DNA of 64,000 bases from Tropicimonas sp. IMCC34043 (GTDB lineage Bacteria; Pseudomonadota; Alphaproteobacteria; Rhodobacterales; Rhodobacteraceae): contig NZ_QMEK01000002.1 of the NCBI RefSeq assembly GCF_003390845.1, positions 62,001 through 126,000 on the forward strand. Direction: 5' to 3'. Shown one piece after another: positions 1-64,000 of the stretch. Within the stretch, counting starts at the first letter, position 1; each line of letters starts with the position of its first letter. Position numbers and translations under genes: made by a program. The notes beneath the pieces were generated by a model, which saw nothing but the letters and a program-made list of their open reading frames with translations, ran no database searches and was not told the DNA's origin.

Positions 1-280
1 CGTCGCCTCCTGGGGGCAGGGCACCGACAGTTTTGAATCCGATCCCCCCAATGCCGATATCTCGGTGCTGGTCGACGGCGGGCTGCAACAGGCGGTGGTC
101 GTGCTGCGTAATCCGGTGCTCACGGGCGACGCGCTGCACTATACGGTCGAAATCCTCAGTGGCGACATGCCGGTGCTGGGCGAGAATGCCTCGCTGTTCA
201 TCGACATCATAGGCCGGCCGCTGACCCCGGTGTCCTTCGCGGGCGCAGACCGGCGGGCCTATCGCCGCGGCTACTACTGA
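1..280 (+). CDS. C-terminal fragment of an uncharacterised protein, cut by the window start
   Basis: An open frame enters the window from the left (first full codon at base 2) and stops with TGA at 278-280. The roughly 92 visible residues are rich in beta-branched and acidic residues and end in an Arg/Tyr-rich tail (RRAYRRGYY). No start, signal peptide or catalytic motif is visible because the N-terminus is missing. I do not recognise the family. The composition resembles a beta-rich periplasmic or surface protein, but that is only an impression. Confidence 0.55.
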   Translation, partial: VASWGQGTDSFESDPPNADISVLVDGGLQQAVVVLRNPVLTGDALHYTVEILSGDMPVLGENASLFIDIIGRPLTPVSFAGADRRAYRRGYY

Positions 281-627
281 GATTTGCCCAAGGCGCCCGG
301 CCGCCACGGTCGGGCGTCTGGCACAGGCGGCGCTGTTCGCAAACAGCCCTGCAACCTGACGCCGGCCCTGTCCGGCGCGTCCCCCCGATAGCGACCGACG
401 TCAGACCGCAGACGCGGAACGGACGGCTCTTTTCATTCGGGGAGTGGTCGATCGTCTGCACGTCGTCTGTCACAGATTTGGAGGAAATCCGACATTCCGG
501 CGCCAGGACCGGCCGGAATGTCGGACCGGATTGCACTATTTTGCCCGGTTGTGACTTGGCACGGCGATTGCTGGTATGCGTTATGTAGGCTAACCACATA
601 ACGCACCCTGTCGTCCCGGAGATCCCC
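281..627. other. Intergenic region upstream of modE
   Basis: 347 bases without a supported gene. It holds a weak GC hairpin just after the upstream stop (arms CGCCCG 294-299 and CGGGCG 311-316, no T-run), which could be a weak terminator. Next to modE lies the ModE-type palindrome described separately. The open frames here on the minus strand are antisense extensions into modE and show no start signal or family likeness. Confidence 0.6.
577..605. promoter_or_regulatory. ModE-type operator (Mo-box) upstream of modE
   Basis: A perfect inverted repeat with 10-bp arms: TGCGTTATGT (577-586), a 9-bp spacer, and ACATAACGCA (596-605). CGTTATxT and AxATAACG half-sites are the known form of ModE operators. 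It lies 22 bp before the modE start, so it would mediate autorepression and, if the cluster is one transcript, molybdate control of modABC. The palindrome is directly visible; binding by ModE is inferred. Confidence 0.75.
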
Positions 628-1428
628 ATGACCGACGCCAAGCTGAAAGCCGCCCTGACCCTGACCCGCGAGGGCACCTCGCGGATCGGCCGGGACCGGA
701 TCCTGCTGCTTCAGGCGGTGGCCGAACACGGTTCGATTGCCGCGGCGGCGCGATCTGTCGGTCTGTCCTACAAGGCCGCCTGGGATGGGATTGGCACGCT
801 CAACAACCTGTTCCCGCAACCCGTCGTCACCGCCACCCCCGGCGGCAAGTCGGGCGGCGGGGCCGAGGTCACCCCGGCCGGCCACGCCCTGATCGCCAGC
901 TTCAACCGAGTGGAAAACGTCCTGACCCGGGCCTTCGCGAAACTCGACGCCGAGCTTGCCGATCTCTCCCTCAGTTCATCGAACATCGTCAGGAGTCTCA
1001 CGATGCAGACAAGTACCCGCAACGCCTTCCTCTGCACGGTCACCGGCGTGACCGAAGGCGCGGTCAATTCCGTGGTGGAAATGAAGCTGACCGACGGCCA
1101 GATCCTGACCGCCGTCATCACCGAGCGCAGCGCCACGGACATGGGGATCCGCGAAGGGACCGAGGTCTATGCCCTGATCAAGGCGCCGTTCATCATCCTT
1201 GCCGCGGGCGAACTGACCACCCCGGTTTCGGCCCGCAACGTGGTGACCGGCACGGTCGCCTCGCGCGAGGACGGCGCGGTGAACAGCGAGATCATCCTCG
1301 ATATCGGCGACGGCAAGACCGTCACCTCGATCGTCACCATCGCCAGTGCCAAGGCGCTCGACCTCAAGCCCGGCGATGTTGCGACCGCGATGTTCAAGGC
1401 CAGCCATGTCATCGTCGCCCTGCCCTGA
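628..1428 (+). CDS. modE: ModE, molybdate-responsive transcriptional regulator
   Basis: The 266-residue protein is a cytoplasmic repressor/activator that binds molybdate (or tungstate) and controls Mo uptake and Mo-enzyme genes. Residues about 20-115 form the ModE/LysR-like winged helix (AVAEHGSIAAAARSVGLSYK). Two Mop/TOBE oxyanion-binding domains follow at about 129-193 and 200-265, which is the full ModE architecture. The start is supported by GGAG (618-621) six bases upstream. The gene heads the modABCD cluster and has a ModE-like palindrome in front of it, which fits autoregulation. Confidence 0.93.
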   Translation: MTDAKLKAALTLTREGTSRIGRDRILLLQAVAEHGSIAAAARSVGLSYKAAWDGIGTLNNLFPQPVVTATPGGKSGGGAEVTPAGHALIASFNRVENVLTRAFAKLDAELADLSLSSSNIVRSLTMQTSTRNAFLCTVTGVTEGAVNSVVEMKLTDGQILTAVITERSATDMGIREGTEVYALIKAPFIILAAGELTTPVSARNVVTGTVASREDGAVNSEIILDIGDGKTVTSIVTIASAKALDLKPGDVATAMFKASHVIVALP

Positions 1429-1474
1429 CCCAACCCGAGAACCAGTGACGTTTCGACCCGAAAGGACCAGTAAC

Positions 1475-2233
1475 ATGAACTTTTCCCATCCCGCCCTGCG
1501 CAGCGGCGTCTGTGCGCTTGCCCTGCTGATTGGCACCGCAGCCCAGGCAGACGAGATCCTTGTCGCCGTTGCCGCGAACTTTACCGCAGCGGCCAAGGAC
1601 ATCGGCACCGCCTTCACCGCCGCCACCGGCCACACCGTCAGCTACAGCTTCGGTTCGACCGGCCAGCTTTATACCCAGATCACTCAGGACGCGCCCTTCG
1701 AGGTATTCCTGGCCGCCGATCAGGCCCGCCCCGAGAAGGCCGAAGCCGAAGGCTTCGCCGTCCCTGACACGCGGTTCACCTATGCCACCGGCAAGCTGTT
1801 GCTGTGGAGTGCCGACCCCGAGACCATCGACGGCACCCCCGACATCCTGTCGAGCCCCGATCTGACCCATGTCTCCTATGCCAACCCGCAGACTGCCCCC
1901 TATGGCGCGGCCGCGGTCGAGACGATGCAGGCGCTCGGACTCTACGACGCGCTGAAACCCAGGCTGGTCGAGGGCAAAAGCATCAGCCAGGCCCAGCAAT
2001 TCGTCGCCACCGGCAATGCCGAGGTGGGCTTTGTCGCGCTGTCGCAGGTCATCGCCGACGACAGCGGCTCAAGCTGGCTGGTGCCGGACGATCTGTATTC
2101 CCCGATCAGGCAGGACGCGGTGCTGCTGGTGAAGGGCGGCAACAACGAGGCGGCCAAGGCCTATCTGGCGTTCCTGCAGGGGGCCGAGGCGCTCTCGATC
2201 ATCGAAGGCTACGGCTATGGCGTAGGCCAGTAA
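1475..2233 (+). CDS. modA: ModA, molybdate-binding periplasmic protein
   Basis: A 252-residue substrate-binding protein of the ModABC importer; it captures molybdate (and usually tungstate) in the periplasm. A Sec signal peptide is evident (hydrophobic core [11 protein letters not shown], cleavage near residue 23), followed by the ModA start [17 protein letters not shown], and the anion-site segment [11 protein letters not shown]. The ATG at 1475 was chosen over longer upstream readings because it begins directly with the signal peptide and is preceded by AAAGGA. It sits between modE and modB with short gaps. Confidence 0.94.
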
Positions 2234-2252
2234 CAGCAGACGGAGAGCCACC

Positions 2253-2927
2253 ATGTTCGACGCCGCGATGATCGAAGTGATCCTTCTGACGCTGAAGCTT
2301 GCCGGTCTGACCACGCTGCTTTTGCTGATCCTCGGCACGCCGCTGGCATGGTGGCTCTCGCGCGGGCGCAGCCTGACCCGCGATGTGGTGTCCACCATCG
2401 TCTCGCTGCCGATCGTGCTGCCGCCCACCGTGCTCGGCTTTTACCTGCTGATCGCGATGGGGCCGAGCAGCCCGCTGACCACGCTGGTCGGCCGGCCGCT
2501 GGCCTTTACCTTCGAGGGGCTGGTGCTGGGATCGGTGATCTATTCGATGCCCTTCGTGGTCAACCCGATCCGCAATGCCTTCGAGGCGATGGGACCGCGC
2601 CCGATGGAGGTGGCAGCCACCCTGCGCGCCTCGCCCTGGGACGCCTTCGTCACAGTCGCGCTGCCGCTTGCGAGCCCCGGTCTGCTGACCGGGGCGATCC
2701 TGGGCTTCGCCCACACGGTGGGGGAATTCGGCGTGGTGCTGATGATCGGCGGGTCGATCCCCGGGCGCACCAAGGTGCTGTCGACGACGATTTTCGACTA
2801 TGTCGAGACCCTGCAATGGGGCCGGGCGCATGTGCTGGCAGGCGGCATGCTGATCCTGTCCTTCGCCGTCATCCTGTTCATGACCCAGGTCGAACGCCGG
2901 CTGGTCGGCGGGAGGGGTGGGCGATGA
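2253..2927 (+). CDS. modB: ModB, molybdate ABC transporter permease
   Basis: This 224-residue inner-membrane permease forms the channel of ModABC. It has about five hydrophobic segments and the EAA-type cytoplasmic loop ([20 protein letters not shown]) that contacts the ATPase. The segment [17 protein letters not shown] is typical of ModB. Length is normal for the family. Its stop overlaps the modC start in an ATGA, implying translational coupling. Confidence 0.94.
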
Positions 2928-4042
2928 TCGACGCGCGGTTTGCGGGCGCGCTCGGCGCCTTCCGGCTCGATGCCGCCTTCACCGCGCCCGGCCACGGCGT
3001 GACCGCACTTTTCGGCCCCTCGGGCTGCGGCAAGACCAGCGTGCTGCGCTGCATCGCCGGGTTGCAGCGATTGCCGGACGGCCATCTCATCGTGAACGGC
3101 GAAAGCTGGCAGGACGGCCGGCGGTTCCGCCCCACCCATCGCCGGCCGCTCGGCTACGTGTTCCAGGAGGCAAGCCTGTTTCCGCATCTTTCGGTGCGCG
3201 AAAACCTGAGCTTTGGCCAGCGCCGGGTGCGGGGCGAGCCACAGCGGATCGGCTTTGACGAGGTGGTGGACCTGCTCGGCATCGCGCGCCTGTTCGACCG
3301 CCCCACCGACCGGCTGTCGGGAGGCGAACGCCAGCGCGTCGCAATCGGTCGGGCGCTGCTGTCGCAACCGCAGCTTCTGCTGATGGACGAGCCGCTGTCC
3401 GCGCTCGACCGGATCAGCAAGGACGAGATCCTGCCCTATCTGGAACGGCTGCACGCGGCGCTGTCGATCCCGGTGCTTTATGTCAGCCACGACATTGCCG
3501 AGGTCGAGCGGCTGGCCGACACGCTGGTGCTGATGGAGGCGGGGCGGGTCCGTGCCGCCGGACCCATCGCCGATCTGCTGGCCGACCCGGACCTGCCGCT
3601 GGTTCACATGCCCCAGCCCGCGGCGGTGATCGACGGCCGCGTGCTGTCGGTCGATCCCCGCTATGAGCTGACGGAACTCGAGGTGCCGGGCGGCAGGTTG
3701 CTGGTCGCGGGCGATCTCGGCCCCGTCGGCAGCGTTCGGCGGCTGAGGATCCCGGCAAGCGATGTCAGCCTTGGCCGCAGGGCGCCGGTCGATACCACGA
3801 TCCTGAACGCGCTGCCGGCATTGATCCTTGGGGCCGAACAGACGGGCGGACGGCAGATGACGGTTCGGCTTGCGCTCGGCGCCGACGGGCGTGGCGCGCC
3901 GCTGCTGTCACGGGTCAGCCGCTATTCCTGGGACCGGCTCGACCTCGCCCCGGGCCAGACGGTCATTGCCCGCCTGAAAGCCGTGGCGCTGCGGGATTCC
4001 GGCCCCGCCGCCGACACGCCCGTATCCGACCCTCATCCCTGA
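2924..4042 (+). CDS. modC: ModC, molybdate ABC transporter ATP-binding protein
   Basis: A 372-residue ATPase that powers ModAB. It shows Walker [10 protein letters not shown], the signature [15 protein letters not shown], and Walker [13 protein letters not shown]. The C-terminal third carries a regulatory Mop/TOBE domain (about 300-360), as in other ModC proteins. The ATG at 2924 overlaps the modB stop by four bases, which fixes the start. Confidence 0.94.
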
Positions 4043-4091
4043 CCCCGCCCCATCCCGCGCCCCACCGCGCCCAGCCAAGGACCCGTCCGCC

Positions 4092-4931
4092 ATGTTCTTT
4101 ACCGACGACGATACCCTCGCCCGCATGTTGAAGGAGGACCTGCCGAACGGCGATCTGACCACCCGCAGCCTGGGGATCGGCCTGCGCGACGCCTATCTGA
4201 CGATGCGCGCCCGCAACGACATGACAGTCTGCGCCAGCGAAGAGGCGGCGCGGATGTTCGGGCTGCTGGGCGTCGAGACCGAACTTTTGTGTTCCAGCGG
4301 CACCGAGGTTGCGGCCGGCCGGCCGATCCTGACCGCCACGGGAACGGCAGATGCGATCTTTGCCGGCTGGAAGGTGGCGCAGACGCTGATGGAATGGGCC
4401 TCGGGCGTCGCGACCTCGGCGGCGCGGCTGGTCGCGGCGGCGCGGGCAGGCAACCCCGCCACAATCGTCGCCTGCACCCGCAAACCGGTGCCGGGCACAC
4501 GGGCGCTGTCGCTGAAGGCGGTGGTGGCGGGCGGCGCCGCGATCCACCGGACCGGGCTGTCCGACACCGTGCTGCTGTTTCCCGAACACCGCGCCTTTGG
4601 CGGACCCGAGGGGCTGGGCCTGCAGATCGACCGCCTGCGCCGTCTGTGTCCGGAACGGCGGATCGTCGTCGAGGTCGGCAGTCTTGAAGACGCCCTGCTA
4701 GCCGCCGACCGCGGCGCCGACGTGGTTCAACTGGAGAAGTTCGCGCCTGGAGACGTCGCGGCGACGGCCGCAGCGCTCGGGCCCGACTGGCCGGGGACGC
4801 TTGCCGCCGCTGGCGGGGTTTCCGAGGCCAATGCCCGCGACTATGCCGCCAGCGGCGCGCATGTGCTGGTTACTTCGTCGCCCTATTACGCCCGGCCGTC
4901 CGATGTCGCCGTGACGATCGCGGCGGGCTGA
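4092..4931 (+). CDS. modD: ModD, quinolinate phosphoribosyltransferase-like molybdenum-cluster protein
   Basis: The 279-residue protein belongs to the ModD branch of the nicotinate-nucleotide pyrophosphorylase (NadC) fold. The N-terminus FFTDDDTLARMLKEDLPNGD and the middle segment TIVACTRKPVPGTRALSLKAV match the pattern of NadC enzymes, including the Arg/Lys residues that hold phosphates. ModD proteins are found next to molybdate transporters, but their reaction is not established. The gene starts 49 bp after modC. Its 3' end overlaps the convergent opgC coding end by 62 bp. Confidence 0.85.
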   Translation: MFFTDDDTLARMLKEDLPNGDLTTRSLGIGLRDAYLTMRARNDMTVCASEEAARMFGLLGVETELLCSSGTEVAAGRPILTATGTADAIFAGWKVAQTLMEWASGVATSAARLVAAARAGNPATIVACTRKPVPGTRALSLKAVVAGGAAIHRTGLSDTVLLFPEHRAFGGPEGLGLQIDRLRRLCPERRIVVEVGSLEDALLAADRGADVVQLEKFAPGDVAATAAALGPDWPGTLAAAGGVSEANARDYAASGAHVLVTSSPYYARPSDVAVTIAAG

Positions 4932-6231
4932 CCGCCCGGGATCCCGCCGCCACCGCGCGTTCGGACCGCGGCAGAGACGCCCCTGCCAGGGCATCGACTG
5001 CGGCCGGGGCGGCTGGCGCAGGACCTGCCGCCGCTGCGGCCTCGACCGCCGCCGCGCGACGGCCGGCATCGCCGATCCAGGCCGCAGCGATCGACAGCAG
5101 CACCGCCAGCGGCGGCAGCACCCAGAGCAACCAGCCGGCCTCGGGCCGAACCAGCAAGGCAATCTGGCCGCAGAGCGCCAGGATCGTGCCCACCCCGAAC
5201 ACCAACAGCCCCTGCCGACCCAACAGACGGAACGGCGCGGCCGCGGAATGCGCCGCCAGACGGCGCACCACAGGCAGGCAGGACAGCAGATAGATCAGCG
5301 CCAGCGCATGAAGGAACCGCGGCAGGGCAAGATAGGGCTTGTAGTGGCTGACGATATGGAATGGCACGCCCATGGTCTCGAGCCGGTACATCGCCCGGTT
5401 CACCGGATCGGCCAGCGACGGCACATGGACCATTGCGAAGGCGAGCACCAGAAATCCCGTCGACAGTGCCAGCAGCGGCCGCGTGACCGGGACCAGCCGC
5501 GCCCCGCGGCGCAGTTGCAGCCCGATCATCAACCCGACGACGAAGATCGCCTGCCAGGCGAACGGGTTGAACTGCCAGCCGTTGGTGCCGGGACGGACCG
5601 GCAGGTCGAGCCGCAGCAGACCGGCCACGAACCACAGCCCCAGCGAGGCCGCAAGAGTCGCCCGCGGCGCCGCCAGACCGCAGCGGATCAGCAGCGGCGC
5701 AGCGAGCATCAGCAGGATATAGGGCGGCAGGATGTTGACGTAGTTGACCTGGTAGGTCAGCGTCACCAGCCCGGCCAACGCCTGTCCCGGCGATTCATAC
5801 AGCCAGCCGCCATTGTGAAGCGCTCGCAACTCCGGCGCGGCAAAGCGTTCAGCGGCCAGCGCGAACAGCGCCAGCGCGGTCAGTGTCAGGAATATCTGCA
5901 CGAGATAGAGCTTGCGGACCCGGCGCAGGATCGGCGCGATCCCCTGCCACAGCCCGCCGCGCTGCGCCCGCCAACGCTCGATCCCGCCGGCATAGGCCAG
6001 CGCGACGGCAATCCCGGACATGACGAAAAACCCCTCGGCCGCGTCCGAAAACCCGAAACCGCGGATTGTCAGCACCTCGTAGGGGTTGCCGGGGATGTGG
6101 TTGATCAGGATCATCATCAGGGCGATGCCGCGGAAGGCATCGATCCTCAGATCCCTCTGGCGCCGTTTCCCCCCACCGCCGGCACCGATGTCGATCGGGC
6201 TCGCCTCAGGCCGCGACACGGGGCGCGGCAT
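4870..6231 (-). CDS. opgC: OpgC, membrane protein for succinylation of osmoregulated periplasmic glucans
   Basis: A polytopic membrane protein of about 453 residues with around ten hydrophobic segments and the OpgC/acyltransferase-like N-terminal pattern (DLRIDAFRGIALMMILINH, then FVMSGIAVALAYAGG). In Rhodobacter, OpgC adds succinyl groups to periplasmic glucans. It follows opgH with a 26-bp overlap if the ATG at 6231 is used; an in-frame ATG at 6288 would lengthen it by 19 residues inside opgH. No strong ribosome site marks either. The last 80 residues are Ala/Arg-rich and low in complexity, and the gene end overlaps modD on the other strand. Confidence 0.85.
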   Translation of the reverse strand: MPRPVSRPEASPIDIGAGGGGKRRQRDLRIDAFRGIALMMILINHIPGNPYEVLTIRGFGFSDAAEGFFVMSGIAVALAYAGGIERWRAQRGGLWQGIAPILRRVRKLYLVQIFLTLTALALFALAAERFAAPELRALHNGGWLYESPGQALAGLVTLTYQVNYVNILPPYILLMLAAPLLIRCGLAAPRATLAASLGLWFVAGLLRLDLPVRPGTNGWQFNPFAWQAIFVVGLMIGLQLRRGARLVPVTRPLLALSTGFLVLAFAMVHVPSLADPVNRAMYRLETMGVPFHIVSHYKPYLALPRFLHALALIYLLSCLPVVRRLAAHSAAAPFRLLGRQGLLVFGVGTILALCGQIALLVRPEAGWLLWVLPPLAVLLSIAAAWIGDAGRRAAAVEAAAAAGPAPAAPAAVDALAGASLPRSERAVAAGSRAVSPPRSSRRHRTAGRNRATK

Positions 6232-8023
6232 CGCTGCCGCTGTCCTTGTCGCTGCCCCCCGGGCGCGCAGGCGCGGTCCAACGGTCAAGCTGGGCGCGGA
6301 AATCGCGCACCACCGGCGCCGGATTGGTCTCGTCCGGGACGAGGAACAGCCAACTTCCGATCTGCCTCGAACTCCAGGCGATGATCAGCGGCGCGATCAG
6401 CATCGGCAGGCCGACCGGCAACAGCCAGATCACCAGCTCGGGCGAAAAACGGAACGTCGCGGCCAGAAGGATCGCCCCCCAGGTCGCGATCCAGCGTCCG
6501 GCGCGCCAGGATTCGACCAGCGTCAGGCGGCCTTCGCCGCGCAGGTTGGCCGGCCAGCCGCCGTCACGGCCCGACAACACCTCGATCACCGCGCGGGTCT
6601 GGTACATCAGCATCAGCGGCGCCATCAGCGAGGAGAGCACGATCTCGGTCAGCACCGACAGCCCGGCCCGCAGGGTGCCGCCAAAGCCACGGATCCGCCC
6701 GACCATCGCCGCCTCGATCAGGATCGCGAACTTGGGCACGATCAGCAGCCCGCCGATGCCGATCGCCAGCGCGATGATCTCGCGGGTGCGGTCGTTCGGG
6801 AATACCGGGAACAGCTGATAGGCGTCAGGGAAATAATCTGGCAGCGGCGCCGTGATTGTCGCCACGACGGATACGGTCAGAAACATCGCCCAAAGCAGCG
6901 AGACCAGATAGCTTGTGATCCCCTGGAACAGCACGAACCGCGACCAGGCCGGCAACCCGGGGGCACCGATCACCCGCATGTGCTGCAGGTTGCCCTGACA
7001 CCAGCGACGGTCGCGGCGGGCATGGGCGGTCACGTTGTCGGGGCCTTCCTCGAACGAGCCGTCGAAGCCTTCGTCGACCTCGACCCGCCAGCCGCCACGG
7101 GCCAGCAGCGCGGCCTCGACATAGTCGTGGCTCAGGATCGTGCCGCCCAGCGGGGGCGGACCCTGCAGTTCGGGCAGGCCGCAGCATTCGGCAAAGGCGC
7201 GCATCCGGACGATGGCGTTGTGGCCCCAGAACGGCCCGGTTGTGCCCTGCAGGCGCGCCAGCGCCCGGGTGAAGACCGGCGAATGGAAACTGGAGGCGAA
7301 CTGCATCGCGCGCCCGAACAGCGTCGACGCGCCGATAACCCGCGGCAGGGTCTGCAACAGGCCAAGGCCCGGGTCGGCCGTCATGCGGGCGATCAGCCCG
7401 CGCAGGGTCTCGCCCTCCATCAGGCTGTCGGCGTCGAGGATTATCCCGAACTCATAGGCAGCGCCCGACTGGCGGATGAAGTTCTCGATGTTGCCGGCCT
7501 TGCGGCCGTGATTGTCGCGCCGGTTGCGATAGAATATCCGCCCGGCACCGTCGGTTTCCTCCAGCAGCCGCGCAAAAACCGTTTGCTCGAGCGCCTGCGC
7601 CCGCGGATCGCGGGTGTCCGACAGTACGGCGATGTCGATCGTCAGGCCCGCCGCGCGGATCGAGCGGTCCATTGCCGCGATCCGCGCGAAAACGGCCACC
7701 GGATCCTCGTTGCAGATCGGCAGCAAGAGCGCGGTCGGCGCATGTGGCAGTTTGAGATCCGGACGCGGGCGCGGATGCTGCCGCGGCGGCAGGCCGACAA
7801 AGGCCATCACCGCCCCCCAGGCCAGCCAGGTGGTCGTGATCAGGATCAGGACGACCCTGAGATAGTCCCATGACGACAGCCCGTCGGTGGCAGATGCCTG
7901 CGCCAGCACGGCCGCTGCGCCGAGCCCGCACAGGATCGACACAGCGATGCAGACGATCCGCAACGTCCGCGTCGCCGGATCGACCGGACGGCGCGGGGCA
8001 ACGGGCAGAGCGTCACGCATCAT
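6206..8023 (-). CDS. opgH: OpgH, glucan backbone glucosyltransferase
   Basis: A 605-residue inner-membrane GT2 glycosyltransferase that builds the beta-glucan backbone from UDP-glucose. Two N-terminal membrane segments precede the catalytic domain with LLPICNED, the DAD metal site (ILDADSLMEGETL), and the acceptor motif RRWCQGN (a Q/RxxRW variant). Several membrane segments follow. It overlaps opgI by 11 bp and lies third in the opgG-opgI-opgH-opgC operon. Length is shorter than E. coli OpgH (847) but in line with the alphaproteobacterial form. Confidence 0.93.
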   Translation of the reverse strand: MMRDALPVAPRRPVDPATRTLRIVCIAVSILCGLGAAAVLAQASATDGLSSWDYLRVVLILITTTWLAWGAVMAFVGLPPRQHPRPRPDLKLPHAPTALLLPICNEDPVAVFARIAAMDRSIRAAGLTIDIAVLSDTRDPRAQALEQTVFARLLEETDGAGRIFYRNRRDNHGRKAGNIENFIRQSGAAYEFGIILDADSLMEGETLRGLIARMTADPGLGLLQTLPRVIGASTLFGRAMQFASSFHSPVFTRALARLQGTTGPFWGHNAIVRMRAFAECCGLPELQGPPPLGGTILSHDYVEAALLARGGWRVEVDEGFDGSFEEGPDNVTAHARRDRRWCQGNLQHMRVIGAPGLPAWSRFVLFQGITSYLVSLLWAMFLTVSVVATITAPLPDYFPDAYQLFPVFPNDRTREIIALAIGIGGLLIVPKFAILIEAAMVGRIRGFGGTLRAGLSVLTEIVLSSLMAPLMLMYQTRAVIEVLSGRDGGWPANLRGEGRLTLVESWRAGRWIATWGAILLAATFRFSPELVIWLLPVGLPMLIAPLIIAWSSRQIGSWLFLVPDETNPAPVVRDFRAQLDRWTAPARPGGSDKDSGSDAAPRVAA

Positions 8024-8195
8024 TGGCCGTCAGGATCGACGGCAGGCGCAGCCAGGACCGCCGGACCTTGCGCCGTTCGAGCACCTGCATCGGCATATCG
8101 AGCGGACACTCCGGCGGCGCCCAGGATTGCGCCTCGAGCTTCGTTTCGTCGTTCGGATTTGAATTTCGGTTGAAATCCATCATTCCTTCATCCAT
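8013..8195 (-). CDS. opgI: OpgI, small protein of unknown function inside the opg operon
   Basis: A 60-residue charged soluble protein whose start overlaps the opgG stop by 16 bp and whose stop overlaps opgH by 11 bp. This position equals that of opgI in the R. sphaeroides opgGIHC operon. No signal peptide or membrane segment is seen. It is Asn/Asp/Glu-rich at the N-terminus, with a basic patch (LERRKVRRSWLRL) near the C-terminus. The symbol rests on position and size rather than on a recognised motif. ATG codons at 8183 and 8180 are alternative starts. Confidence 0.7.
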   Translation of the reverse strand: MDEGMMDFNRNSNPNDETKLEAQSWAPPECPLDMPMQVLERRKVRRSWLRLPSILTANDA

Positions 8196-9823
8196 TGGTA
8201 CAGCCAGGTTTCTGAAATTTGCCGATCCCCCAGGAAAAGTGCGCCCTTCAGTTCGACGACGGCCCCTGGTGCGGCTTCAGTTTCGAAGACCAGACGCCAG
8301 GTATCTGTTCCGTCGATTCGAGTCACTGTGGATTCGATCACGTTCCCATTTGCAGCATTTACACGACCTTCAACGGCTGAGTCCCGGGAAAGTTCCGGCA
8401 ATTCGCCGCCTTCGAAATCGACGGCGAATTTTCGCACATTGGGGTTGGGCTTAGCCCCTGAAATGCCTGCGTTTCCAGCAAGCGTGCGAACGACTCGGGC
8501 GAATTGCAAATCGTCGCGGATCGGCGTTGTGCCCCAGTGGAGACGGTAGGCATATTCCAGCACGTCACCGGCCGAGACCTTGGCCCCGGGAACCCAGAAC
8601 ACGACGATGTTGTCATTCGATTCGAGGTCCGACGGGATCTCGATCAGGCGCACCATTCCCTCGCCCCAGTCCCCCAAAGGTTCGACAATCAGCGAGGGGC
8701 GCCGTTCGTAATGCGCGCCGGCATCGAGGTAGTCGTCGAAGTTGCGGCTGCGCTGGATCAACCCGAAGGCCCGTGGCGAGACGACGTTGAAATAGGAGTT
8801 GCCCAGCCGGGGCGGATTGTTCAGCGGACGGACGGAGCGTTCGGTATCGGTCTCGATCATCAGCAACTCGCTGTCGTGGACCTGACGGCGATAGTCGTCG
8901 AAGGGGCCGTGATCGGTCGGGCCGAACAGGAACATCGACGTCAAGGGCGCAATCCCGGGCTGCTGGATGCTGGCGCGGAAAAACAGCCGCGCGGTCACGT
9001 CGACCCGGGTCTCCTCACCCGGCGCCAGAACGAAGCGATAGGCCCCGGCCACGGAGGGGCTTTGCAGCGACGCATAGAAGGTCAGCCGGTCATCGCCCGG
9101 TGCCGGACGCTCCAGCCAGAAGGCCGAGAACCGGGGGAATTCCTCTTCCCCGCCCATGGCCGTGTTGACGGCAAGCCCGCGCGCGCTCAGCCCATAGGTA
9201 TTGCCGCGGCCGAGCGCCCGGAAATAGCTGGCGCCGAGGAAGGCGATCACCTCGTCATAGACGCCGCGGCGGTTGAACGGCGCGTGGATCCGGAACCCGG
9301 CCACACCCGGCATGACAAATCCGGGCGGCACCCGATCGGCCATGCCGTTTTCATAGAGGAAGTCATCGGTCGAAAAGCCGAAGTCCTGCACCATTCCGTC
9401 GACCACTTCGTGCATCTCGACCGGCTGTTTGAACAGCCAGCCGAGGTGGAAGGCCTGCAGCGTGAAGGGCGCACCCGGGGCGGCCCAGCGGGCGCGTTCG
9501 GGCAGAAAGCGGATGTTGCGGAAATCGTCATAGCTGATCTGGGCCGGAAACCCCTCGACCGGCGGCGTCGGGCGATAGGGCTCCTGGCTTGCCTTGCGCA
9601 TCCGCTCGGTCAGGATGTCGAAAGAAAACGGCTCGGGCGCCGGCGGCGTTGCAGCCACCGGATCGGGCGCGGCAGCGGCTGCCGGCTCGGGCGGAAGATC
9701 CTGTGCAAAGGCGCCGCCTGTCGCGGCAAGCGCAACAACCGCCACGGAGGCGGCCAGGGCCTGGCGGCGCGAATAGGTGACCCCCGTACCATGGGGAAAC
9801 TGGCCATGGAACTCGTGCGACAT
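8180..9823 (-). CDS. opgG: OpgG, periplasmic glucan biosynthesis protein
   Basis: This 547-residue periplasmic protein of the MdoG/OpgD family is required for synthesis or branching of osmoregulated periplasmic glucans. The N-terminus carries a twin-arginine signal (YSRRQALAAS, then a hydrophobic stretch and AFA at about residues 39-41), typical of OpgG/OpgD exported folded. An Ala/Pro linker is followed by the beta-sandwich enzyme domain with F-P-A-Q-I-S-Y-D-D-F-R and the C-terminal immunoglobulin-like part. It is the first gene of the opg operon. Upstream is a GC hairpin in the leader. Confidence 0.92.
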   Translation of the reverse strand: MSHEFHGQFPHGTGVTYSRRQALAASVAVVALAATGGAFAQDLPPEPAAAAAPDPVAATPPAPEPFSFDILTERMRKASQEPYRPTPPVEGFPAQISYDDFRNIRFLPERARWAAPGAPFTLQAFHLGWLFKQPVEMHEVVDGMVQDFGFSTDDFLYENGMADRVPPGFVMPGVAGFRIHAPFNRRGVYDEVIAFLGASYFRALGRGNTYGLSARGLAVNTAMGGEEEFPRFSAFWLERPAPGDDRLTFYASLQSPSVAGAYRFVLAPGEETRVDVTARLFFRASIQQPGIAPLTSMFLFGPTDHGPFDDYRRQVHDSELLMIETDTERSVRPLNNPPRLGNSYFNVVSPRAFGLIQRSRNFDDYLDAGAHYERRPSLIVEPLGDWGEGMVRLIEIPSDLESNDNIVVFWVPGAKVSAGDVLEYAYRLHWGTTPIRDDLQFARVVRTLAGNAGISGAKPNPNVRKFAVDFEGGELPELSRDSAVEGRVNAANGNVIESTVTRIDGTDTWRLVFETEAAPGAVVELKGALFLGDRQISETWLYQWMKE

Positions 9824-10231
9824 TCAGATGCTCTCCACTTAAAGTACGGAGCGCTTCGATCCCCGCTCCGCAATCTAGTTAGGTTATTTTTTCCCTGTTC
9901 AATGCCACCTGTTAGCATCGGCAGAATGTCGCCCCAGTAAAACAGGCATCCGGGCCTGTTCTCGCCCACGGATGGGGCAGAATGCCGCGCCGGGTGTCGA
10001 TCGCGCCGGCGTTCGGGCGGAAACTCGCCGTCACAGCCTAACGTAAAGGCAGCTGGAACTCGCCCGGGCCGGGCCGCCTGTCCGGCGCCGGACCGGATCG
10101 CTTCGGCGCCGCTCCATTGCCATTCGCCGACGCTTCTGCCTTTCATGGGGCTGCACCGACAGCCCGCCGCCCCGCGGAGGTCGCGGTCGGCGCAGACACC
10201 GCGAAAATACTGTCAGGAAGAGGCCGGGCGC
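9824..10231. other. Divergent intergenic region between opgG and fdhD
   Basis: 408 bases without a supported gene, holding the promoters of two divergent operons. In the opgG leader there is a perfect 7-bp inverted repeat, CGGAGCG (9847-9853) and CGCTCCG (9864-9870). An A/T-rich block at 9875-9905 lies upstream of it and, read on the minus strand, begins with TTGAAC, a possible -35 for opgG. On the fdhD side only the ribosome site AGGAAGAGG (10215-10223) is clear. Confidence 0.5.
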
Positions 10232-11122
10232 GTGGCAAAACTCGAGGGCGATCTCGACTATCTGGTGGCACCCGATCCCGCCGACCCGCGCCTGACTGCG
10301 GTCGTCGAGGGCGTCGACCAGGACGGCCGTCCGGTCAGCGCCGCGGTCGTCACCGAACGTCCGCTGACGATCTACCTGAACGGGCAGGAGATTGTGACCG
10401 CGATGACGATCGGCGATCACCCCGACCTGCTGGCGCTGGGATTTCTGCGCAATCAGGGGATGCTGGCGGCAGACGAGGCGGTCACCGGCATCGATCACGA
10501 CGATGATCTTGGCGTCGTCGTGGTGCGCACCCTGCGGCAGACCGACTATGAGGCCAAGCTGAAGCGCAAGGTCCGCACCAGCGGTTGCGCCATGGGCACC
10601 GTCTTTGGCGACATGATGGAGGGGCTCGAGGGGATACGCCTGCCCGCGGCCGAGGTCCGGGCGAGCTGGCTCTATGCCCTCGCCCACCGGATCAACCGCA
10701 CCCCCTCGCTTTATCTCGAAGCGGGCGCGATCCATGGCACGGTGCTGTGCGAAAGAGACCGGCCGCTGGTCTATATGGAGGACGTCGGGCGCCACAATGC
10801 CGTCGACAAGGTGGCGGGCTGGATGTTCACCCAAGGCACCGAGCCTGCCGACAAGATCCTTTACACAACCGGCCGGCTGACCTCGGAAATGGTGCTGAAA
10901 TGCGCGCAGATGGGGATCCCGGTGCTGGTCTCGCGCTCGGGCTTCACCGCCTGGGGGGTGGACCTGGCGCGCGATCTCGACATGACGCTGATCGGGCGGA
11001 TGCGCGGGCGGCGGTTCACCTGCCTCAGCGGCGCGTCGCGGCTGGTCCACGACGTGGACCCCGCGACCGTGGCCGAGGAAGACCGCGCCCATCGCCGCAA
11101 GGGGGCAGACCGCGATGAATGA
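10232..11122 (+). CDS. fdhD: FdhD, formate dehydrogenase accessory sulfurtransferase
   Basis: The 296-residue cytoplasmic protein transfers sulfur from a cysteine desulfurase to the Mo/W-bis-MGD cofactor of formate dehydrogenase. Family marks include ERPLTIYLNGQEIVTAM, EDVGRHNAVDKVAGW and YTTGRLTSEMVLKCAQMGIP. The usual CxxC of E. coli FdhD (Cys121/Cys124) is reduced to one cysteine, Cys119 in SGCAMGTVFGD. GTG at 10232 was chosen because AGGAAGAGG lies eight bases before it; an ATG at 10145 has no ribosome site. It opens a coupled operon and overlaps mobA by 8 bp. Confidence 0.92.
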   Translation: MAKLEGDLDYLVAPDPADPRLTAVVEGVDQDGRPVSAAVVTERPLTIYLNGQEIVTAMTIGDHPDLLALGFLRNQGMLAADEAVTGIDHDDDLGVVVVRTLRQTDYEAKLKRKVRTSGCAMGTVFGDMMEGLEGIRLPAAEVRASWLYALAHRINRTPSLYLEAGAIHGTVLCERDRPLVYMEDVGRHNAVDKVAGWMFTQGTEPADKILYTTGRLTSEMVLKCAQMGIPVLVSRSGFTAWGVDLARDLDMTLIGRMRGRRFTCLSGASRLVHDVDPATVAEEDRAHRRKGADRDE

Positions 11123-11744
11123 ACCAGTTGGGATCCCGGCCGTGATCCTCGCCGGCGGCCAGTCGCGGCGCATGGGCGGCGGCGACAAGTGCCTGCAAGA
11201 GCTTGGCGGCAGGCGGATGCTCGACCACGTCATTGTCCGGATCGCGCCGCAGGCGGCGCCGCTTGCATTGAACGCGAATGGCCCGGCGGCGCGGTTCGCG
11301 GCCTTCGGGTTGCCGGTGCTGGCCGATCCGCTGCCGGGCCAGCCCGGGCCGCTGGCGGGCGTGCTGGCGGCGATGCACTGGGCGGCCGGGCTTGGGGCGC
11401 CGCAGGTGGTGACGGTGGCGGGCGACACGCCGTTCTTTCCGACCGATCTGGTGGCACGGCTCGCCGCGGGCGCCGGGCCAGGCGGGCTTGCACTTGCCGC
11501 GACCGAGGACGCGATCCGCGGCACCCTGCGCCAGCCGACCTTCGGGATCTGGCCGGTTGACCTGCGCGACGATCTGCGCGCCGCGCTGGCGGGCGGACTG
11601 CGCAAGGTCGTGGCCTGGACCGGGTCGCATGGCGCGGCCGATGTGGTCTTTGCCACCCCGGGCGGAGTCGACCCGTTCTTTAACGTCAACACGCCCGAGG
11701 ACCTTGCGGACGCGCGGGCGCGGGTCGGGGAGCCGGGCGCATGA
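11115..11744 (+). CDS. mobA: MobA, molybdenum cofactor guanylyltransferase
   Basis: A 209-residue enzyme joining GMP from GTP to Mo-molybdopterin, giving the MGD form used by DMSO-reductase family enzymes such as formate dehydrogenase. The nucleotide-binding start AVILAGGQSRRMGGGDK is diagnostic. Further family marks are the substrate loop LADPLPGQPGPLAG and TVAGDTPFFP. It overlaps fdhD (8 bp) and mobB (4 bp), so translation is probably coupled. Confidence 0.94.
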   Translation: MNEPVGIPAVILAGGQSRRMGGGDKCLQELGGRRMLDHVIVRIAPQAAPLALNANGPAARFAAFGLPVLADPLPGQPGPLAGVLAAMHWAAGLGAPQVVTVAGDTPFFPTDLVARLAAGAGPGGLALAATEDAIRGTLRQPTFGIWPVDLRDDLRAALAGGLRKVVAWTGSHGAADVVFATPGGVDPFFNVNTPEDLADARARVGEPGA

Positions 11745-12250
11745 AGGTCTATGGCGTGACCGGCTGGAAGAATGCCGGAAAGACCGGACTGGTCGAGCGG
11801 CTGGTGACCGAGATCACCGGCCGCGGCCTGACCGTCTCGACCGTCAAACATGCGCATCACACCTTCGATGTCGATCAGCCGGGCAAGGACAGTTTCCGCC
11901 ACCGTGCCGCCGGCGCGGGGCAGGTCCTGCTGGTCTCACGCGCCCGTTGGGCGCTGATGACCGAACTGCGCGACGTTCCCGAACCCCCGCTCGAGGCGCT
12001 GCTCGCGCGGCTCGATCCGGTCGATCTGGTGCTGGTCGAAGGGTTCAAGCGCGACCGCCACCCGAAGATCGAGGCCCACCGCGCCGAGACCCGTCATCCG
12101 CTGATCGCGCCCGAGGATCCGAGCATCCGCGCCATCGCCTCGGATTCCCCTGCGACATTTACCGAGGACCTCGGCGACCGTCCGGTGTTCGACCTGAACG
12201 CCACCGCCACAATCGCCGACTTCATCCTTGGCGAGACAGGACTGACATGA
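11741..12250 (+). CDS. mobB: MobB, molybdopterin-guanine dinucleotide biosynthesis adaptor GTPase
   Basis: A 169-residue GTP-binding protein assisting MobA. Walker A is GWKNAGKTGL at the N-terminus, followed by the family segment VSTVKHAHHTFDVDQPGKDS and the RHRAAGA motif. Length is normal. The start ATG overlaps the mobA stop by four bases, and its own stop overlaps moeA by four. Confidence 0.94.
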   Translation: MKVYGVTGWKNAGKTGLVERLVTEITGRGLTVSTVKHAHHTFDVDQPGKDSFRHRAAGAGQVLLVSRARWALMTELRDVPEPPLEALLARLDPVDLVLVEGFKRDRHPKIEAHRAETRHPLIAPEDPSIRAIASDSPATFTEDLGDRPVFDLNATATIADFILGETGLT

Positions 12251-13515
12251 TTACCCCGCCCCCGCTTCGCAACGACTGCTTCGCCCTGCCCCCCGGGGTC
12301 GACTGGGTGCCGGTCGATGTGGCGCGCGCGCGCCTGCGCGCCGCCATGGCCCCGGTCGTCGGGCACGAGGTGCTGCCGCTTGCCGCCTGCGCGGGCCGGA
12401 TCCTTGCGGTCGAGGCAACCGCGCCGCGCGCCCATCCGCCGGTCGCCAATTCCGCCGTCGACGGCTATGGCTTTGCCGGCCCGCTGCCCGAGGGCGCGGC
12501 CGATTTCTCGCTGCTCTCGGGTCGGGCGGCGGCGGGCGGGCCCTATGGCGGCACCGTTCCGCCTGGTGCGGCACTCCGCATCCTGACCGGCGCGATCCTG
12601 CCCCCGGGCGTCGACACCGTGGCGATGCAGGAGGACGTGACCCGCACCGGGCCGCATATTGCCCTTCAGGGACCGTTGAAGCGCGGCGCCAACGCCCGCG
12701 CTGCGGGCGAGGATGTGCGCCAGGGCGCCGCCATCCTGCCCGCGGGACGGCGGCTGCAGCCGCAGGATCTGGCGCTGGCGGCGGCGGTCGGGCTGGCAGA
12801 GCTGCCGGTATTCCGCCGCCTCAAGGTCGGCGTGTTGTCGACCGGCGACGAATTGGTGGCCCCGGGGGGCATTCCGCCCGAAGCGATGGCGCCGGGGCGG
12901 ATCTTTGACGCCAACCGGCCGATGCTGCTGGCCGAGCTTGCCCGCTGGGGGTTCGAGCCGGTCGACCTCGGCATCGCGCCCGACGACCGCGCGCGGCTGC
13001 GGGCGCATCTTGAAAAGGCGGCGGGGCAGGTCGATGCGCTGATGACCTCGGGCGGGGTTTCGACCGGCGACGAAGACCATGTTGCCGCGATCCTGCGCTC
13101 CGAAGGCCAGATCGAGTCCTGGCGCATCGCGATCAAGCCGGGCCGCCCGCTGGCGCTTGGCCTGTGGCACGGCAAGCCGGTGTTCGGGTTTCCCGGCAAC
13201 CCGGTCGCGGTGATGATCTGCGCGCTGGTCTTCGCCCGTCCCGCGCTGGAGGTTCTGGCCGGAGGCGACTGGTTCGAGCCGCAGGGCTTCCTGCTGCCCG
13301 CGGGATTCACCAAGTCGAAGAAACCGGGCCGGGCCGAGTTCCTGCGGGCCCGGATCGCCGCCGACGGCCGGGTCGAGACCTTCCGCTCGGAAGGCTCGGG
13401 GCGGATCTCGGGCCTCAGCTGGGCGACGGGGCTGGTGGCGCTCGACGATGGCGCGCGCGAGATCGCGCCTGGCGACCCGGTGCGCTACCTGCCCTTTACC
13501 GGCTTCGACGGCTGA
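12247..13515 (+). CDS. moeA: MoeA, molybdopterin molybdenumtransferase
   Basis: A 422-residue enzyme that inserts molybdate (or tungstate) into adenylylated molybdopterin. It has the MoeA features PVANSAVDGYGF near the N-terminus, RILTGAILPPGVDTVAMQED, and the MPT-binding core VGVLSTGDELV and LMTSGGVSTGDEDHV, then FGFPGNPVAVM. The ATG at 12247 overlaps the mobB stop in an ATGA. It stands directly before the tungstate transporter genes, placing metal import and insertion in one transcript. Confidence 0.94.
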   Translation: MITPPPLRNDCFALPPGVDWVPVDVARARLRAAMAPVVGHEVLPLAACAGRILAVEATAPRAHPPVANSAVDGYGFAGPLPEGAADFSLLSGRAAAGGPYGGTVPPGAALRILTGAILPPGVDTVAMQEDVTRTGPHIALQGPLKRGANARAAGEDVRQGAAILPAGRRLQPQDLALAAAVGLAELPVFRRLKVGVLSTGDELVAPGGIPPEAMAPGRIFDANRPMLLAELARWGFEPVDLGIAPDDRARLRAHLEKAAGQVDALMTSGGVSTGDEDHVAAILRSEGQIESWRIAIKPGRPLALGLWHGKPVFGFPGNPVAVMICALVFARPALEVLAGGDWFEPQGFLLPAGFTKSKKPGRAEFLRARIAADGRVETFRSEGSGRISGLSWATGLVALDDGAREIAPGDPVRYLPFTGFDG

Positions 13516-13522
13516 GCGAGCG

Positions 13523-14227
13523 ATGAACGAGATCCTGCAGGGGATGGCCCGGGCCGCATGGCTTGTCGTCACCCTCGATGCGGATCTGGTCGAGATCGCA
13601 TTGCGGTCGCTGCAGGTGACGCTGACCGCGGTTGCCATCGCCTCGGCGATCGGCCTGCCGCTCGGGGCGTTGCTGGCGGTCAGCCGGTTTCGCCACCGCC
13701 GCGCCGCCATCGCGACGCTCAATGCGCTGATGGGCCTGCCGCCGGTGGTGGTGGGGCTGGTCGTCTATCTGCTGCTGTCGCGGTCTGGCCCCTTCGGAGT
13801 GTTCGGTCTGCTGTTCACCCCGACCGCGATGATTGTCGCGCAGGTGATGCTGCTGACCCCGCTCATTGCCTCGATCGCCCATCAGGCGATGCGCGATCTC
13901 TGGGCCGACTACCACGATCTTCTGATCTCGCTGAACGCCAGCCGGGCCCAGAGGATAAGGGCGCTGATCTGGGACGGGCGCCGGGCGCTGCTGACCGCGG
14001 CGCTTGCGGGCTTCGGGCGCGGGATCGGCGAGGTCGGCGCGATCATGATCGTCGGCGGCAATATCGACCATTCGACCCGGGTGCTGACCACCGCCATCGC
14101 GCTCGAAACCGCCAAGGGCGACTTTGCGCTCGCGCTCGGGCTTGGGTTCGTGCTGATCGCGCTGGCGCTGGCGGTCAATTTCGCCATCCACGGGCTGGCG
14201 CGGACCGAGGCGGGCAGCCGGTGGTAG
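13523..14227 (+). CDS. tupB: TupB, tungstate ABC transporter permease
   Basis: A 234-residue inner-membrane permease with about five membrane segments. It carries the TupB-type pattern GLPPVVVGLVVYLLLSR and the cytoplasmic coupling loop (LNASRAQRIRALIWDGR), followed by GFGRGIGEVGAIMIVGGNID. It starts 7 bp after the moeA stop and overlaps tupC by 7 bp. Assignment to tungstate rather than molybdate rests on the linked TupA protein. Confidence 0.9.
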   Translation: MNEILQGMARAAWLVVTLDADLVEIALRSLQVTLTAVAIASAIGLPLGALLAVSRFRHRRAAIATLNALMGLPPVVVGLVVYLLLSRSGPFGVFGLLFTPTAMIVAQVMLLTPLIASIAHQAMRDLWADYHDLLISLNASRAQRIRALIWDGRRALLTAALAGFGRGIGEVGAIMIVGGNIDHSTRVLTTAIALETAKGDFALALGLGFVLIALALAVNFAIHGLARTEAGSRW

Positions 14228-14934
14228 CGATCCTTCCCCTGCGGCTTGAGGGGGCCGAGGTCTGCCGCAAGGGCAAACGCCTGCTCGGGCCGGTCGACCT
14301 GACGCTTTCGCCGCGCGGCTTCACTGCCGTCATGGGACCGAACGGCGCCGGCAAGACCACGCTGCTGCGGCTGATGCACGGGCTGGAGCGTCCCTCGGCC
14401 GGGCGGATCGCATGGCTGGTGCCGGAACAGAAGGCGCGGGCAGCGCAGGCATTCGTGTTTCAAACCCCGGTGGTCCTGCGGCGCAGCGTTCTGGACAACG
14501 TCGCCTACCCGCTGCGCCTGCATGGCTGGGCGCGCGACGCTGCACGCGCGCTGGCGGCCGACTGGCTCGCGCGCGTCGGGCTGGCCGATGCCGCCGACCG
14601 CCCTGCTACGGTGCTGTCGGGGGGCGAGCGGCAAAAGCTCGCGCTGGCCCGGGCGCTGATCCGGGCTCCGCAGATCCTGTTCCTCGACGAGCCTTGCGCC
14701 AACCTCGATGGCCGGTCGATGCGCGAGATCGAGGCGATCCTGTCGGCGGCGCATCGGGACGGCACACGGATCGTGATGGCGACCCACGATCTGGGGCAGG
14801 CGCGCAGGCTGGCCGGAGAGGTGCTGTTCCTCTACCGTGGCCGCATTCACGAGGCGGGGCCGGCGGCAGAATTCCTTGCCGCGCCGCAGACGGCAGAGGC
14901 CCGCGCCTTCATCGGGGGAGAGATCGTGGAATGA
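14221..14934 (+). CDS. tupC: TupC, tungstate ABC transporter ATP-binding protein
   Basis: The 237-residue ATPase has Walker A GPNGAGKTTLLRLMHGL, signature LSGGERQKLALARAL and Walker B ILFLDEPCANLD. It lacks the C-terminal Mop domain of ModC, as TupC proteins do. The start is read as GTG at 14221, overlapping the tupB stop by seven bases; the first methionine codon lies well inside the Walker A region, so a non-ATG start is required. Confidence 0.9.
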   Translation: MVAILPLRLEGAEVCRKGKRLLGPVDLTLSPRGFTAVMGPNGAGKTTLLRLMHGLERPSAGRIAWLVPEQKARAAQAFVFQTPVVLRRSVLDNVAYPLRLHGWARDAARALAADWLARVGLADAADRPATVLSGGERQKLALARALIRAPQILFLDEPCANLDGRSMREIEAILSAAHRDGTRIVMATHDLGQARRLAGEVLFLYRGRIHEAGPAAEFLAAPQTAEARAFIGGEIVE

Positions 14935-15746
14935 GGGTGATGCGCGGGGTGCTGGCGCTTGTCATGGTGCTGCTTGCCGGAACGGCCATGGCCGCCGACC
15001 GGATGCGGATGGCAGTGACGACATCGTTCGAGAATTCGGGACTGGCCGAGGTGATGCTGCCCGAGGTGCTGAAGGATCTGGATCTCGAGGTGCAGCTTCT
15101 GGTCGTCGGCACCGGTCAGGCGATCCGGCTCGGCGAGGCGGGCGACGTCGATGCGGTGCTGGTGCATTCGCGCCCGGCCGAGGAGGCGTTCGTGGCAAAC
15201 GGCCACGCGCGGCACCGCACCCAGATCATGTACAACGACTTTGTCCTGATCGGCCCTGCGGGCGATCCGGCCGGCATTGCCGGGGCGGGGTCGGCCGCCG
15301 CCGCAATGTCCGACATCGCCGCCGCAGGCGCGCCCTTCGTCAGCCGCGGCGACGAAAGCGGCACCCACAAGGCGGAACTGGCGCTGTGGCAGGCGGCAGG
15401 GATCGACGCGGCGGCGCGCAATCCGTCCTGGTACAGGGCCGCAGGCGCCGGAATGGGCGCGACCCTGAACGTCGCTTCGGGCATGGCGGCCTATGTGCTG
15501 GCCGACCGGGCAAGCTGGCTCAACTTCGCCAACAAGGGCGATCTGGCGCTGCTGTTCGCGGGCGATCCGGCGATGTTCAACCAATACGCCTATCTGCCGG
15601 TGAACCCCGCGCTGCATCCGCATGTCAACGCCGCGGCGGCCGAGGCGCTGGAGGCCTGGCTGCTGTCGGACCGCGCGCAGGCGCTGATCGACGGCTATCG
15701 GCTGAACGGCGAGCAGCTGTTCACCTACAACGCCGGGGCGGACTAG
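14931..15746 (+). CDS. tupA: TupA, tungstate-binding periplasmic protein
   Basis: The 271-residue protein binds tungstate with high selectivity in this family. It has a Sec signal (LALVMVLLAGTAMAA), then the TupA hallmark VTTSFENSGLAEVMLP, in which the T-T-S segment lines the oxyanion site. FVSRGDESGTHKAELALW is a second family segment. The ATG at 14931 overlaps the tupC stop by four bases. It ends the fdhD-to-tupA gene row, converging on fhs. Confidence 0.92.
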   Translation: MRVMRGVLALVMVLLAGTAMAADRMRMAVTTSFENSGLAEVMLPEVLKDLDLEVQLLVVGTGQAIRLGEAGDVDAVLVHSRPAEEAFVANGHARHRTQIMYNDFVLIGPAGDPAGIAGAGSAAAAMSDIAAAGAPFVSRGDESGTHKAELALWQAAGIDAAARNPSWYRAAGAGMGATLNVASGMAAYVLADRASWLNFANKGDLALLFAGDPAMFNQYAYLPVNPALHPHVNAAAAEALEAWLLSDRAQALIDGYRLNGEQLFTYNAGAD

Positions 15747-15791
15747 ACCCTGCGGCGACGGGTGGCCGACTGGCGCGGAGCCCGACAGCCC

Positions 15792-17459
15792 TCAGAACAG
15801 CCCGTCGATCCGCCCCTCGGCATCGAGCCCGATCGCCTCGGCGGCCGGCACCCGCGGCAGGCCCGGCATGGTGGTGACATCGCCACAGATCGCCACCACG
15901 AACCCCGCCCCGGCCGATAGCCGAACCTCACGGATCGGCAGGATGAAACCGGTCGGCGCGCCGCCGCGGTTCGGGTCGGCGGTGAACGAATAGGGCGTCT
16001 TGGCGATGCAGACCGGCAGATTGCCATAGCCGCGCTGTTCCCAATCCTTCAACCGCGCCTCGATCCTTGCGCCGGCATCGACCGCGTCGGCGCGATAGAT
16101 CCGCTTTGCCACGGTTTCGATCTTTTCCAGCAACGGCATGGCGTCGGGGTAGAGCGGGGCGAAGTGCGCGGTTCCTGCCTCGACCAGAGACACGACCTTT
16201 TCGGCCAGTTCGACCGCCCCCTGCCCGCCCTCGGCCCAGTGGCGGCAGACCACGGTTTCGACACCGAAGGTTGCGGTGCAGGCGGCGATGGCCTCGATCT
16301 CGGCCGCGCTGTCGCCGTCGAAATGGTTGATTGCCACCACGACCGGCACCCCGAACTGCGCCAGATTTTCAAGATGCCGGGCAAGGTTGGCGCAGCCGCG
16401 TTCGACCGCCGCCACATCCTCGGACGCCAGATCGCGCTTTGCCACTCCGCCGTTCATCTTCAACGCCCGCACCGTGGCGACCAGCACCGTCGCAGCCGGG
16501 TTCAGCCCCGCTTTGCGGCACTTGATGTCAAAGAACTTTTCCGCCCCCAGATCGGCGCCGAACCCCGCCTCGGTCACCACATAATCGGCCAGCTTCAGCG
16601 CCGCCCGGGTAGCGATCACCGAATTGCAACCGTGGGCGATATTGGCGAAGGGGCCGCCGTGGACAAAGGCCGGCGTATGCTCCAGCGTCTGGACCAGATT
16701 GGGCTGCACCGCCTCGCGCAGCAGCACGCTCATCGCCCCCTCGGCCTTCAGGTCGCTGGCAAAGACCGGGCTGCGGTCGGCCCGCCGCGCCACCACGATC
16801 TCGCCCAGACGGCGTTCCAGATCGGCCAGATCCGTCGCCAGACAAAGGATCGCCATGACCTCGGAGGCGACGGTGATGTCGAAGCCCCCCTGACGCGGAT
16901 AACCGCTGCCCGGCCCCCCGAGGCCGCAGACGATGTCGCGCAGCGCGCGGTCGTTCACGTCCAGAACCCGCCGAAAGTCGATCCGGCGGATGTCGATCCC
17001 CAGCGCATTGCCCCAGTGGATGTGATTGTCGATCATCGCCGACAGCAGGTTGTGGGCCGCGGTCACGGCGTGGAAGTCGCCGGTGAAATGCAGGTTGATG
17101 TCTTCCATCGGCACGACCTGCGCCCGCCCGCCACCAGCGGCGCCGCCCTTCAGCCCGAAGCACGGGCCAAGCGAGGGTTCGCGCAGACAGATCATCGCCC
17201 GCTTGCCCAGCCGCTGCAGCGCATCCCCCAGCCCCACGACCGTCGTCGTCTTGCCCTCGCCCGCGGGGGTCGGGTTGATCGCCGTCACCAGCACCAGATT
17301 GCCGTCTGGCCGCCCCGCCAGACTGCGCAGGAACGGCTCGGCAATCTTGGCCTTGTCGTGACCATAGGGCAGCAGTGCCTCGGGCGGGATCCCGAGCGCC
17401 CCGCCGATTTCCGATATGGGTCTTTTCTGGGCAGCGCGCGCGATTTCGATGTCGGACAT
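15792..17459 (-). CDS. fhs: Formate--tetrahydrofolate ligase
   Basis: A 555-residue cytosolic enzyme making 10-formyl-THF from formate, THF and ATP. It carries the P-loop region [20 protein letters not shown] and the family segments [17 protein letters not shown] and [18 protein letters not shown]. Length is normal. ATG at 17459 is preferred over GTG at 17465 because GGAAAG lies five bases before it. Beside formate dehydrogenase it offers the assimilatory fate for formate while FDH offers the oxidative one. Confidence 0.95.
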
Positions 17460-17768
17460 GATCACTTTCCGGGACGTTTTGGCACCAGATCCACGGTGGA
17501 CAGGGGCGCCGCGCGCGGCGCGCTTGCCCGCCGGCGGACCGACTGCCAGAGTTTAAGGCGAACGCCCTCTTCTGCTAAAAGGGGCCATGGCGCCAGCAAG
17601 ATCCACTTTCGCCACCGGAGAAACCGTCCATGCAACGGGCACCTGCCCGTTTCATGCCGGTTGTGGCCGCTCGGCCGCAGGATGGTGCAAATTCGCCGCA
17701 ATTGACCTGAAGCGTCGGGTATGGTTGCGCTAACAACAACTCCGCCTGCGTCCTGTCCTGAGGGAGTC

Positions 17769-20522
<2,754 letters not shown>

Positions 20523-20545
20523 GGCGAGGTCTCCGGCGTGGGGGC

Positions 20546-20580
20546 CAGCGACCGGCAGGGTCTTACCCGGCCGGTCGCTG
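20546..20580. terminator. Bidirectional hairpin between ppc and fdsA
   Basis: Perfect 11-bp outer arms CAGCGACCGGC (20546-20556) and GCCGGTCGCTG (20570-20580) enclose an inner GGGT/ACCC stem with a CTT loop. No T-run follows on either strand. It lies at the junction of the convergent ppc and fdsA genes, and the fdsA stop codon (20563-20565) falls within it. Function as a bidirectional terminator or mRNA 3' protector is inferred. Confidence 0.6.
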
Positions 20581-23358
20581 CGCGTCGCTGGCGGCCTCGG
20601 CCCGCTCTACCCGCACAGCCGAGTACTTGAACTCCGGGATCTTGCCCCAGGGGTCGAGCGCCGAATTGGTCAGGATGTTCGCCGCCGCCTCGACATAGGC
20701 GAAGGGCAGGAAGACGTTCCTTTCGGCCACCGCCCGGTCGGCCCGTGCCATCACGGTCAGGCTGCCGCGCCGGGTCGTCAGCCGGATCATCCCGCCTGGT
20801 GCAACGCCAAGCTCGCGCAGGGTCCTTGGGTGCAGCGAACAGTTCGCCTCGGGCTCCACCGCATCCAGCACCGCGGAGCGGCGGGTCATCGACCCGGTGT
20901 GCCAGTGTTCCAGTTGCCGCCCCGTGATCAGCACGAAGGGATAGTCGGCATCGGGGCTTTCGTCGGGCGGCACGATGCTGGCAGGCGTGAACCGCGCCTT
21001 GCCGCCCTCGCGCGGGAAACCGTCGCCAAAGACGATGGCCTGCCCCGGATCTTCGGGACCGAGCGAGGGATAGGTCACCGACCCCTTCTCCAGCCGCTCC
21101 CAGGTGATGTGATCGAACGAGGCCATGCCGGCCGTCATCTCGGCAAAGATCTCGGACGGGTGGGCATAGCTCCAGTCAAGCCCGAGCCTTCTGGCCAAGT
21201 CGACTACGATCCGCCAATCCTCGCGCGCCTCGCCGGGTGGCGGCACCACCTGACGGCCCATCTGGACCTGACGGTTGGTGTTGGTCACGGTCCCGGTCTT
21301 TTCGACCCAGGCGCTGGAGGGCAGCACCACGTCGGCATAATTCGCGGTCTCGGTCAGGAAGATGTCCTGCACCACCAGATGGTCGAGCTTCGCGAGCGCC
21401 GCGCGGGCGTGATCGACGTCTGGGTCCGACATCGCCGGGTTCTCGCCCAGGATATACATGCCGCGGATCTCCCGGCGATGGATCGCCTCCATGATCTCGA
21501 CCACGGTCAGTCCGGGCTCGCCGCTGAAGGTGGCCCCGCCCCACAGATCCGAGAATGCGGCGCGCACCGTATCGTCGGTCACGCTTTGATAATCCGGCAG
21601 GAACATCGGGATCAGGCCCGCGTCCGAGGCGCCCTGAACGTTGTTCTGGCCGCGCAGCGGGTGCAGGCCGGTGCCCGGGCGGCCGACATTGCCGGTCATC
21701 AGCGCAAGGCTGATCAGGCAGCGCGAGTTGTCGGTGCCGTGGACATGCTGGCTGACCCCCATGCCCCAGAAGATCATGCCGGCTTTGCCCCCCGCGAAAG
21801 CCCGCGCGACCGCACGGATCTGGCCCGCGGGAATGCCGCAAAGAGCCTCCATCGCCTCGGGGGAAAAGCCGTCGAGATGCGTCTGCATCGCTGGCCAGTT
21901 CACCGTGAAACGATCAATATAGTCCCGGTCGTAAAGGCCCTCTTCGACGATCACATGCATGATCGCGTTCAGCAGCGCCACATCGGTGCCGGGGCGGAAC
22001 TGCAGCATGTGGGCGGCGTGGCGCGCCAGCGCCTGTCCACGCGGGTCCATCACGATCAGCGTGCCGCCGCGCTTGGCGAACTGTTTGAAGAAGGTCGCGG
22101 CGACGGGGTGGTTTTCGACCGGGTTGGCGCCGATCACGATGGCCACGTCGGCATGTTCAATCTGGTTGAAGCTGGCGGTCACAGCACCCGAGCCGATGTT
22201 TTCGATCAGCGCCGCCACCGACGAGGCATGACACAGCCGCGTGCAGTGATCGACGTTGTTGTGGCCGAACCCCTGGCGGATCAGCTTCTGGAACAGATAG
22301 GCCTCTTCGTTCGAGCATTTGGCCGAGCCGAAGCCTGCCACAAGCTGCCCGTCCTCGTCCCGCAGCCGCGCCAGACCGGCGGCCGCAACCTCCAGCGCCT
22401 CGTCCCAGCCTGCCTCGCGGAAATGGCTCAGCAGGTTGCCGGGATCGACGTTCAGACCCTTTGCCGGCGCATCCGTCCGGCGGATCAGCGGCCGGGTCAG
22501 CCGGTGCGGGTGGGTGATATAATCATAGCCGAAGCGACCCTTGACGCAGAGCCGGTTTTCGTTCGCCGGCCCCGCGATGCCTTCGGCAAACAGAATCCGG
22601 CCGTCCCGCACCTTGTAGGAGATCTGGCAGCCGACCCCGCAATAGGGACAGACGCTGTCGACCGCACGGTCGATGGCGGCGCGATCGCCCGCGCCATCGG
22701 CGTCGAGGAGCGTGGCGGGCATCAACGCGCCGGTCGGGCAGGCCTGAACGCATTCGCCGCAGGCCACGCAGGTGCTGTCGCCCATCGGATCGTCGAGATC
22801 GAACACGACGCGGGTGTGCGCCCCGCGGTGGGCCATGCCGATCACATCGTTCACCTGTACCTCGCGGCAGGCACGGACGCAGAGGTTGCAGTGGATGCAG
22901 GCGTCGAGGTTCACCGCCATGGCGATATGGCTGTCATCGGGCCGCGGCACGGCATCGGCGTCTCGCGGTGGAAAACGGCTGGCCGTGACCCCGGCCGCGG
23001 CCGCCATGGCGCTGAAATGGGACGAAGCATCGTGCGGCGTCGCGGGCTGATCGGCGGCCAGCAGTTCGATCACCATGGCGCGGGCCTTGGTGGCGCGCGC
23101 GCTGTCGGTCGCAACCTCCATCCCCTCGGTCACCGGACGCAGGCACGAGGCTGCAAGCGTACGTTCGCCCGCCACCTCGACCATGCAGGCACGGCAGTTT
23201 CCGTCGGGGCGATAGCCGGGCTCCGGGCGGTGGCAAAGATGCGGGATGCTGACTCCGGCACGCTGTGCTGCCTGCCAGATCGTTGTGCCCTCGGGCACGG
23301 TCAGGTCGGTGCCGTCGAGGCGGAAGGTAACGGTGGGGATCCGGGCGCCATCAGGCAT
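20563..23358 (-). CDS. fdsA: NAD-dependent formate dehydrogenase, alpha (Mo/W-bis-MGD) subunit
   Basis: A 931-residue catalytic subunit oxidising formate to CO2. From the N-terminus: a plant-type [2Fe-2S] domain (HLCHRPEPGYRPDGNCRACM, residues about 38-57), two [4Fe-4S] sites in CIHCNLCVRACRE and CVACGECVQACPTG, the proximal cluster motif CPYCGVGC, and the MGD-binding body. The metal ligand is cysteine (Cys376 in TRLCHAS), not selenocysteine. It overlaps the upstream fused beta gene by 8 bp. No small fdsD-type gene follows. Local tungstate and molybdate genes leave the metal open. Confidence 0.94.
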   Translation of the reverse strand: MPDGARIPTVTFRLDGTDLTVPEGTTIWQAAQRAGVSIPHLCHRPEPGYRPDGNCRACMVEVAGERTLAASCLRPVTEGMEVATDSARATKARAMVIELLAADQPATPHDASSHFSAMAAAAGVTASRFPPRDADAVPRPDDSHIAMAVNLDACIHCNLCVRACREVQVNDVIGMAHRGAHTRVVFDLDDPMGDSTCVACGECVQACPTGALMPATLLDADGAGDRAAIDRAVDSVCPYCGVGCQISYKVRDGRILFAEGIAGPANENRLCVKGRFGYDYITHPHRLTRPLIRRTDAPAKGLNVDPGNLLSHFREAGWDEALEVAAAGLARLRDEDGQLVAGFGSAKCSNEEAYLFQKLIRQGFGHNNVDHCTRLCHASSVAALIENIGSGAVTASFNQIEHADVAIVIGANPVENHPVAATFFKQFAKRGGTLIVMDPRGQALARHAAHMLQFRPGTDVALLNAIMHVIVEEGLYDRDYIDRFTVNWPAMQTHLDGFSPEAMEALCGIPAGQIRAVARAFAGGKAGMIFWGMGVSQHVHGTDNSRCLISLALMTGNVGRPGTGLHPLRGQNNVQGASDAGLIPMFLPDYQSVTDDTVRAAFSDLWGGATFSGEPGLTVVEIMEAIHRREIRGMYILGENPAMSDPDVDHARAALAKLDHLVVQDIFLTETANYADVVLPSSAWVEKTGTVTNTNRQVQMGRQVVPPPGEAREDWRIVVDLARRLGLDWSYAHPSEIFAEMTAGMASFDHITWERLEKGSVTYPSLGPEDPGQAIVFGDGFPREGGKARFTPASIVPPDESPDADYPFVLITGRQLEHWHTGSMTRRSAVLDAVEPEANCSLHPRTLRELGVAPGGMIRLTTRRGSLTVMARADRAVAERNVFLPFAYVEAAANILTNSALDPWGKIPEFKYSAVRVERAEAASDAQRPAG

Positions 23359-25054
23359 CGCCGCACACCTCCTCGGGGAAATGTTTCAGCGTCAGCCGGA
23401 TCGGGTTCGGCGCCGCCTGCCCGAGCCCGCAGATCGAGGCATCGGTCATCACCTGGCACAGGTCTTCCAGCAGCTCCGCATCCCAGTGCTCGGCCTGCAT
23501 CAGCTTTACCGCCTTTTCACAGCCGACCCGGCAGGGCGTGCACTGGCCGCAGCTTTCATCCTCGAAAAACCGCAGCATGTTCACGGCCGCGTCGCGAACC
23601 GAGTCGCGATCGGACAGAATGACCACCGCGGCCGACCCGATGAAGGTGCCCAAGGGTTGCAGCATATCGAAATCGAGCGGCACATCGCCCAGCGCCGCAG
23701 GCAGGATCCCCGAGGATGGCCCGCCGGGTTGATAGGCCTTGAACACATGCCCCTCGGCCATGCCGCCCGCCGCCGCGATCACCTCGCGCACCGTCGAACC
23801 GGCGGACAATTCATAGACTCCGGGGCGGGCGACCCGGCCCGAAACCGAATAGCTGCGCAGCCCGACGCGGTCGTTGTGAACGACCGATGTCATGATCTGC
23901 GGCCCCTCGCGCAGGATCCGCGTGACCCAGTGCAAGGTCTCGACATTGTGCACCAGCGTCGGGCGGCCGAACAACCCGACCTCGGCCACGAATGGCGGGC
24001 GGTGGCGCGGCAGGCCACGCTTGCCTTCGAGGCTTTCGATCATCGCGCTTTCCTCGCCGCAGATATAGGCGCCGGCACCGCGGCGCAGCTCGATATATCC
24101 GGGCGCGGCAAGGCCCGCGGTTTCAAGGGCTGCGATCTCGGCCTGAAGGGCCGTACGGATCTCGGGGTATTCGTCGCGGAGATAGATATAGCAGCGGTCC
24201 GCCTCGATCCCCCAGGCGGCGATCAGCATGCCCTCGAGGAACAGATGCGGCCGGGTTTCGAGGTGAAAGCGGTCCTTGAAGGTGCCAGGTTCGCCCTCGT
24301 CCCCGTTGACGGCCAGATAGCGGGGGCCGGGATGGCCGCGAACGGCCCGGGTCTTCATCCCGGCCGGAAACCCCGCCCCGCCAAGCCCGCGCAGCCCGGC
24401 GGCCAGCACCGTTTCAAGCGTTGCCTCACGGTCGCCACCGGCGCGCAGGCGTTCCAGCACGCTGTAGCCGCCGCCAGCGCGATAGGCCGCCAAATCCTCG
24501 TGCGCGATCCGGCGCGGCGCGGTCTGGCCCGCCGCGGCGGCGGCCAGCACGCTGTCAGGCGTCGCATGGCCGAGATAGTTCTGCCCGACCGCCACCGTGG
24601 GCGCGCTGTCGCAGCGCCCCATGCAGGGGCCACGCAAAACCCGCACCCGGGCCGGATCTGTCCCCGCCCGCAAGGCATCCGTCAACGCCTCGGCGCCCTG
24701 AAGCCTACAGGAAAGCGAGGAACAGACCCGGATGGTCAACTCGGGCGGCGGGGTCTGCCCGGCCGCTACCACGTCGAAATGGGCATAGAAGGTCGCGACC
24801 TCGAACACTTCGGCCTGCGACAGCCGCATTTCTTCGGCCAGCGCGCAAAGATGCGCTTCAGAGAGGAACCCGAAGCGATCCTGCAGCAGGTGCAGGAATT
24901 CGATCAGCAGATCGCGGCGCCGCGGCCGGTCGGCAAGCGTCGCGCGGACCTCGGCCAGCGCGTCCTCTCCAGCCTGCCGGCCCTTGGGCGTCACCCGCGA
25001 ACGTCCGGTGCCCTTGCGCTTCCAGATCCCTTTCGGGCCGTCAAGCGGTGCCAT
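23351..25054 (-). CDS. fdsB: NAD-dependent formate dehydrogenase, fused gamma-beta (FdsG-FdsB) diaphorase subunit
   Basis: A 567-residue fusion. Residues about 20-150 form the NuoE-like FdsG domain with a [2Fe-2S] site (CSSLSC and CMGRCD). The rest is NuoF-like FdsB with the NAD site (GLGGAGFPAGMK), the FMN site (YLAVNGDEGEPGTFKDR, YICGEESAMIESLEG) and a [4Fe-4S] site (SCGQCTPCRVGCEK). It passes electrons from FdsA to NAD. ATG at 25054 is preferred over 25087 because of a GGAGG six bases upstream. Fused beta subunits are known in two-subunit formate dehydrogenases such as Methylobacterium FDH1. Confidence 0.93.
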   Translation of the reverse strand: MAPLDGPKGIWKRKGTGRSRVTPKGRQAGEDALAEVRATLADRPRRRDLLIEFLHLLQDRFGFLSEAHLCALAEEMRLSQAEVFEVATFYAHFDVVAAGQTPPPELTIRVCSSLSCRLQGAEALTDALRAGTDPARVRVLRGPCMGRCDSAPTVAVGQNYLGHATPDSVLAAAAAGQTAPRRIAHEDLAAYRAGGGYSVLERLRAGGDREATLETVLAAGLRGLGGAGFPAGMKTRAVRGHPGPRYLAVNGDEGEPGTFKDRFHLETRPHLFLEGMLIAAWGIEADRCYIYLRDEYPEIRTALQAEIAALETAGLAAPGYIELRRGAGAYICGEESAMIESLEGKRGLPRHRPPFVAEVGLFGRPTLVHNVETLHWVTRILREGPQIMTSVVHNDRVGLRSYSVSGRVARPGVYELSAGSTVREVIAAAGGMAEGHVFKAYQPGGPSSGILPAALGDVPLDFDMLQPLGTFIGSAAVVILSDRDSVRDAAVNMLRFFEDESCGQCTPCRVGCEKAVKLMQAEHWDAELLEDLCQVMTDASICGLGQAAPNPIRLTLKHFPEEVCGDA

Positions 25055-25204
25055 GGCGTTCCTCCCCCTTGGCTTACAGGCTGGCACCGGGCGGCGGCTG
25101 CGTCAAATGCAGAAGGCGTGCATGCATGGATTGTCCGCGCAGGCGGGGATACCCTGAGCGGTACGCAGACCAGTCTGATCCACAATCGCTCCGGGAGATC
25201 CGCC

Positions 25205-26200
25205 ATGACACCACCCCCCCTGCCCGCCCTCATGACAGTGGTCGAGATCGGCACGCCCGGCGGGCCCGAAGCGCTGCAAGTCGCGAAACGCCCGCTGCCG
25301 GTTCCGGCCGCGGACGAGGTGCTGATCCGGGTCACTGCCGCCGGCGTGAACGGCCCCGACCTGATGCAGCGCAGCGGTCTCTATCCGCCGCCAAAGGGCG
25401 CCTCGGACCTGCCGGGGCTGGAGGTTTCGGGCGAGATCGTCGCCGTCGGGGCCGGACAGACCCTGTGGGCCTTGGGCGACCGGGTCTGCGCGCTGACCAA
25501 CGGCGGCGGCTATGCCGAATATGTTGCGGTGAACGCGGGGCATTGCCTGCCGATCCCGGACGGCGTGACCGAGATCGACGCCGCCGGGCTGCCCGAGACC
25601 TTCTTCACCGTCTGGAGCAACATCTTTCACGGCCACGAGTTGGCGCGCGACAGCCTGTTGCTGGTGCACGGCGGATCGGGGGGCATCGGATCGGCCGCGG
25701 TACAACTGGGCGCTGCGATGGGCCTGCGGGTCTTTGCCACCGTGGGGTCGGACCCGGCGGCCGATTTTGCCAGCTCGCTCGGCGCCCTGCGGGCGATCGA
25801 CTATCACCGCGAGGATTTCGTCGAGATCTGCCGCGAGGCCGGTGGCGCCGACGTCATCCTCGACATCGTCGGCGGCAGCTATGTCGGGCGCAACCTTCGG
25901 GCCGCGGCCCCTGACGGGCGGATCATCCAGCTGGCGTTCCGGCAGGGATCGAAGGTCGAGGTCGACCTGATGCCGGTGATGCTGAAGCGGCTGATCCTGA
26001 CCGGATCGACGCTGCGCCCGCGCCCGCCCGCCTTCAAGGCCGCGGTTGCGGCCGACCTGCGCCAGACCGCATGGCCCATGTTCGCAGACGGCAGGCTGCG
26101 CAGTGTGACCCATGCGGTGCTGCCGCTGGCCGAGGCGGCCGAGGCGCACCGGCAGATGGAGGCCGGCGGCCACCACGGAAAGATCCTGCTGACGCCCTGA
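25205..26200 (+). CDS. NAD(P)H:quinone oxidoreductase, zinc-free MDR family
   Basis: A 331-residue cytosolic reductase of the quinone oxidoreductase (PIG3/QOR) branch of the medium-chain dehydrogenase superfamily. GVNGPDLMQRSGLYPPP, the Rossmann region LLVHGGSGGIGSAAVQLG, and LRPRPPAFKAA match this branch; no zinc-binding cysteines are present. It is divergent from the formate dehydrogenase genes (150 bp apart). A role linked to formate metabolism is not evident. Confidence 0.88.
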   Translation: MTPPPLPALMTVVEIGTPGGPEALQVAKRPLPVPAADEVLIRVTAAGVNGPDLMQRSGLYPPPKGASDLPGLEVSGEIVAVGAGQTLWALGDRVCALTNGGGYAEYVAVNAGHCLPIPDGVTEIDAAGLPETFFTVWSNIFHGHELARDSLLLVHGGSGGIGSAAVQLGAAMGLRVFATVGSDPAADFASSLGALRAIDYHREDFVEICREAGGADVILDIVGGSYVGRNLRAAAPDGRIIQLAFRQGSKVEVDLMPVMLKRLILTGSTLRPRPPAFKAAVAADLRQTAWPMFADGRLRSVTHAVLPLAEAAEAHRQMEAGGHHGKILLTP

Positions 26201-26207
26201 CCGGATC

Positions 26208-26234
26208 GGCGGGCGGGCGCCAGACCCGCCCGCC
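26208..26234. terminator. Bidirectional GC hairpin between convergent genes
   Basis: Perfect 10-bp arms GGCGGGCGGG (26208-26217) and CCCGCCCGCC (26225-26234) with a 7-base loop, between the stops of the quinone oxidoreductase and the serine hydrolase. There is no T-run, so termination is inferred from position and stability. Confidence 0.55.
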
Positions 26235-26244
26235 ATCGCCCCTA

Positions 26245-27822
26245 TCAGACCCGCAGGAAACGCGAGGGGCCGGTTTCGCCGAACAACTCGATCTCGAGGC
26301 TGCCCGCCCGTCCGCCCGCAAAATCGCCGAAGATCAACGACGAACGCGAGCCGACTGGCGCGTTTTCATTGACGAAATCGAAGACCATCATGGCCCCGTC
26401 CCAGGGCTGAAGCGGGAACAACATCGGCTTTGGCCCCGCGGCGAGGATCAGGGCGTCATTCTTCTCCACGATCTCGATCATGCCGAAATAGGGATGCGCA
26501 TAGACACCGATGCAGGTCTCGGCCGCGGGCGGCGGGGCCGCTGCCGCCGGGGCCGAGGCGCCCTCGGTATGGCCGCGCAGGGTATAGAACCCTTCGAACC
26601 GCGGCGAAAAGCCGGCGTACCAGTCGCGGGTCTCGTGGCCGAACTGGGCGAGATCGGTGAAGGCGGCAGCGATCGATTCGACCGCGCCGACCGGTGCGGC
26701 GTTCGACAGCACCATTATCCCAAGATCGAGCGAGGGGATCAGCGAAAAGCAGGTTCCCGCCCCCAGCAGGAAGGCCCCGGAATGGCTGAGCCGGACGCGG
26801 CCCGACGGCTCGACCCCGACGTTGAAGCCAAAGCCATAGAACCCCGCCCGCGCGTCCGGGCTTTGTGGCTGGGACGAGAACGCCTGCGGGCTGATCGCGG
26901 GCAACAGCGCCCCGGGGGTCAGAACCTGGGTCCCGTCGTGGGCGCCATTCGCCAGCACCATCTTCATCCAGACCGCCATGTCGTTGACCGAAGAACTGAC
27001 GCCGCCCGCCGGCGATTGCGGGTCTGGCTGGCGCTGGAACAGCGGGGCAAAACCGTCGGCGGTGCGGGCGTGCGGGATGGCCCGGTTCTCGGCTGCCATG
27101 AAATCGGCAAACCGCGAACTGGTGGACGCCATGCCGAGCGGGCGATAGAGCACCTCTTCCGACAGGCTGGCCCAGTCGGTGCCCGAGGCCTGTGCCACTG
27201 CCTCGCCCGCCGCCGTAAGGCCATAATTGGTGTAGGCGTAGGAGATGCGGAACGGCGCAAGCGGCAGCAGGCGCAGGCGTTCAAGGATGGTCTGGCGGTC
27301 AAAGCCGAGGTCTTCAAGATCGTCGCCGGCGTGATCGGGCAGCCCCGAGCGGTGGCTGTAGAGATCGCCGATGGTCAGCTTTAAGCTGCGGTCGGGATCC
27401 GACAGCGCAAACCAGGGCAACAGATCGCGCATCCGGCTGTCCCAGGACACCACGCCTTCGCCGACCTGATGGGCGACCACGGTGGCGCCAACGGGTTTGG
27501 ACAGGGACGCAAGCTGAAAGACCGTATCCGGGGTCACAAGCTCTGCTGCCCCGACGCGGCGCAGGCCATAGCCGCTGGCCAGCACCGTCCGCCCCTCGTG
27601 CACCACCGCGACAGCAACGCCCGGAATGCCGCTGCGGGCCATGACGTCGGCGACGATCCGGTCCAGCTCGGCCACGGCCGCGTCGATCTGGCCCGGCGGC
27701 ACTGCAACGCCCACCACCCGGTCGGGCGGCAGGTCCTGTGCAACAGCCGCAAGCGGTGGCGCAACAAGCGCGGCGGCGCCGGTTCCGAGAAACAGACGAC
27801 GGGAAAGGGCGAAGGAAGTCAT
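26245..27822 (-). CDS. Exported serine hydrolase of the class C beta-lactamase/penicillin-binding family
   Basis: A 525-residue protein with a twin-arginine signal (SRRLFLGTGAAALVA) and a beta-lactamase-fold domain. The catalytic pairs are visible: Ser106-Leu-Ser-Lys109 (SxxK) and Tyr197-Thr-Asn199 (YxN). A C-terminal beta-rich extension of about 110 residues follows. Such proteins act as esterases, D-amino peptidases or carboxypeptidases; the substrate cannot be told from sequence. It is a single gene between convergent and same-strand neighbours. Confidence 0.85.
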   Translation of the reverse strand: MTSFALSRRLFLGTGAAALVAPPLAAVAQDLPPDRVVGVAVPPGQIDAAVAELDRIVADVMARSGIPGVAVAVVHEGRTVLASGYGLRRVGAAELVTPDTVFQLASLSKPVGATVVAHQVGEGVVSWDSRMRDLLPWFALSDPDRSLKLTIGDLYSHRSGLPDHAGDDLEDLGFDRQTILERLRLLPLAPFRISYAYTNYGLTAAGEAVAQASGTDWASLSEEVLYRPLGMASTSSRFADFMAAENRAIPHARTADGFAPLFQRQPDPQSPAGGVSSSVNDMAVWMKMVLANGAHDGTQVLTPGALLPAISPQAFSSQPQSPDARAGFYGFGFNVGVEPSGRVRLSHSGAFLLGAGTCFSLIPSLDLGIMVLSNAAPVGAVESIAAAFTDLAQFGHETRDWYAGFSPRFEGFYTLRGHTEGASAPAAAAPPPAAETCIGVYAHPYFGMIEIVEKNDALILAAGPKPMLFPLQPWDGAMMVFDFVNENAPVGSRSSLIFGDFAGGRAGSLEIELFGETGPSRFLRV

Positions 27823-27967
27823 GGGCGCGGTCCAATCAAGTCAGGTGCTATCACTGCACCGACACTAGCGTCCCGATATCGCCCAAGGAACTGCGTTTCG
27901 CAGATCCGGCGCCCGGACCCCGCGTCCGTCCCCTCGGACCCGCGTGTCGCACCGGCCGGACGCGCCG

Positions 27968-30547
27968 TCAGGCCGACGCGGCGTCCTGCGTTTCGACCGC
28001 TTCCAGACGGTCGCGCAACGCCAGATGTGCCGCTGCAAGACGGGCCACCGGCACGCGATAGGGCGAGCAGGAGACATAGGTGAAGCCCGCCTTGCGCACG
28101 AAGTCGATGGTATCGACGTTGCCGGCATGTTCGCCGCAAACCGCCAGGATGATGTCGGGCCGCGCCTTGCGCCCGCGGCTTGCCCCCATCATCAACAGCT
28201 CGCCCACACCCTCCTTGTCGAGCGTGTGGAACGGGTCCTCGGGGAACACGCCGCTGCTGACGTAGCTGCTCATGAACCGCCCGGCGTCGTCGCGCGACAG
28301 CCCATAGGTCATCTGCGTCAGGTCGTTGGTGCCAAAGCTGAGGATGTCGGCATGAACCGCGATCTCGCCTGCGCGCAGCGCCGCCCGCGGGGTTTCGACC
28401 AGCACGCAGAGCCGATAGCGGAACTCCTGCCCCGAGGCATTCCTGACCGCCGCCGCGACCCCGTCGATCCGGGTCTTGATCAGCTCGACCTCGCGCTTGG
28501 CCGAAACGAGCGGGATCATGATCTCGGGGACCACGGCGGCCCCGGCGATCCGGCTCGCCTCGACCGTCGCCTCGAAGATCGCGCGCACCTGCATCTCGTA
28601 GATCTCGGGCTGGGTTACGCCCAGCCGCACACCGCGCAGCCCCAGCATCGGGTTGAACTCGGTGATCGAATCGACGCGCCGGATCACGTCGCTCAGCGGC
28701 AGGTCGAGCGACTCGGCCAGCGCCGTCAGCCCCTCGCGGTCGGTCGGCAGGAATTCGTGCAGCGGCGGATCGAACAGCCGGATGCACACCGGGTGGCCCG
28801 CCATGATCCGGAACAGCTCCATGAAATCCTGCCGTTGCATCGGCAGCAGCTGTTCCAGCGCCGCCGCGCGGTCGGTCGGGCTGTCGGTAAAGATCATCTC
28901 GCGCATGACGGCAAGCCGCGAAGGCTCGAAGAACATGTGCTCGGTCCGGCACAGCCCGATGCCTTCGGCGGCAAAGCGGTGGGCGACGGCGGCACCTGCG
29001 GGCGTATCGGCATTGGCCCTGACCCCGATGTCGCGAAAACCGTCGGCCCAGTCCAGCAACGTTGCGAAGGGGCCGTCGAGGCTCGGCTCCTGCATCGCAA
29101 TGGCGCCCGCCATCGCCTCGCCCGTGGTGCCGTCGACGGTGATGATGTCGCCCTCGCGAAACACCCGGCCGCCGATGGTCATGGTCTTGTTGCGGGTCGA
29201 AACCCGCAACCCCGAGGCTCCGGCGATGCAGGGCAGGCCAAGCCCGCGGGCGATCACCGCAGCGTGGCTAGTCATGCCGCCGCGTTCGGTGACGATGGCG
29301 CGCGCCGCCTGCATGCCGCGGATGTCTTCGGGCGTGGTCTCGCGCCGGATCAGGATGCAGGGGATCTCGTGCGCCTCGGCCGCCAGCGCCGCGCGGGCCG
29401 AGAATGTCAGCCGCCCGGTCGCCCCGCCGGGGCTGGCGCCGATGCCCTTCAGGATCACGTCGCGCTTTGCCGCCGGGTCGACGCGGCGATGCAGCAGCTC
29501 GGGCAGCGCGCCGGGATCGACCCGCAGCACCGCCTCCTGCTTCGAGATGATGCCCTCCTCGGCCAGTCGCACCGCGGCGGCGACGGCCGCACGGGCGCTG
29601 CGCCGGGCAGGGATTGCGTCGATCACCCACAGCTTGCCATCGGCGATGGCAAAGCGGATCTCCATCTCGTCGCGCAGCTTCTGCCGGCAGAGCGCCGCCA
29701 TCTCGACCAGTTCGGCATGCAGCGCCGGCGCCTCGCCGCGCAGTGTCGGCCCGGCCTCGCCATCCAGCGGCATCATCGCACCGCTGCGCCGCGCCTCGCC
29801 GAAAGTGGCCTGGCGGCGGTACTCGCCCACCGCGCCCGCGGCCCCCGTCACCGGATCGAGGCTGCGGATGACGCCGGTACCGGATTCGCCATGGCCAAGG
29901 CCCGTGGCCATCTCCTGAACCACCAGCCCCAGCCCGGCATCCGCCGGCGCGCCCTGGGCCTGGCGCAACAGCCGGGCCGAGACGCCTTCCCACGCCCGGG
30001 CCATGGATTTCAGGACCTGAGCGAGCTGTTCGGCCGGATCCTGCGGAAACGGCGCGTCGGTTGCACGCTCATAGGCGGTCAGGGCGACGGCCACCGGATC
30101 GACGGCATCGAACGGCGCCTCGATCGTGTCGGGATCGAGCCTTGCCACGTCGGCTGCATAGGCCCGAATGAAGTTCAGATAGCGCGCCTGCGCCGCCTCG
30201 GGGCCGAGGTCGCGGGCCAGCGCGTTGCGCACCGCGTCATTCATGCCGACATCGAGGATCGTGCGCGGCCCGCCCCAGTCCGCCGCCCCGCTTGACGGCC
30301 GGACCGAAACCAGAGGCAGCGGCCCGAAGGGCGCCAGCAGCGCTGCCATGTCAAGCGGCCCGCCATCGGCGATCCGGTGCACCGCGGCAAACCCGATCGC
30401 GACGCTGCACGGCACCGGCAGGCCAAGCCGGATCAGACGCTGCAGACAGACCGCCCGTGCACCGAAGCGTTCAGCCGACAGCACCGCATCGGCAGAAATG
30501 GGGGCCGCAAGGACGCGGCCTTCGGCGGCAATTCCGGACAAGGACAT
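27968..30547 (-). CDS. ppdK: Pyruvate phosphate dikinase-like protein with degenerate ATP-binding domain
   Basis: The 859-residue protein aligns with PPDK, which interconverts pyruvate, ATP and Pi with PEP, AMP and PPi. The phospho-His domain (GGMTSHAAVIARGLGLPC) and the PEP domain (GLCRTEHMFF, SFGTNDLTQMTYGLSRDD, VCGEH with the catalytic Cys) look intact. The ATP-grasp domain is not: the GGKGA opening is absent, and the LQTR-type end of the nucleotide site reads VIDAIPARR. ATG at 30547 follows AAAGGGAAA and is preferred over 30589. It may work with another phosphoryl source or be regulatory. Confidence 0.85.
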   Translation of the reverse strand: MSLSGIAAEGRVLAAPISADAVLSAERFGARAVCLQRLIRLGLPVPCSVAIGFAAVHRIADGGPLDMAALLAPFGPLPLVSVRPSSGAADWGGPRTILDVGMNDAVRNALARDLGPEAAQARYLNFIRAYAADVARLDPDTIEAPFDAVDPVAVALTAYERATDAPFPQDPAEQLAQVLKSMARAWEGVSARLLRQAQGAPADAGLGLVVQEMATGLGHGESGTGVIRSLDPVTGAAGAVGEYRRQATFGEARRSGAMMPLDGEAGPTLRGEAPALHAELVEMAALCRQKLRDEMEIRFAIADGKLWVIDAIPARRSARAAVAAAVRLAEEGIISKQEAVLRVDPGALPELLHRRVDPAAKRDVILKGIGASPGGATGRLTFSARAALAAEAHEIPCILIRRETTPEDIRGMQAARAIVTERGGMTSHAAVIARGLGLPCIAGASGLRVSTRNKTMTIGGRVFREGDIITVDGTTGEAMAGAIAMQEPSLDGPFATLLDWADGFRDIGVRANADTPAGAAVAHRFAAEGIGLCRTEHMFFEPSRLAVMREMIFTDSPTDRAAALEQLLPMQRQDFMELFRIMAGHPVCIRLFDPPLHEFLPTDREGLTALAESLDLPLSDVIRRVDSITEFNPMLGLRGVRLGVTQPEIYEMQVRAIFEATVEASRIAGAAVVPEIMIPLVSAKREVELIKTRIDGVAAAVRNASGQEFRYRLCVLVETPRAALRAGEIAVHADILSFGTNDLTQMTYGLSRDDAGRFMSSYVSSGVFPEDPFHTLDKEGVGELLMMGASRGRKARPDIILAVCGEHAGNVDTIDFVRKAGFTYVSCSPYRVPVARLAAAHLALRDRLEAVETQDAASA

Positions 30548-30854
30548 CGCGATTTCCCTTTCTCGCGTGGTCCATCCACCATACGCCAAGCGCCGAAGCG
30601 AACAACCTCCGCCGTCGCTGACGTCGACAACGGCTGTGGGGATCGGGCCGAACCGATCGAGGCGGGTGGGCAGACGTCGGTCCCGCCCCGGTCCGAAACG
30701 CCAAAGCGCCCAGGCGTTTCCTCCTTAGCCCGGCGAAGCGCGGGACGGCAATCGACGCCCTAGATCTGCCGCCGGACTCCCTTGACGAGGCGGGAGCGTG
30801 GCCTACTCCAAGGAACTGCACCGTTTGCAACTGGAGGTTTCGGCCAGGTCGAGA
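30548..30854. other. Intergenic region between GST gene and ppdK-like gene
   Basis: 307 bases without a supported gene. It contains the structured 30680-30746 segment, within which lies copy A of a 37-bp repeat (30695-30731). No other feature is seen apart from the ppdK ribosome site at 30553-30561. Confidence 0.6.
30695..30731 (+). repeat. Copy A of a 37-bp palindrome-containing repeat
   Basis: Matches copy B at 60067-60103 at 34 of 37 positions in the same orientation. Its core is an 8-bp inverted repeat, GAAACGCC (30695-30702) and GGCGTTTC (30713-30720), with a 10-base loop. The arms GTCCCGC (30680-30686) and GCGGGAC (30740-30746) enclose it, giving a possible folded domain. It could be a terminator-type dispersed repeat or an end of the accessory island. 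Confidence 0.6.
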
Positions 30855-31457
30855 TCAGCTCAGCCGGTCGCGGATATGCGCCGCGTAAAGCGGGTCTGCC
30901 TCCATTCGTGACCGATAGGCCGAGAGATTAGGCAGGTCCGCCAGCGGAAGCAGGTCCGCCAGCAAGCCCAGCCTGTGCACCGCGGGACCCGCACAGATGT
31001 CGGCCAGGGTCACGCAATCGCCAGCCAGATAGTGTGTGTTGGCCAGCAGGCTTTCGAGCTTTGCAGCCAATGCAGAGACCGCTGGCAGCTTGGACAGGCG
31101 TTCATCGTCCTTCGCCTTGCGCAGGGCGCCAAGCGGGGGCGTCAGGGACAGGGAAACCCAGTCCATCCAGCGGTCTATCCGCGCCTTGCCGTCGTTGTCG
31201 GAGGGCCAATGCGCACCGGACGGACCCTCACTGGCCAGATAGCGCAAGATGGCGTTGGACTCCCACAGGACGAGGTCGCCGCGCGTCATCACCGGCACCT
31301 TTCCGAAGGGTGTAAGGTTATGAAAATCGCCGGCATTCTCGGCGCCTGACCCACGTCCGGCGGGCATTAGTCTGAACGGCTGTCCGATCAGGTCGAGGAG
31401 CCAGAAAACCTTGGCACAATTTGAGGAATCGCGGCGTCCGTAAATCGTGAGTTCCAT
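30855..31457 (-). CDS. Glutathione S-transferase family protein
   Basis: A 200-residue soluble protein with a thioredoxin-like N-terminal domain (MELTIYGRRDSSNCAKVFWLLD), the cis-proline segment FGKVPVM, the glutathione-contact ESNAILRYLA, and an all-helical C-terminal domain. These features define the GST fold; the substrate is unknown. The start at 31457 was chosen because it begins the fold and follows GGAAGC. It is divergent from the molybdopterin oxidoreductase across a promoter region with an operator-like palindrome. Confidence 0.88.
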   Translation of the reverse strand: MELTIYGRRDSSNCAKVFWLLDLIGQPFRLMPAGRGSGAENAGDFHNLTPFGKVPVMTRGDLVLWESNAILRYLASEGPSGAHWPSDNDGKARIDRWMDWVSLSLTPPLGALRKAKDDERLSKLPAVSALAAKLESLLANTHYLAGDCVTLADICAGPAVHRLGLLADLLPLADLPNLSAYRSRMEADPLYAAHIRDRLS

Positions 31458-31621
31458 GCTGAGCTTCCGCTTGAGTTCGTTCTGACCGGCCCGGCATCCA
31501 CGCCCGACCAGCCCTGGCATACAGGCGGCCCTCTTCGCCGCCGCCGCCAAGTCAACTGGCAGCCGGGGACCCAAATAGTCCCTCGGCGAACAAGTCCGTA
31601 CACACCGATTGACTGTGTGTC

Positions 31622-31641
31622 GACACTTGTATACAAATGTC
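31622..31641. promoter_or_regulatory. Operator-like palindrome in the GST/oxidoreductase divergent promoter
   Basis: A 20-bp near-perfect palindrome (one mismatched pair) centred on the perfect core TTGTATACAA (31627-31636). TTGTATACAA-like sites are typical of GntR/FadR-subfamily repressors, two of which are encoded in the island. A second inverted repeat, ACACAC (31600-31605) and GTGTGT (31615-31620), lies just upstream. Binding by either island GntR is inferred. Confidence 0.55.
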
Positions 31642-31756
31642 TCCATCGGAATGCAATCAGCCAAAGTTCGGCGTCCCGTGCAGCTGGCCAGCGGCCTCTG
31701 CGCACCGTTCGAGCTTTGCGGCTATTTGCTCCGCAGGGGTTGAGACGGGGCCGGAA

Positions 31757-34105
31757 ATGACTTCGCAAACACGCCGTACGGGCGGGACACCGTACCTCTA
31801 TCACAGCAGCCATTGGGGTACCTTTACGGCGGTACGCGAGGGGGACGCGCTGCGGATACAGCCGATTTCCGACGATCCGGACCCCTCCGACATCCTTCAG
31901 AACATTCCCGCTGCGCTTTCGCATCCTGCGCGCCTTGCCCGTCCGCTGGTGCGCAGGGGCTGGCTGGAAGATGGCCCCGGCCCGGACCCCCGGCGCGGCA
32001 CAGACGGTTATGTCGAAATGGCGTGGGATGACGCGCTCGATCTCGCCGCGAAGGAACTGGCGCGGCTCGGCGGCGGCAGGGGCGAGGCAGGCGAAGAAAA
32101 TGCGGGGCGCCACGTCTTCGGCGGGTCCTATGGCTGGTCCTCCGCGGGGCGGTTTCATCACGCGCAAAGCCAGGTTCACCGGTTTCTGAACGTTTCTTTC
32201 GGCGGCTACGTGGCCTCGGTCGAGTCCTATTCCAGCGCTGCCGGCTCGGTCATCCTCGACACCGTCGCCGGCAACTGGCGGCGCCTCTCGCGCGAAGGGC
32301 GTTGGTGGGAGCATATCCGCGAGCGGACCGAACTGGTCATTGCCTTCGGCGGGCTGCCGCTGAAGAACCTTGCCGTCAGCCCGGGCGGCAATTCGCGGCA
32401 TATCGCGGCGGAGTCGATCCGGGCCGCCGCCGCAAGGGGCGCCCGGTTCGTATCGATCAGCGCGCTGCATGACGACTTCCCGAACGATTGTCCTGTGGAC
32501 CGGCTTGCCCCGCGACCGGCGACCGATGTGGCGCTGATGCTCGGGATGGCTCATCGCCTCATCCATACCGGCGCGGTGGATCGCGGCTATCTCGAGACAT
32601 ACACGACCGGTTGGGAGGCGCTGCGCGCCTATATCGAGGGCGAAGAGGACGGGCAGCCCAAGACGCCAGACTGGGCGCAGGCGATCTGCGGGGTCGATGC
32701 GCGCGAGATCGAAGCCCTGGCGGACCTGGCCGCGCGATCGCGGACCCTCATCACCATCGCCTATGGCCTCCAGCGGGCGGAGAATGGGGAACAACCGGTC
32801 TGGATGGCGCTTGCCCTGTCCTGCATGCTGGGCGGCGGCGTGCGGCGCGGCGCCGGCTTTTCCTATGCTCTGGGCTCAATGGGCAACCACGGCAAGCCAC
32901 AGCTTGCGGTGCCGAGCCCGACGTTGCCCCAAGGCAGGAACCGGTCGGGCGACTTCATACCCGTGGCAAGGATTGCGGATCTGTTGCTCAACCCCGGCGG
33001 CCGCTACACCTATCGCGGGAAGGACCGGAAATATGGCCACATCCGGCTGATCTACTGGGCGGGCGGCAACCCGTTTCACCATCATCAGCATCTGGACCGG
33101 CTGCGTAAGGCCTTCGCGAAACCGGATACGATAATCGTCCATGACAATGTGGGCACCGCCACCACCGCTCATGCCGATATCGTCTTTCCCGCGACGATCA
33201 CCGCTGAGCGTGACGACATCGGTGCCAGCGCGGGCGATCCCTTTCTCGTTCCAATGAAGAAGCTCGCGGAACCCTACGGCGAGGCGCGGGACGATTTCAG
33301 CATCTTTTGCGAGCTGTCCCTTCGGCTCGGCTGCCTGGCCGAGTTTTCCGAGCGCCGCACCGCGCGGGAATGGCTGGAGCATCTTTACGGCGAAACGCGG
33401 GGCGCGCTGGCCGAAGCGGGATTGCCGGCACCGGCCTTCGACACCTTCTTCGAGGGGCCGCCGCTTCACCTGCCGACCTCCGACGCGCCCAGCATGATGG
33501 AGGCCTTTCACGCCGATCCGGCCGCCAATCCGCTGGCGACGCCCAGCGGCCGGATCGAGCTGTTCTCCCATCTCGCCGTGGCGGGCGGGCTCCCGGGCCA
33601 TCCCGCATGGATTGAACCCGAGGAATGGCTCGGATCGGCCATGGCCCGAACCCATCCCTTTCAGCTTGTCGCGAACCAGCCCGCTGGCAAGCTCCACAGC
33701 CAGCTCGATTTCGGCAAGACCAGTATGGCCGCGAAGATCGGCGGGCGTGAGGTGGCGTGCATGAACGAGGCCGATGCGGAGCGGCTGGGTATTCGCGAGG
33801 GGGATGTGATCCGCCTTTGGAACGCCCGAGGTGCCGCGCTGGCAGTCGCCCGGCCATCCTCCGGCATCGCGCCCTCGGTCATCCGGCTTTCCACCGGCGC
33901 TTGGTACGCGCCAAGAGAGATCGAGGGCGCCGGCCCGGCCTGCGTGAACGGCAACCCCAACGCCCTGACCGCCGATCGCCCCGCCTCGCCTCTCAGCCAG
34001 GGATGCTCCGGCCAGTTATGCCTGGTCTCGGTCGAACGGTTGAAGGCGCCGGATCCCGGAACCGTTCCGCATGAAAATATCCTGCTCCGCCCCAAGAGGC
34101 GCTGA
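31757..34105 (+). CDS. Molybdopterin-dependent S/N-oxide reductase-family oxidoreductase (BisC/TorA-like, no signal)
   Basis: A 782-residue member of the DMSO reductase family, branch of biotin sulfoxide/TMAO/DMSO reductases, with Mo-bis-MGD. GGSYGWSSAGRFHHAQ places a serine Mo ligand (about Ser129), as in that branch. No N-terminal Fe-S cysteines and no Tat signal are present, so it should be cytoplasmic like BisC. ATG at 31757 starts at a natural N-terminus; an upstream in-frame start at 31637 lies in the operator region. It may be cotranscribed with the next isomerase gene. Its S- or N-oxide substrate is unknown. Confidence 0.87.
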   Translation: MTSQTRRTGGTPYLYHSSHWGTFTAVREGDALRIQPISDDPDPSDILQNIPAALSHPARLARPLVRRGWLEDGPGPDPRRGTDGYVEMAWDDALDLAAKELARLGGGRGEAGEENAGRHVFGGSYGWSSAGRFHHAQSQVHRFLNVSFGGYVASVESYSSAAGSVILDTVAGNWRRLSREGRWWEHIRERTELVIAFGGLPLKNLAVSPGGNSRHIAAESIRAAAARGARFVSISALHDDFPNDCPVDRLAPRPATDVALMLGMAHRLIHTGAVDRGYLETYTTGWEALRAYIEGEEDGQPKTPDWAQAICGVDAREIEALADLAARSRTLITIAYGLQRAENGEQPVWMALALSCMLGGGVRRGAGFSYALGSMGNHGKPQLAVPSPTLPQGRNRSGDFIPVARIADLLLNPGGRYTYRGKDRKYGHIRLIYWAGGNPFHHHQHLDRLRKAFAKPDTIIVHDNVGTATTAHADIVFPATITAERDDIGASAGDPFLVPMKKLAEPYGEARDDFSIFCELSLRLGCLAEFSERRTAREWLEHLYGETRGALAEAGLPAPAFDTFFEGPPLHLPTSDAPSMMEAFHADPAANPLATPSGRIELFSHLAVAGGLPGHPAWIEPEEWLGSAMARTHPFQLVANQPAGKLHSQLDFGKTSMAAKIGGREVACMNEADAERLGIREGDVIRLWNARGAALAVARPSSGIAPSVIRLSTGAWYAPREIEGAGPACVNGNPNALTADRPASPLSQGCSGQLCLVSVERLKAPDPGTVPHENILLRPKRR

Positions 34106-34180
34106 ACTACCGGCCAGGGGCCGTTGGGGCCGGACGCACCGAACTGGCAGAGACCTCCATTTCCACGAGAAAGACATGAC

Positions 34181-35278
34181 ATGAGCCAGACCGGTATTCC
34201 GTATCTATTCATGCGCGGCGGGACGTCGCGGGGGCCTTATTTCCGCCGGGAGGATCTGCCGCGAGACAGAGAGACGCTCTCGGAGGTGCTGATCCGCGCG
34301 GTCGGCTCCGGTCATTCGCTGAACATCGACGGGATCGGCGGCGGTTCAGCCGTAACCACCAAGGTTGCGATGCTGTCGGTGAGCGACGACCCCTGGGCGG
34401 ATGTCGATTACTTTTTTGCGCAGATCAGCGTCGACACGAGGATGGTCGACTACAAACCGAGCTGCGGCAACATCCTGTCCGGGGTCGGGCCCGCGGCCAT
34501 TGAAATGGGCATCGTCCCCGCGAAGGACGGCGTGACGGAGGTGAAGATCCGCGCGGTCAACACCGGTTCGAAGGTCGTTGCCCGGGTGCAGACCCCGAGA
34601 GGCATCGTGACCTATGAGGGTCAGGAGCGTATCGACGGCGTTCCCGGCGCAGCGGCACCGATCACGCTGAACTTCACCGAAACCGTTGGCGCGGCGACGG
34701 GTCGGTTCCTGCCGACCGGAAATCTTCAGGACCAATTCCGCGGCATTGCCGTGACCTGTATGGACGTCGCGATGCCGATGGTCATTGCGCGCGCCACCGA
34801 TTTCGGCCTGACCGGGCAGGAAAGCCGCGACGAGCTGGATGGCAACAGGGATTTCTTTGCGGCGATGGAACAGGTGCGCCTCGAAGCGGGCGCGGCGATG
34901 GGCTTTGAGAATGTCGCAGAGTCGGTCGTTCCGAAATTCGGGCTGCTTGCTCCGGCCCGAAACGGCGGGTCGGTCGCCGCGCGCTATTTCATGCCTTGGA
35001 GCACCCATCCCACGATGGCCGTCACCGGCGCCCAGTGCCTTGCCGCCTGCGCCCTGACCCCGGGTACGGTTTCCGACGGCCTTGTCGACCGCCCGCAGAT
35101 CTCGCCCGCGAGAATTGTGCTGGAGCATCCCTCAGGCCAGATCGACCTGACCGTCGATTTCGATATGCACGACGGCGCGCTTCGGCTTCATTCGGTTGGT
35201 CTTGTCCGCACAGCGCGCAAGCTCGCCGACGGAAAGGTATATGTACCGACAGGGCTCTGGAACGGCGCTGCCACCTGA
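34181..35278 (+). CDS. PrpF/4-oxalomesaconate tautomerase-like isomerase
   Basis: A 365-residue enzyme of the PrpF family (DapF fold, two symmetric lobes), which isomerises double bonds of unsaturated tricarboxylates such as aconitate or 4-oxalomesaconate. The hallmark PYLFMRGGTSRGPYF opens the protein, and SCGNILSGVGPAAIE holds the conserved Cys-Gly-Asn. The start at 34181 begins the family homology. Its presence beside five MmgE/PrpD genes suggests action on a related polycarboxylate. Whether it is PrpF-type or GalD-type cannot be decided by eye. Confidence 0.85.
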   Translation: MSQTGIPYLFMRGGTSRGPYFRREDLPRDRETLSEVLIRAVGSGHSLNIDGIGGGSAVTTKVAMLSVSDDPWADVDYFFAQISVDTRMVDYKPSCGNILSGVGPAAIEMGIVPAKDGVTEVKIRAVNTGSKVVARVQTPRGIVTYEGQERIDGVPGAAAPITLNFTETVGAATGRFLPTGNLQDQFRGIAVTCMDVAMPMVIARATDFGLTGQESRDELDGNRDFFAAMEQVRLEAGAAMGFENVAESVVPKFGLLAPARNGGSVAARYFMPWSTHPTMAVTGAQCLAACALTPGTVSDGLVDRPQISPARIVLEHPSGQIDLTVDFDMHDGALRLHSVGLVRTARKLADGKVYVPTGLWNGAAT

Positions 35279-35660
35279 GGACCAATCTGCCGAAAGGGGC
35301 GTTTCAACAGAGCCGCCGAACGGACGCGCTGCGCGAGACTGGCCCCCAAAGGAAGGGGCGTCGATGAGACGGCTGACCGGTCAATTTGTTCTGCATCTGA
35401 TTTCCGGCTGTACGGCAGATCTTTTCTCCGGGCTGGGCTTGCCGCTCGACCGCAGGGATCCTGGGGGCAGTGCGTCGCGTTCGTTGCGGCGATGCACATC
35501 ACGCGGATTTTCCTGATTATACCCAACCTGGAACGGATAATGCGTCCAGCCGTGCGCAGCCACCGGATCTGACAGAACCGCCTGTCCCGTCATTCGATCT
35601 TGGATACATTGGAAAACACATGTACCCTTAGGTTGCAAAGTACGTGTCAGGGAAAGCAAA
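35279..35660. other. Intergenic region before the first gntR gene
   Basis: 382 bases without a supported gene. Near the 3' end there is a spaced inverted repeat, TACAT (35605-35609) and ATGTA (35620-35624), 36 bases before the gntR start; it may be an autoregulatory site. The rest shows no coding character or strong hairpin. Confidence 0.45.
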
Positions 35661-36314
35661 ATGGTACAAATTTCCAAGACTCGCGACATCAGCCACACGG
35701 TATACGAGCAGGTGCGCGAAGCAATACACGACGGTGAGTTCAAGGTCGGCGACAGAGTGACCGAGGTTGCCCTTGCCGAGAAATTCGGTGTCTCGCGCAC
35801 ACCCATTCGCGACGCAATTTCAAAGCTCGAGGCTGACGGGCTGCTCACGAACGTCCCCCGGCGCGGACTGATCGTCACCGATCTCAGCCATCAGCAGATC
35901 GGAGAACTCTACATGATGCGAGAAGTGCTGGAGGGCGCGGCAGCGCGACTTGCCGCTCTGGCCGGCAGCGATGCCGAGATCTCCACCTTGCAGGGACTTG
36001 TGACGACGGAAGAAACCGCCCTGCCAGACCCTGCCAAGCTTTCGGCGATCAACAAGAAGTTCCACCGTCTCCTGGCCCTGGCAGCCCACAACCGATATCT
36101 GCTTGTGGCAATCGAGCAATTGTCGATCACCATGTCGCTGTTGCCCAGCCTGCTGGCCGAAGGGGGGCGCTCACAGATCGCGCACGATCAACATATGCTG
36201 ATCGTTGAGGCCATAAAGAAGCGCGATCCCGAAGCCGCCGAGGCGGCAATACGCGATCATATCCGCTCCTCGCATGAGCATCGGCTGCTGCTCATGCTTC
36301 CGGATGATTCGTAG
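35661..36314 (+). CDS. GntR-family (FCD/FadR-type) transcriptional regulator
   Basis: A 217-residue regulator. The N-terminal winged helix (DRVTEVALAEKFGVSRTPIR, residues about 31-50) is the GntR DNA-binding motif. The all-helical C-terminal FCD domain carries the metal/ligand residues N-K-K-F-H and two later His positions (DQHMLIVEAI and DHIRSSHEH). FCD regulators usually respond to carboxylic acids. It lies just upstream of the ABC transporter operon and probably controls it. Confidence 0.88.
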   Translation: MVQISKTRDISHTVYEQVREAIHDGEFKVGDRVTEVALAEKFGVSRTPIRDAISKLEADGLLTNVPRRGLIVTDLSHQQIGELYMMREVLEGAAARLAALAGSDAEISTLQGLVTTEETALPDPAKLSAINKKFHRLLALAAHNRYLLVAIEQLSITMSLLPSLLAEGGRSQIAHDQHMLIVEAIKKRDPEAAEAAIRDHIRSSHEHRLLLMLPDDS

Positions 36315-36615
36315 CGGCCTCGGGGAGTGCCCATTTGGTGGGCTCTCACCCACATGACGTCCCAATTACCGGTCACTGACCGCGCGTCGCATCCTGCAGC
36401 ATCGCGCGCGCAGCATCCAATCGGGTCGCCCCGACCGTAATTATTTTCCCAAAAATCAAATACTTAAGATCTCCTCGGCGCCTGCTCCGTGCGCCGGAAG
36501 CGTGCCAATGTTTGAAAAACAAAACACAAAAAAACACTTGCATACTATAGTCCGTGCGTGATCCGATGAATCTACGTCAGACCGTTCAGAACAAGCCTAG
36601 CGACAGGGGAAACAC
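36315..36615. other. Promoter region of the ABC transporter operon
   Basis: 301 bases without a gene. After the gntR stop there is a short imperfect hairpin (GCCCA/TGGGC arms near 36329-36342). Further on lies an A-rich block (36512-36537) and, at 36538-36547, TTGCATACTA, which matches the TTGTATACAA core of the 31622 palindrome at 8 of 10 positions and shares the preceding ACAC. This is a candidate GntR site for the operon. Confidence 0.45.
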
Positions 36616-38229
36616 ATGGAACTCGACAGACGTATCTTTCTCGGTGGGATGGGAACGCTTCTAATTCCGACCGCCTTCCTTCCGGCCTCACCTGCCTTCG
36701 CAGTCGAACTTGACGGTACGCTGACGATCGGCATGTCTACGGAAAGCTCGTCGATGGATCCCCATTGGCACATCCAGACCGCCAACAGCTCCGTGTCGCA
36801 GCACATTTTCGACCGGATCGTCCATCTGGACAAAAACCAGATCGAAGTGCCTGGGTTGGCGGAAAGCTGGCAAAGCATCGACAGCAACACCTGGGAGTTC
36901 ACCCTGCGGGATGGCGCAACCTTCCACAACGGCGATCCGGTGACGGTGGAAGACCTGATCTTCAGCTATGAGCGGGCGAGCAACGTCCCTGGCGCTATCT
37001 TCAATCTTCGCGCCTATCTGGGAGACAAGCGCTTCGAGAAGGTCGGCGACCGCACGCTTCGCGTGATCACAGAACACGCCAACCCGATCGTTCCGCGCGA
37101 ACTCGCGACCACAGCGATCATCTCGAAAAGGATCGGTGAAACCGCGCTGCCCGAAGACTACAATTCCGGCGAGGCCTGCATCGGTTCGGGCCCGTACAAA
37201 TTTGTCGATTACGTTCCTGGCCAGGTCATCGAGCTTGAACGCAACGAGGAATACTGGGGCGAGCTTCCGGACTGGAGCCGCGTTGTCATCCGCCCCATCC
37301 CGACGGGCGGTTCGCGCGTGGCGGCGCTGCAATCGGGCGACGTCAACGTCATCGACACGGTTCCGCCTTCTGACGTGGAGCACCTGGAGAACGACTCCGA
37401 GATAGATCTAGGCCGCGGCACCGCAAACCGCATGATCTTCCTGTTCTTCGATCACGGTCGCGATGTGTCGCCTTACGCGACCGCGAAAGACGGCAGTGAA
37501 ATCCCCAATCCTTTCAAAAGCCGACTCGTCCGGGACGCTTTCGATCTGGCTATCGACAAGAAAGCGATTGCAGCGCGGATCCTGTCGGGCAACGGCGCAC
37601 CGGCCGAGCAGCTGGTCCCCGCCGGCATCTTCGGCCACAACCCCGATATCCCGCTGCGCAATGCCGATACCGCAAAGGCCAAAGCGATGCTGGAAGAGGC
37701 CGGCTATCCCGACGGATTCAAGGTAACCCTGCACGGCCCCAACGACCGGTTCATCCGCGACAGTTCGGTCATGCAGGCGGCCGCGCAGATGCTGGCGCGG
37801 ATCGGTATCGATATCGAGGTCGACGCCATGCCGGCCAACATCTTCTACAAAAGAGCCTCAAGCGGCGGCGAAGGCGGCGTGCCCGAGTTCAGTTTCTTTC
37901 TCGTTGGTTACGGGGCGGCCACCGGCGAGGTTTCCGCCGCGCTTCGCAACCTGATCCACACCTACGACGCGTCAACCGGCTTCGGGTCGAACAATCGCGG
38001 ACGCTACTCCAACCCCGAGATCGACCTGCTGATCGAGGAAGGCATGGCAACACTGGACGACGTCAGGCGCGAGGAGATCTACAAGACCTGCTGCGCGATG
38101 ACGGTCGAGGACGTTGCGGTTGTTCCGCTCTACTATCCGATCAGCGTCTGGGGAATGCAGAGCGACATCGCGTTCGAAGGTCGCTCTGACGAGCGGACGC
38201 TCGCAATGGACTTCAACGCCGCAGGCTGA
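36616..38229 (+). CDS. ABC transporter substrate-binding protein (peptide/opine/nickel family 5)
   Basis: A 537-residue periplasmic receptor of SBP family 5 (DppA/OppA-like). The N-terminus has a twin-arginine-type signal (DRRIFLGGMG, then a hydrophobic run to PAFA). Family marks are ESSSMDPHWHIQTANSSVSQ and WEFTLRDGATFHNGDPVTVED. It begins a transporter operon with permeases and a fused ATPase. A large GC hairpin separates it from the permease genes. The ligand is unknown; these receptors take oligopeptides and other amino-acid-derived compounds. Confidence 0.9.
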   Translation: MELDRRIFLGGMGTLLIPTAFLPASPAFAVELDGTLTIGMSTESSSMDPHWHIQTANSSVSQHIFDRIVHLDKNQIEVPGLAESWQSIDSNTWEFTLRDGATFHNGDPVTVEDLIFSYERASNVPGAIFNLRAYLGDKRFEKVGDRTLRVITEHANPIVPRELATTAIISKRIGETALPEDYNSGEACIGSGPYKFVDYVPGQVIELERNEEYWGELPDWSRVVIRPIPTGGSRVAALQSGDVNVIDTVPPSDVEHLENDSEIDLGRGTANRMIFLFFDHGRDVSPYATAKDGSEIPNPFKSRLVRDAFDLAIDKKAIAARILSGNGAPAEQLVPAGIFGHNPDIPLRNADTAKAKAMLEEAGYPDGFKVTLHGPNDRFIRDSSVMQAAAQMLARIGIDIEVDAMPANIFYKRASSGGEGGVPEFSFFLVGYGAATGEVSAALRNLIHTYDASTGFGSNNRGRYSNPEIDLLIEEGMATLDDVRREEIYKTCCAMTVEDVAVVPLYYPISVWGMQSDIAFEGRSDERTLAMDFNAAG

Positions 38230-38246
38230 CCCTCTTCGGGTCCTCC

Positions 38247-38276
38247 GCGCGGCCGGGTCCTCCCCCCCGGCCGCGC
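38247..38276 (+). terminator. Intercistronic hairpin after the substrate-binding protein gene
   Basis: Perfect 11-bp arms GCGCGGCCGGG (38247-38257) and CCCGGCCGCGC (38266-38276) with an 8-base loop, lying between the receptor gene and the first permease, with no T-run. Such hairpins often protect receptor mRNA so the binding protein is made in excess over the permeases; that role is inferred. Confidence 0.6.
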
Positions 38277-38297
38277 TCCCCAGCACCGGAGCCACCA

Positions 38298-39278
38298 ATG
38301 TTCGCTTCTATTCTTCAGCGGGTCGGCCAGGCTGTGTTTGTCATGTTCTGCATGACGATCGTGGTTTTCATCGGCATGAACCTGATCGGCAACCCAATCG
38401 ACCTGCTGATCTCTCCCAACGCAACGCCGGTCGAGCGCCAACGGCTCATCGCCGAGTTCGGGCTGGATCAAGCGATCTGGGTGCAATACTGGCGCTTTCT
38501 GGTCGGCTTGGCCCATCTGGACCTTGGCGTCAGCTACATCTTCAACGAACCCGCCCTGCGCGTCATCCTGCAGCGCTTCCCCGCCACGATGGAACTTGCT
38601 CTGATGGCAACGTTCCTGTCGGTTCTGATCGGCGTGCCGCTGGGGCTCTATGCCGGGCTTCGTCCCTATTCCCCTGTTTCCCGCCTGATCATGACCAGCA
38701 GCATCCTGGGCTTCTCGTTGCCGACGTTCTGGGTCGGCATGATGTTCATCCTGCTGTTCTCGGTCCAGCTTGGATGGCTGCCGTCCAGCGGACGCGGCGA
38801 GACGGTCACCGTGTTCGGCATGCAATGGTCGTTTCTGACCCTGGACGGGCTGTCGCACCTTTTGTTGCCGGCACTGAACCTCGCCCTGTTCAAAGCCTCG
38901 CTCATCTTGCGGCTCACCCGCGCCGGCGTCGCCGAAGTGCTGCCGCAGGACTATGTCAGGCTGGCCCATGCCAAGGGACTGAGCGCGCGGCGGGTCGTCT
39001 ATGTCCATGTGCTCAAGAACGTGATGATCCCGGTGGTGACCGTGGTCGGGCTGGAGTTCGGGTCGGTCATCGCATTCTCGGTCGTGACGGAAACGATCTT
39101 CGCCTGGCCCGGGATGGGCAAGCTGATCATCGACTCGATCAACAACCTCGATAGGCCGATCATCGTCGCCTACCTGATGATCATCGTGCTGCTGTTCGTC
39201 ACGATCAACCTGGTGGTCGACATTCTCTACACCGTCCTGGACCCCCGGGTTCAGTTCTCGAAAACCGGGAAACGCTAA
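38298..39278 (+). CDS. ABC transporter permease, DppB-type
   Basis: A 326-residue inner-membrane permease with six hydrophobic segments. It carries the DppB/OppB N-terminal signature (GLDQAIWVQYWRFLVGLAHL, DLGVSY) and the ATPase-contact loop (DYVRLAHAKGLSARRVVYVH). Its stop TAA shares a base with the next ATG. It pairs with the following permease in an oligopeptide-type importer. Confidence 0.93.
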   Translation: MFASILQRVGQAVFVMFCMTIVVFIGMNLIGNPIDLLISPNATPVERQRLIAEFGLDQAIWVQYWRFLVGLAHLDLGVSYIFNEPALRVILQRFPATMELALMATFLSVLIGVPLGLYAGLRPYSPVSRLIMTSSILGFSLPTFWVGMMFILLFSVQLGWLPSSGRGETVTVFGMQWSFLTLDGLSHLLLPALNLALFKASLILRLTRAGVAEVLPQDYVRLAHAKGLSARRVVYVHVLKNVMIPVVTVVGLEFGSVIAFSVVTETIFAWPGMGKLIIDSINNLDRPIIVAYLMIIVLLFVTINLVVDILYTVLDPRVQFSKTGKR

Positions 39279-40198
39279 TGCCTGTCGATCTCGTCGATCC
39301 CTTCGCCAACGAAGCGGAAGAAACCGCGCGCCCGATGCGCGACTTGATCCGATCCTATTTCCGCTCGCCGATCGGCACATTCGGACTGGTCCTGATGGTG
39401 CTGATCGTCCTCGCCGCCGTCTTCGCGCCATTTCTGTCGTTCCAGAACCCCTACGATCTTTTGCAACTCGACATTCTCGATGGCCAATTGAAGCCAGGAG
39501 AAACGTCTGCGGCGTACGGGTACCCCTACATGCTGGGTACCGACGATCAGGGGCGCGACATGTTTTCGGCCATTCTTTATGGGCTGCGCATCTCGCTCGG
39601 CGTAGGGATCCTGTCCGCCACCACCGCGGCGCTCATCGGTGCCACACTTGGCCTTGTGGCCGCCTACCATGGCGGGCGGCTCGAGAGTATCATCATGCGG
39701 CTGGTCGACTTCCAGCTTTCCTTTCCCACCATTCTCGTCGCGTTGATGATCCTCGCAGTTATGGGCAAGGGGATAGGCAATGTAATCCTTGCCCTGGTGC
39801 TGGTGGAATGGGCGACCTTTGCTCGGACCGCGCGGGGCGTCGGGCTGGTGGAAAGCCGCAAGGATTACATCGAGGCGAGCCATGTTCTCGGCGTGCCTTC
39901 ATGGCGCATCCTTTTGCGTCATCTGCTGCCCAACTGCATTCCGCCCCTGATCGTCATTGCAACCGTGCAGGTGGCACGCGCGATCTCTCTGGAAGCGACG
40001 CTGTCCTTCCTGGGCGTAGGGGTTCCGATCACCGAACCCAGCCTTGGACTGCTTATTTCCAACGGATACCAATACATGTTCTCGGGCATGTACTGGATGA
40101 GCGTCTTCCCCGGGCTGGCCCTGCTTGTGACGATCGTCGCGATCAACCTTGTCGGTGACCGCCTGCGCGACGTCCTGAACCCGAGGAAAGACACCTGA
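39278..40198 (+). CDS. ABC transporter permease, DppC-type
   Basis: A 306-residue permease with six membrane segments and a cytosolic N-terminal tail. It has the DppC-type motifs LGTDDQGRDMFSAILYGLRI and EASHVLGVPSWRILLRHLLP. It overlaps the previous and next genes by one base each, so the operon is translationally coupled. Confidence 0.93.
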   Translation: MPVDLVDPFANEAEETARPMRDLIRSYFRSPIGTFGLVLMVLIVLAAVFAPFLSFQNPYDLLQLDILDGQLKPGETSAAYGYPYMLGTDDQGRDMFSAILYGLRISLGVGILSATTAALIGATLGLVAAYHGGRLESIIMRLVDFQLSFPTILVALMILAVMGKGIGNVILALVLVEWATFARTARGVGLVESRKDYIEASHVLGVPSWRILLRHLLPNCIPPLIVIATVQVARAISLEATLSFLGVGVPITEPSLGLLISNGYQYMFSGMYWMSVFPGLALLVTIVAINLVGDRLRDVLNPRKDT

Positions 40199-42057
40199 TG
40201 GCCTTCTCAGCACAACTGCGCCCCGAGGAGACGCAGCCGATCCTTTCCGTCAGCGGTCTGACGACTTCTTTCAAAGTCGCACGTGGCTGGAAGCCGGTGG
40301 TACGCAACGTCAGCTTCGACATCGGGCCCCGCGAAACCCTGGCGGTCGTCGGCGAAAGCGGCTCCGGCAAGAGTGTCACGGCGATGTCGATAATGGGGCT
40401 TCTCAACCCGCGGACCTCTCTGATCGAAGGCGAGATCCGGTTCGACGGCACCTCTCTGACCAGGCTTTCGGATGCCAAGATCCGCAGGGTCCGGGGCTCC
40501 GACATGTCGATGATCTTTCAGGACGCGAGTCTCAACCCGGTCTATACGGTAGGATTTCAGCTGACCGAGGTCCTGCGCCTGAAACGCGGCATGTCCCGTT
40601 CGCAAGCGACAGAAGAGGCGGTGACGCTTCTTGAAAAGGTCCGCATCCCCGCGGCCCGCAAGCGTCTTGGCGACTATCCGCATCAACTGTCGGGCGGAAT
40701 GCGGCAGCGGGTGGCGATCGCCATGGCGCTGGCCTGCAAGCCGCGCCTGCTTATCGCCGACGAACCGACGACGGCGCTCGACGTCACGATCCAGGCGCAG
40801 ATCATCGAACTGATCAAACTTCTTCAGGACGAAGAGCACATGTCAGTGATGTTCATCACCCACGACATGGGCGTCGTCGCCGAAGTGGCCGACCGAACCG
40901 CGGTGATGTTCCGGGGCGACCTGGTCGAGACCGGCACCACGCAGGAAATATTCGCCCGGCCCCGCGAGGCCTACACCAAAGCGCTTCTCGCCTCGATCCC
41001 GCGGCTGGGCTCCATGAACGGAACCGACTTTCCGCAGCCCTTCGAGCTGATCGACCATCGGACGGGCGAACCTGTCGCGGCCGCGGCCACCCCCCTGCCC
41101 GCAGCCCCCGCCGGCAGCCTGTCGTTGCTCGACGTCGACCAGTTGTCGCTTCGCTTCGACGTGCGCGGCGGCTATCTCAACCGGCTGATTGGGCGGGTCC
41201 ATGCGGTGGAGGACGTATCCTTCAGCATCGCCCCGGGAGAAACCCTGTCTCTGGTCGGCGAAAGCGGCTCCGGCAAGAGCACCACGGCGCGGGCGATCAT
41301 GGGCCTGAGCTCGATGGTGCGCGGCGACATCCGGCTTGGCGGGCTGGTGGCAGCAGGGCCCAAGGCGGCACCGCGCAGCGTCTTGTGCAGGAAGCAGCAA
41401 ATGATCTTCCAGGATCCCTTCGCCAGTCTCGACCCCCGCTTTCGGGTCGGCGATCTGCTGGCCGAGCCGCTGCGATTGCACCTGAAGCTGCAAGAGACCG
41501 AGATCGAACAGAAGGTTGTCGCCCTGCTCCGCGATGTCGGCCTCAGACCCGACATGGCCCAGCGGTTCCCACACCAGTTCTCGGGCGGTCAGCGCCAGCG
41601 GATCGCCATCGCGCGCGCTCTTGCCCTCGACCCCCAGCTCGTGGTCGCCGACGAGGCCGTGTCGGCGCTCGACGTGTCGGTCAAGGCGCAGGTCATCAAT
41701 CTGATGATGGAGATCCAACGAGAACGGCAGCTATCCTATCTCTTCATCAGTCACGACATGGCCGTGGTCGAACGGATCAGCCATCGCGTGGCCGTGATGT
41801 ATCTGGGGCGGATCGTCGAGATCGGCCCGCGTCGCTCGGTCTTCGAGAACCCGTCTCATCCCTACACGCGCCAACTCATGGCCGCGGCCCCGGTGCCCGA
41901 CCCCTCGCGCCGGCAATTGCGGCGCGGGCTGGTGGCCGACGAGATCCGCTCTCCGATCCGGCCCAAAGGCTTCGCTCCGGCGCTTACACGGATGATCGAG
42001 GTCGCGCCGGACCACTTCGTCCTCGATCTGCCAGATCACGCGCCCGAGTTTCCATAG
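40198..42057 (+). CDS. Fused dual ATP-binding protein (DppD-DppF type)
   Basis: A 619-residue protein joining the two ATPases of a peptide-type importer. Each half has Walker A ([26 protein letters not shown]), a signature ([30 protein letters not shown]) and Walker B ([24 protein letters not shown]). The second Walker B reads DEA instead of DEP, a frequent variant. Fused DppDF ATPases are common in alphaproteobacteria. Confidence 0.93.
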
Positions 42058-42127
42058 ACGGAGGGTGCCGAATCCTGACCCGCGAAACCTACCTCAATCA
42101 GAGAAACACGAGAAACAAGACAGATCG

Positions 42128-43345
42128 ATGCCGACATCCCCCCATACCGAACTAACTGACGCACGGATCGCAGCCGACAAGAAGGCGACGTCGGATCCGC
42201 ATGTCCAGACCACTCTGTGCCATGCCGGGCGAAACCCGGAAAAGCACAGCGGCGCCGTCAACGTACCGGTCTTCCATGCCTCGACGATCCTCTTCCCGAC
42301 CCTGGAAAAGCTGGACGGGAAAGCGAGTGCACCGGTTCGCTACGGCCGGCGCGGCACGCCGACCAGCCAGGCGCTGGAGGATACCGTCTCGGCGCTGGAA
42401 CGGGCAGAAGGCACCGTTTTGACCCCCTCGGGAGCAATGGCAATCACGGTTACGCTCCTGGCCCATGCCCGCCCTGGAGCGCACTTTCTGATCCCGGACA
42501 ACGCCTATGGCCCCTGCCGGCACACCTGCAACGAGGTGCTGAAACCGATGGGCGTCACCTTTACCTTCTACGACCCCCTGATCGGAGCCGGAATTGCGGA
42601 CCTGCTGCGGGATGAAACCGCGCTTATCTGGATCGAGGCGCCCGGTTCGCAAACATTCGAGATGCCTGACATCCGCGCGATCGTCGACGTCGCCCGCGCA
42701 AACGGAATCCGGACCGCACTGGATAACACCTGGTCGGGCGGCTACTACCTCCAACCGATCTCGATGGGCGTCGACTATTCGATCCAAGCCGGCACCAAAT
42801 ATCTGTGCGGCCATTCCGACGTCATGTCCGGCACCATCGCATGTGGACCCGGGCTGCACGAGGGTATGAAGAATTACGCCGCCCGGCTCGGCGTCTGCGT
42901 CGGCCCCGACGATGCCTATATGGTCCTTCGTGGCATGCGGACGCTTGCCGTGCGCATGCGCCAGCACCAGGATGCGGCGCTCCAGATCGCAACCTGGCTG
43001 GCCGACAGGCCCGAAGTTCTGCGCGTCATGCACCCGGGGCTGGCCACCGATCCCGGCCACACCCTGTGGCGGCGGGATTTCAGCGGTTCTTCGGGGCTGT
43101 TCGGCTTCGTCATCCGGCCCGTGGACCGGGCCAGGCTGGCGCGGATGATGGACGGGCTGCGCTTTTTCGGAATGGGCGCGAGCTGGGGCGGCTTCGAAAG
43201 CCTGCTTATCCCGACCGACCCCGCCAAGCTTCGCAGCGCGACCGAGTGGAACCCCGGCGGACAGACGATGCGGGTTCAGGTGGGTCTGGAAGAGCCCGCG
43301 GACCTGATCGCCGATCTAGAAGAGGGGCTGGCTCGGCTGGCATGA
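42128..43345 (+). CDS. PLP-dependent Cys/Met metabolism lyase (cystathionine beta-lyase-like)
   Basis: A 405-residue type I PLP enzyme of the Cys/Met metabolism family. The cofactor lysine is Lys224 in QAGTKYLCGHSD. Supporting segments are TLCHAGRNPEKHSGAVNVPV, YGRRGTPTSQALED and LDNTWSGGYYLQP. Family members cleave C-S bonds (beta-lyase) or carry out gamma-eliminations. It lies 70 bp after the transporter ATPase gene, suggesting that the imported compound, or a product of it, is a sulfur amino acid or similar substrate. The ATG at 42128 begins the homologous region. Confidence 0.87.
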   Translation: MPTSPHTELTDARIAADKKATSDPHVQTTLCHAGRNPEKHSGAVNVPVFHASTILFPTLEKLDGKASAPVRYGRRGTPTSQALEDTVSALERAEGTVLTPSGAMAITVTLLAHARPGAHFLIPDNAYGPCRHTCNEVLKPMGVTFTFYDPLIGAGIADLLRDETALIWIEAPGSQTFEMPDIRAIVDVARANGIRTALDNTWSGGYYLQPISMGVDYSIQAGTKYLCGHSDVMSGTIACGPGLHEGMKNYAARLGVCVGPDDAYMVLRGMRTLAVRMRQHQDAALQIATWLADRPEVLRVMHPGLATDPGHTLWRRDFSGSSGLFGFVIRPVDRARLARMMDGLRFFGMGASWGGFESLLIPTDPAKLRSATEWNPGGQTMRVQVGLEEPADLIADLEEGLARLA

Positions 43346-44118
43346 AACACGACGATTTCATACGAGACGGGGTCATCGGACCGGCCGGAAACAAGGCTTT
43401 GGACTCCGGGATCTCACGCAATCTGCCGGAGGGGGTGCCGAGCAACCACGCGCGCCGGGTCCGGCCGGGTGGCGTGGTGCCGACACATGACAGCCTGGTG
43501 CGGATGGGCATGAATACCGTTTCGGTGGCCTGTAGCCTGGAGCGGTTCTGCCCCCCGGCCATGCTTTGCGGCTGCACCGGCAGCAGGTTCGTCCAAGTGC
43601 CGGCAGAGGTCGACAGCGTCTCGGGCCCGATTGAGGTGGAAGTGGGCGTTGCGGCCGATCACCACCTCGCGCAGCGTCCTCGACGCGCTGAAGGCGCGCC
43701 CGGTCTGCCTCGCCGCTCGCTTGGGCCGCGAAATCCACCTGTCGATGACAACCGTCCTCGGCAGCTTCAACGTGAAGGTTCGAGCCCAAGCTTCACGCGA
43801 CGGCACGGCCCTCGCCCCGATCGGTGCCGTGGACTCGCGGCGAACCATCGATTTGGTACTCGACCACCAGGCGCCGGTGAAGGGCTGCGGCGCGGTTTCG
43901 ATCGGCGGCACAACCCGCTGACCTTCATCATCATCGCCGAGCTGGAAACCCTCCTCGGCGGGCCGGTGAAATCTTCCAATCTCGCGCTGCTCTGGGCGGC
44001 GCTCCCGGACCTCGTGCGCCTGCCCGCATCCTGCGGTGGCCAGAGATCTTTTTCGTTGCTGTCGCTCGAACCCGTCCAACTCGCCGGGGCCAGCACCAAG
44101 CAACCCGCGAAATCATGA
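43342..44118 (+). pseudogene. Decayed Asp/Glu racemase-family gene (maleate isomerase/arylmalonate decarboxylase-like)
   Basis: The start ATG overlaps the stop of the PLP gene, as an intact operon gene would. Family-like protein segments then appear in different frames: frame 1 gives IGPAGNKALDSGISRNLPEG, TVSVACSLERF and LCGCTGSRFVQ (first catalytic Cys); frame 2 gives ITTSRSVLDALKARPVCLAA (from about 43655); frame 1 again gives TFIIIAELETLLGGPVKSSN and LALLWAALP (from about 43920). At least two frameshifts are needed. The second catalytic Cys region reads SIGGTTR without cysteine. Total length fits a 240-residue gene. A sequencing error could explain a frameshift but not the lost Cys. Confidence 0.75.
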
Positions 44119-44130
44119 AAGGACCGAATT

Positions 44131-46257
44131 TTGACCGATAAACTTGCACGCCTTGCCGTGGATATTGGTGGAACGTTTACGGACATTGTTCTCGAACGCG
44201 CACCCGGCGAATTCCTGTCCGGCAAGTATCTGACGACCCATGTCGAACCCGAACGCGCCGTCCTCGAAGGGACCAAAGACCTCATCGCCAAAAGCGGCAT
44301 GAGTCCCGACCGGATTGGCCTTGTCGTGCACGGCACCACGCTTGCGACCAACGCGCTGATCGAGCGCAAGGGCGCCAAGGTCGCGCTGATCACGACCAAG
44401 GGCTTCCGCGACTCGCTGGAGATGGCCTACGAACACCGGTTCGAGGTTTCCGATCTCTACATGGAACGCCCCGCGCCGCTCGTTCCGCGCTGGCTGCGCC
44501 TGGAAATCGACGAACGCCTCGCGGCGGATGGCTCCGTGCTGCGCCCGTTCGACGCCGCCAGCCTGATGGCCCTGATCCCGCGACTGCGCGACGAAGCGGT
44601 GGAGGCCGTGGCGGTCTGCTTCCTGCATTCCTATGTGGACGGCGTCCACGAGCGGATGGCGGCAGAGATCCTGCGCCGCGAACTGCCGGAAGTGAAGATC
44701 ACCCTCTCGCACGAGATCTGCCCCGAGATCCGGGAATACGAGCGCGGCTCGACCACCTGCGCCAACGCCTATGTCCAACCGGTCATGGAAAGCTACCTGC
44801 GCCGACTGAAGGACGGCATGGCCGGCCTTGGGATCCAGAGCGAAATCATGCTCATGATGTCCTCTGGCGGGCTGTGCAGCCTCGACGTGGCGTGCGCCCA
44901 GCCGATCAAGCTGGTCGAGTCCGGCCCGGCCGGCGGCGCCGTGCTGGCGGCGAGCATCGCTGAAGAGTTGAAGATCGAGAAGGCCATCGCCTTCGACATG
45001 GGCGGCACCACCGCGAAACTGGTGCTGATCGACGACGCAACGCCACAGCAAAGCCGCAACCTCGAAGTCGCGCGGGCCTACCGGTTCCTGCGCGGCTCGG
45101 GCATGCCGTTGCGGGTGCCGGTGATCGACCTGGTCGAGATCGGCGCCGGCGGCGGGTCGCTGGCATCGGTCGATACTCTGGGCCGCGTGGCCGTGGGACC
45201 GGCAAGCGCCGGGTCGGAGCCCGGCCCCGCCGCCTATGCGCGGGGGGGAACCCGCCCGGCGGTCACCGATGCCGACCTGATCCTCGGCAAGATTGACCCT
45301 GTCGGCTTCGCCGGCGGCAACATCGCGTTGGATGCGTCGCTCTCGGCAAAGGCGCTCGACACCCATGTAGGCGAACCTGCCGGAATGGACACAAGGACCG
45401 CGGCCATCGCCGTGGTCGAAGCGGTAGACGAGAACATGGCCAACGCCGCCCGCGTCCATGCCACGGACAACGGGGCGCAGCTCGAGGGTCGGACCATGAT
45501 TGCCTTTGGCGGTGCCGCACCGATGCACGCCGCCAGGATCGCGCAGAAACTCTCGATTACGCGCATAATTGTGCCGAAAGGTGCCGGCGTGGGATCGGCG
45601 CACGGGTTCCTGCTTGCCCCGGTATCCTACGAAGCCGTCCGCACACGACTGATTCCGCTCGACATGCTCGACGAACATCAGATTGGCGCAATTTTGGCCG
45701 ACATGCGCTCGGAGGCCAAGAGCATCGTTGGCCTGGGCCTATCCGACGACACCCCGTTGACCGAAAGCGTTTCAGTCTACTTGCGCTATCGCGGACAGGG
45801 CCACGAGATCATGGTTACGCTGGAGAGAATTCCGGAGGCGGAGGCGCTGCGGCCGACGCTGTTGGCGCTGTTCAAAGAGGAATACCGCCGCCATTTCGGT
45901 CGGGTGATTCCAGGCATGGAAATCGAATGCCTGACGTGGAAGCTTGCCCTTTCGGGTCCGCGCAGCGGATCTGTACCAGTCACCGCCTCCGCCGCCCCCA
46001 CCGCCTCCGCCGTCTCCGAGGCGAAGCCGATTAAGCAGCAGGTCCTAGTGGATCTGCTGACGATGAAGGACGGCAATGCCAACGTCTACCTGCGCGCCGA
46101 TCTCGGCATCGGCACAATCGTCGCCGGCCCGGCCATCATCACCGAAGACGAGACCAATACTACGATCCCCGAGGGGTTCACCGCCCATCTGACCCGGGCT
46201 GGTCATCTGGTGCTGGAGGCGCAAGGCGCCCGCGCAAGCCAAGGAGAAGCCGCATGA
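44131..46257 (+). CDS. Hydantoinase/oxoprolinase subunit A (HyuA-type)
   Basis: A 708-residue subunit of ATP-dependent N-methylhydantoinase/5-oxoprolinase/acetone carboxylase-like enzymes. Actin-like ATP-site segments VDIGGTFTDIVLERAP and FDMGGTTAKLVLID are clear, as are LVVHGTTLATNALIERKGA and MSSGGL. The start is TTG at 44131 with AAAGGA (44118-44123) seven bases upstream. Its stop overlaps the B-subunit start in an ATGA. The reaction is ATP-driven opening or carboxylation of a small ring or ketone; the substrate is unknown. Confidence 0.9.
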   Translation: MTDKLARLAVDIGGTFTDIVLERAPGEFLSGKYLTTHVEPERAVLEGTKDLIAKSGMSPDRIGLVVHGTTLATNALIERKGAKVALITTKGFRDSLEMAYEHRFEVSDLYMERPAPLVPRWLRLEIDERLAADGSVLRPFDAASLMALIPRLRDEAVEAVAVCFLHSYVDGVHERMAAEILRRELPEVKITLSHEICPEIREYERGSTTCANAYVQPVMESYLRRLKDGMAGLGIQSEIMLMMSSGGLCSLDVACAQPIKLVESGPAGGAVLAASIAEELKIEKAIAFDMGGTTAKLVLIDDATPQQSRNLEVARAYRFLRGSGMPLRVPVIDLVEIGAGGGSLASVDTLGRVAVGPASAGSEPGPAAYARGGTRPAVTDADLILGKIDPVGFAGGNIALDASLSAKALDTHVGEPAGMDTRTAAIAVVEAVDENMANAARVHATDNGAQLEGRTMIAFGGAAPMHAARIAQKLSITRIIVPKGAGVGSAHGFLLAPVSYEAVRTRLIPLDMLDEHQIGAILADMRSEAKSIVGLGLSDDTPLTESVSVYLRYRGQGHEIMVTLERIPEAEALRPTLLALFKEEYRRHFGRVIPGMEIECLTWKLALSGPRSGSVPVTASAAPTASAVSEAKPIKQQVLVDLLTMKDGNANVYLRADLGIGTIVAGPAIITEDETNTTIPEGFTAHLTRAGHLVLEAQGARASQGEAA

Positions 46258-47906
46258 CGCAAAACATAGACCAGATCCAGCTTCAGGTCATCTGGAGCCG
46301 CCTGATCGCGGCAGTCGAAGAACAGGCGCGCAGCCTGATCCGTGCGGGATTTTCGACTTCCACGCGCGAAGCGGGCGACGTCTCGGCCGGCGTGTTCAAC
46401 ACCCGGGGTGAAATGATCGCCCAGGCGGTGACCGGCACGCCGGGCCACATCAACTCGATGGCCCGCTCGGTCAAGCACTTCCTGGACGTGTTTCCGGCTG
46501 ACACCGCGCAAGACGGCGATGTCTATATAACCAACGATCCCTGGAAGGCGACCGGCCACCTGTCGGATCTGTCCGTCGTCACGCCGATTTTCAAGGGTGG
46601 CCGTCTCGTCGCGCTCTTTGCCTGCACGACCCATGTGGTCGATATCGGCGGCAACGGTCCTTCGCCGGAATCGCGCGACGTCTATGGCGAAGGGCTTTTC
46701 ATCCCGATCATGAAGATCGCCGACCGTGGCGAGATGAACGAAAGCCTGCTTCAGATCGTCCGGTCCAACGTCAAGGAACCGGTTCAGGTCGAAGGCGACA
46801 TCTTTGCCCTCGTGGCCTGCAACGAGGTCGGCGGCAAGCGCTTGCTGACGATTATGGACGAATGCGGTCTCGACGAGATCGACACGGTCGGCGACGAGAT
46901 TTTCGCCCGGTCGCGCAGGGCGATGATGGAGGAGATCGCCAAGCTGCCGCGCGGGACCTGGCACAACAAGATGACCATCGACGGCTACGAGTCGCCCATC
47001 GACCTCTGCGCGGCGCTGACGGTGGACGACACCGGCGTCCATATCGACATGGACGGGACATCGGAACCGTCGCGCTACGGCATCAACTGCCCGATGTGCT
47101 ATACTGAGGCCTATGCCTCCTTTGGCGTGAAATGCCTTGTGGCGCCGCATCTTCCCAACAATGCGGCCACCATGGCCTGCATCACGGTGACGGCGCCCGA
47201 GAACTGCATCGCGAACGCGCAGTTCCCACGCCCGGTCGTGGCGCGTTCGACGATCGGCATGTTCCTCCCCGACCTGGTGTTCGGCTGTTTCGAGCAGGCG
47301 CTCGAAAATCGGGTTCCCGCCGAAAGCACGGGCACGCTCTGGAACATCAGGCTGGGCGCACAGCCCGATGGCGGCAATCCCGGCTTCATGGTAACGACCT
47401 TCCACAGCGGCGGCACCGGCGCGCGGCCCTTTCTCGACGGGCTCTCGGCAACCCCCTTTCCCTCTGGCATCCGCAACGTGCCCGTTGAAGTGACCGAAGC
47501 CATCACCTCCCTGGTGATCTGGCGCAAGGAGTTCCGCCCGGATTCGGGCGGCGCCGGCCGGCATCGCGGCGGGCTCGGCCAGACAATGGAGATCGGCAAC
47601 CGCGCCGATGTGCCGCTGGCCTTCTATGCCCGATACGAACGTGTCGAGAACCCGGCCAAGGGCCGACAAGGCGGCAGCCCGGGGCATCCCGGCCGGGTCA
47701 GCCTGGGCTCGGGCGGCAAGCTGCGCGCCAAGGGTCTTCAGACCATTCCGGTGGGCGATACCGTCGTCATCGAAATGCCGGGTGGCGGCGGCTATGGCGA
47801 CCCGCGTGACAGGCCTGCCGAAGCGCTGGCGCATGATCTGCAGTGCGGATACGTGACCCCAGAGGGCGCCGTGCAGAGCTATGGCAAGGCAATGACCGGC
47901 GACTGA
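46254..47906 (+). CDS. Hydantoinase/oxoprolinase subunit B (HyuB-type)
   Basis: The 550-residue partner of HyuA. Recognisable segments include EEQARSLIRAGFSTSTREAG, the TNDPWKATGHLSDL motif near residue 95, and the C-terminal MPGGGGYGDPRDR. Length is typical. It overlaps hyuA by four bases and is followed after 8 bp by an MmgE/PrpD gene, keeping the operon unbroken. Confidence 0.92.
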   Translation: MTQNIDQIQLQVIWSRLIAAVEEQARSLIRAGFSTSTREAGDVSAGVFNTRGEMIAQAVTGTPGHINSMARSVKHFLDVFPADTAQDGDVYITNDPWKATGHLSDLSVVTPIFKGGRLVALFACTTHVVDIGGNGPSPESRDVYGEGLFIPIMKIADRGEMNESLLQIVRSNVKEPVQVEGDIFALVACNEVGGKRLLTIMDECGLDEIDTVGDEIFARSRRAMMEEIAKLPRGTWHNKMTIDGYESPIDLCAALTVDDTGVHIDMDGTSEPSRYGINCPMCYTEAYASFGVKCLVAPHLPNNAATMACITVTAPENCIANAQFPRPVVARSTIGMFLPDLVFGCFEQALENRVPAESTGTLWNIRLGAQPDGGNPGFMVTTFHSGGTGARPFLDGLSATPFPSGIRNVPVEVTEAITSLVIWRKEFRPDSGGAGRHRGGLGQTMEIGNRADVPLAFYARYERVENPAKGRQGGSPGHPGRVSLGSGGKLRAKGLQTIPVGDTVVIEMPGGGGYGDPRDRPAEALAHDLQCGYVTPEGAVQSYGKAMTGD

Positions 47907-47914
47907 GACGCACC

Positions 47915-49303
47915 ATGTCGGACAGCCCGGTTCCCCTCACTCTCGATCTGGCCCGCGCGCTTGCCGGGCTGGACCCCGTCGCACTGTCCGATCGCGTCGC
48001 CCGGCGCTCCGGGATCGCCTTTCTCGATACAATCGCTGTCATTGCGGCCGGGCTACGCGAACCGGCCGTCGAGGCCTTGGCCAGAACCATCGGCGACGGG
48101 GGCGGACCGCCCGCCACCGCCCGGGACCGCGCGCTGCTGCTCGGGACGGCGGCGCATGCGCTCGACTATGACGACGTGGCCTTCGGGGGGCATGTCAGCG
48201 CGGTCATCGTCCCCGCGATCCTCTCAATGCTCCCCGATCTGCCGCGGCAGACGCCGTCGCGCCTGCTGTTGCTGGCCTATGCCGCGGGCTTTGAGGCCTG
48301 GGCCGAGGTCTCGGCACGCGAGACGACGCTCTACCATTCCAAGGGCGGGCATCCCACCGGCATGCTCGGTCCTCTGGGAGCCGCGGCCGCGGCCGCAACA
48401 CTGCTTCGTCTCGATACCGACCGGTACGCGCATGCGCTTGCCATCGCCGCGTCGCTCGGGGCCGGTCTGACGGTCAATTTCGGCACCATGACCAAACCGT
48501 TTCATGCAGGCCGCGCCGCAGAGGCCGGCGTCTTCGCCGCATTGCTGGCACAGGCCGGCATGACTGCTGCGCCCGACGCGCTGGAAGCGCGGAACGGGTT
48601 TTTGCGGGTCCACTCCCCGAATGGCGACGTCGATCTGCGAAGGCCGGTCTTTCTGGACGGCGGCGCGCTTCGGCTCGAAAGCGTCGCGCCCAGCGTCAAG
48701 CGCTTTCCGGTGTGCTACGCCGCCCATCGGGCCATCGACGCGGCATTGGCGTTGCACCGCGATGGCGGCTTTACGCCCGAGGCGCTGACGCGGATCGATA
48801 TCCTGATCAGCCCGCGCCACGCTGGCACGTTGCGATATTCCGACCCGACGACGGTGTCGCAGGCCCGGTTCAGCCTGGAATTCGCCGTCTGCACCGCCTT
48901 GCTGACAGGACAGGTTGGGCTCTCCCAGCTCACGGACGCCTGGCTGAACGACAGGCAATTGCGGCGGCTCATGAGCCGTTGCCGCCGAGAGCTTTCGGAC
49001 CGGGCCGATCCCGTGCTCGAAGGCTTTGCGGCCTTCGATCGGGTCACACTTCACCGCAACGATGCACCGCCCCTGCGAAGTCCCGAGGTCACCCGTCCCC
49101 TCGGCCATGCCGATACCCCGCTGAACCCCGATCAGATCGAAGCCAAGCTGGCAGATTGCATTTCCCTGTCCGCATCGCTTCCGTCCGCCGCCGAGATGCG
49201 CGACCTGATCGGGCAACTGGGACAGCCGACCGGCGTCCCCGACGCGCTGACATCCCTTCTCGGCGCGCTTCTCGCGCAGGCGGCCCCGGCCTCACATCGC
49301 TGA
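47915..49303 (+). CDS. MmgE/PrpD-family protein 1
   Basis: A 462-residue member of the family that contains 2-methylcitrate dehydratase, cis-aconitate decarboxylase and iminodisuccinate epimerase. Conserved active-site regions are HALDYDDVAFGGH, KGGHPTGMLGPLGAA, GTMTKPFHAGRAAEAG and KRFPVCYAAHRAID. The substrate is unknown. It is the first of five paralogues within 7 kb. The ATG at 47915 is eight bases after the hyuB stop. Confidence 0.88.
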   Translation: MSDSPVPLTLDLARALAGLDPVALSDRVARRSGIAFLDTIAVIAAGLREPAVEALARTIGDGGGPPATARDRALLLGTAAHALDYDDVAFGGHVSAVIVPAILSMLPDLPRQTPSRLLLLAYAAGFEAWAEVSARETTLYHSKGGHPTGMLGPLGAAAAAATLLRLDTDRYAHALAIAASLGAGLTVNFGTMTKPFHAGRAAEAGVFAALLAQAGMTAAPDALEARNGFLRVHSPNGDVDLRRPVFLDGGALRLESVAPSVKRFPVCYAAHRAIDAALALHRDGGFTPEALTRIDILISPRHAGTLRYSDPTTVSQARFSLEFAVCTALLTGQVGLSQLTDAWLNDRQLRRLMSRCRRELSDRADPVLEGFAAFDRVTLHRNDAPPLRSPEVTRPLGHADTPLNPDQIEAKLADCISLSASLPSAAEMRDLIGQLGQPTGVPDALTSLLGALLAQAAPASHR

Positions 49304-49359
49304 CAGCGGTCCTGCTGCGCGCGGTCATCCCTTTTCAACCAAAGGAAAGAATACACATC

Positions 49360-50703
49360 ATGTCACGCACAAGGCGACTGGTCGAATTCGTACTCGACAC
49401 GACCTACGACCAGTTGGATCCCGCGGTCATCACACTCGCCAAGAAACACTTTCTGGACTGCGTCGGCTCGGCCCTCGCCGAGGCGGCACACCCGCGGTCG
49501 CAGATCGTCCAGAATTACCTGAACCGGGTCGGCGCCGAAGGACCATGCCGCGTCATCGGCTACGGTCGCAGCGCCACCATCGACAACGCGGCCTTTGCCA
49601 ACGGCATCCTCGCCCATACGATCAGCTTCGACGACAGTGGCCCCTCGCATCCGTCGGTAACGATCGTTCCGCCTCTGCTGGCCATGGGCGAGATGTATCA
49701 CCTTGACGGCAAGGCGATCATCGCCGCGCAAGTCCTGGCCTACGACGTTTTTCAACGGCTGAACGCCGTGACCGAGGACGCCTGGGAAATGCGCAAGCGC
49801 GGCTGGCATCCCACCGGCTTCTTCGGCGCCGTCACCTCGGCCGTGCTGTCGGCGAAGCTGATGGGCCTGACCCTGGACGAAAGCGTCAACGCCGTCGCCA
49901 TCGCCGCGACCATGGGTGGCGGGCTCAGCCAGAATATCGGCAGCATGGGGATGGGGCTGCACGCCGGCAACGCAAGCCGCAACGGCATCATCGCCGCGCA
50001 TCTGTCCAAGGAGGGCTTTCGCGCCGACGCCGATCCGCTGGAGGGCCGCTTCGGCCTGATGGACGCGCTGTGCGGCCCCGGGACCTACGAAACCCGCGCG
50101 CTGACGGACGGGCTGGGCGCGCCCTTCCGTCTGCTGGAACCGGGGATCACGATCAAGCCCTATCCGAATTGCTGGGCGCATCACAAAGTGCTGGATTCCG
50201 TGCTGCATCTGGTCGGCGCCCACAACATCCGCCCCGATCTGGTCGAGCGGGTGGACGTCGATCTGCAACCCGACAAGCCGACCTATCGCTACCTCGAACC
50301 CAAGACCGACCTCGAAGCGCGCTATAGCCTGGGCTACGGCATCTCGCTGTGCCTTCTGGACGGCGGGCTTGGCCTGGACCAGTTCGCGGACACGCGGATC
50401 GAGGACGCCCGGACCCGGGACATGCTGGCCAGGATCCACCACGTCCCGCAAGAACCCGGCCCGGCCCAGAACAAGGTCGCCATCCTTCTGAAGGACGGCC
50501 GGCGCCTGTCGCACCGTGTCGATCATTCCAAGGGCCACCCGCGTTTCAACCCGATGTCGGACGAGGACGTGCAGGCGAAATTCGCGGACTGCGCCGGCCG
50601 GACCCTGTCCGGCGATCAGGTCGAAAGGGCCGCCGGACTGATGAACGCGCTTGAGGAGGTCGACGATCTTGCGTTGCTGATGGACGCGCTGGTGGCGGGC
50701 TAA
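49360..50703 (+). CDS. MmgE/PrpD-family protein 2 (divergent active-site motif)
   Basis: A 447-residue paralogue, the last gene of the long plus-strand operon. HTISFDDSGPSHPSVTIVPP and KRGWHPTGFFGAVTSA match the family. The segment that reads TKPLH or similar in the other four copies reads GMGLHAGNASRNG here, so the conserved Lys is missing; PYPNCWAHHKVLD is also atypical. It may catalyse a different reaction. AAAGGAAAG lies ten bases before the ATG. A strong terminator follows. Confidence 0.88.
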   Translation: MSRTRRLVEFVLDTTYDQLDPAVITLAKKHFLDCVGSALAEAAHPRSQIVQNYLNRVGAEGPCRVIGYGRSATIDNAAFANGILAHTISFDDSGPSHPSVTIVPPLLAMGEMYHLDGKAIIAAQVLAYDVFQRLNAVTEDAWEMRKRGWHPTGFFGAVTSAVLSAKLMGLTLDESVNAVAIAATMGGGLSQNIGSMGMGLHAGNASRNGIIAAHLSKEGFRADADPLEGRFGLMDALCGPGTYETRALTDGLGAPFRLLEPGITIKPYPNCWAHHKVLDSVLHLVGAHNIRPDLVERVDVDLQPDKPTYRYLEPKTDLEARYSLGYGISLCLLDGGLGLDQFADTRIEDARTRDMLARIHHVPQEPGPAQNKVAILLKDGRRLSHRVDHSKGHPRFNPMSDEDVQAKFADCAGRTLSGDQVERAAGLMNALEEVDDLALLMDALVAG

Positions 50704-50730
50704 GACAGGTACAAACAGTTCCAACGCAAA

Positions 50731-50759
50731 GGACCCGCCGTCGTGGCGGGTCCTTTTTT
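50731..50759 (+). terminator. Rho-independent terminator of the plus-strand catabolic operon
   Basis: Perfect 9-bp stem GGACCCGCC (50731-50739) and GGCGGGTCC (50745-50753), loop GTCGT, followed by six T residues (50754-50759). It lies 27 bp after the last MmgE/PrpD stop and in the gap between convergent operons. Confidence 0.92.
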
Positions 50760-50779
50760 CGTTGCTGCGGCGAAACGGA

Positions 50780-52129
50780 TCAGGCGAACAGGCGCATCAT
50801 GCCCGCCACATCGTCGTGGACATCCATGGACAATACGGCATCGAAGGCCTCCTGCGCCGCTGCCGGGTCCATGTGGCCCGAAACGCAGTCCGAAAACTTC
50901 TCGAACAATTCGGCATCCGTCATCGGGTTCAGCGGGCCGCGTCCGAAATTGGTCGATGCAACTTCTTCGAATACCCGCCCGTCCTTCATCGTCACCCTGA
51001 CCCGCCCAAGGTACTGATCGTCTCCGGTGTGGTGGGTGGAGGTCGTCACCTTCAGCAGCTCGGCAACCGCCGGCGTCATGAAGGCGCCCTCCCTGAAGTC
51101 TGCGATGCGCAACTGCCCGTCCGTCAGCGCCTTTGCCGTGAGGAACTGGACCGAGAACTTCGCATCCAGCGCGGTTGCGGGCTCGGGCCGATTGGTATGC
51201 GCGAGCCGGCGTTCATGCGTCCAGGTCTCGATGGCTGCGATCCCGTCCGGCCCCAAAGCTCCCTGCGCGGCACGGATCTTCAGAGCACTGTCGATTGCCG
51301 AGTGCGCGCTGCCGCAGCAGGGATGCTGCTTGATCGCGATACCGGGTTTCAGGATCTCGGGCGTCCCGTGCCAATCGTCCAGGATCTTCTCGATGGAAAA
51401 TGTGCCTTCGCCGTTCAGTACATTGAAGAACCCGTAGGCATGCTCAAATGCCTCGAGGTTCGCCGTCACGCCTGCCGAGGTCAGAAGGGCGGCGAGCATG
51501 CCGTTATGCGCGGCCTGCCCGACATGCAGGGGCTTAACCGGCGTGCCGAAGTTCGATTTCAGCCCCGAGGTCATGGAGACGGTCATCGCCAGCGCATTGG
51601 CCAACGCCGGCGCCTCGAGCCCCAGCAGCCGGGCCGATGCGACGGTCGCACCGAATACCCCGAGCGTTGCGGTCGGATGCCAGCCCTTCTCGTAGTGATG
51701 CGGCAAGAGCCCCCGGGCGAGCCGGGTCTCGGTTTCGAACCCCGCCAGATAGGCTTCGATCACGGCCTTCCCGCCAAACCCGTGGTCCTCGGCGATGGCA
51801 AGCAAAGCCGGGACCATCGGCGCCGAAGGGTGCCCGCCCAGCGTGGTCGAACAATCGTCGAAATCGAGCGCATGCGCCGCGGTGCCATTCACCAGCGCCG
51901 CATGAAGCATGGTCGAACGGCCGTTGCGTGCCACCCGAGTCGCCTTGCCCGGCGCCGCGGCGGTGCCAAGCACCGTCTCGAGGCTGGCAATGAAATCGGC
52001 CCCCGCTCCGGCCACCGTCACCCCGAGGGTATCGGCCACCGCCCGCTTCGCGATATGGATCGCCTCGTCGCCGCTGTCGTCCAGAGAGATTGCAGCCGCG
52101 CGTTGCGCAAGCTCGTTCGCAAATGTCAT
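50780..52129 (-). CDS. MmgE/PrpD-family protein 3
   Basis: A 449-residue paralogue with HALDFDDCSTTLGGHPSAP, EKGWHPTATLGVFGA, GTPVKPLHVGQAAHNG and KQHPCCGSAHSAID. The ATG at 52129 was chosen because AGGAG lies seven bases upstream; an upstream start at 52147 would overlap the preceding gene. It is the last gene of a minus-strand operon of three MmgE/PrpD genes and a dienelactone hydrolase-like gene. Confidence 0.88.
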   Translation of the reverse strand: MTFANELAQRAAAISLDDSGDEAIHIAKRAVADTLGVTVAGAGADFIASLETVLGTAAAPGKATRVARNGRSTMLHAALVNGTAAHALDFDDCSTTLGGHPSAPMVPALLAIAEDHGFGGKAVIEAYLAGFETETRLARGLLPHHYEKGWHPTATLGVFGATVASARLLGLEAPALANALAMTVSMTSGLKSNFGTPVKPLHVGQAAHNGMLAALLTSAGVTANLEAFEHAYGFFNVLNGEGTFSIEKILDDWHGTPEILKPGIAIKQHPCCGSAHSAIDSALKIRAAQGALGPDGIAAIETWTHERRLAHTNRPEPATALDAKFSVQFLTAKALTDGQLRIADFREGAFMTPAVAELLKVTTSTHHTGDDQYLGRVRVTMKDGRVFEEVASTNFGRGPLNPMTDAELFEKFSDCVSGHMDPAAAQEAFDAVLSMDVHDDVAGMMRLFA

Positions 52130-52143
52130 TTGAATGCTCCTGA

Positions 52144-53499
52144 TCAAAGCGTCGCGGCTTCGATCTCATCGGTCAGGTTTGAAACGGAGGGCAGCGCGTC
52201 CAGGTCGAGCAGCATGTCCAATGTCGCCTGCGCGCCCGCCGCGCTGATGCTGCGAGAGGCGCAGTCCAGGAACTTGCTTTGCAGCATCTCGGCCGGAAGC
52301 GGCACCTCGGGTCCGCGTCCCAGCGGCGCGGACACCTCGGCCTTCAGCCGTTCCGCCGAGCGCAGGACCACCGTGACCTCTGCGCCATAATCGTTGGAAT
52401 CGTCCTCGTGCGGAACCATCTCGATCAGCGACATGACACGCATGACATCGGGGTCGTGCAGGGCCTCTTCCTCGAAGTGATCCAAGGTCACGGAGCCCGT
52501 AATCAGCGCCCGCGCCACGGCGTATGGCAGCGAGAACTTCGCGTTCAGCGCGCTGCTGGCAGGGTTCTGCACATGCTTCAGCATGCGACGGCGATGCATG
52601 TGCACCACGACCTTTTCGATCTGTGCCGCCTCGGGGGCGTTTGTCCGGTTGATTTCGATCGCCGCGTCGATCGCGCCGTGAACGCTGTAGACACAGGGAT
52701 ATTTCTTGATCGACAGGCCCGGGCTCATCAGGTCCAGCGGGTCGCCCCATCCGGTCAGCATCTTGTCGATGTCGTAGTTGCCCTTGCCGTTGAAGACTTC
52801 GAGGAACCCTTGCGGATGTTCAAAGGCCGTCGGCCCGGCAGAGACACCCTGTTCGGCGAGCAGGGCAGCAAAAAGCCCGTTCCGCGCTGCGATGCCCGCA
52901 TGCAGGGGCTTGGTCGGAGTTCCGAAATTGGCTTTCACGCCCGAGGCGAAGGACGCGGCCATCGCGATGGCATGCGCCATCTGCTCGGCGCTGTGGCCCA
53001 TGAGCCGGCTCGCCGCTGCGGCGGCGCCGAAGATGCCCAGCGTGGCGGTCGGGTGCCAGCCCTTCTCGTAATGGTAGAAGTTGACGCCGCGCGCGAACCG
53101 CGTCGCCAGTTCGACCCCCACGATATATCCGTCGAGCAGCGCCTGACCGGAGGCGCCGCGCGCCTCGGCCAGGGCGAGAAGACCGGGAATGATGATGACC
53201 GTGGGATGGCCCGACAGCGACTTGCTGGTGTCGTCGTAGTCGAGCGCGTGGCCGGAGGTGCCGTTGACAAAGGCGGCCTCGAGCGGCGCCAGACGTTCCT
53301 TGCGCCCAAGAACCAGGGCAGGCCCGGGAACGTCCATTCCGGCGGCCAGAACCGCAGCCGTGGTGTCTGTTCTTGCGCCGAGCAGCGCGCAGCCCACGGT
53401 ATCGGCGATAGCCTCGCGCGCCCATTTCCTGGCGTCCGACGGGAAATCGCGATAGTCGAGGTCAGTGGCGCGTTGCGCCAGTTGGAGGGCGAGTGTCAT
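52144..53499 (-). CDS. MmgE/PrpD-family protein 4
   Basis: A 451-residue paralogue with HALDYDDTSKSLSGHPTVI, EKGWHPTATLGIFGA, GTPTKPLHAGIAARNG and KKYPCVYSVHGAID. By eye it is closest to protein 3. The start at 53499 has AGGAG five bases upstream; longer readings run into the neighbouring gene. Spacing to both neighbours is 14 bp. Confidence 0.88.
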   Translation of the reverse strand: MTLALQLAQRATDLDYRDFPSDARKWAREAIADTVGCALLGARTDTTAAVLAAGMDVPGPALVLGRKERLAPLEAAFVNGTSGHALDYDDTSKSLSGHPTVIIIPGLLALAEARGASGQALLDGYIVGVELATRFARGVNFYHYEKGWHPTATLGIFGAAAAASRLMGHSAEQMAHAIAMAASFASGVKANFGTPTKPLHAGIAARNGLFAALLAEQGVSAGPTAFEHPQGFLEVFNGKGNYDIDKMLTGWGDPLDLMSPGLSIKKYPCVYSVHGAIDAAIEINRTNAPEAAQIEKVVVHMHRRRMLKHVQNPASSALNAKFSLPYAVARALITGSVTLDHFEEEALHDPDVMRVMSLIEMVPHEDDSNDYGAEVTVVLRSAERLKAEVSAPLGRGPEVPLPAEMLQSKFLDCASRSISAAGAQATLDMLLDLDALPSVSNLTDEIEAATL

Positions 53500-53513
53500 C
53501 TGTTCTCCTGCTG

Positions 53514-54872
53514 TCAATGTCCACCACGGGCGGCCAGAAGGCAGGTCATCCCAGTGACGGCGGATTGGGTCTCTAGGGCCATGAGGCCGTCGTAGAGCAT
53601 TGCGGCATCGGCGGGCGTCATCAGGGCCGTGCAGCAATCGTCGAACTTGCGGCGGAATTCGTCCTCGCTCAGCGGATTGTCGCGCCCGCGGCCCATGGCA
53701 ATGCTGGCGGAGGCCTCGTGACGTGCCCCGCCGGGCAGGGTCACGGCGATCCGGCCCAAATTCAGATCGCCGCAGTCGTGCGTCGCCAGGTCGATCCGGC
53801 GCATCACCTCCTGCGTCTGACCGTCGCCCAGGGCATCGGGCTGAAAATCGTTCAGCCCGACGGTGCCATGCAGCAGCGCGCGCGCGACGAGGTACTGGGT
53901 GCTGAACCGCGCGTCGAGCTCGTCGCAGGGAGTGGGCCGGTCGATGTTGCGCAGACGGCGGGGATGCAGCCGCACCGTGATCGTTTCGGGAATTGCGCCT
54001 GACGGCATCTCGCCACGCAATGCGGTGGCCGCGTCGATGGCGCTATGGATGAAGGCGCAGCACGGGTATTGTTTGATCGCAATCCCCGGCGATAGGAACG
54101 CCTCTCCGGGCGCCGGCGGTTCCAAGGCCGCGCGGTCGATCTCACCCGCCGTTCTGCCGTTGAACGCTTGCAGATATCCCAGCTTGTGTTCGAACGCCGT
54201 AGTGTTGGCGGTCATCCCGGCCTCGGCAAGAAGGACAGCCTGAAGGCCGTTCCGATTCGCCATGCCGGCATGAAGCGGCTTGGTCATCGTACCGGAATTC
54301 GCCCGCACCCCGGCAGCGGCAGAGGCCGCGACGGCCAGCGCCCGGGCGGTGGTTTCCGGGTCGAGACGCAAAAGCCGGCAGCCGGCCGCGGCGCAACCGA
54401 CGACACCGAAGGTTACGGTGGGGTGCCATCCCCGATTCACGTGTTCCGGATTGGACATCCGAGCAAGCCAGATTTCGGTGGTTACGCCGGCCATATAGGC
54501 CGCGAGCAGATCGGCGCCGGTCGCGCCGCGCGCCTCCGCCAGCGCAAAAAGAGCCGGAACCACCGAGACGGAGGGATGCCCGTCCATCAGCAGGTTGCAA
54601 TCGTCGAAATCGAGCGCATGCGCCGCGACCCCATTGACCTGCGCGGCATCGAGCGCCGAGCGCCCCGTCGCTGTGCCCACGACGGTCGAGGGTCCGCCGG
54701 CCAGCGGCAGCGTGCCGAGCAGCAGGCGAACCACCGGTTCGGCATGGCCCGCGGCCATGCAGGCGATCACGTCGGCCACTGACCGGCGCGCCCATTTCAC
54801 CGCTTCGGCGGGCTGGTCATCAAGCGAGAACCCGCTGGCAACACGGGCCATCTCCATCGTGACAGGGATCAC
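53514..54872 (-). CDS. MmgE/PrpD-family protein 5
   Basis: A 452-residue paralogue with HALDFDDCNLLMDGHPSVS, NRGWHPTVTFGVVGC, GTMTKPLHAGMANRNG and KQYPCCAFIHSAID. The start codon is GTG at 54872, with AAGGA about seven bases upstream. It follows the dienelactone hydrolase-like gene by 60 bp and is the first of three same-strand MmgE/PrpD genes. Confidence 0.88.
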   Translation of the reverse strand: MIPVTMEMARVASGFSLDDQPAEAVKWARRSVADVIACMAAGHAEPVVRLLLGTLPLAGGPSTVVGTATGRSALDAAQVNGVAAHALDFDDCNLLMDGHPSVSVVPALFALAEARGATGADLLAAYMAGVTTEIWLARMSNPEHVNRGWHPTVTFGVVGCAAAGCRLLRLDPETTARALAVAASAAAGVRANSGTMTKPLHAGMANRNGLQAVLLAEAGMTANTTAFEHKLGYLQAFNGRTAGEIDRAALEPPAPGEAFLSPGIAIKQYPCCAFIHSAIDAATALRGEMPSGAIPETITVRLHPRRLRNIDRPTPCDELDARFSTQYLVARALLHGTVGLNDFQPDALGDGQTQEVMRRIDLATHDCGDLNLGRIAVTLPGGARHEASASIAMGRGRDNPLSEDEFRRKFDDCCTALMTPADAAMLYDGLMALETQSAVTGMTCLLAARGGH

Positions 54873-54932
54873 GGCGCTATCCTTTCTTTCGGGTCATAAC
54901 CGCCGGTGCCACGCGAGGCCGGGACCGCCCGC

Positions 54933-55631
54933 TCATCTCAGGCAGCGTGCGAACAAATCGAGCGTGCGTTGTTCCGCCAGCGCCGCATGCTCCTCTCGGT
55001 GCGGCGGATAGCCGAACCGTCCGAAGCCGTGCGGCGCATCGGCGTAGACATGGACGGTCACGTCGCTTCGGTCAGCGGTCAGCCTGTCGATCTCATGGCC
55101 GGCGGAGACCGGGATACCCTGATCCGCCTCACCGAAGTGCAGGATCGTCGGACATTTCAGCTCGGTCGCTTTTTCCGTCATCTCTTGCAGTCGCGTCCCG
55201 TAATACACCGAGCAGGCGTCGGGATCGGCCGTGGCCGAGTAGAGATAGGCAAGCTGCCCCCCCAAGCAGAACCCCATGATTCCGACCTTGCCGTTGCTGC
55301 CTGACAGCCCGCGCAGGTGGGCGGCGCAGACATCGAGGTCGTGCAAGGCCTGAGCGGTGTCCAGGTTGAGGGCGAGCTTGCGGCCCTTCTGCTGGTTTTC
55401 CGGCGTATAGGCCATGCGCAGCCCCGGTTCCTGGCGCCAGAACAGGTCGGGAGCCAACACATTGTAGCCGGCAGCGGCATATCGTTCCGCCACGTCCTGC
55501 ACCCAGTGGTTCACATTGTAGATTTCCGCCAGAAGCAGGACCCCGCCGCCGCAGCCGCCCGCGGGCTGCGCCAGGTAGGCCTCGAACTCCCCATCATCGC
55601 ATTGAACGGAAATGAATTCCCCAACAGCCAT
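54933..55631 (-). CDS. Dienelactone hydrolase-family alpha/beta hydrolase
   Basis: A 232-residue cytosolic hydrolase. The catalytic triad of dienelactone hydrolase is conserved, each residue one position below classical DLH numbering: Cys122 in GFCLGG, Asp170 in GEADQGIP and His201 in APHGFG; Glu36 is kept in LLLAEIYN. This agreement supports the ATG at 55631 over the upstream one at 55664. It would cleave a lactone or ester intermediate. It starts the minus-strand operon with three MmgE/PrpD genes, divergent from the TRAP transporter genes. Confidence 0.9.
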   Translation of the reverse strand: MAVGEFISVQCDDGEFEAYLAQPAGGCGGGVLLLAEIYNVNHWVQDVAERYAAAGYNVLAPDLFWRQEPGLRMAYTPENQQKGRKLALNLDTAQALHDLDVCAAHLRGLSGSNGKVGIMGFCLGGQLAYLYSATADPDACSVYYGTRLQEMTEKATELKCPTILHFGEADQGIPVSAGHEIDRLTADRSDVTVHVYADAPHGFGRFGYPPHREEHAALAEQRTLDLFARCLR

Positions 55632-55653
55632 CCCGAAACGCCCCCCTATATCT

Positions 55654-55690
55654 GTGTACACCATTCGCTCGATGTATATTAATGTATACA
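55654..55690. promoter_or_regulatory. Operator-like palindromes in the divergent DLH/TRAP promoter
   Basis: Two perfect short palindromes, GTGTACAC (55654-55661) and TGTATACA (55683-55690), lie between the divergent hydrolase and TRAP genes. The second has the GTATAC core also seen at 31627-31636. They are candidate sites for one of the island GntR regulators. Confidence 0.5.
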
Positions 55691-55798
55691 GCAGTGTGCA
55701 AGCTTGTTATTTTGCCCGAGATCGAGCGCGCCGGCACACGAAAAGACCCCGCAAGGGCCTTTCGCCGGGCGTTTGAGCCAAAGGGATGGAGAGAGAGT

Positions 55799-56338
55799 TT
55801 GCGCAGATTTCTGAAGCGAATAGACAGGTTGCTCTACAACGCCGAGAGTGTGCTGATCGGTGTTTTTTCGGTCGCGGCCCTGATGGTGGGGACCGGGCAG
55901 GTCGTCCTGCGCTACGTCTTCAACACCGGCTTCGAATGGTCCGAAGCGGTGTTCATGCTGCTGACCATTTGCGGCGTGCTGGCGGGGGCGATCCGGGCTG
56001 TCCGCAACGATCTTCACGTGCGCATGGACCTTGTCGCCCAGTCGGTCGGCCCCGGTCTGCGCCGCCTGCTGAACGGGATCGGCTGCGTCATCTCGCTGGC
56101 GCTCTGTGCCTTTTACGCCTTCTCCGGAGTGATCTTCGTCGGCTTCCTGAAACAGATGGGCACGGTGAATGTCGAAACCGGCATTCCTGACTGGGCCATC
56201 TTTTCGATCATGCCGGTCGTCATGGCCTGCTTCGTGATCCGCTACGTCATCCGGATCGCGTCGATCATCGAGGGTGACGAGACCGGCGCCCCGCCCTTCT
56301 CCGACGCAAAGCATCCTTTGGCCAGGGGCGTGAAATGA
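55799..56338 (+). CDS. dctQ: TRAP transporter small permease (DctQ)
   Basis: A 179-residue membrane protein with four hydrophobic segments, the size and pattern of TRAP small permeases (QVVLRYVFNTGFEWSEAVF). The start is read as TTG at 55799 with GGAGAG (55788-55793) five bases before it. An ATG at 55682 would add 39 non-homologous residues and lies inside the operator region. Its stop overlaps dctM by four bases. Confidence 0.85.
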   Translation: MRRFLKRIDRLLYNAESVLIGVFSVAALMVGTGQVVLRYVFNTGFEWSEAVFMLLTICGVLAGAIRAVRNDLHVRMDLVAQSVGPGLRRLLNGIGCVISLALCAFYAFSGVIFVGFLKQMGTVNVETGIPDWAIFSIMPVVMACFVIRYVIRIASIIEGDETGAPPFSDAKHPLARGVK

Positions 56339-57660
56339 CCGCGATTGTCCTGGTTTTCATATTCTTCTGTCTCATCCTCATCGGTGTCCCGATCGCCGTA
56401 GCCCTTGGCGGGTCGGCTTTGGCGACCTCGCTGCTGCTGAGCCCGCTGCCCCCGGCAATCATCGGGCAGAAGATCTTCGGCAATCTGGAACACCTCACGC
56501 TGATGGCGGTGCCATTCTTCTTCTTCGCCTCGGCCCTGATGGAGTCGGGCGGGCTGGTCAAACGGCTCATCGCCCTGTCGAATTCGCTGGTCGGTCATTG
56601 GCGCGGCGGTCTCGGCATCACGACGGTTCTGACCTGCGTGTTCTTCGCCGCGCTCTCGGGGTCCAGCCCCGCCACCGTCGCCGCAGTCGGCCGCATCATG
56701 TATCCCGCGCTTCTAAACGCCGGCTACTCGACCCGCTACGCGCTCGGGGCACTGACGACGGCGGGCTCGATCGGCATCCTTATCCCGCCCAGCATTCCGA
56801 TGCTGATCTACGCCTTCGTCACCGAAACCTCGGTCACACGGCTGTTCCTGGCCGGCGTCGTGCCCGGCATCATCTATGCCGCGGGCATGGTGGTCGCGGC
56901 ACGTTTCCTGGCCCTGAAAGAAGACATCGCCCCGCAGGAGCGGATGAGCTGGCCCGGCCGCGGGCAGGCGTTACTCAACGCCGGTCCGGCACTCATGCTG
57001 CCGTTGATGATCATCGTCGGCATCTATGGCTTCCCGGATTTCTCCATAGGCGGGCTGGAGGTGTCGGGCGGCGCCCTGTTCACACCGACCGAAGCCGCCG
57101 TTCTCGCCACGTTTCTCGCCTTCCTGATCGGCTGGCTGGTCTATCGCGAGCTGACCGTCCGCACTGCCATACAGAGGGTGATCGATACGGCGCCGAGCGT
57201 GGGGATGATTTTCTTCATCACCACGAACGCGCTTTTCTTCGCCTTCTTCATCACCCAACTGGGCATCCCGCAATGGGTGACCGAGACGCTGGTCGCGCTG
57301 GATATGCCGCTCTGGATGTTCCTGCTGATGATAAACATCCTGCTGGTGATCGTCGGCTTCTTCCTCGAAGGCGTGCCGACGATCCTGATGTTCGTGCCGG
57401 TCCTTTTCCCCGCCGCACGGGAAATGGGTATCGACCCCGTGCACTTCGCGATCATCGTCATCGTGAACATTGAGCTGGGCCTGGTGACCCCCCCGGTCGG
57501 GCTGAACCTCTTCGTCGGATCCGCCATCTCCAACCAGCCCGCCACCGTCGTGCTGAGAGGCACCCTTCCCTGGATGGTCGTTACCGTAGCTGTCCTGATC
57601 CTCGTCACATACGTGCCTGGAATTTCGCTGTGGCTGCCGAACTACGTGTTCGGCGACTGA
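56335..57660 (+). CDS. dctM: TRAP transporter large permease (DctM)
   Basis: A 441-residue permease with about twelve membrane segments, carrying the transport function of a TRAP system (sodium- or proton-driven uptake of organic acids). Family segments are GSSPATVAAVGRIMYPALL, GSIGILIPPSIPMLIYAF and LVTPPVGLNLFVGSAI. It overlaps dctQ in an ATGA and is followed by the receptor gene after 46 bp. Confidence 0.93.
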   Translation: MTAIVLVFIFFCLILIGVPIAVALGGSALATSLLLSPLPPAIIGQKIFGNLEHLTLMAVPFFFFASALMESGGLVKRLIALSNSLVGHWRGGLGITTVLTCVFFAALSGSSPATVAAVGRIMYPALLNAGYSTRYALGALTTAGSIGILIPPSIPMLIYAFVTETSVTRLFLAGVVPGIIYAAGMVVAARFLALKEDIAPQERMSWPGRGQALLNAGPALMLPLMIIVGIYGFPDFSIGGLEVSGGALFTPTEAAVLATFLAFLIGWLVYRELTVRTAIQRVIDTAPSVGMIFFITTNALFFAFFITQLGIPQWVTETLVALDMPLWMFLLMINILLVIVGFFLEGVPTILMFVPVLFPAAREMGIDPVHFAIIVIVNIELGLVTPPVGLNLFVGSAISNQPATVVLRGTLPWMVVTVAVLILVTYVPGISLWLPNYVFGD

Positions 57661-57706
57661 GCCTTCGCGACCCAATGACCAAACCTGAAAACAAACGGAG
57701 GAGACC

Positions 57707-58714
57707 ATGCGTAGACAATTCATCAAACTTGCGATGGCGTTTGCCGCAGCCCTGGCAGCATCGGCGGCACCAGCGTTGGCGCAAACGAAAATCGTGCTGA
57801 ACAACGACGGCAGTTCGCTCAGCATCAAGGGCCAGGCGATGCAGATCTGGAAAGACGAGATCGAGGCGCGGCTGGGCGACGATGTCACGGTGGAACTGCA
57901 CCATGCCGGATCGCTCTTCGACCAGAAGTCTCAAATTCAGGGTGTGCAGCTTGGCATGGTCCAGATCATCGCCCCAGCCATCGGGATCTACACGTCGAAT
58001 GCACCGAACATTTCCGTTCTCAGCCTGCCCTATCTGCTGGAAACGCCGACGCAGGTTCAGGCCGCCATCGAGGATCCGATCGTCGCGGCCGCATTCGAGG
58101 GCGATCTGGAATCCCGCAACATCAAGCTTCTGGACGTCTGGCCCAATGGCCCGAAGGATTTCTTCTACAAAGGTGACCGTCCGATTCTGGTTCCCGAGGA
58201 CATGCGAGGCTTCAAGTTCCGCGTCCAGGCGGTGCCAGCCGATCTGGAGACTATGAGGGTTCTTGGCGCCAATGGCATCTCGATGACCTGGACAAAAGTC
58301 CCGACCGCCCTTCAGCAAGGCGTGATCGATGCGATCGAACCCTCGGCCAACGCGGTCGTAAGCGCCGGGATGGTCGAAACCATCGACCAGATGACGCGGG
58401 TGGGCTACCAGTACAGCTTCTTCGTCGTCGGCGTGAACAAGGGTTGGTGGGACACCATGCCCGAGGATCAGCGCGCAGCAATCTCCGAGGCGCTCGACGT
58501 AGCGACCGACTGGATCACGCAAAACGCGAAGGAAGCCAACGCCGAGGCCTATGCCCTCATGGCCGAAAAGGGTGTTGTGATCCACGACATCACGCCCGAG
58601 CAGCGCCAGCTCTGGATCGACGCGGTGGCCCCCGTCTGGGAAAGCTACGGCGTGAACCTGGCAGGCGAAAAGGTGATGAACCGCCTCAAGGAAATCGCTG
58701 CGACGGTCGAATAA
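57707..58714 (+). CDS. dctP: TRAP transporter substrate-binding protein (DctP)
   Basis: A 335-residue periplasmic receptor with a Sec signal (MRRQFIKLAMAFAAALAAS, cleavage after PALA). It shows the DctP segments GVQLGMVQIIAP, FKFRVQAVPADLETMRVLGA and TKVPTALQQGVIDAIEPSAN; the Arg in the first of these regions normally pairs with a carboxylate ligand. A hairpin follows the gene. The ligand is probably a mono-, di- or tricarboxylate. Confidence 0.92.
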   Translation: MRRQFIKLAMAFAAALAASAAPALAQTKIVLNNDGSSLSIKGQAMQIWKDEIEARLGDDVTVELHHAGSLFDQKSQIQGVQLGMVQIIAPAIGIYTSNAPNISVLSLPYLLETPTQVQAAIEDPIVAAAFEGDLESRNIKLLDVWPNGPKDFFYKGDRPILVPEDMRGFKFRVQAVPADLETMRVLGANGISMTWTKVPTALQQGVIDAIEPSANAVVSAGMVETIDQMTRVGYQYSFFVVGVNKGWWDTMPEDQRAAISEALDVATDWITQNAKEANAEAYALMAEKGVVIHDITPEQRQLWIDAVAPVWESYGVNLAGEKVMNRLKEIAATVE

Positions 58715-58725
58715 CACGCAAGTCA

Positions 58726-58752
58726 TCCGGCGGCCGCGAACCGGCCGCCGGA
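58726..58752 (+). terminator. Hairpin after dctP
   Basis: Perfect 11-bp arms TCCGGCGGCCG (58726-58736) and CGGCCGCCGGA (58742-58752) with a CGAAC loop, 12 bp after the dctP stop. There is no T-run. It is a likely transcript end or 3' protector. Confidence 0.6.
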
Positions 58753-58944
58753 CCCTGGCACGGGAGCTGCCATTTGCGCCGCTCCGCTTCGGCGGCTATG
58801 ATTTGGCTGCGACGCTCTGCCTACCAAGTGCCGGTCGGTCCGCAGCGAGCCCTGGGGCTGGCCTTTCCGATCGTGCACTGCCGTTCCGACAAGCCTTAGC
58901 AAACTAGACAAACGCACCGCCAACCAGCCTACGAGCGACGAACA

Positions 58945-59583
58945 ATGCACCCAGCCGATATCAAGAACACCACGCCCTTTGATCGCCTGGTCGCGGCCAT
59001 TGAAGTAGGCGAGCTGCCACCGGGCTCCCGTCTGCTTGAAACAGAGCTCGCCAAACGTCTTGGTATCAGCCGCACCCCCGTGCGCGAGGCGCTGCACCGG
59101 CTTCAGGCGCTCGGCCTCGCACAACAGGGCGCGCAGCGCGGCCTTGTCGTGGCGGAGCTTAACTATCAGAAACTCAGACAGCTTTTCGCGGTGCGCGAGG
59201 GCATCGAGGGTCTTTGCGCCCGCCTTGCGGCGCAGAACGCGACGGCGGAAGAGCATGAAATGCTCCAGGATCTGATCGATATGGACCGGAACGAGACCGA
59301 CCCCGAGATCCTGAGTGCGCGCAATGCGGTGCTGCACCGCCACATTTCCTATGCGACCCATAACACATACATGATGGAAACGGTGGACAGCCTGAGACTA
59401 CATCTCGTCCTGCTTCCGGGTTCGACCTATACTTTTCCAAAACGACTTAAAGAAGCCCAAGAAGAACACGAGAAGATTGTCCAGGCCATCGTCGACGGCG
59501 ACGCGGATGCCGCCGAGAAGGCCGCGCGAGAACACATCGCGCATGGGTTCCGGGTCCGGATCATGATGATGTCCACGAGCTGA
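58945..59583 (+). CDS. GntR-family (FCD-type) transcriptional regulator
   Basis: A 212-residue regulator with the winged-helix motif SRLLETELAKRLGISRTPVR (about residues 29-48) and an FCD ligand domain (NAVLHRHISYATHN with metal-type His residues, and a late EHIAHGF). It follows the TRAP genes and probably controls them or the hydrolase operon. It resembles the first GntR only at family level. Confidence 0.88.
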   Translation: MHPADIKNTTPFDRLVAAIEVGELPPGSRLLETELAKRLGISRTPVREALHRLQALGLAQQGAQRGLVVAELNYQKLRQLFAVREGIEGLCARLAAQNATAEEHEMLQDLIDMDRNETDPEILSARNAVLHRHISYATHNTYMMETVDSLRLHLVLLPGSTYTFPKRLKEAQEEHEKIVQAIVDGDADAAEKAAREHIAHGFRVRIMMMSTS

Positions 59584-59777
59584 CGAGCTGCCCGAAATCA
59601 GGCCAATGAGCGGTCAGTAGTCCTTCCCAAGACAGGCAGGACGAAAAACGCAGATCTTCAGATGAACAGATCATAGCAATGATCAGAGAACATGAGACGG
59701 GCGTGAAGGCCCAGGAGCTGAGCCCGAAGCACGGCATCGGCCACGACAGTTTCGAGAAGGTACAAACCCGGGTTTGA
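59580..59777 (+). mobile_element. Remnant of an IS3-family element (OrfA fragment)
   Basis: Read from 59640 in one frame, the sequence gives KRRSSDEQIIAMIREHETGV followed by KAQELSPKHGIGHDSFEK, the helix-turn-helix start of IS3-family (IS407/ISR-type) OrfA transposases. The frame stops at 59775-59777, long before a full OrfA, and no OrfB follows. The sequence TGACGAGCTGCCCG at 59580 resembles the outer end of such elements, but no matching right end was found. Confidence 0.65.
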
Positions 59778-60113
59778 CTGGCCCCCCTGGTTTCGTGGAC
59801 GCCTTCTTCGCTCATCTTGAGGCAAGGCGGCCATGACGGGCACAGGCACTTTCACGGACGAGTGAAAGCGCGATGCGATGCGGCAGGCAAAATCCTGGCT
59901 TCATCAACGAGCGCGGGAGATGAACGACCGCGCCGCGCTACCCCATGAGGCCGCCGCGTACGCCGCTCCGTGCAATTGCGGGCGCCGCGCCATGGCCGCG
60001 CCATAGGAACTTGGCGGGGACAGCGCGCAGCCGAAGCAGCGCCTGGTGGTCGCCCGGCCGTTACAAGAAACGCCAAAGGGCCCAGGCGTTTCCGCCTGAG
60101 CCCTTGGAGATAA
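59584..60113. other. Gene-poor junction between the island and the tRNA-Lys genes
   Basis: 530 bases holding an IS3-type remnant (59580-59777) and the tRNA terminator/repeat copy B (60067-60103). The part between 59780 and 60060 shows no gene or family likeness that I can support; it is probably eroded sequence. Confidence 0.5.
60067..60103 (-). terminator. tRNA-Lys terminator hairpin; copy B of the 37-bp repeat
   Basis: On the minus strand, downstream of tRNA-Lys(CTT), an 11-bp stem (60078-60088 with 60093-60103, one G-U pair) with a GAAA loop is followed by TTTGGCGTTTCTT. An alternative 8-bp stem pairs GAAACGCC (60067-60074) with GGCGTTTC (60085-60092). The whole segment matches 30695-30731 at 34 of 37 bases in the same orientation. 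Confidence 0.65.
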
Positions 60114-60189
<76 letters not shown>

Positions 60190-60257
60190 GCAATGCCGGT
60201 CGCTTGCCCGTGTAAACGGGAGCTCCGGTGTAATTTTCCCGGATGACCGGGCGTCAG

Positions 60258-60333
60258 TGGTGAGCCGTACAGGATTCGAACCTGTGACCCGCTGATTAAA
60301 AGTCAGCTGCTCTACCAACTGAGCTAACGGCCC
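60258..60333 (-). tRNA. tRNA-Lys (anticodon TTT)
   Basis: A second 76-base tRNA with the same acceptor, D-arm and anticodon stem as its neighbour. The loop is CTTTTAA (anticodon TTT), and the T-arm contains GGTTCGAATCC. CCA is encoded (60258-60260). It lies 68 bp upstream of the CTT gene on the same strand; a shared transcript is likely. Confidence 0.95.
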
Positions 60334-60433
60334 ATCCGAGTGCCGGTTCCTAGGAAACATGCCCAGCGGGGTCAAGCGTAAAAATCGAAGGCCCTTCAAA
60401 TTGGCTACGGGCACGGGTATAGCGGCGCGCAGG

Positions 60434-61270
60434 ATGGCAGACGAAAACCCCTCTTCCGCCCGGCGCTTTTTCAAGATGCACGGGCTCGGCAACGACTTTG
60501 TCGTGCTTGACCGGCGCGCTGGCGGCAGCCTGCCCGGGACCGATCTGGTGCGCGCCCTGGGCGATCGCCACCGCGGCGTCGGGTTCGACCAGCTTGCGGT
60601 GATCCTGCCCGATGCCGAAGCCGAGGCGCGGCTAATGTTCTACAATGCCGACGGCTCGCCGTCGGCGACCTGCGGCAACGCCACCCGCTGTATCGCCCGC
60701 TATCTGATGGACGAAACCGGCGCAGACCGGCTGAGCCTGCGCACCGAGCGCGGGCGGCTCGACTGTGCCGATGCCGGCGGCGGGTTGACCGGTGTCAACA
60801 TGGGACAACCCCTGACCGGCTGGGCCGAGATCCCGCTTGCCCGCGCCATGGATACGCTGGAGCTGCCGATTGCGGGCGCGCCGACGGCGACCGGCATGGG
60901 CAACCCGCATTGCACCTTCTTCGTTCCGGATGTGGCGGCGGTCGATCTGGCGGTCTTCGGCCCCGAACACGAACACCATCCGCTGTTCCCCGAGCGCACC
61001 AATGTCCAGATCGCCCAGGTGATCGGCCCCGACCACCTGCGCATGCGGGTGTGGGAGCGCGGGACAGGCATAACGCTCGCCTCCGGGTCATCGTCCTGCG
61101 CCACGGCCGTCGCCGCTGCGCGGCGCGGGCTGACGGGGCGGCAGGTCACGATCGAGCTCGACGGCGGCACGATCGGAATCGACTGGCGCGAGGACGGTGT
61201 CCACATGACCGGACCGACCGCCTTTGTCTTTGCCGGCGAGTTGACCGACGCTTTCCTGGGCAGCCTGTGA
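60434..61270 (+). CDS. dapF: Diaminopimelate epimerase
   Basis: A 278-residue enzyme converting LL- to meso-diaminopimelate for lysine and peptidoglycan synthesis. Both catalytic cysteines are visible: Cys80 in [10 protein letters not shown] and Cys222 in [11 protein letters not shown]. The N-terminus has the family sequence [16 protein letters not shown] at 60434 has GCAGG nearby and begins eleven residues before that motif. Its TGA shares a base with the mtaB ATG. Confidence 0.95.
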
Positions 61271-62544
61271 TGGACGGGACCAATGCGCCACGCCCGCCGG
61301 TCTTTGCCACGCTCGGTTGCCGGCTGAATACCTACGAGACCGAAGCGATGAAGGTGCTGGCCGCCGGCGCCGGGATCGACAACGCGGTCGTCGTGAACAC
61401 CTGTGCCGTGACCGCCGAGGCGGTGCGCAAGGCGCGTCAGGAAATCCGCAGGCTGCGTCGCGAGAATCCGTCCGCCACCATCATCGTCACCGGCTGCGCC
61501 GCCCAGACCGAGCCCGAGACCTTTGCCGCCATGGCCGAGGTCGACCGGGTGATCGGCAACGCCGAAAAGATGCAGGCCGACACCTGGACTGCCATGGCCG
61601 GCCCCGATTTCATCGGAACGACCGAAAAGGTGCAGGTCGACGATATCATGTCGGTGCGCGAGACCGCGGGCCATCTGATCGACGGCTTTGGCACCCGTGC
61701 GCGGGCCTATGTTCAGATCCAGAACGGTTGCGATCACCGCTGCACCTTCTGCATCATCCCCTTCGGCCGCGGCAACTCGCGGTCGGTTCCGGCGGGTGTT
61801 GTCGTCGACCAGATCCGGCGGCTGGTGGCGCGTGGCTATAACGAAGTGGTTCTGACCGGGGTCGACCTGACCTCGTGGGGGGCCGACCTGCCGGCCGAAC
61901 CGCGGCTTGGCGATCTGGTGATGCGGATCCTGAAACTGGTGCCCGAGCTGCCGCGGCTTCGGATCAGCTCGATCGATTCGATCGAGGCCGACGAGGCGCT
62001 GATGCGCGCCATCGCCGAGGAAGACCGGCTGATGCCGCATCTGCACCTGTCGCTGCAGGCTGGCGACAACATGATCCTGAAACGGATGAAGCGGCGCCAC
62101 AGCCGCGAAGATGCCATCGCCTTTTGTCAGCAGGCACGGCGGCTGCGCCCCGACATGACGTTCGGCGCCGACATCATCGCGGGCTTCCCGACCGAGACCG
62201 AGGCGATGTTTCTCAATTCGCTGCGGCTCGTCGAGGAGTGCGATCTGACCTGGCTGCACGTGTTTCCCTATTCGCCGCGCCATGGCACGCCGGCCGCCCG
62301 GATGCCACAGGTCCACGGCACAGCGGTTCGCGACCGCGCCGCCCGGCTGCGCGCCGCGGGCGAGGCCGGGATTGCGCGCCATCTGGGCGCCCAGATCGGA
62401 CGCAGCCACCGGATTTTGATGGAAAGCCCGCGCATGGGCCGGACCGAGCAATTCGCCGAAGTCGTCTTCGCCACCGATCAGGCCGAGGGACAGATCGTCT
62501 GCAAAGAGATCAAAGGGCAGGACGGCCACCAGCTGACCGCCTGA
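61270..62544 (+). CDS. mtaB: MtaB, tRNA ms2t6A37 methylthiotransferase
   Basis: A 424-residue radical-SAM enzyme that methylthiolates t6A37 in tRNAs. Three parts are seen: the N-terminal UPF0004 domain with cysteines in TLGCRLNTYE, VVNTCAV and VTGCAAQ (second Fe-S cluster), the radical-SAM cluster Cys154/Cys158/Cys161 (GCDHRCTFC), and a C-terminal TRAM-like segment. It overlaps dapF by one base. Closeness to tRNA-Lys, a substrate class, is probably chance. Confidence 0.93.
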   Translation: MDGTNAPRPPVFATLGCRLNTYETEAMKVLAAGAGIDNAVVVNTCAVTAEAVRKARQEIRRLRRENPSATIIVTGCAAQTEPETFAAMAEVDRVIGNAEKMQADTWTAMAGPDFIGTTEKVQVDDIMSVRETAGHLIDGFGTRARAYVQIQNGCDHRCTFCIIPFGRGNSRSVPAGVVVDQIRRLVARGYNEVVLTGVDLTSWGADLPAEPRLGDLVMRILKLVPELPRLRISSIDSIEADEALMRAIAEEDRLMPHLHLSLQAGDNMILKRMKRRHSREDAIAFCQQARRLRPDMTFGADIIAGFPTETEAMFLNSLRLVEECDLTWLHVFPYSPRHGTPAARMPQVHGTAVRDRAARLRAAGEAGIARHLGAQIGRSHRILMESPRMGRTEQFAEVVFATDQAEGQIVCKEIKGQDGHQLTA

Positions 62545-62705
62545 TCCGCCCACGGCAAACGCGGCCCCGCCGAGAGGCTGCAAAAGAACCCCGCCACGAC
62601 CCGGAACATTCGATCACGAAGGGCGTTATCGACCTGTCGAAGCACATGCGACCATGCATTCCGTCGGCGCTTTCTGCCGGCGGCGCTTTTGATCTGGAGG
62701 ACGAC

Positions 62706-62993
62706 ATGACGATACGCATAACCGCAACCCTCGTACCGCTTGCTCTGGTTGCTCTGGCCGGCTGCGCCGTTTCCAGAACCGAGACACAGGTGCAATGTGG
62801 CGCCACCAAGGTCCTCATGACCGAGGATCAGAGGGCACAGATCACCGCCGTCACCGGCACCGAACGTTTCGGCAGCACAGTCTGTACCGCCGTTGCCGGG
62901 ATGGAACCGACAAACTACGGCGAGCCGAAGAATGTCACCATCACCCTGTCGGACGGCATCCAGCGCAGCGTGAAACTTCAAGCCATGGAATAG
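62706..62993 (+). CDS. Small predicted lipoprotein, two-cysteine family
   Basis: A 95-residue protein with a lipoprotein signal (LVALAGC, Cys at residue 20). The mature part shares a pattern with the next gene product: Q-C-G near its start, AVTGTERF/AVTGEENF, a second Cys followed by D/T-A, and a final VxxTLSDG or VxxMLTDG. Two mature cysteines could form a disulfide in the periplasm. Function unknown. TCTGGAGG precedes the ATG by a few bases, supporting the start. Confidence 0.75.
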   Translation: MTIRITATLVPLALVALAGCAVSRTETQVQCGATKVLMTEDQRAQITAVTGTERFGSTVCTAVAGMEPTNYGEPKNVTITLSDGIQRSVKLQAME

Positions 62994-63013
62994 CGATTTC
63001 CGCAAACGGCGTC

Positions 63014-63040
63014 CCCTTCCGCCGGATCCGGCGGCAAGGG
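63014..63040. terminator. Hairpin between the two small exported-protein genes
   Basis: CCGCCGGATCCGGCGG (63019-63034) is a perfect palindrome, extended by CCCTT (63014-63018) and AAGGG (63036-63040) with one bulged C. No T-run follows. It lies 20 bp after the lipoprotein stop and may end that transcript. Confidence 0.5.
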
Positions 63041-63159
63041 AGGCCGGGAATATCAACATTCCATTTATCTTTTCTGACTGCCGTCTCATGTGAGACAATA
63101 GGCGCGCGGCGGTCGACTCGCCGTCGCGCCGGTCTGTATTTTCACGTGGGAGGAACGAC

Positions 63160-63447
63160 ATGAAACTGCGTCACGGCCTTGCGCTATCATCCTTTGCACT
63201 TCTGCTGGTCTCGGGCCCGTCGCTGGCCGCGGACATGGCAGCTGTGGTGTGCGGAGACATCCAGGTTTCGCTGAAGGAAGCCGACAGCATGGCTGTGAAG
63301 GCGGTCACCGGCGAGGAGAACTTTCAGAAGGACATCTGCGACGCTCTCGCCAAGATGGACCCAGCGCCCCTCTCCGGCCCGAACGAGGTCAAGGTCATGC
63401 TGACAGACGGCACGGAATTCACGGCCATGATTTCGCCAGCGCAATAG
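63160..63447 (+). CDS. Small periplasmic protein, paralogue of the preceding lipoprotein
   Basis: Also 95 residues, but with a normal Sec signal (hydrophobic core to SLAA) instead of a lipobox. VVCGDIQVSLKEADS, AVTGEENFQKDICDALAKM and VKVMLTDGTEF align with the previous protein, including both mature cysteines. TGGGAGG precedes the ATG. Function unknown; a pair made of one anchored and one soluble copy is suggested. Confidence 0.75.
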   Translation: MKLRHGLALSSFALLLVSGPSLAADMAAVVCGDIQVSLKEADSMAVKAVTGEENFQKDICDALAKMDPAPLSGPNEVKVMLTDGTEFTAMISPAQ

Positions 63448-63494
63448 CGAATGACGTCCGCGGACCCGATGCGGTTTCCGCGGCCCGCGGATCG

Positions 63495-63522
63495 GGCGCC
63501 CTGCGTCGCCGGGGCGCCTTTT
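63495..63522 (+). terminator. Possible intrinsic terminator after the small periplasmic protein gene
   Basis: GGCGCC (63495-63500) pairs with GGCGCC (63513-63518) and is followed by TTTT (63519-63522). The loop of 12 bases is long, so strength is uncertain. Confidence 0.45.
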
Positions 63523-63649
63523 CAGGAGACGCCAGCGATCCTGCCGGATTGGCTCTCGGCCATCCTCTTGTGCCAGTATTTTCGCTCGTGCCGCCGCAGA
63601 ATTTCAGCTAATGCATTCTCATTTGAATAGATCTGAGGGAAAGACCATA

Positions 63650-64000
63650 ATGACTTCTGTCCCACGCGCCGCCGCATTGGCCGTTTTATCTGTCCTTGCG
63701 CTCGCACCGCTGCCGGCCGCAGCGATCATAGACGACATGTGGGCCAGGCTTCCGGGGCCGCCACCCTACGGCACCGAGTTTCCGTTCGATTCCTCGACCG
63801 ACTATACTTGGAGCGTGCCGCTCGAGGATGTCGCAGACGGAACCGAGATTGCGAACTTCACCCTGAACGTGATCCCGGCGGGCGCCAACCTGCCAAAGTT
63901 CGAGGTGTTTTCCTTCGGCGGTGAATTCGATCTTTTCATAGACGACACGCCGACGGCGTGGACGGAGCTTCTGCCTGCGGGCTATTTTTATCATATCTTC
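63650..64000 (+). CDS. N-terminal part of an exported protein, cut by the window end
   Basis: An ATG at 63650, with GAGGGAAAG (63635-63643) seven bases upstream, opens a frame that runs 117 codons to the window end. A Sec signal is clear (AALAVLSVLALAPLPAAA). The mature part is rich in Pro, Asp and aromatic residues (WARLPGPPPYGTEF, FSFGGEFDLFIDDTP) and looks beta-rich. Family not recognised. Confidence 0.7.
   Translation, partial: MTSVPRAAALAVLSVLALAPLPAAAIIDDMWARLPGPPPYGTEFPFDSSTDYTWSVPLEDVADGTEIANFTLNVIPAGANLPKFEVFSFGGEFDLFIDDTPTAWTELLPAGYFYHIF

Follow-up and report, generated by a model that had tools for sequence, protein, structure and literature searches.

Five MmgE/PrpD paralogues in a candidate supercluster for the breakdown of cysteine- and glutathione-derived thioether conjugates in Tropicimonas sp. 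IMCC34043

Enzymes of the MmgE/PrpD family, which the available text of PMC12290011 reports from 19.2% of surveyed prokaryote species and for which it names four characterised activities, act on substituted 1,4-dicarboxylates via an enolate. One member, YxeQ, is a protein of unknown function encoded within the Bacillus S-(2-succino)cysteine (2SC) locus, as described in the accessible part of PMC9706529, where succinated cysteine and glutathione are presented as damage products and disease biomarkers; it is also listed as a Swiss-Prot match of an MmgE/PrpD protein in the available portion of PMC8752978. Proteins related to the B. subtilis structure 7bra were encoded no more than two genes from an NtaA/DmoA-family monooxygenase in all five plasmid loci opened, which were taken from the 25 matches listed of 535 records, and in the same five loci an amino-acid ABC transporter was close by. 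ScmK presumably belongs to this monooxygenase family, and YxeP, the deacetylase of the scm (yxe) 2SC locus, is taken here to be a member of the M20 family.

The window considered here, a 64,000-nucleotide stretch of the Tropicimonas sp. IMCC34043 genome, contains five such genes, and its 30.8-59.6 kb region is read, from sequence and with confidence just short of even, as one catabolic supercluster for cysteine- or glutathione-derived thioether conjugates with a dicarboxylate, 2SC-type compounds being the first candidates. Five intact frames without internal stops together span 47915-54872: A (47915..49303, 462 residues) and B (49360..50703, 447 residues) on the plus strand, and C (50780..52129, 449 residues), D (52144..53499, 451 residues) and E (53514..54872, 452 residues from a GTG) on the minus strand. 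All exceed the curated Pfam cut-offs for both family domains (E from 4.9e-42 to 8.5e-65 for the N domain and from 4.9e-25 to 7.7e-33 for the C domain), confirming the initial annotation of five full-length paralogues (447-462 residues) in about 7 kb. The layout it gave, two plus-strand and three minus-strand genes, also holds, except that the minus-strand operon has as its first gene one of the dienelactone-hydrolase family (54933..55664, minus strand; Pfam DLH, E 1e-37), 60 bp before E; no homologue of this gene was seen at loci carrying a D orthologue. Matches to PF03972 in the whole 4.6 Mb genome are limited to A-E (E <= 0.001), and the family is absent from six of eight same-genus genomes searched, with one copy in the other two, so that the five-gene cluster is accessory. 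Pairwise identity among the five is 27-41%, which, along with their separate orthologue groups, rules out a recent tandem duplication of one enzyme.

In the tree, A-E fall into five separate orthologue groups, all distinct from PrpD, cis-aconitate decarboxylase (CAD) and iminodisuccinate (IDS) epimerase, and the five do not group with one known enzyme as recent copies. With midpoint rooting, IDS epimerase (2hp3) falls outside a clade of 128 members holding all five (support 0.953), and orthology to it was rejected, as no grouping with 2hp3 was obtained. Identity with PrpD (2-methylcitrate dehydratase) was likewise discarded, all five being far under the cut-offs of whichever NCBIfam PrpD equivalog models they match (TIGR02330, NF006943, NF042438; best value 66.5 bits, for D, versus a cut-off of 575). 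The CAD chain in the alignment is presumably the human enzyme, with which the numbering fits. Its H277 and Y318, described as important for activity in the accessible text of PMC7347537, are replaced in groups A-E by C or V and by H, N, T, I, P or K, respectively, in an alignment that is gappy around Y318, and CAD identity was not retained. These results weigh against the rather unlikely alternative in which the substrates are branched dicarboxylates or tricarboxylates that contain no sulfur (itaconate, methylsuccinate, aconitate, tricarballylate); the five enzymes would then isomerise or dehydrate such acids, and the C-S lyase discussed below would be only a co-transferred neighbour. It would agree with the acids on which characterised family members act (PMC12290011, available text) and with the presence in the cluster of a PrpF of the 4-oxalomesaconate-tautomerase type and of a TRAP transporter; against it, besides the PrpD and CAD results, no CoA transferase or acyl-CoA dehydrogenase is found among the genes profiled at 30.8-59.6 kb, and C-S lyase, GST and GntR genes accompany E-D-C across families.

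The active-site residue sets differ among the five and each is conserved within its own orthologue group, in line with the several distinct lyase/epimerase steps that had been suggested. For C and D the best PDB match is IDS epimerase, whose His99 and Tyr145, with a conserved His and two Lys, are kept in 17/17 members of the C group and 18/18 of the D group, counts that are biased for scan-derived D (and partly C) sequences because one scan pattern contains this Tyr; the plasmid loci were found without that pattern. By these residues, C and D are predicted to be two-base epimerases of the IDS-epimerase type. The Tyr is gone in E (0/15), A (0/5) and B (0/2); E and A retain the His and Lys residues, which gives E a one-base set, and B, the divergent member, is also without a conserved Lys and an Asp, its only orthologue among the fetched loci being in Frigidibacter oleivorans. 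Three observations would also suit a C-N pathway that breaks down dicarboxylates linked through an amino group (iminodisuccinate, EDDS-like chelators, opine-like natural products), in which C and D would work like IDS epimerase and others of the five would be C-N lyases: the match of C and D to IDS epimerase, the conserved His/Tyr pair, and amino-acid ABC transporter genes, which are present at 9 of the 13 D-orthologue loci. Such a pathway is an unlikely explanation, as it does not account for the genes that travel with D.

E-D-C is part of a rare cassette that travels with a pyridoxal phosphate (PLP) C-S beta-lyase, a glutathione transferase (GST) and GntR regulators. Lyase and GST are each present at 11/13 D-orthologue loci and at 0/66 D-like control loci, neither being explained by a C-N pathway, and one or other GntR type is present at 12/13. 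One of the two lyase-negative loci is in the genome of L010, where lyases and a GST lie on a separate contig (L094). Locus L021, with E, D and C, shows neither lyase nor GST in approximately 33 kb, its upstream side ending at a contig edge, a result that counts against the thioether-conjugate reading. In P. yeei, which has relatives of both GntR regulators and an M20-family hydrolase, two modules with the window's gene kinds are approximately 9 kb apart on one plasmid; the interval between the modules holds TauE/SafE, a fusion of the sulfur-transferase/SQR-like kind and a protein resembling the dioxygenase half of Blh, sulfide-type genes that a C-N pathway again leaves unexplained. Sequences similar to these are on another contig of the window's own genome. 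TauE/SafE also adjoins the cassette in three Shinella records and is found in a Klebsiella cluster. Two observations count against the thioether reading: among the loci examined, SQR/Blh-like genes adjoin the cassette in P. yeei only, and in the 33 kb opened at the Klebsiella cluster neither a C-S lyase nor a GST is seen. In F. oleivorans, E-D-C and a HyuAB-A-B operon are on different contigs, and modules separable in this way are what an assembly of unrelated operons by chance would predict; such an origin is very improbable, since the same parts recur jointly on Rhizobiaceae, Paracoccaceae and Roseobacteraceae plasmids, with the GntR types as just described. Some MmgE/PrpD regions in relatives (loci L089-L093, L160, L161) were rejected: G021 and G050 gave 25-33% MmgE/PrpD matches with generic TRAP genes, and in G012 a 27% MmgE/PrpD was accompanied by a generic ATPase and acyl-CoA dehydrogenase match. 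In G010 approximately 1.4 kb separates a 40% lyase from a 31% MmgE/PrpD; tricarboxylate-transporter genes are also there, and none of the remaining cassette genes gave a match.

The window's lyase (42128..43345, plus strand) belongs to the cystathionine beta-lyase clade (TIGR01324, 425.9 bits versus a cut-off of 365.9), of which it is the sole member above cut-off in its genome; the frame opens at 42065, and the next ATG, at 42128, was picked as the start from the orthologue alignment. In a PDB profile search it matches MetC and a 'cysteine-S-conjugate beta-lyase'. A substrate switch at the positions of E. coli Q115/D116 was considered and dropped: these residues are changed in cassette lyases, yet Arg115 and non-Asp116 are common in control alphaproteobacterial lyases. 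Clade lyases are also found beside amino-acid transporter genes without MmgE/PrpD in S. meliloti and Terrarubrum (4-kb stretches opened), settings that count against the thioether reading.

At the left end of the region, the GST (30855..31457, minus strand; Pfam GST_N/GST_C, start from orthologue alignment) is 46-53% identical to the cassette GSTs of L006-L009, where the orthologue is directly 3' of C. The plus-strand genes begin with a molybdopterin S/N-oxide reductase of the BisC/TorA group (31637..34105), with homologues within or adjoining related clusters in L100, L121 and L117; it scores 761.8 bits over nearly the full TIGR00509 model, below the cut-off of 1017.55, so that BisC is a statement of how it may work and not of identity. 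The PrpF-like isomerase said to adjoin the paralogues is a real gene (34124..35278; Pfam PrpF, E 1.4e-98), but it lies 12.6 kb upstream of A and is better named a 4-oxalomesaconate-tautomerase type (NF033377, 456.6 bits versus a cut-off of 440). GntR/FCD regulator 1 (35661..36314) is 42-79% identical to GntR genes in D-orthologue loci. Of the carboxylate transporters initially proposed, that on the right side is indeed a TRAP system (DctQ-DctM-DctP, 55682..58714, plus strand; DctQ and DctP by Pfam, the DctM frame 56335-57660 by order and sequence), but that of the plus operon is an oligopeptide-type ABC importer (36616..42057; SBP5 and the fused ATPases by Pfam, the DppB and DppC frames by order and homology), homologues of which are 5' of the lyase in L094 and L112. 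GntR/FCD regulator 2 (58945..59583, plus strand) is 54-59% identical to the GntR adjoining the C-S lyase in other loci.

A sits in a second module, composed of C-S lyase, an Amdase-family gene, HyuAB and A. HyuA (44131-46257) and HyuB (46254-47906), on the plus strand, are of the hydantoinase/oxoprolinase type (Pfam E 2e-75 and 8e-145); caprolactamase CapAB was rejected, as its models match them at 460.4 and 222.5 bits with a cut-off of 1000 each. HyuB is followed by an A orthologue also in L006, L094, L115, L015 and L018. The Amdase/Asp-Glu-racemase family gene (43342..44013, plus strand) is a degenerate remnant with recognisable ends and a hardly alignable middle, 32-36% identical (tblastn) to intact genes at the equivalent position in P. 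yeei and Salipiger and to a Klebsiella gene; the P. yeei counterpart matches Pfam Amdase. The whole module recurs in P. yeei and in Salipiger, Klebsiella has HyuAB together with the Amdase-family gene, and HyuA resembles caprolactamase. These features would fit degradation of a cyclic substrate, either a sulfur compound or an amide (oxothiazolidine, thiomorpholinone, hydantoin-like), in which HyuAB and the racemase-family gene would form the core and the MmgE/PrpDs would act on the opened acid. That explanation is improbable: HyuA, found in only 2/13 D-locus stretches, does not form the core of the E-D-C module, and the window has the racemase-family gene in degenerate form.

The C-C or C-N chemistry initially envisaged gives way to a thioether substrate on account of the C-S lyase, the GST, the S/N-oxide reductase and the conserved cassette, which had been missed. 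The thioether reading draws on the association of lyase and GST with D, on the closeness of the two P. yeei modules, the sulfide-type genes between them and TauE/SafE in Shinella and Klebsiella, on the family's action on substituted 1,4-dicarboxylates, a succinyl thioether being the sulfur analogue of iminodisuccinate, on YxeQ in the Bacillus 2SC locus and the monooxygenase and transporter neighbours of the 7bra relatives, and on the residue sets of A-E. The substrates would be conjugates that arise when fumarate or other metabolic acids damage thiols (cysteine, glutathione), and would be imported, as such or as their acid part, by the peptide-type ABC and TRAP transporters; GST and HyuAB may unpack glutathione or lactam forms, and the BisC-type enzyme may reduce S-oxides. 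With their His and Tyr pair, C and D would invert the carboxyl-bearing carbon bound to sulfur, making usable both diastereomers from the uncatalysed addition of acid and thiol, and E and A, with His and Lys and no Tyr, could use one-base chemistry at that carbon to eliminate or decarboxylate, perhaps acting on the released mercapto-acid or on adducts of other acids. Cleavage of the cysteine C-S bond by the PLP lyase would yield pyruvate, ammonia and the mercapto-acid, a tautomerase of the PrpF type would shift double bonds in unsaturated acids, and sulfide would possibly pass to the persulfide-dioxygenase-like pair elsewhere in the genome. Three points count against the thioether reading. The genes profiled, which lie to the right of 28 kb in the window, include no acetyltransferase, the enzyme with which the known 2SC pathways begin; direct release of cysteine by an MmgE/PrpD would make the PLP lyase redundant, which bears on the order of steps; and five MmgE/PrpD enzymes are more than one substrate requires.

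The conserved trio, with differing residue sets and tied to C-S lyase and GST, defines a concrete, testable substrate class; if correct, it would add a route disposing of succinated cysteine and glutathione and propose a function for YxeQ. A more specific proposal, which we regard as doubtful, is that of a third route for succinated thiols, independent of acetylation and of oxygen, in which the MmgE/PrpD enzymes would take care of the configuration at the succinyl carbon, while the PLP lyase would cut the other side; by extension, YxeQ would be a 2SC (or N-acetyl-2SC) epimerase, and a large, mostly uncharacterised part of the family would acquire a function.

In a limited check of the literature, in which YxeQ was named in two papers, no described pathway of this composition was found, as had been anticipated, and the locus would combine known kinds of enzyme in an apparently undescribed pathway. 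With the scm (yxe) locus of B. subtilis, as described in the available parts of PMC9706529 and PMC12757645, it shares an MmgE/PrpD gene (there YxeQ) and the proposed substrate class; an amino-acid ABC transporter is common to the scm locus and many loci related to the window, and an M20-family hydrolase is shared by P. yeei. Unlike the scm locus, the window's whole genome gives no TIGR03860 match (E <= 0.001) for an NtaA/DmoA-family monooxygenase, neither the 2SC acetyltransferase nor the alternative lyase 2SL was seen among the profiled genes, and in their place the window carries five MmgE/PrpDs together with a PLP C-S lyase, GST and HyuAB. The (S)-(R)-methylsuccinate isomerase of the itaconate cluster, compared by its description in the accessible text of PMC12290011, has in common the family and a proposed two-base enolate epimerisation, whereas the CoA transferase and acyl-CoA dehydrogenase of that cluster have no counterpart among the window's profiled genes. 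With MetC (PDB 1cl1, 2fq6) the window's lyase shares the clade, by its score over the TIGR01324 cut-off, but it differs in the catabolic-type setting of its operon and in being the sole clade member over the cut-off in its genome. Finally, the Agrobacterium IDS epimerase (PDB 2hp0/2hp3) shares with the window's enzymes the fold family and, in C and D, the His99/Tyr145/His/Lys/Lys set, whereas it lies outside the clade holding the five, which have a genomic setting of thioether enzymes.

The five MmgE/PrpD genes reported in the initial annotation at 47915-54872 are all intact, as described: A (47915-49303) and B (49360-50703) lie on the plus strand, and C (50780-52129), D (52144-53499) and E (53514-54872) on the minus strand. 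They account for all the PF03972 matches in the genome of Tropicimonas sp. IMCC34043, and their products share 27-41% pairwise identity, with C, D and E mutually approximately 40% identical and A and B 27-33% identical to the others. The family is absent from six of the eight same-genus genomes searched and present as a single copy in two, and a D relative with an expectation value of 1e-140 or below was found in one of 385 genomes sampled from the class, namely the present one (at most four candidates scored per genome). Thus, the five-gene cluster is accessory and rare.

The genes belong to two converging sets. From left to right, a glutathione transferase (GST) gene on the minus strand, a BisC-group S/N-oxide reductase, a PrpF-family gene of the 4-oxalomesaconate tautomerase type and the GntR/FCD regulator GntR1 are followed by an oligopeptide-type ABC importer, a PLP-dependent C-S beta-lyase, a degenerate Amdase/Asp-Glu-racemase gene (43342-44013, plus strand; ends recognizable, middle hardly alignable), the hydantoinase/oxoprolinase-type pair HyuA and HyuB, A and B. 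Intact racemase-family copies are found at that position in Paracoccus yeei and Salipiger. Past B, the opposite strand carries C, D, E and a dienelactone hydrolase gene, with a TRAP transporter and the second regulator, GntR2, next. Gene spacing resembles that of operons (HyuB-A, 8 bp; A-B, 56 bp; C-D and D-E, 14 bp each; E to the dienelactone hydrolase gene, 60 bp). A tRNA-Leu (cag) call by ARAGORN at 50452-50520 (minus strand), opposite gene B and within its coding frame, is probably false.

The initial annotation had called for a tree of the five proteins against PrpD, cis-aconitate decarboxylase (CAD) and iminodisuccinate (IDS) epimerase. A FastTree phylogeny of 188 sequences (the five, 178 from fetched loci and five references, four of them stretches taken from PDB alignments and none a methylsuccinate isomerase) places each in a separate orthologue group, which A shares with four others, B with one, C with 16, D with 17 and E with 14. 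The sister of group C is group E (support 0.973), and A and B fall in a common clade of 12 (0.946). With midpoint rooting, a clade of 128 holds all five (0.953), while IDS epimerase, the B. subtilis structure titled 'IRG1' (7bra), CAD and PrpD lie outside.

All characterized substrates of the family share a 1,4-dicarboxylate backbone according to PMC12290011, which proposes deprotonation at C2 to an enolate, and a two-base mechanism with an added Tyr in IDS epimerase and methylsuccinate isomerase. In our alignment, His99 of IDS epimerase, the second His and both Lys residues are retained in groups A, C, D and E, and B has Met in place of one Lys and Ser in place of one Asp. Tyr145 is retained in 17/17 C and 18/18 D sequences, counts that are biased for D and partly for C at the scan loci, because one of the two scan patterns contained this Tyr; the plasmid loci came from a whole-protein search without it. 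Tyr145 is replaced by Ala, Val or Gly in 15/15 E sequences, which the bias does not affect, by His in 5/5 A and by Arg in 2/2 B sequences. CAD residues H277 and Y318 were found in none of the five groups. As the residue sets differ across groups, the five proteins likely catalyse at least two different reactions rather than being redundant.

Part of the cluster recurs as a cassette. A search of plasmid records with D matched 658, the best nine being 64-67% identical to D and from Shinella, Paracoccus, Ponticoccus and Sagittula. The four opened first share one order, C-S lyase, amino-acid ABC transporter, E, D, C and GST, with identities to the window's proteins of 55-58% for E, 64-67% for D, 62-64% for C, 58-59% for the lyase and 46-53% for GST. 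Upstream of the Ponticoccus cassette, a fragment resembling C-type MmgE/PrpD (L008:9343-9876; 68% over 74 residues) suggests a lost C-like copy. In P. yeei a second block, approximately 9 kb away, contains ABC permeases and ATPase, metC, an Asp/Glu-racemase family gene, HyuA, HyuB and A, the gene order of the window's plus-strand operon, but with the binding-protein gene downstream. The genes separating the two blocks include TauE/SafE (over the Pfam cut-off), a fusion of a TIGR01244 sulfur transferase with an SQR-like part, and one whose product matches the dioxygenase half of Blh (384.5 bits versus a cut-off of 625).

A scan of a species-genome collection with the D alignment gave at least 592 stretches, at least 570 of them confirmed. 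Of the 79 loci kept, 13 have a D of at least 58% identity (one being a Shinella plasmid already among the plasmid loci) and 66 controls have a D-like protein at 51% at most. Counting homologues from 35% identity upward, the C-S lyase and GST were each found at 11/13 D loci versus 0/66 controls (one control GST, at 27%, falls under the threshold), GntR1/2 at 12/13 versus 1/66, an amino-acid binding protein at 9/13 versus 0/66, PrpF at 5/13 versus 0/66, HyuA at 2/13 versus 0/66 and the peptide ABC transporter at 1/13 versus 3/66. At loci of at least 15 kb, lyase and GST each gave 10/11 versus 0/44. Because common descent or transfer links the loci, Fisher p-values for these counts overstate independence. 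One of the two D loci lacking lyase and GST is that of Frigidibacter oleivorans (D, 92%), which has on another contig the plus-strand operon through A and B (71-93% identical), followed by GST, amino-acid ABC genes and a second lyase. At the other (L021), neither gene was found in a further 20 kb read downstream, and the upstream side ends at the contig edge.

Parts of the cluster also occur in more distant relatives. Salipiger abyssi has lyase, racemase-family gene, HyuA, HyuB and A at 58-86%, and Aquamicrobium has one stretch with racemase-family gene, S/N-oxide reductase, ABC importer and PrpF, adjoining another with HyuAB-A, lyase, D, C and GST. A Klebsiella plasmid carries DppB, DppC, a fused ATPase, an A-like MmgE/PrpD (39%), SBP5, a racemase-family gene, HyuA (59%), HyuB (69%), S/N-oxide reductase (48%), GntR (50%), two further MmgE/PrpD genes (three in total), TauE and an amino-acid ABC importer, with no C-S lyase or GST match within the 33 kb opened. 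This related cluster lies on an enterobacterial replicon, a K. pneumoniae IncFIB/IncHI1B plasmid typed as conjugative. A locus from Xanthobacteraceae has a D-like MmgE/PrpD (42%) close to a TRAP transporter that shares 43-64% identity with that of the window. S. meliloti pSymB and a Terrarubrum plasmid carry further C-S lyases from this clade beside amino-acid ABC genes, with MmgE/PrpD absent from the stretches of approximately 4 kb; they perhaps hint at a wider family of modules for uptake and cleavage of cysteine conjugates. A candidate specificity motif in the PLP lyase did not survive a control comparison.

Our tentative reading, to which we give slightly less than an even chance, is that the cluster serves catabolism of S-(dicarboxyalkyl)cysteine or glutathione conjugates, with S-(2-succino)cysteine (2SC) as leading case. 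C and D agree with this case, as 2SC is iminodisuccinate's sulfur counterpart. Beyond the families, residue sets and co-conservation observed, the substrate and order of steps are putative, as are the roles of GST, HyuAB, the S/N-oxide reductase, PrpF and B. The chief weakness of the S-conjugate reading is the partial redundancy that would arise if one substrate were attacked by both a C-S lyase and an MmgE/PrpD lyase, a difficulty that a range of substrates (fumarate, itaconate and aconitate adducts, stereoisomers, oxidized or lactam forms) would remove.

Besides YxeQ, whose function is unknown, the B. subtilis 2SC locus encodes an acetyltransferase, an FMN monooxygenase, a deacetylase and an ABC transporter; in some bacteria the lyase 2SL stands in for the monooxygenase (PMC9706529). 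A table in PMC8752978 gives YxeQ as a Swiss-Prot match of an MmgE/PrpD protein, and the B. subtilis 'IRG1' protein probably has another, undetermined function (PMC12290011). Relatives of 7bra occur in 535 plasmid records; in all five opened, among 25 listed, an NtaA/DmoA-family monooxygenase (over cut-off) lies at most two genes away and an amino-acid ABC transporter close by, with a GNAT acetyltransferase in addition in Staphylococcus and a BisC-type enzyme in Pantoea. Judging by length, 7bra/7e9d is probably YxeQ of the 2SC locus and not CAD. ScmK, the FMN monooxygenase of that locus, is an NtaA/DmoA-family member. Because the window's genome gave no match to that family, the known monooxygenase route for 2SC appears to be absent from it; another of its contigs has sequences matching both Blh halves side by side, under the model cut-off. 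A limited literature check, with subscription journals mostly outside its scope, returned no relevant paper on such a gene combination. The enzymes are of known kinds, and the pathway looks like an undescribed variation on S-conjugate catabolism.
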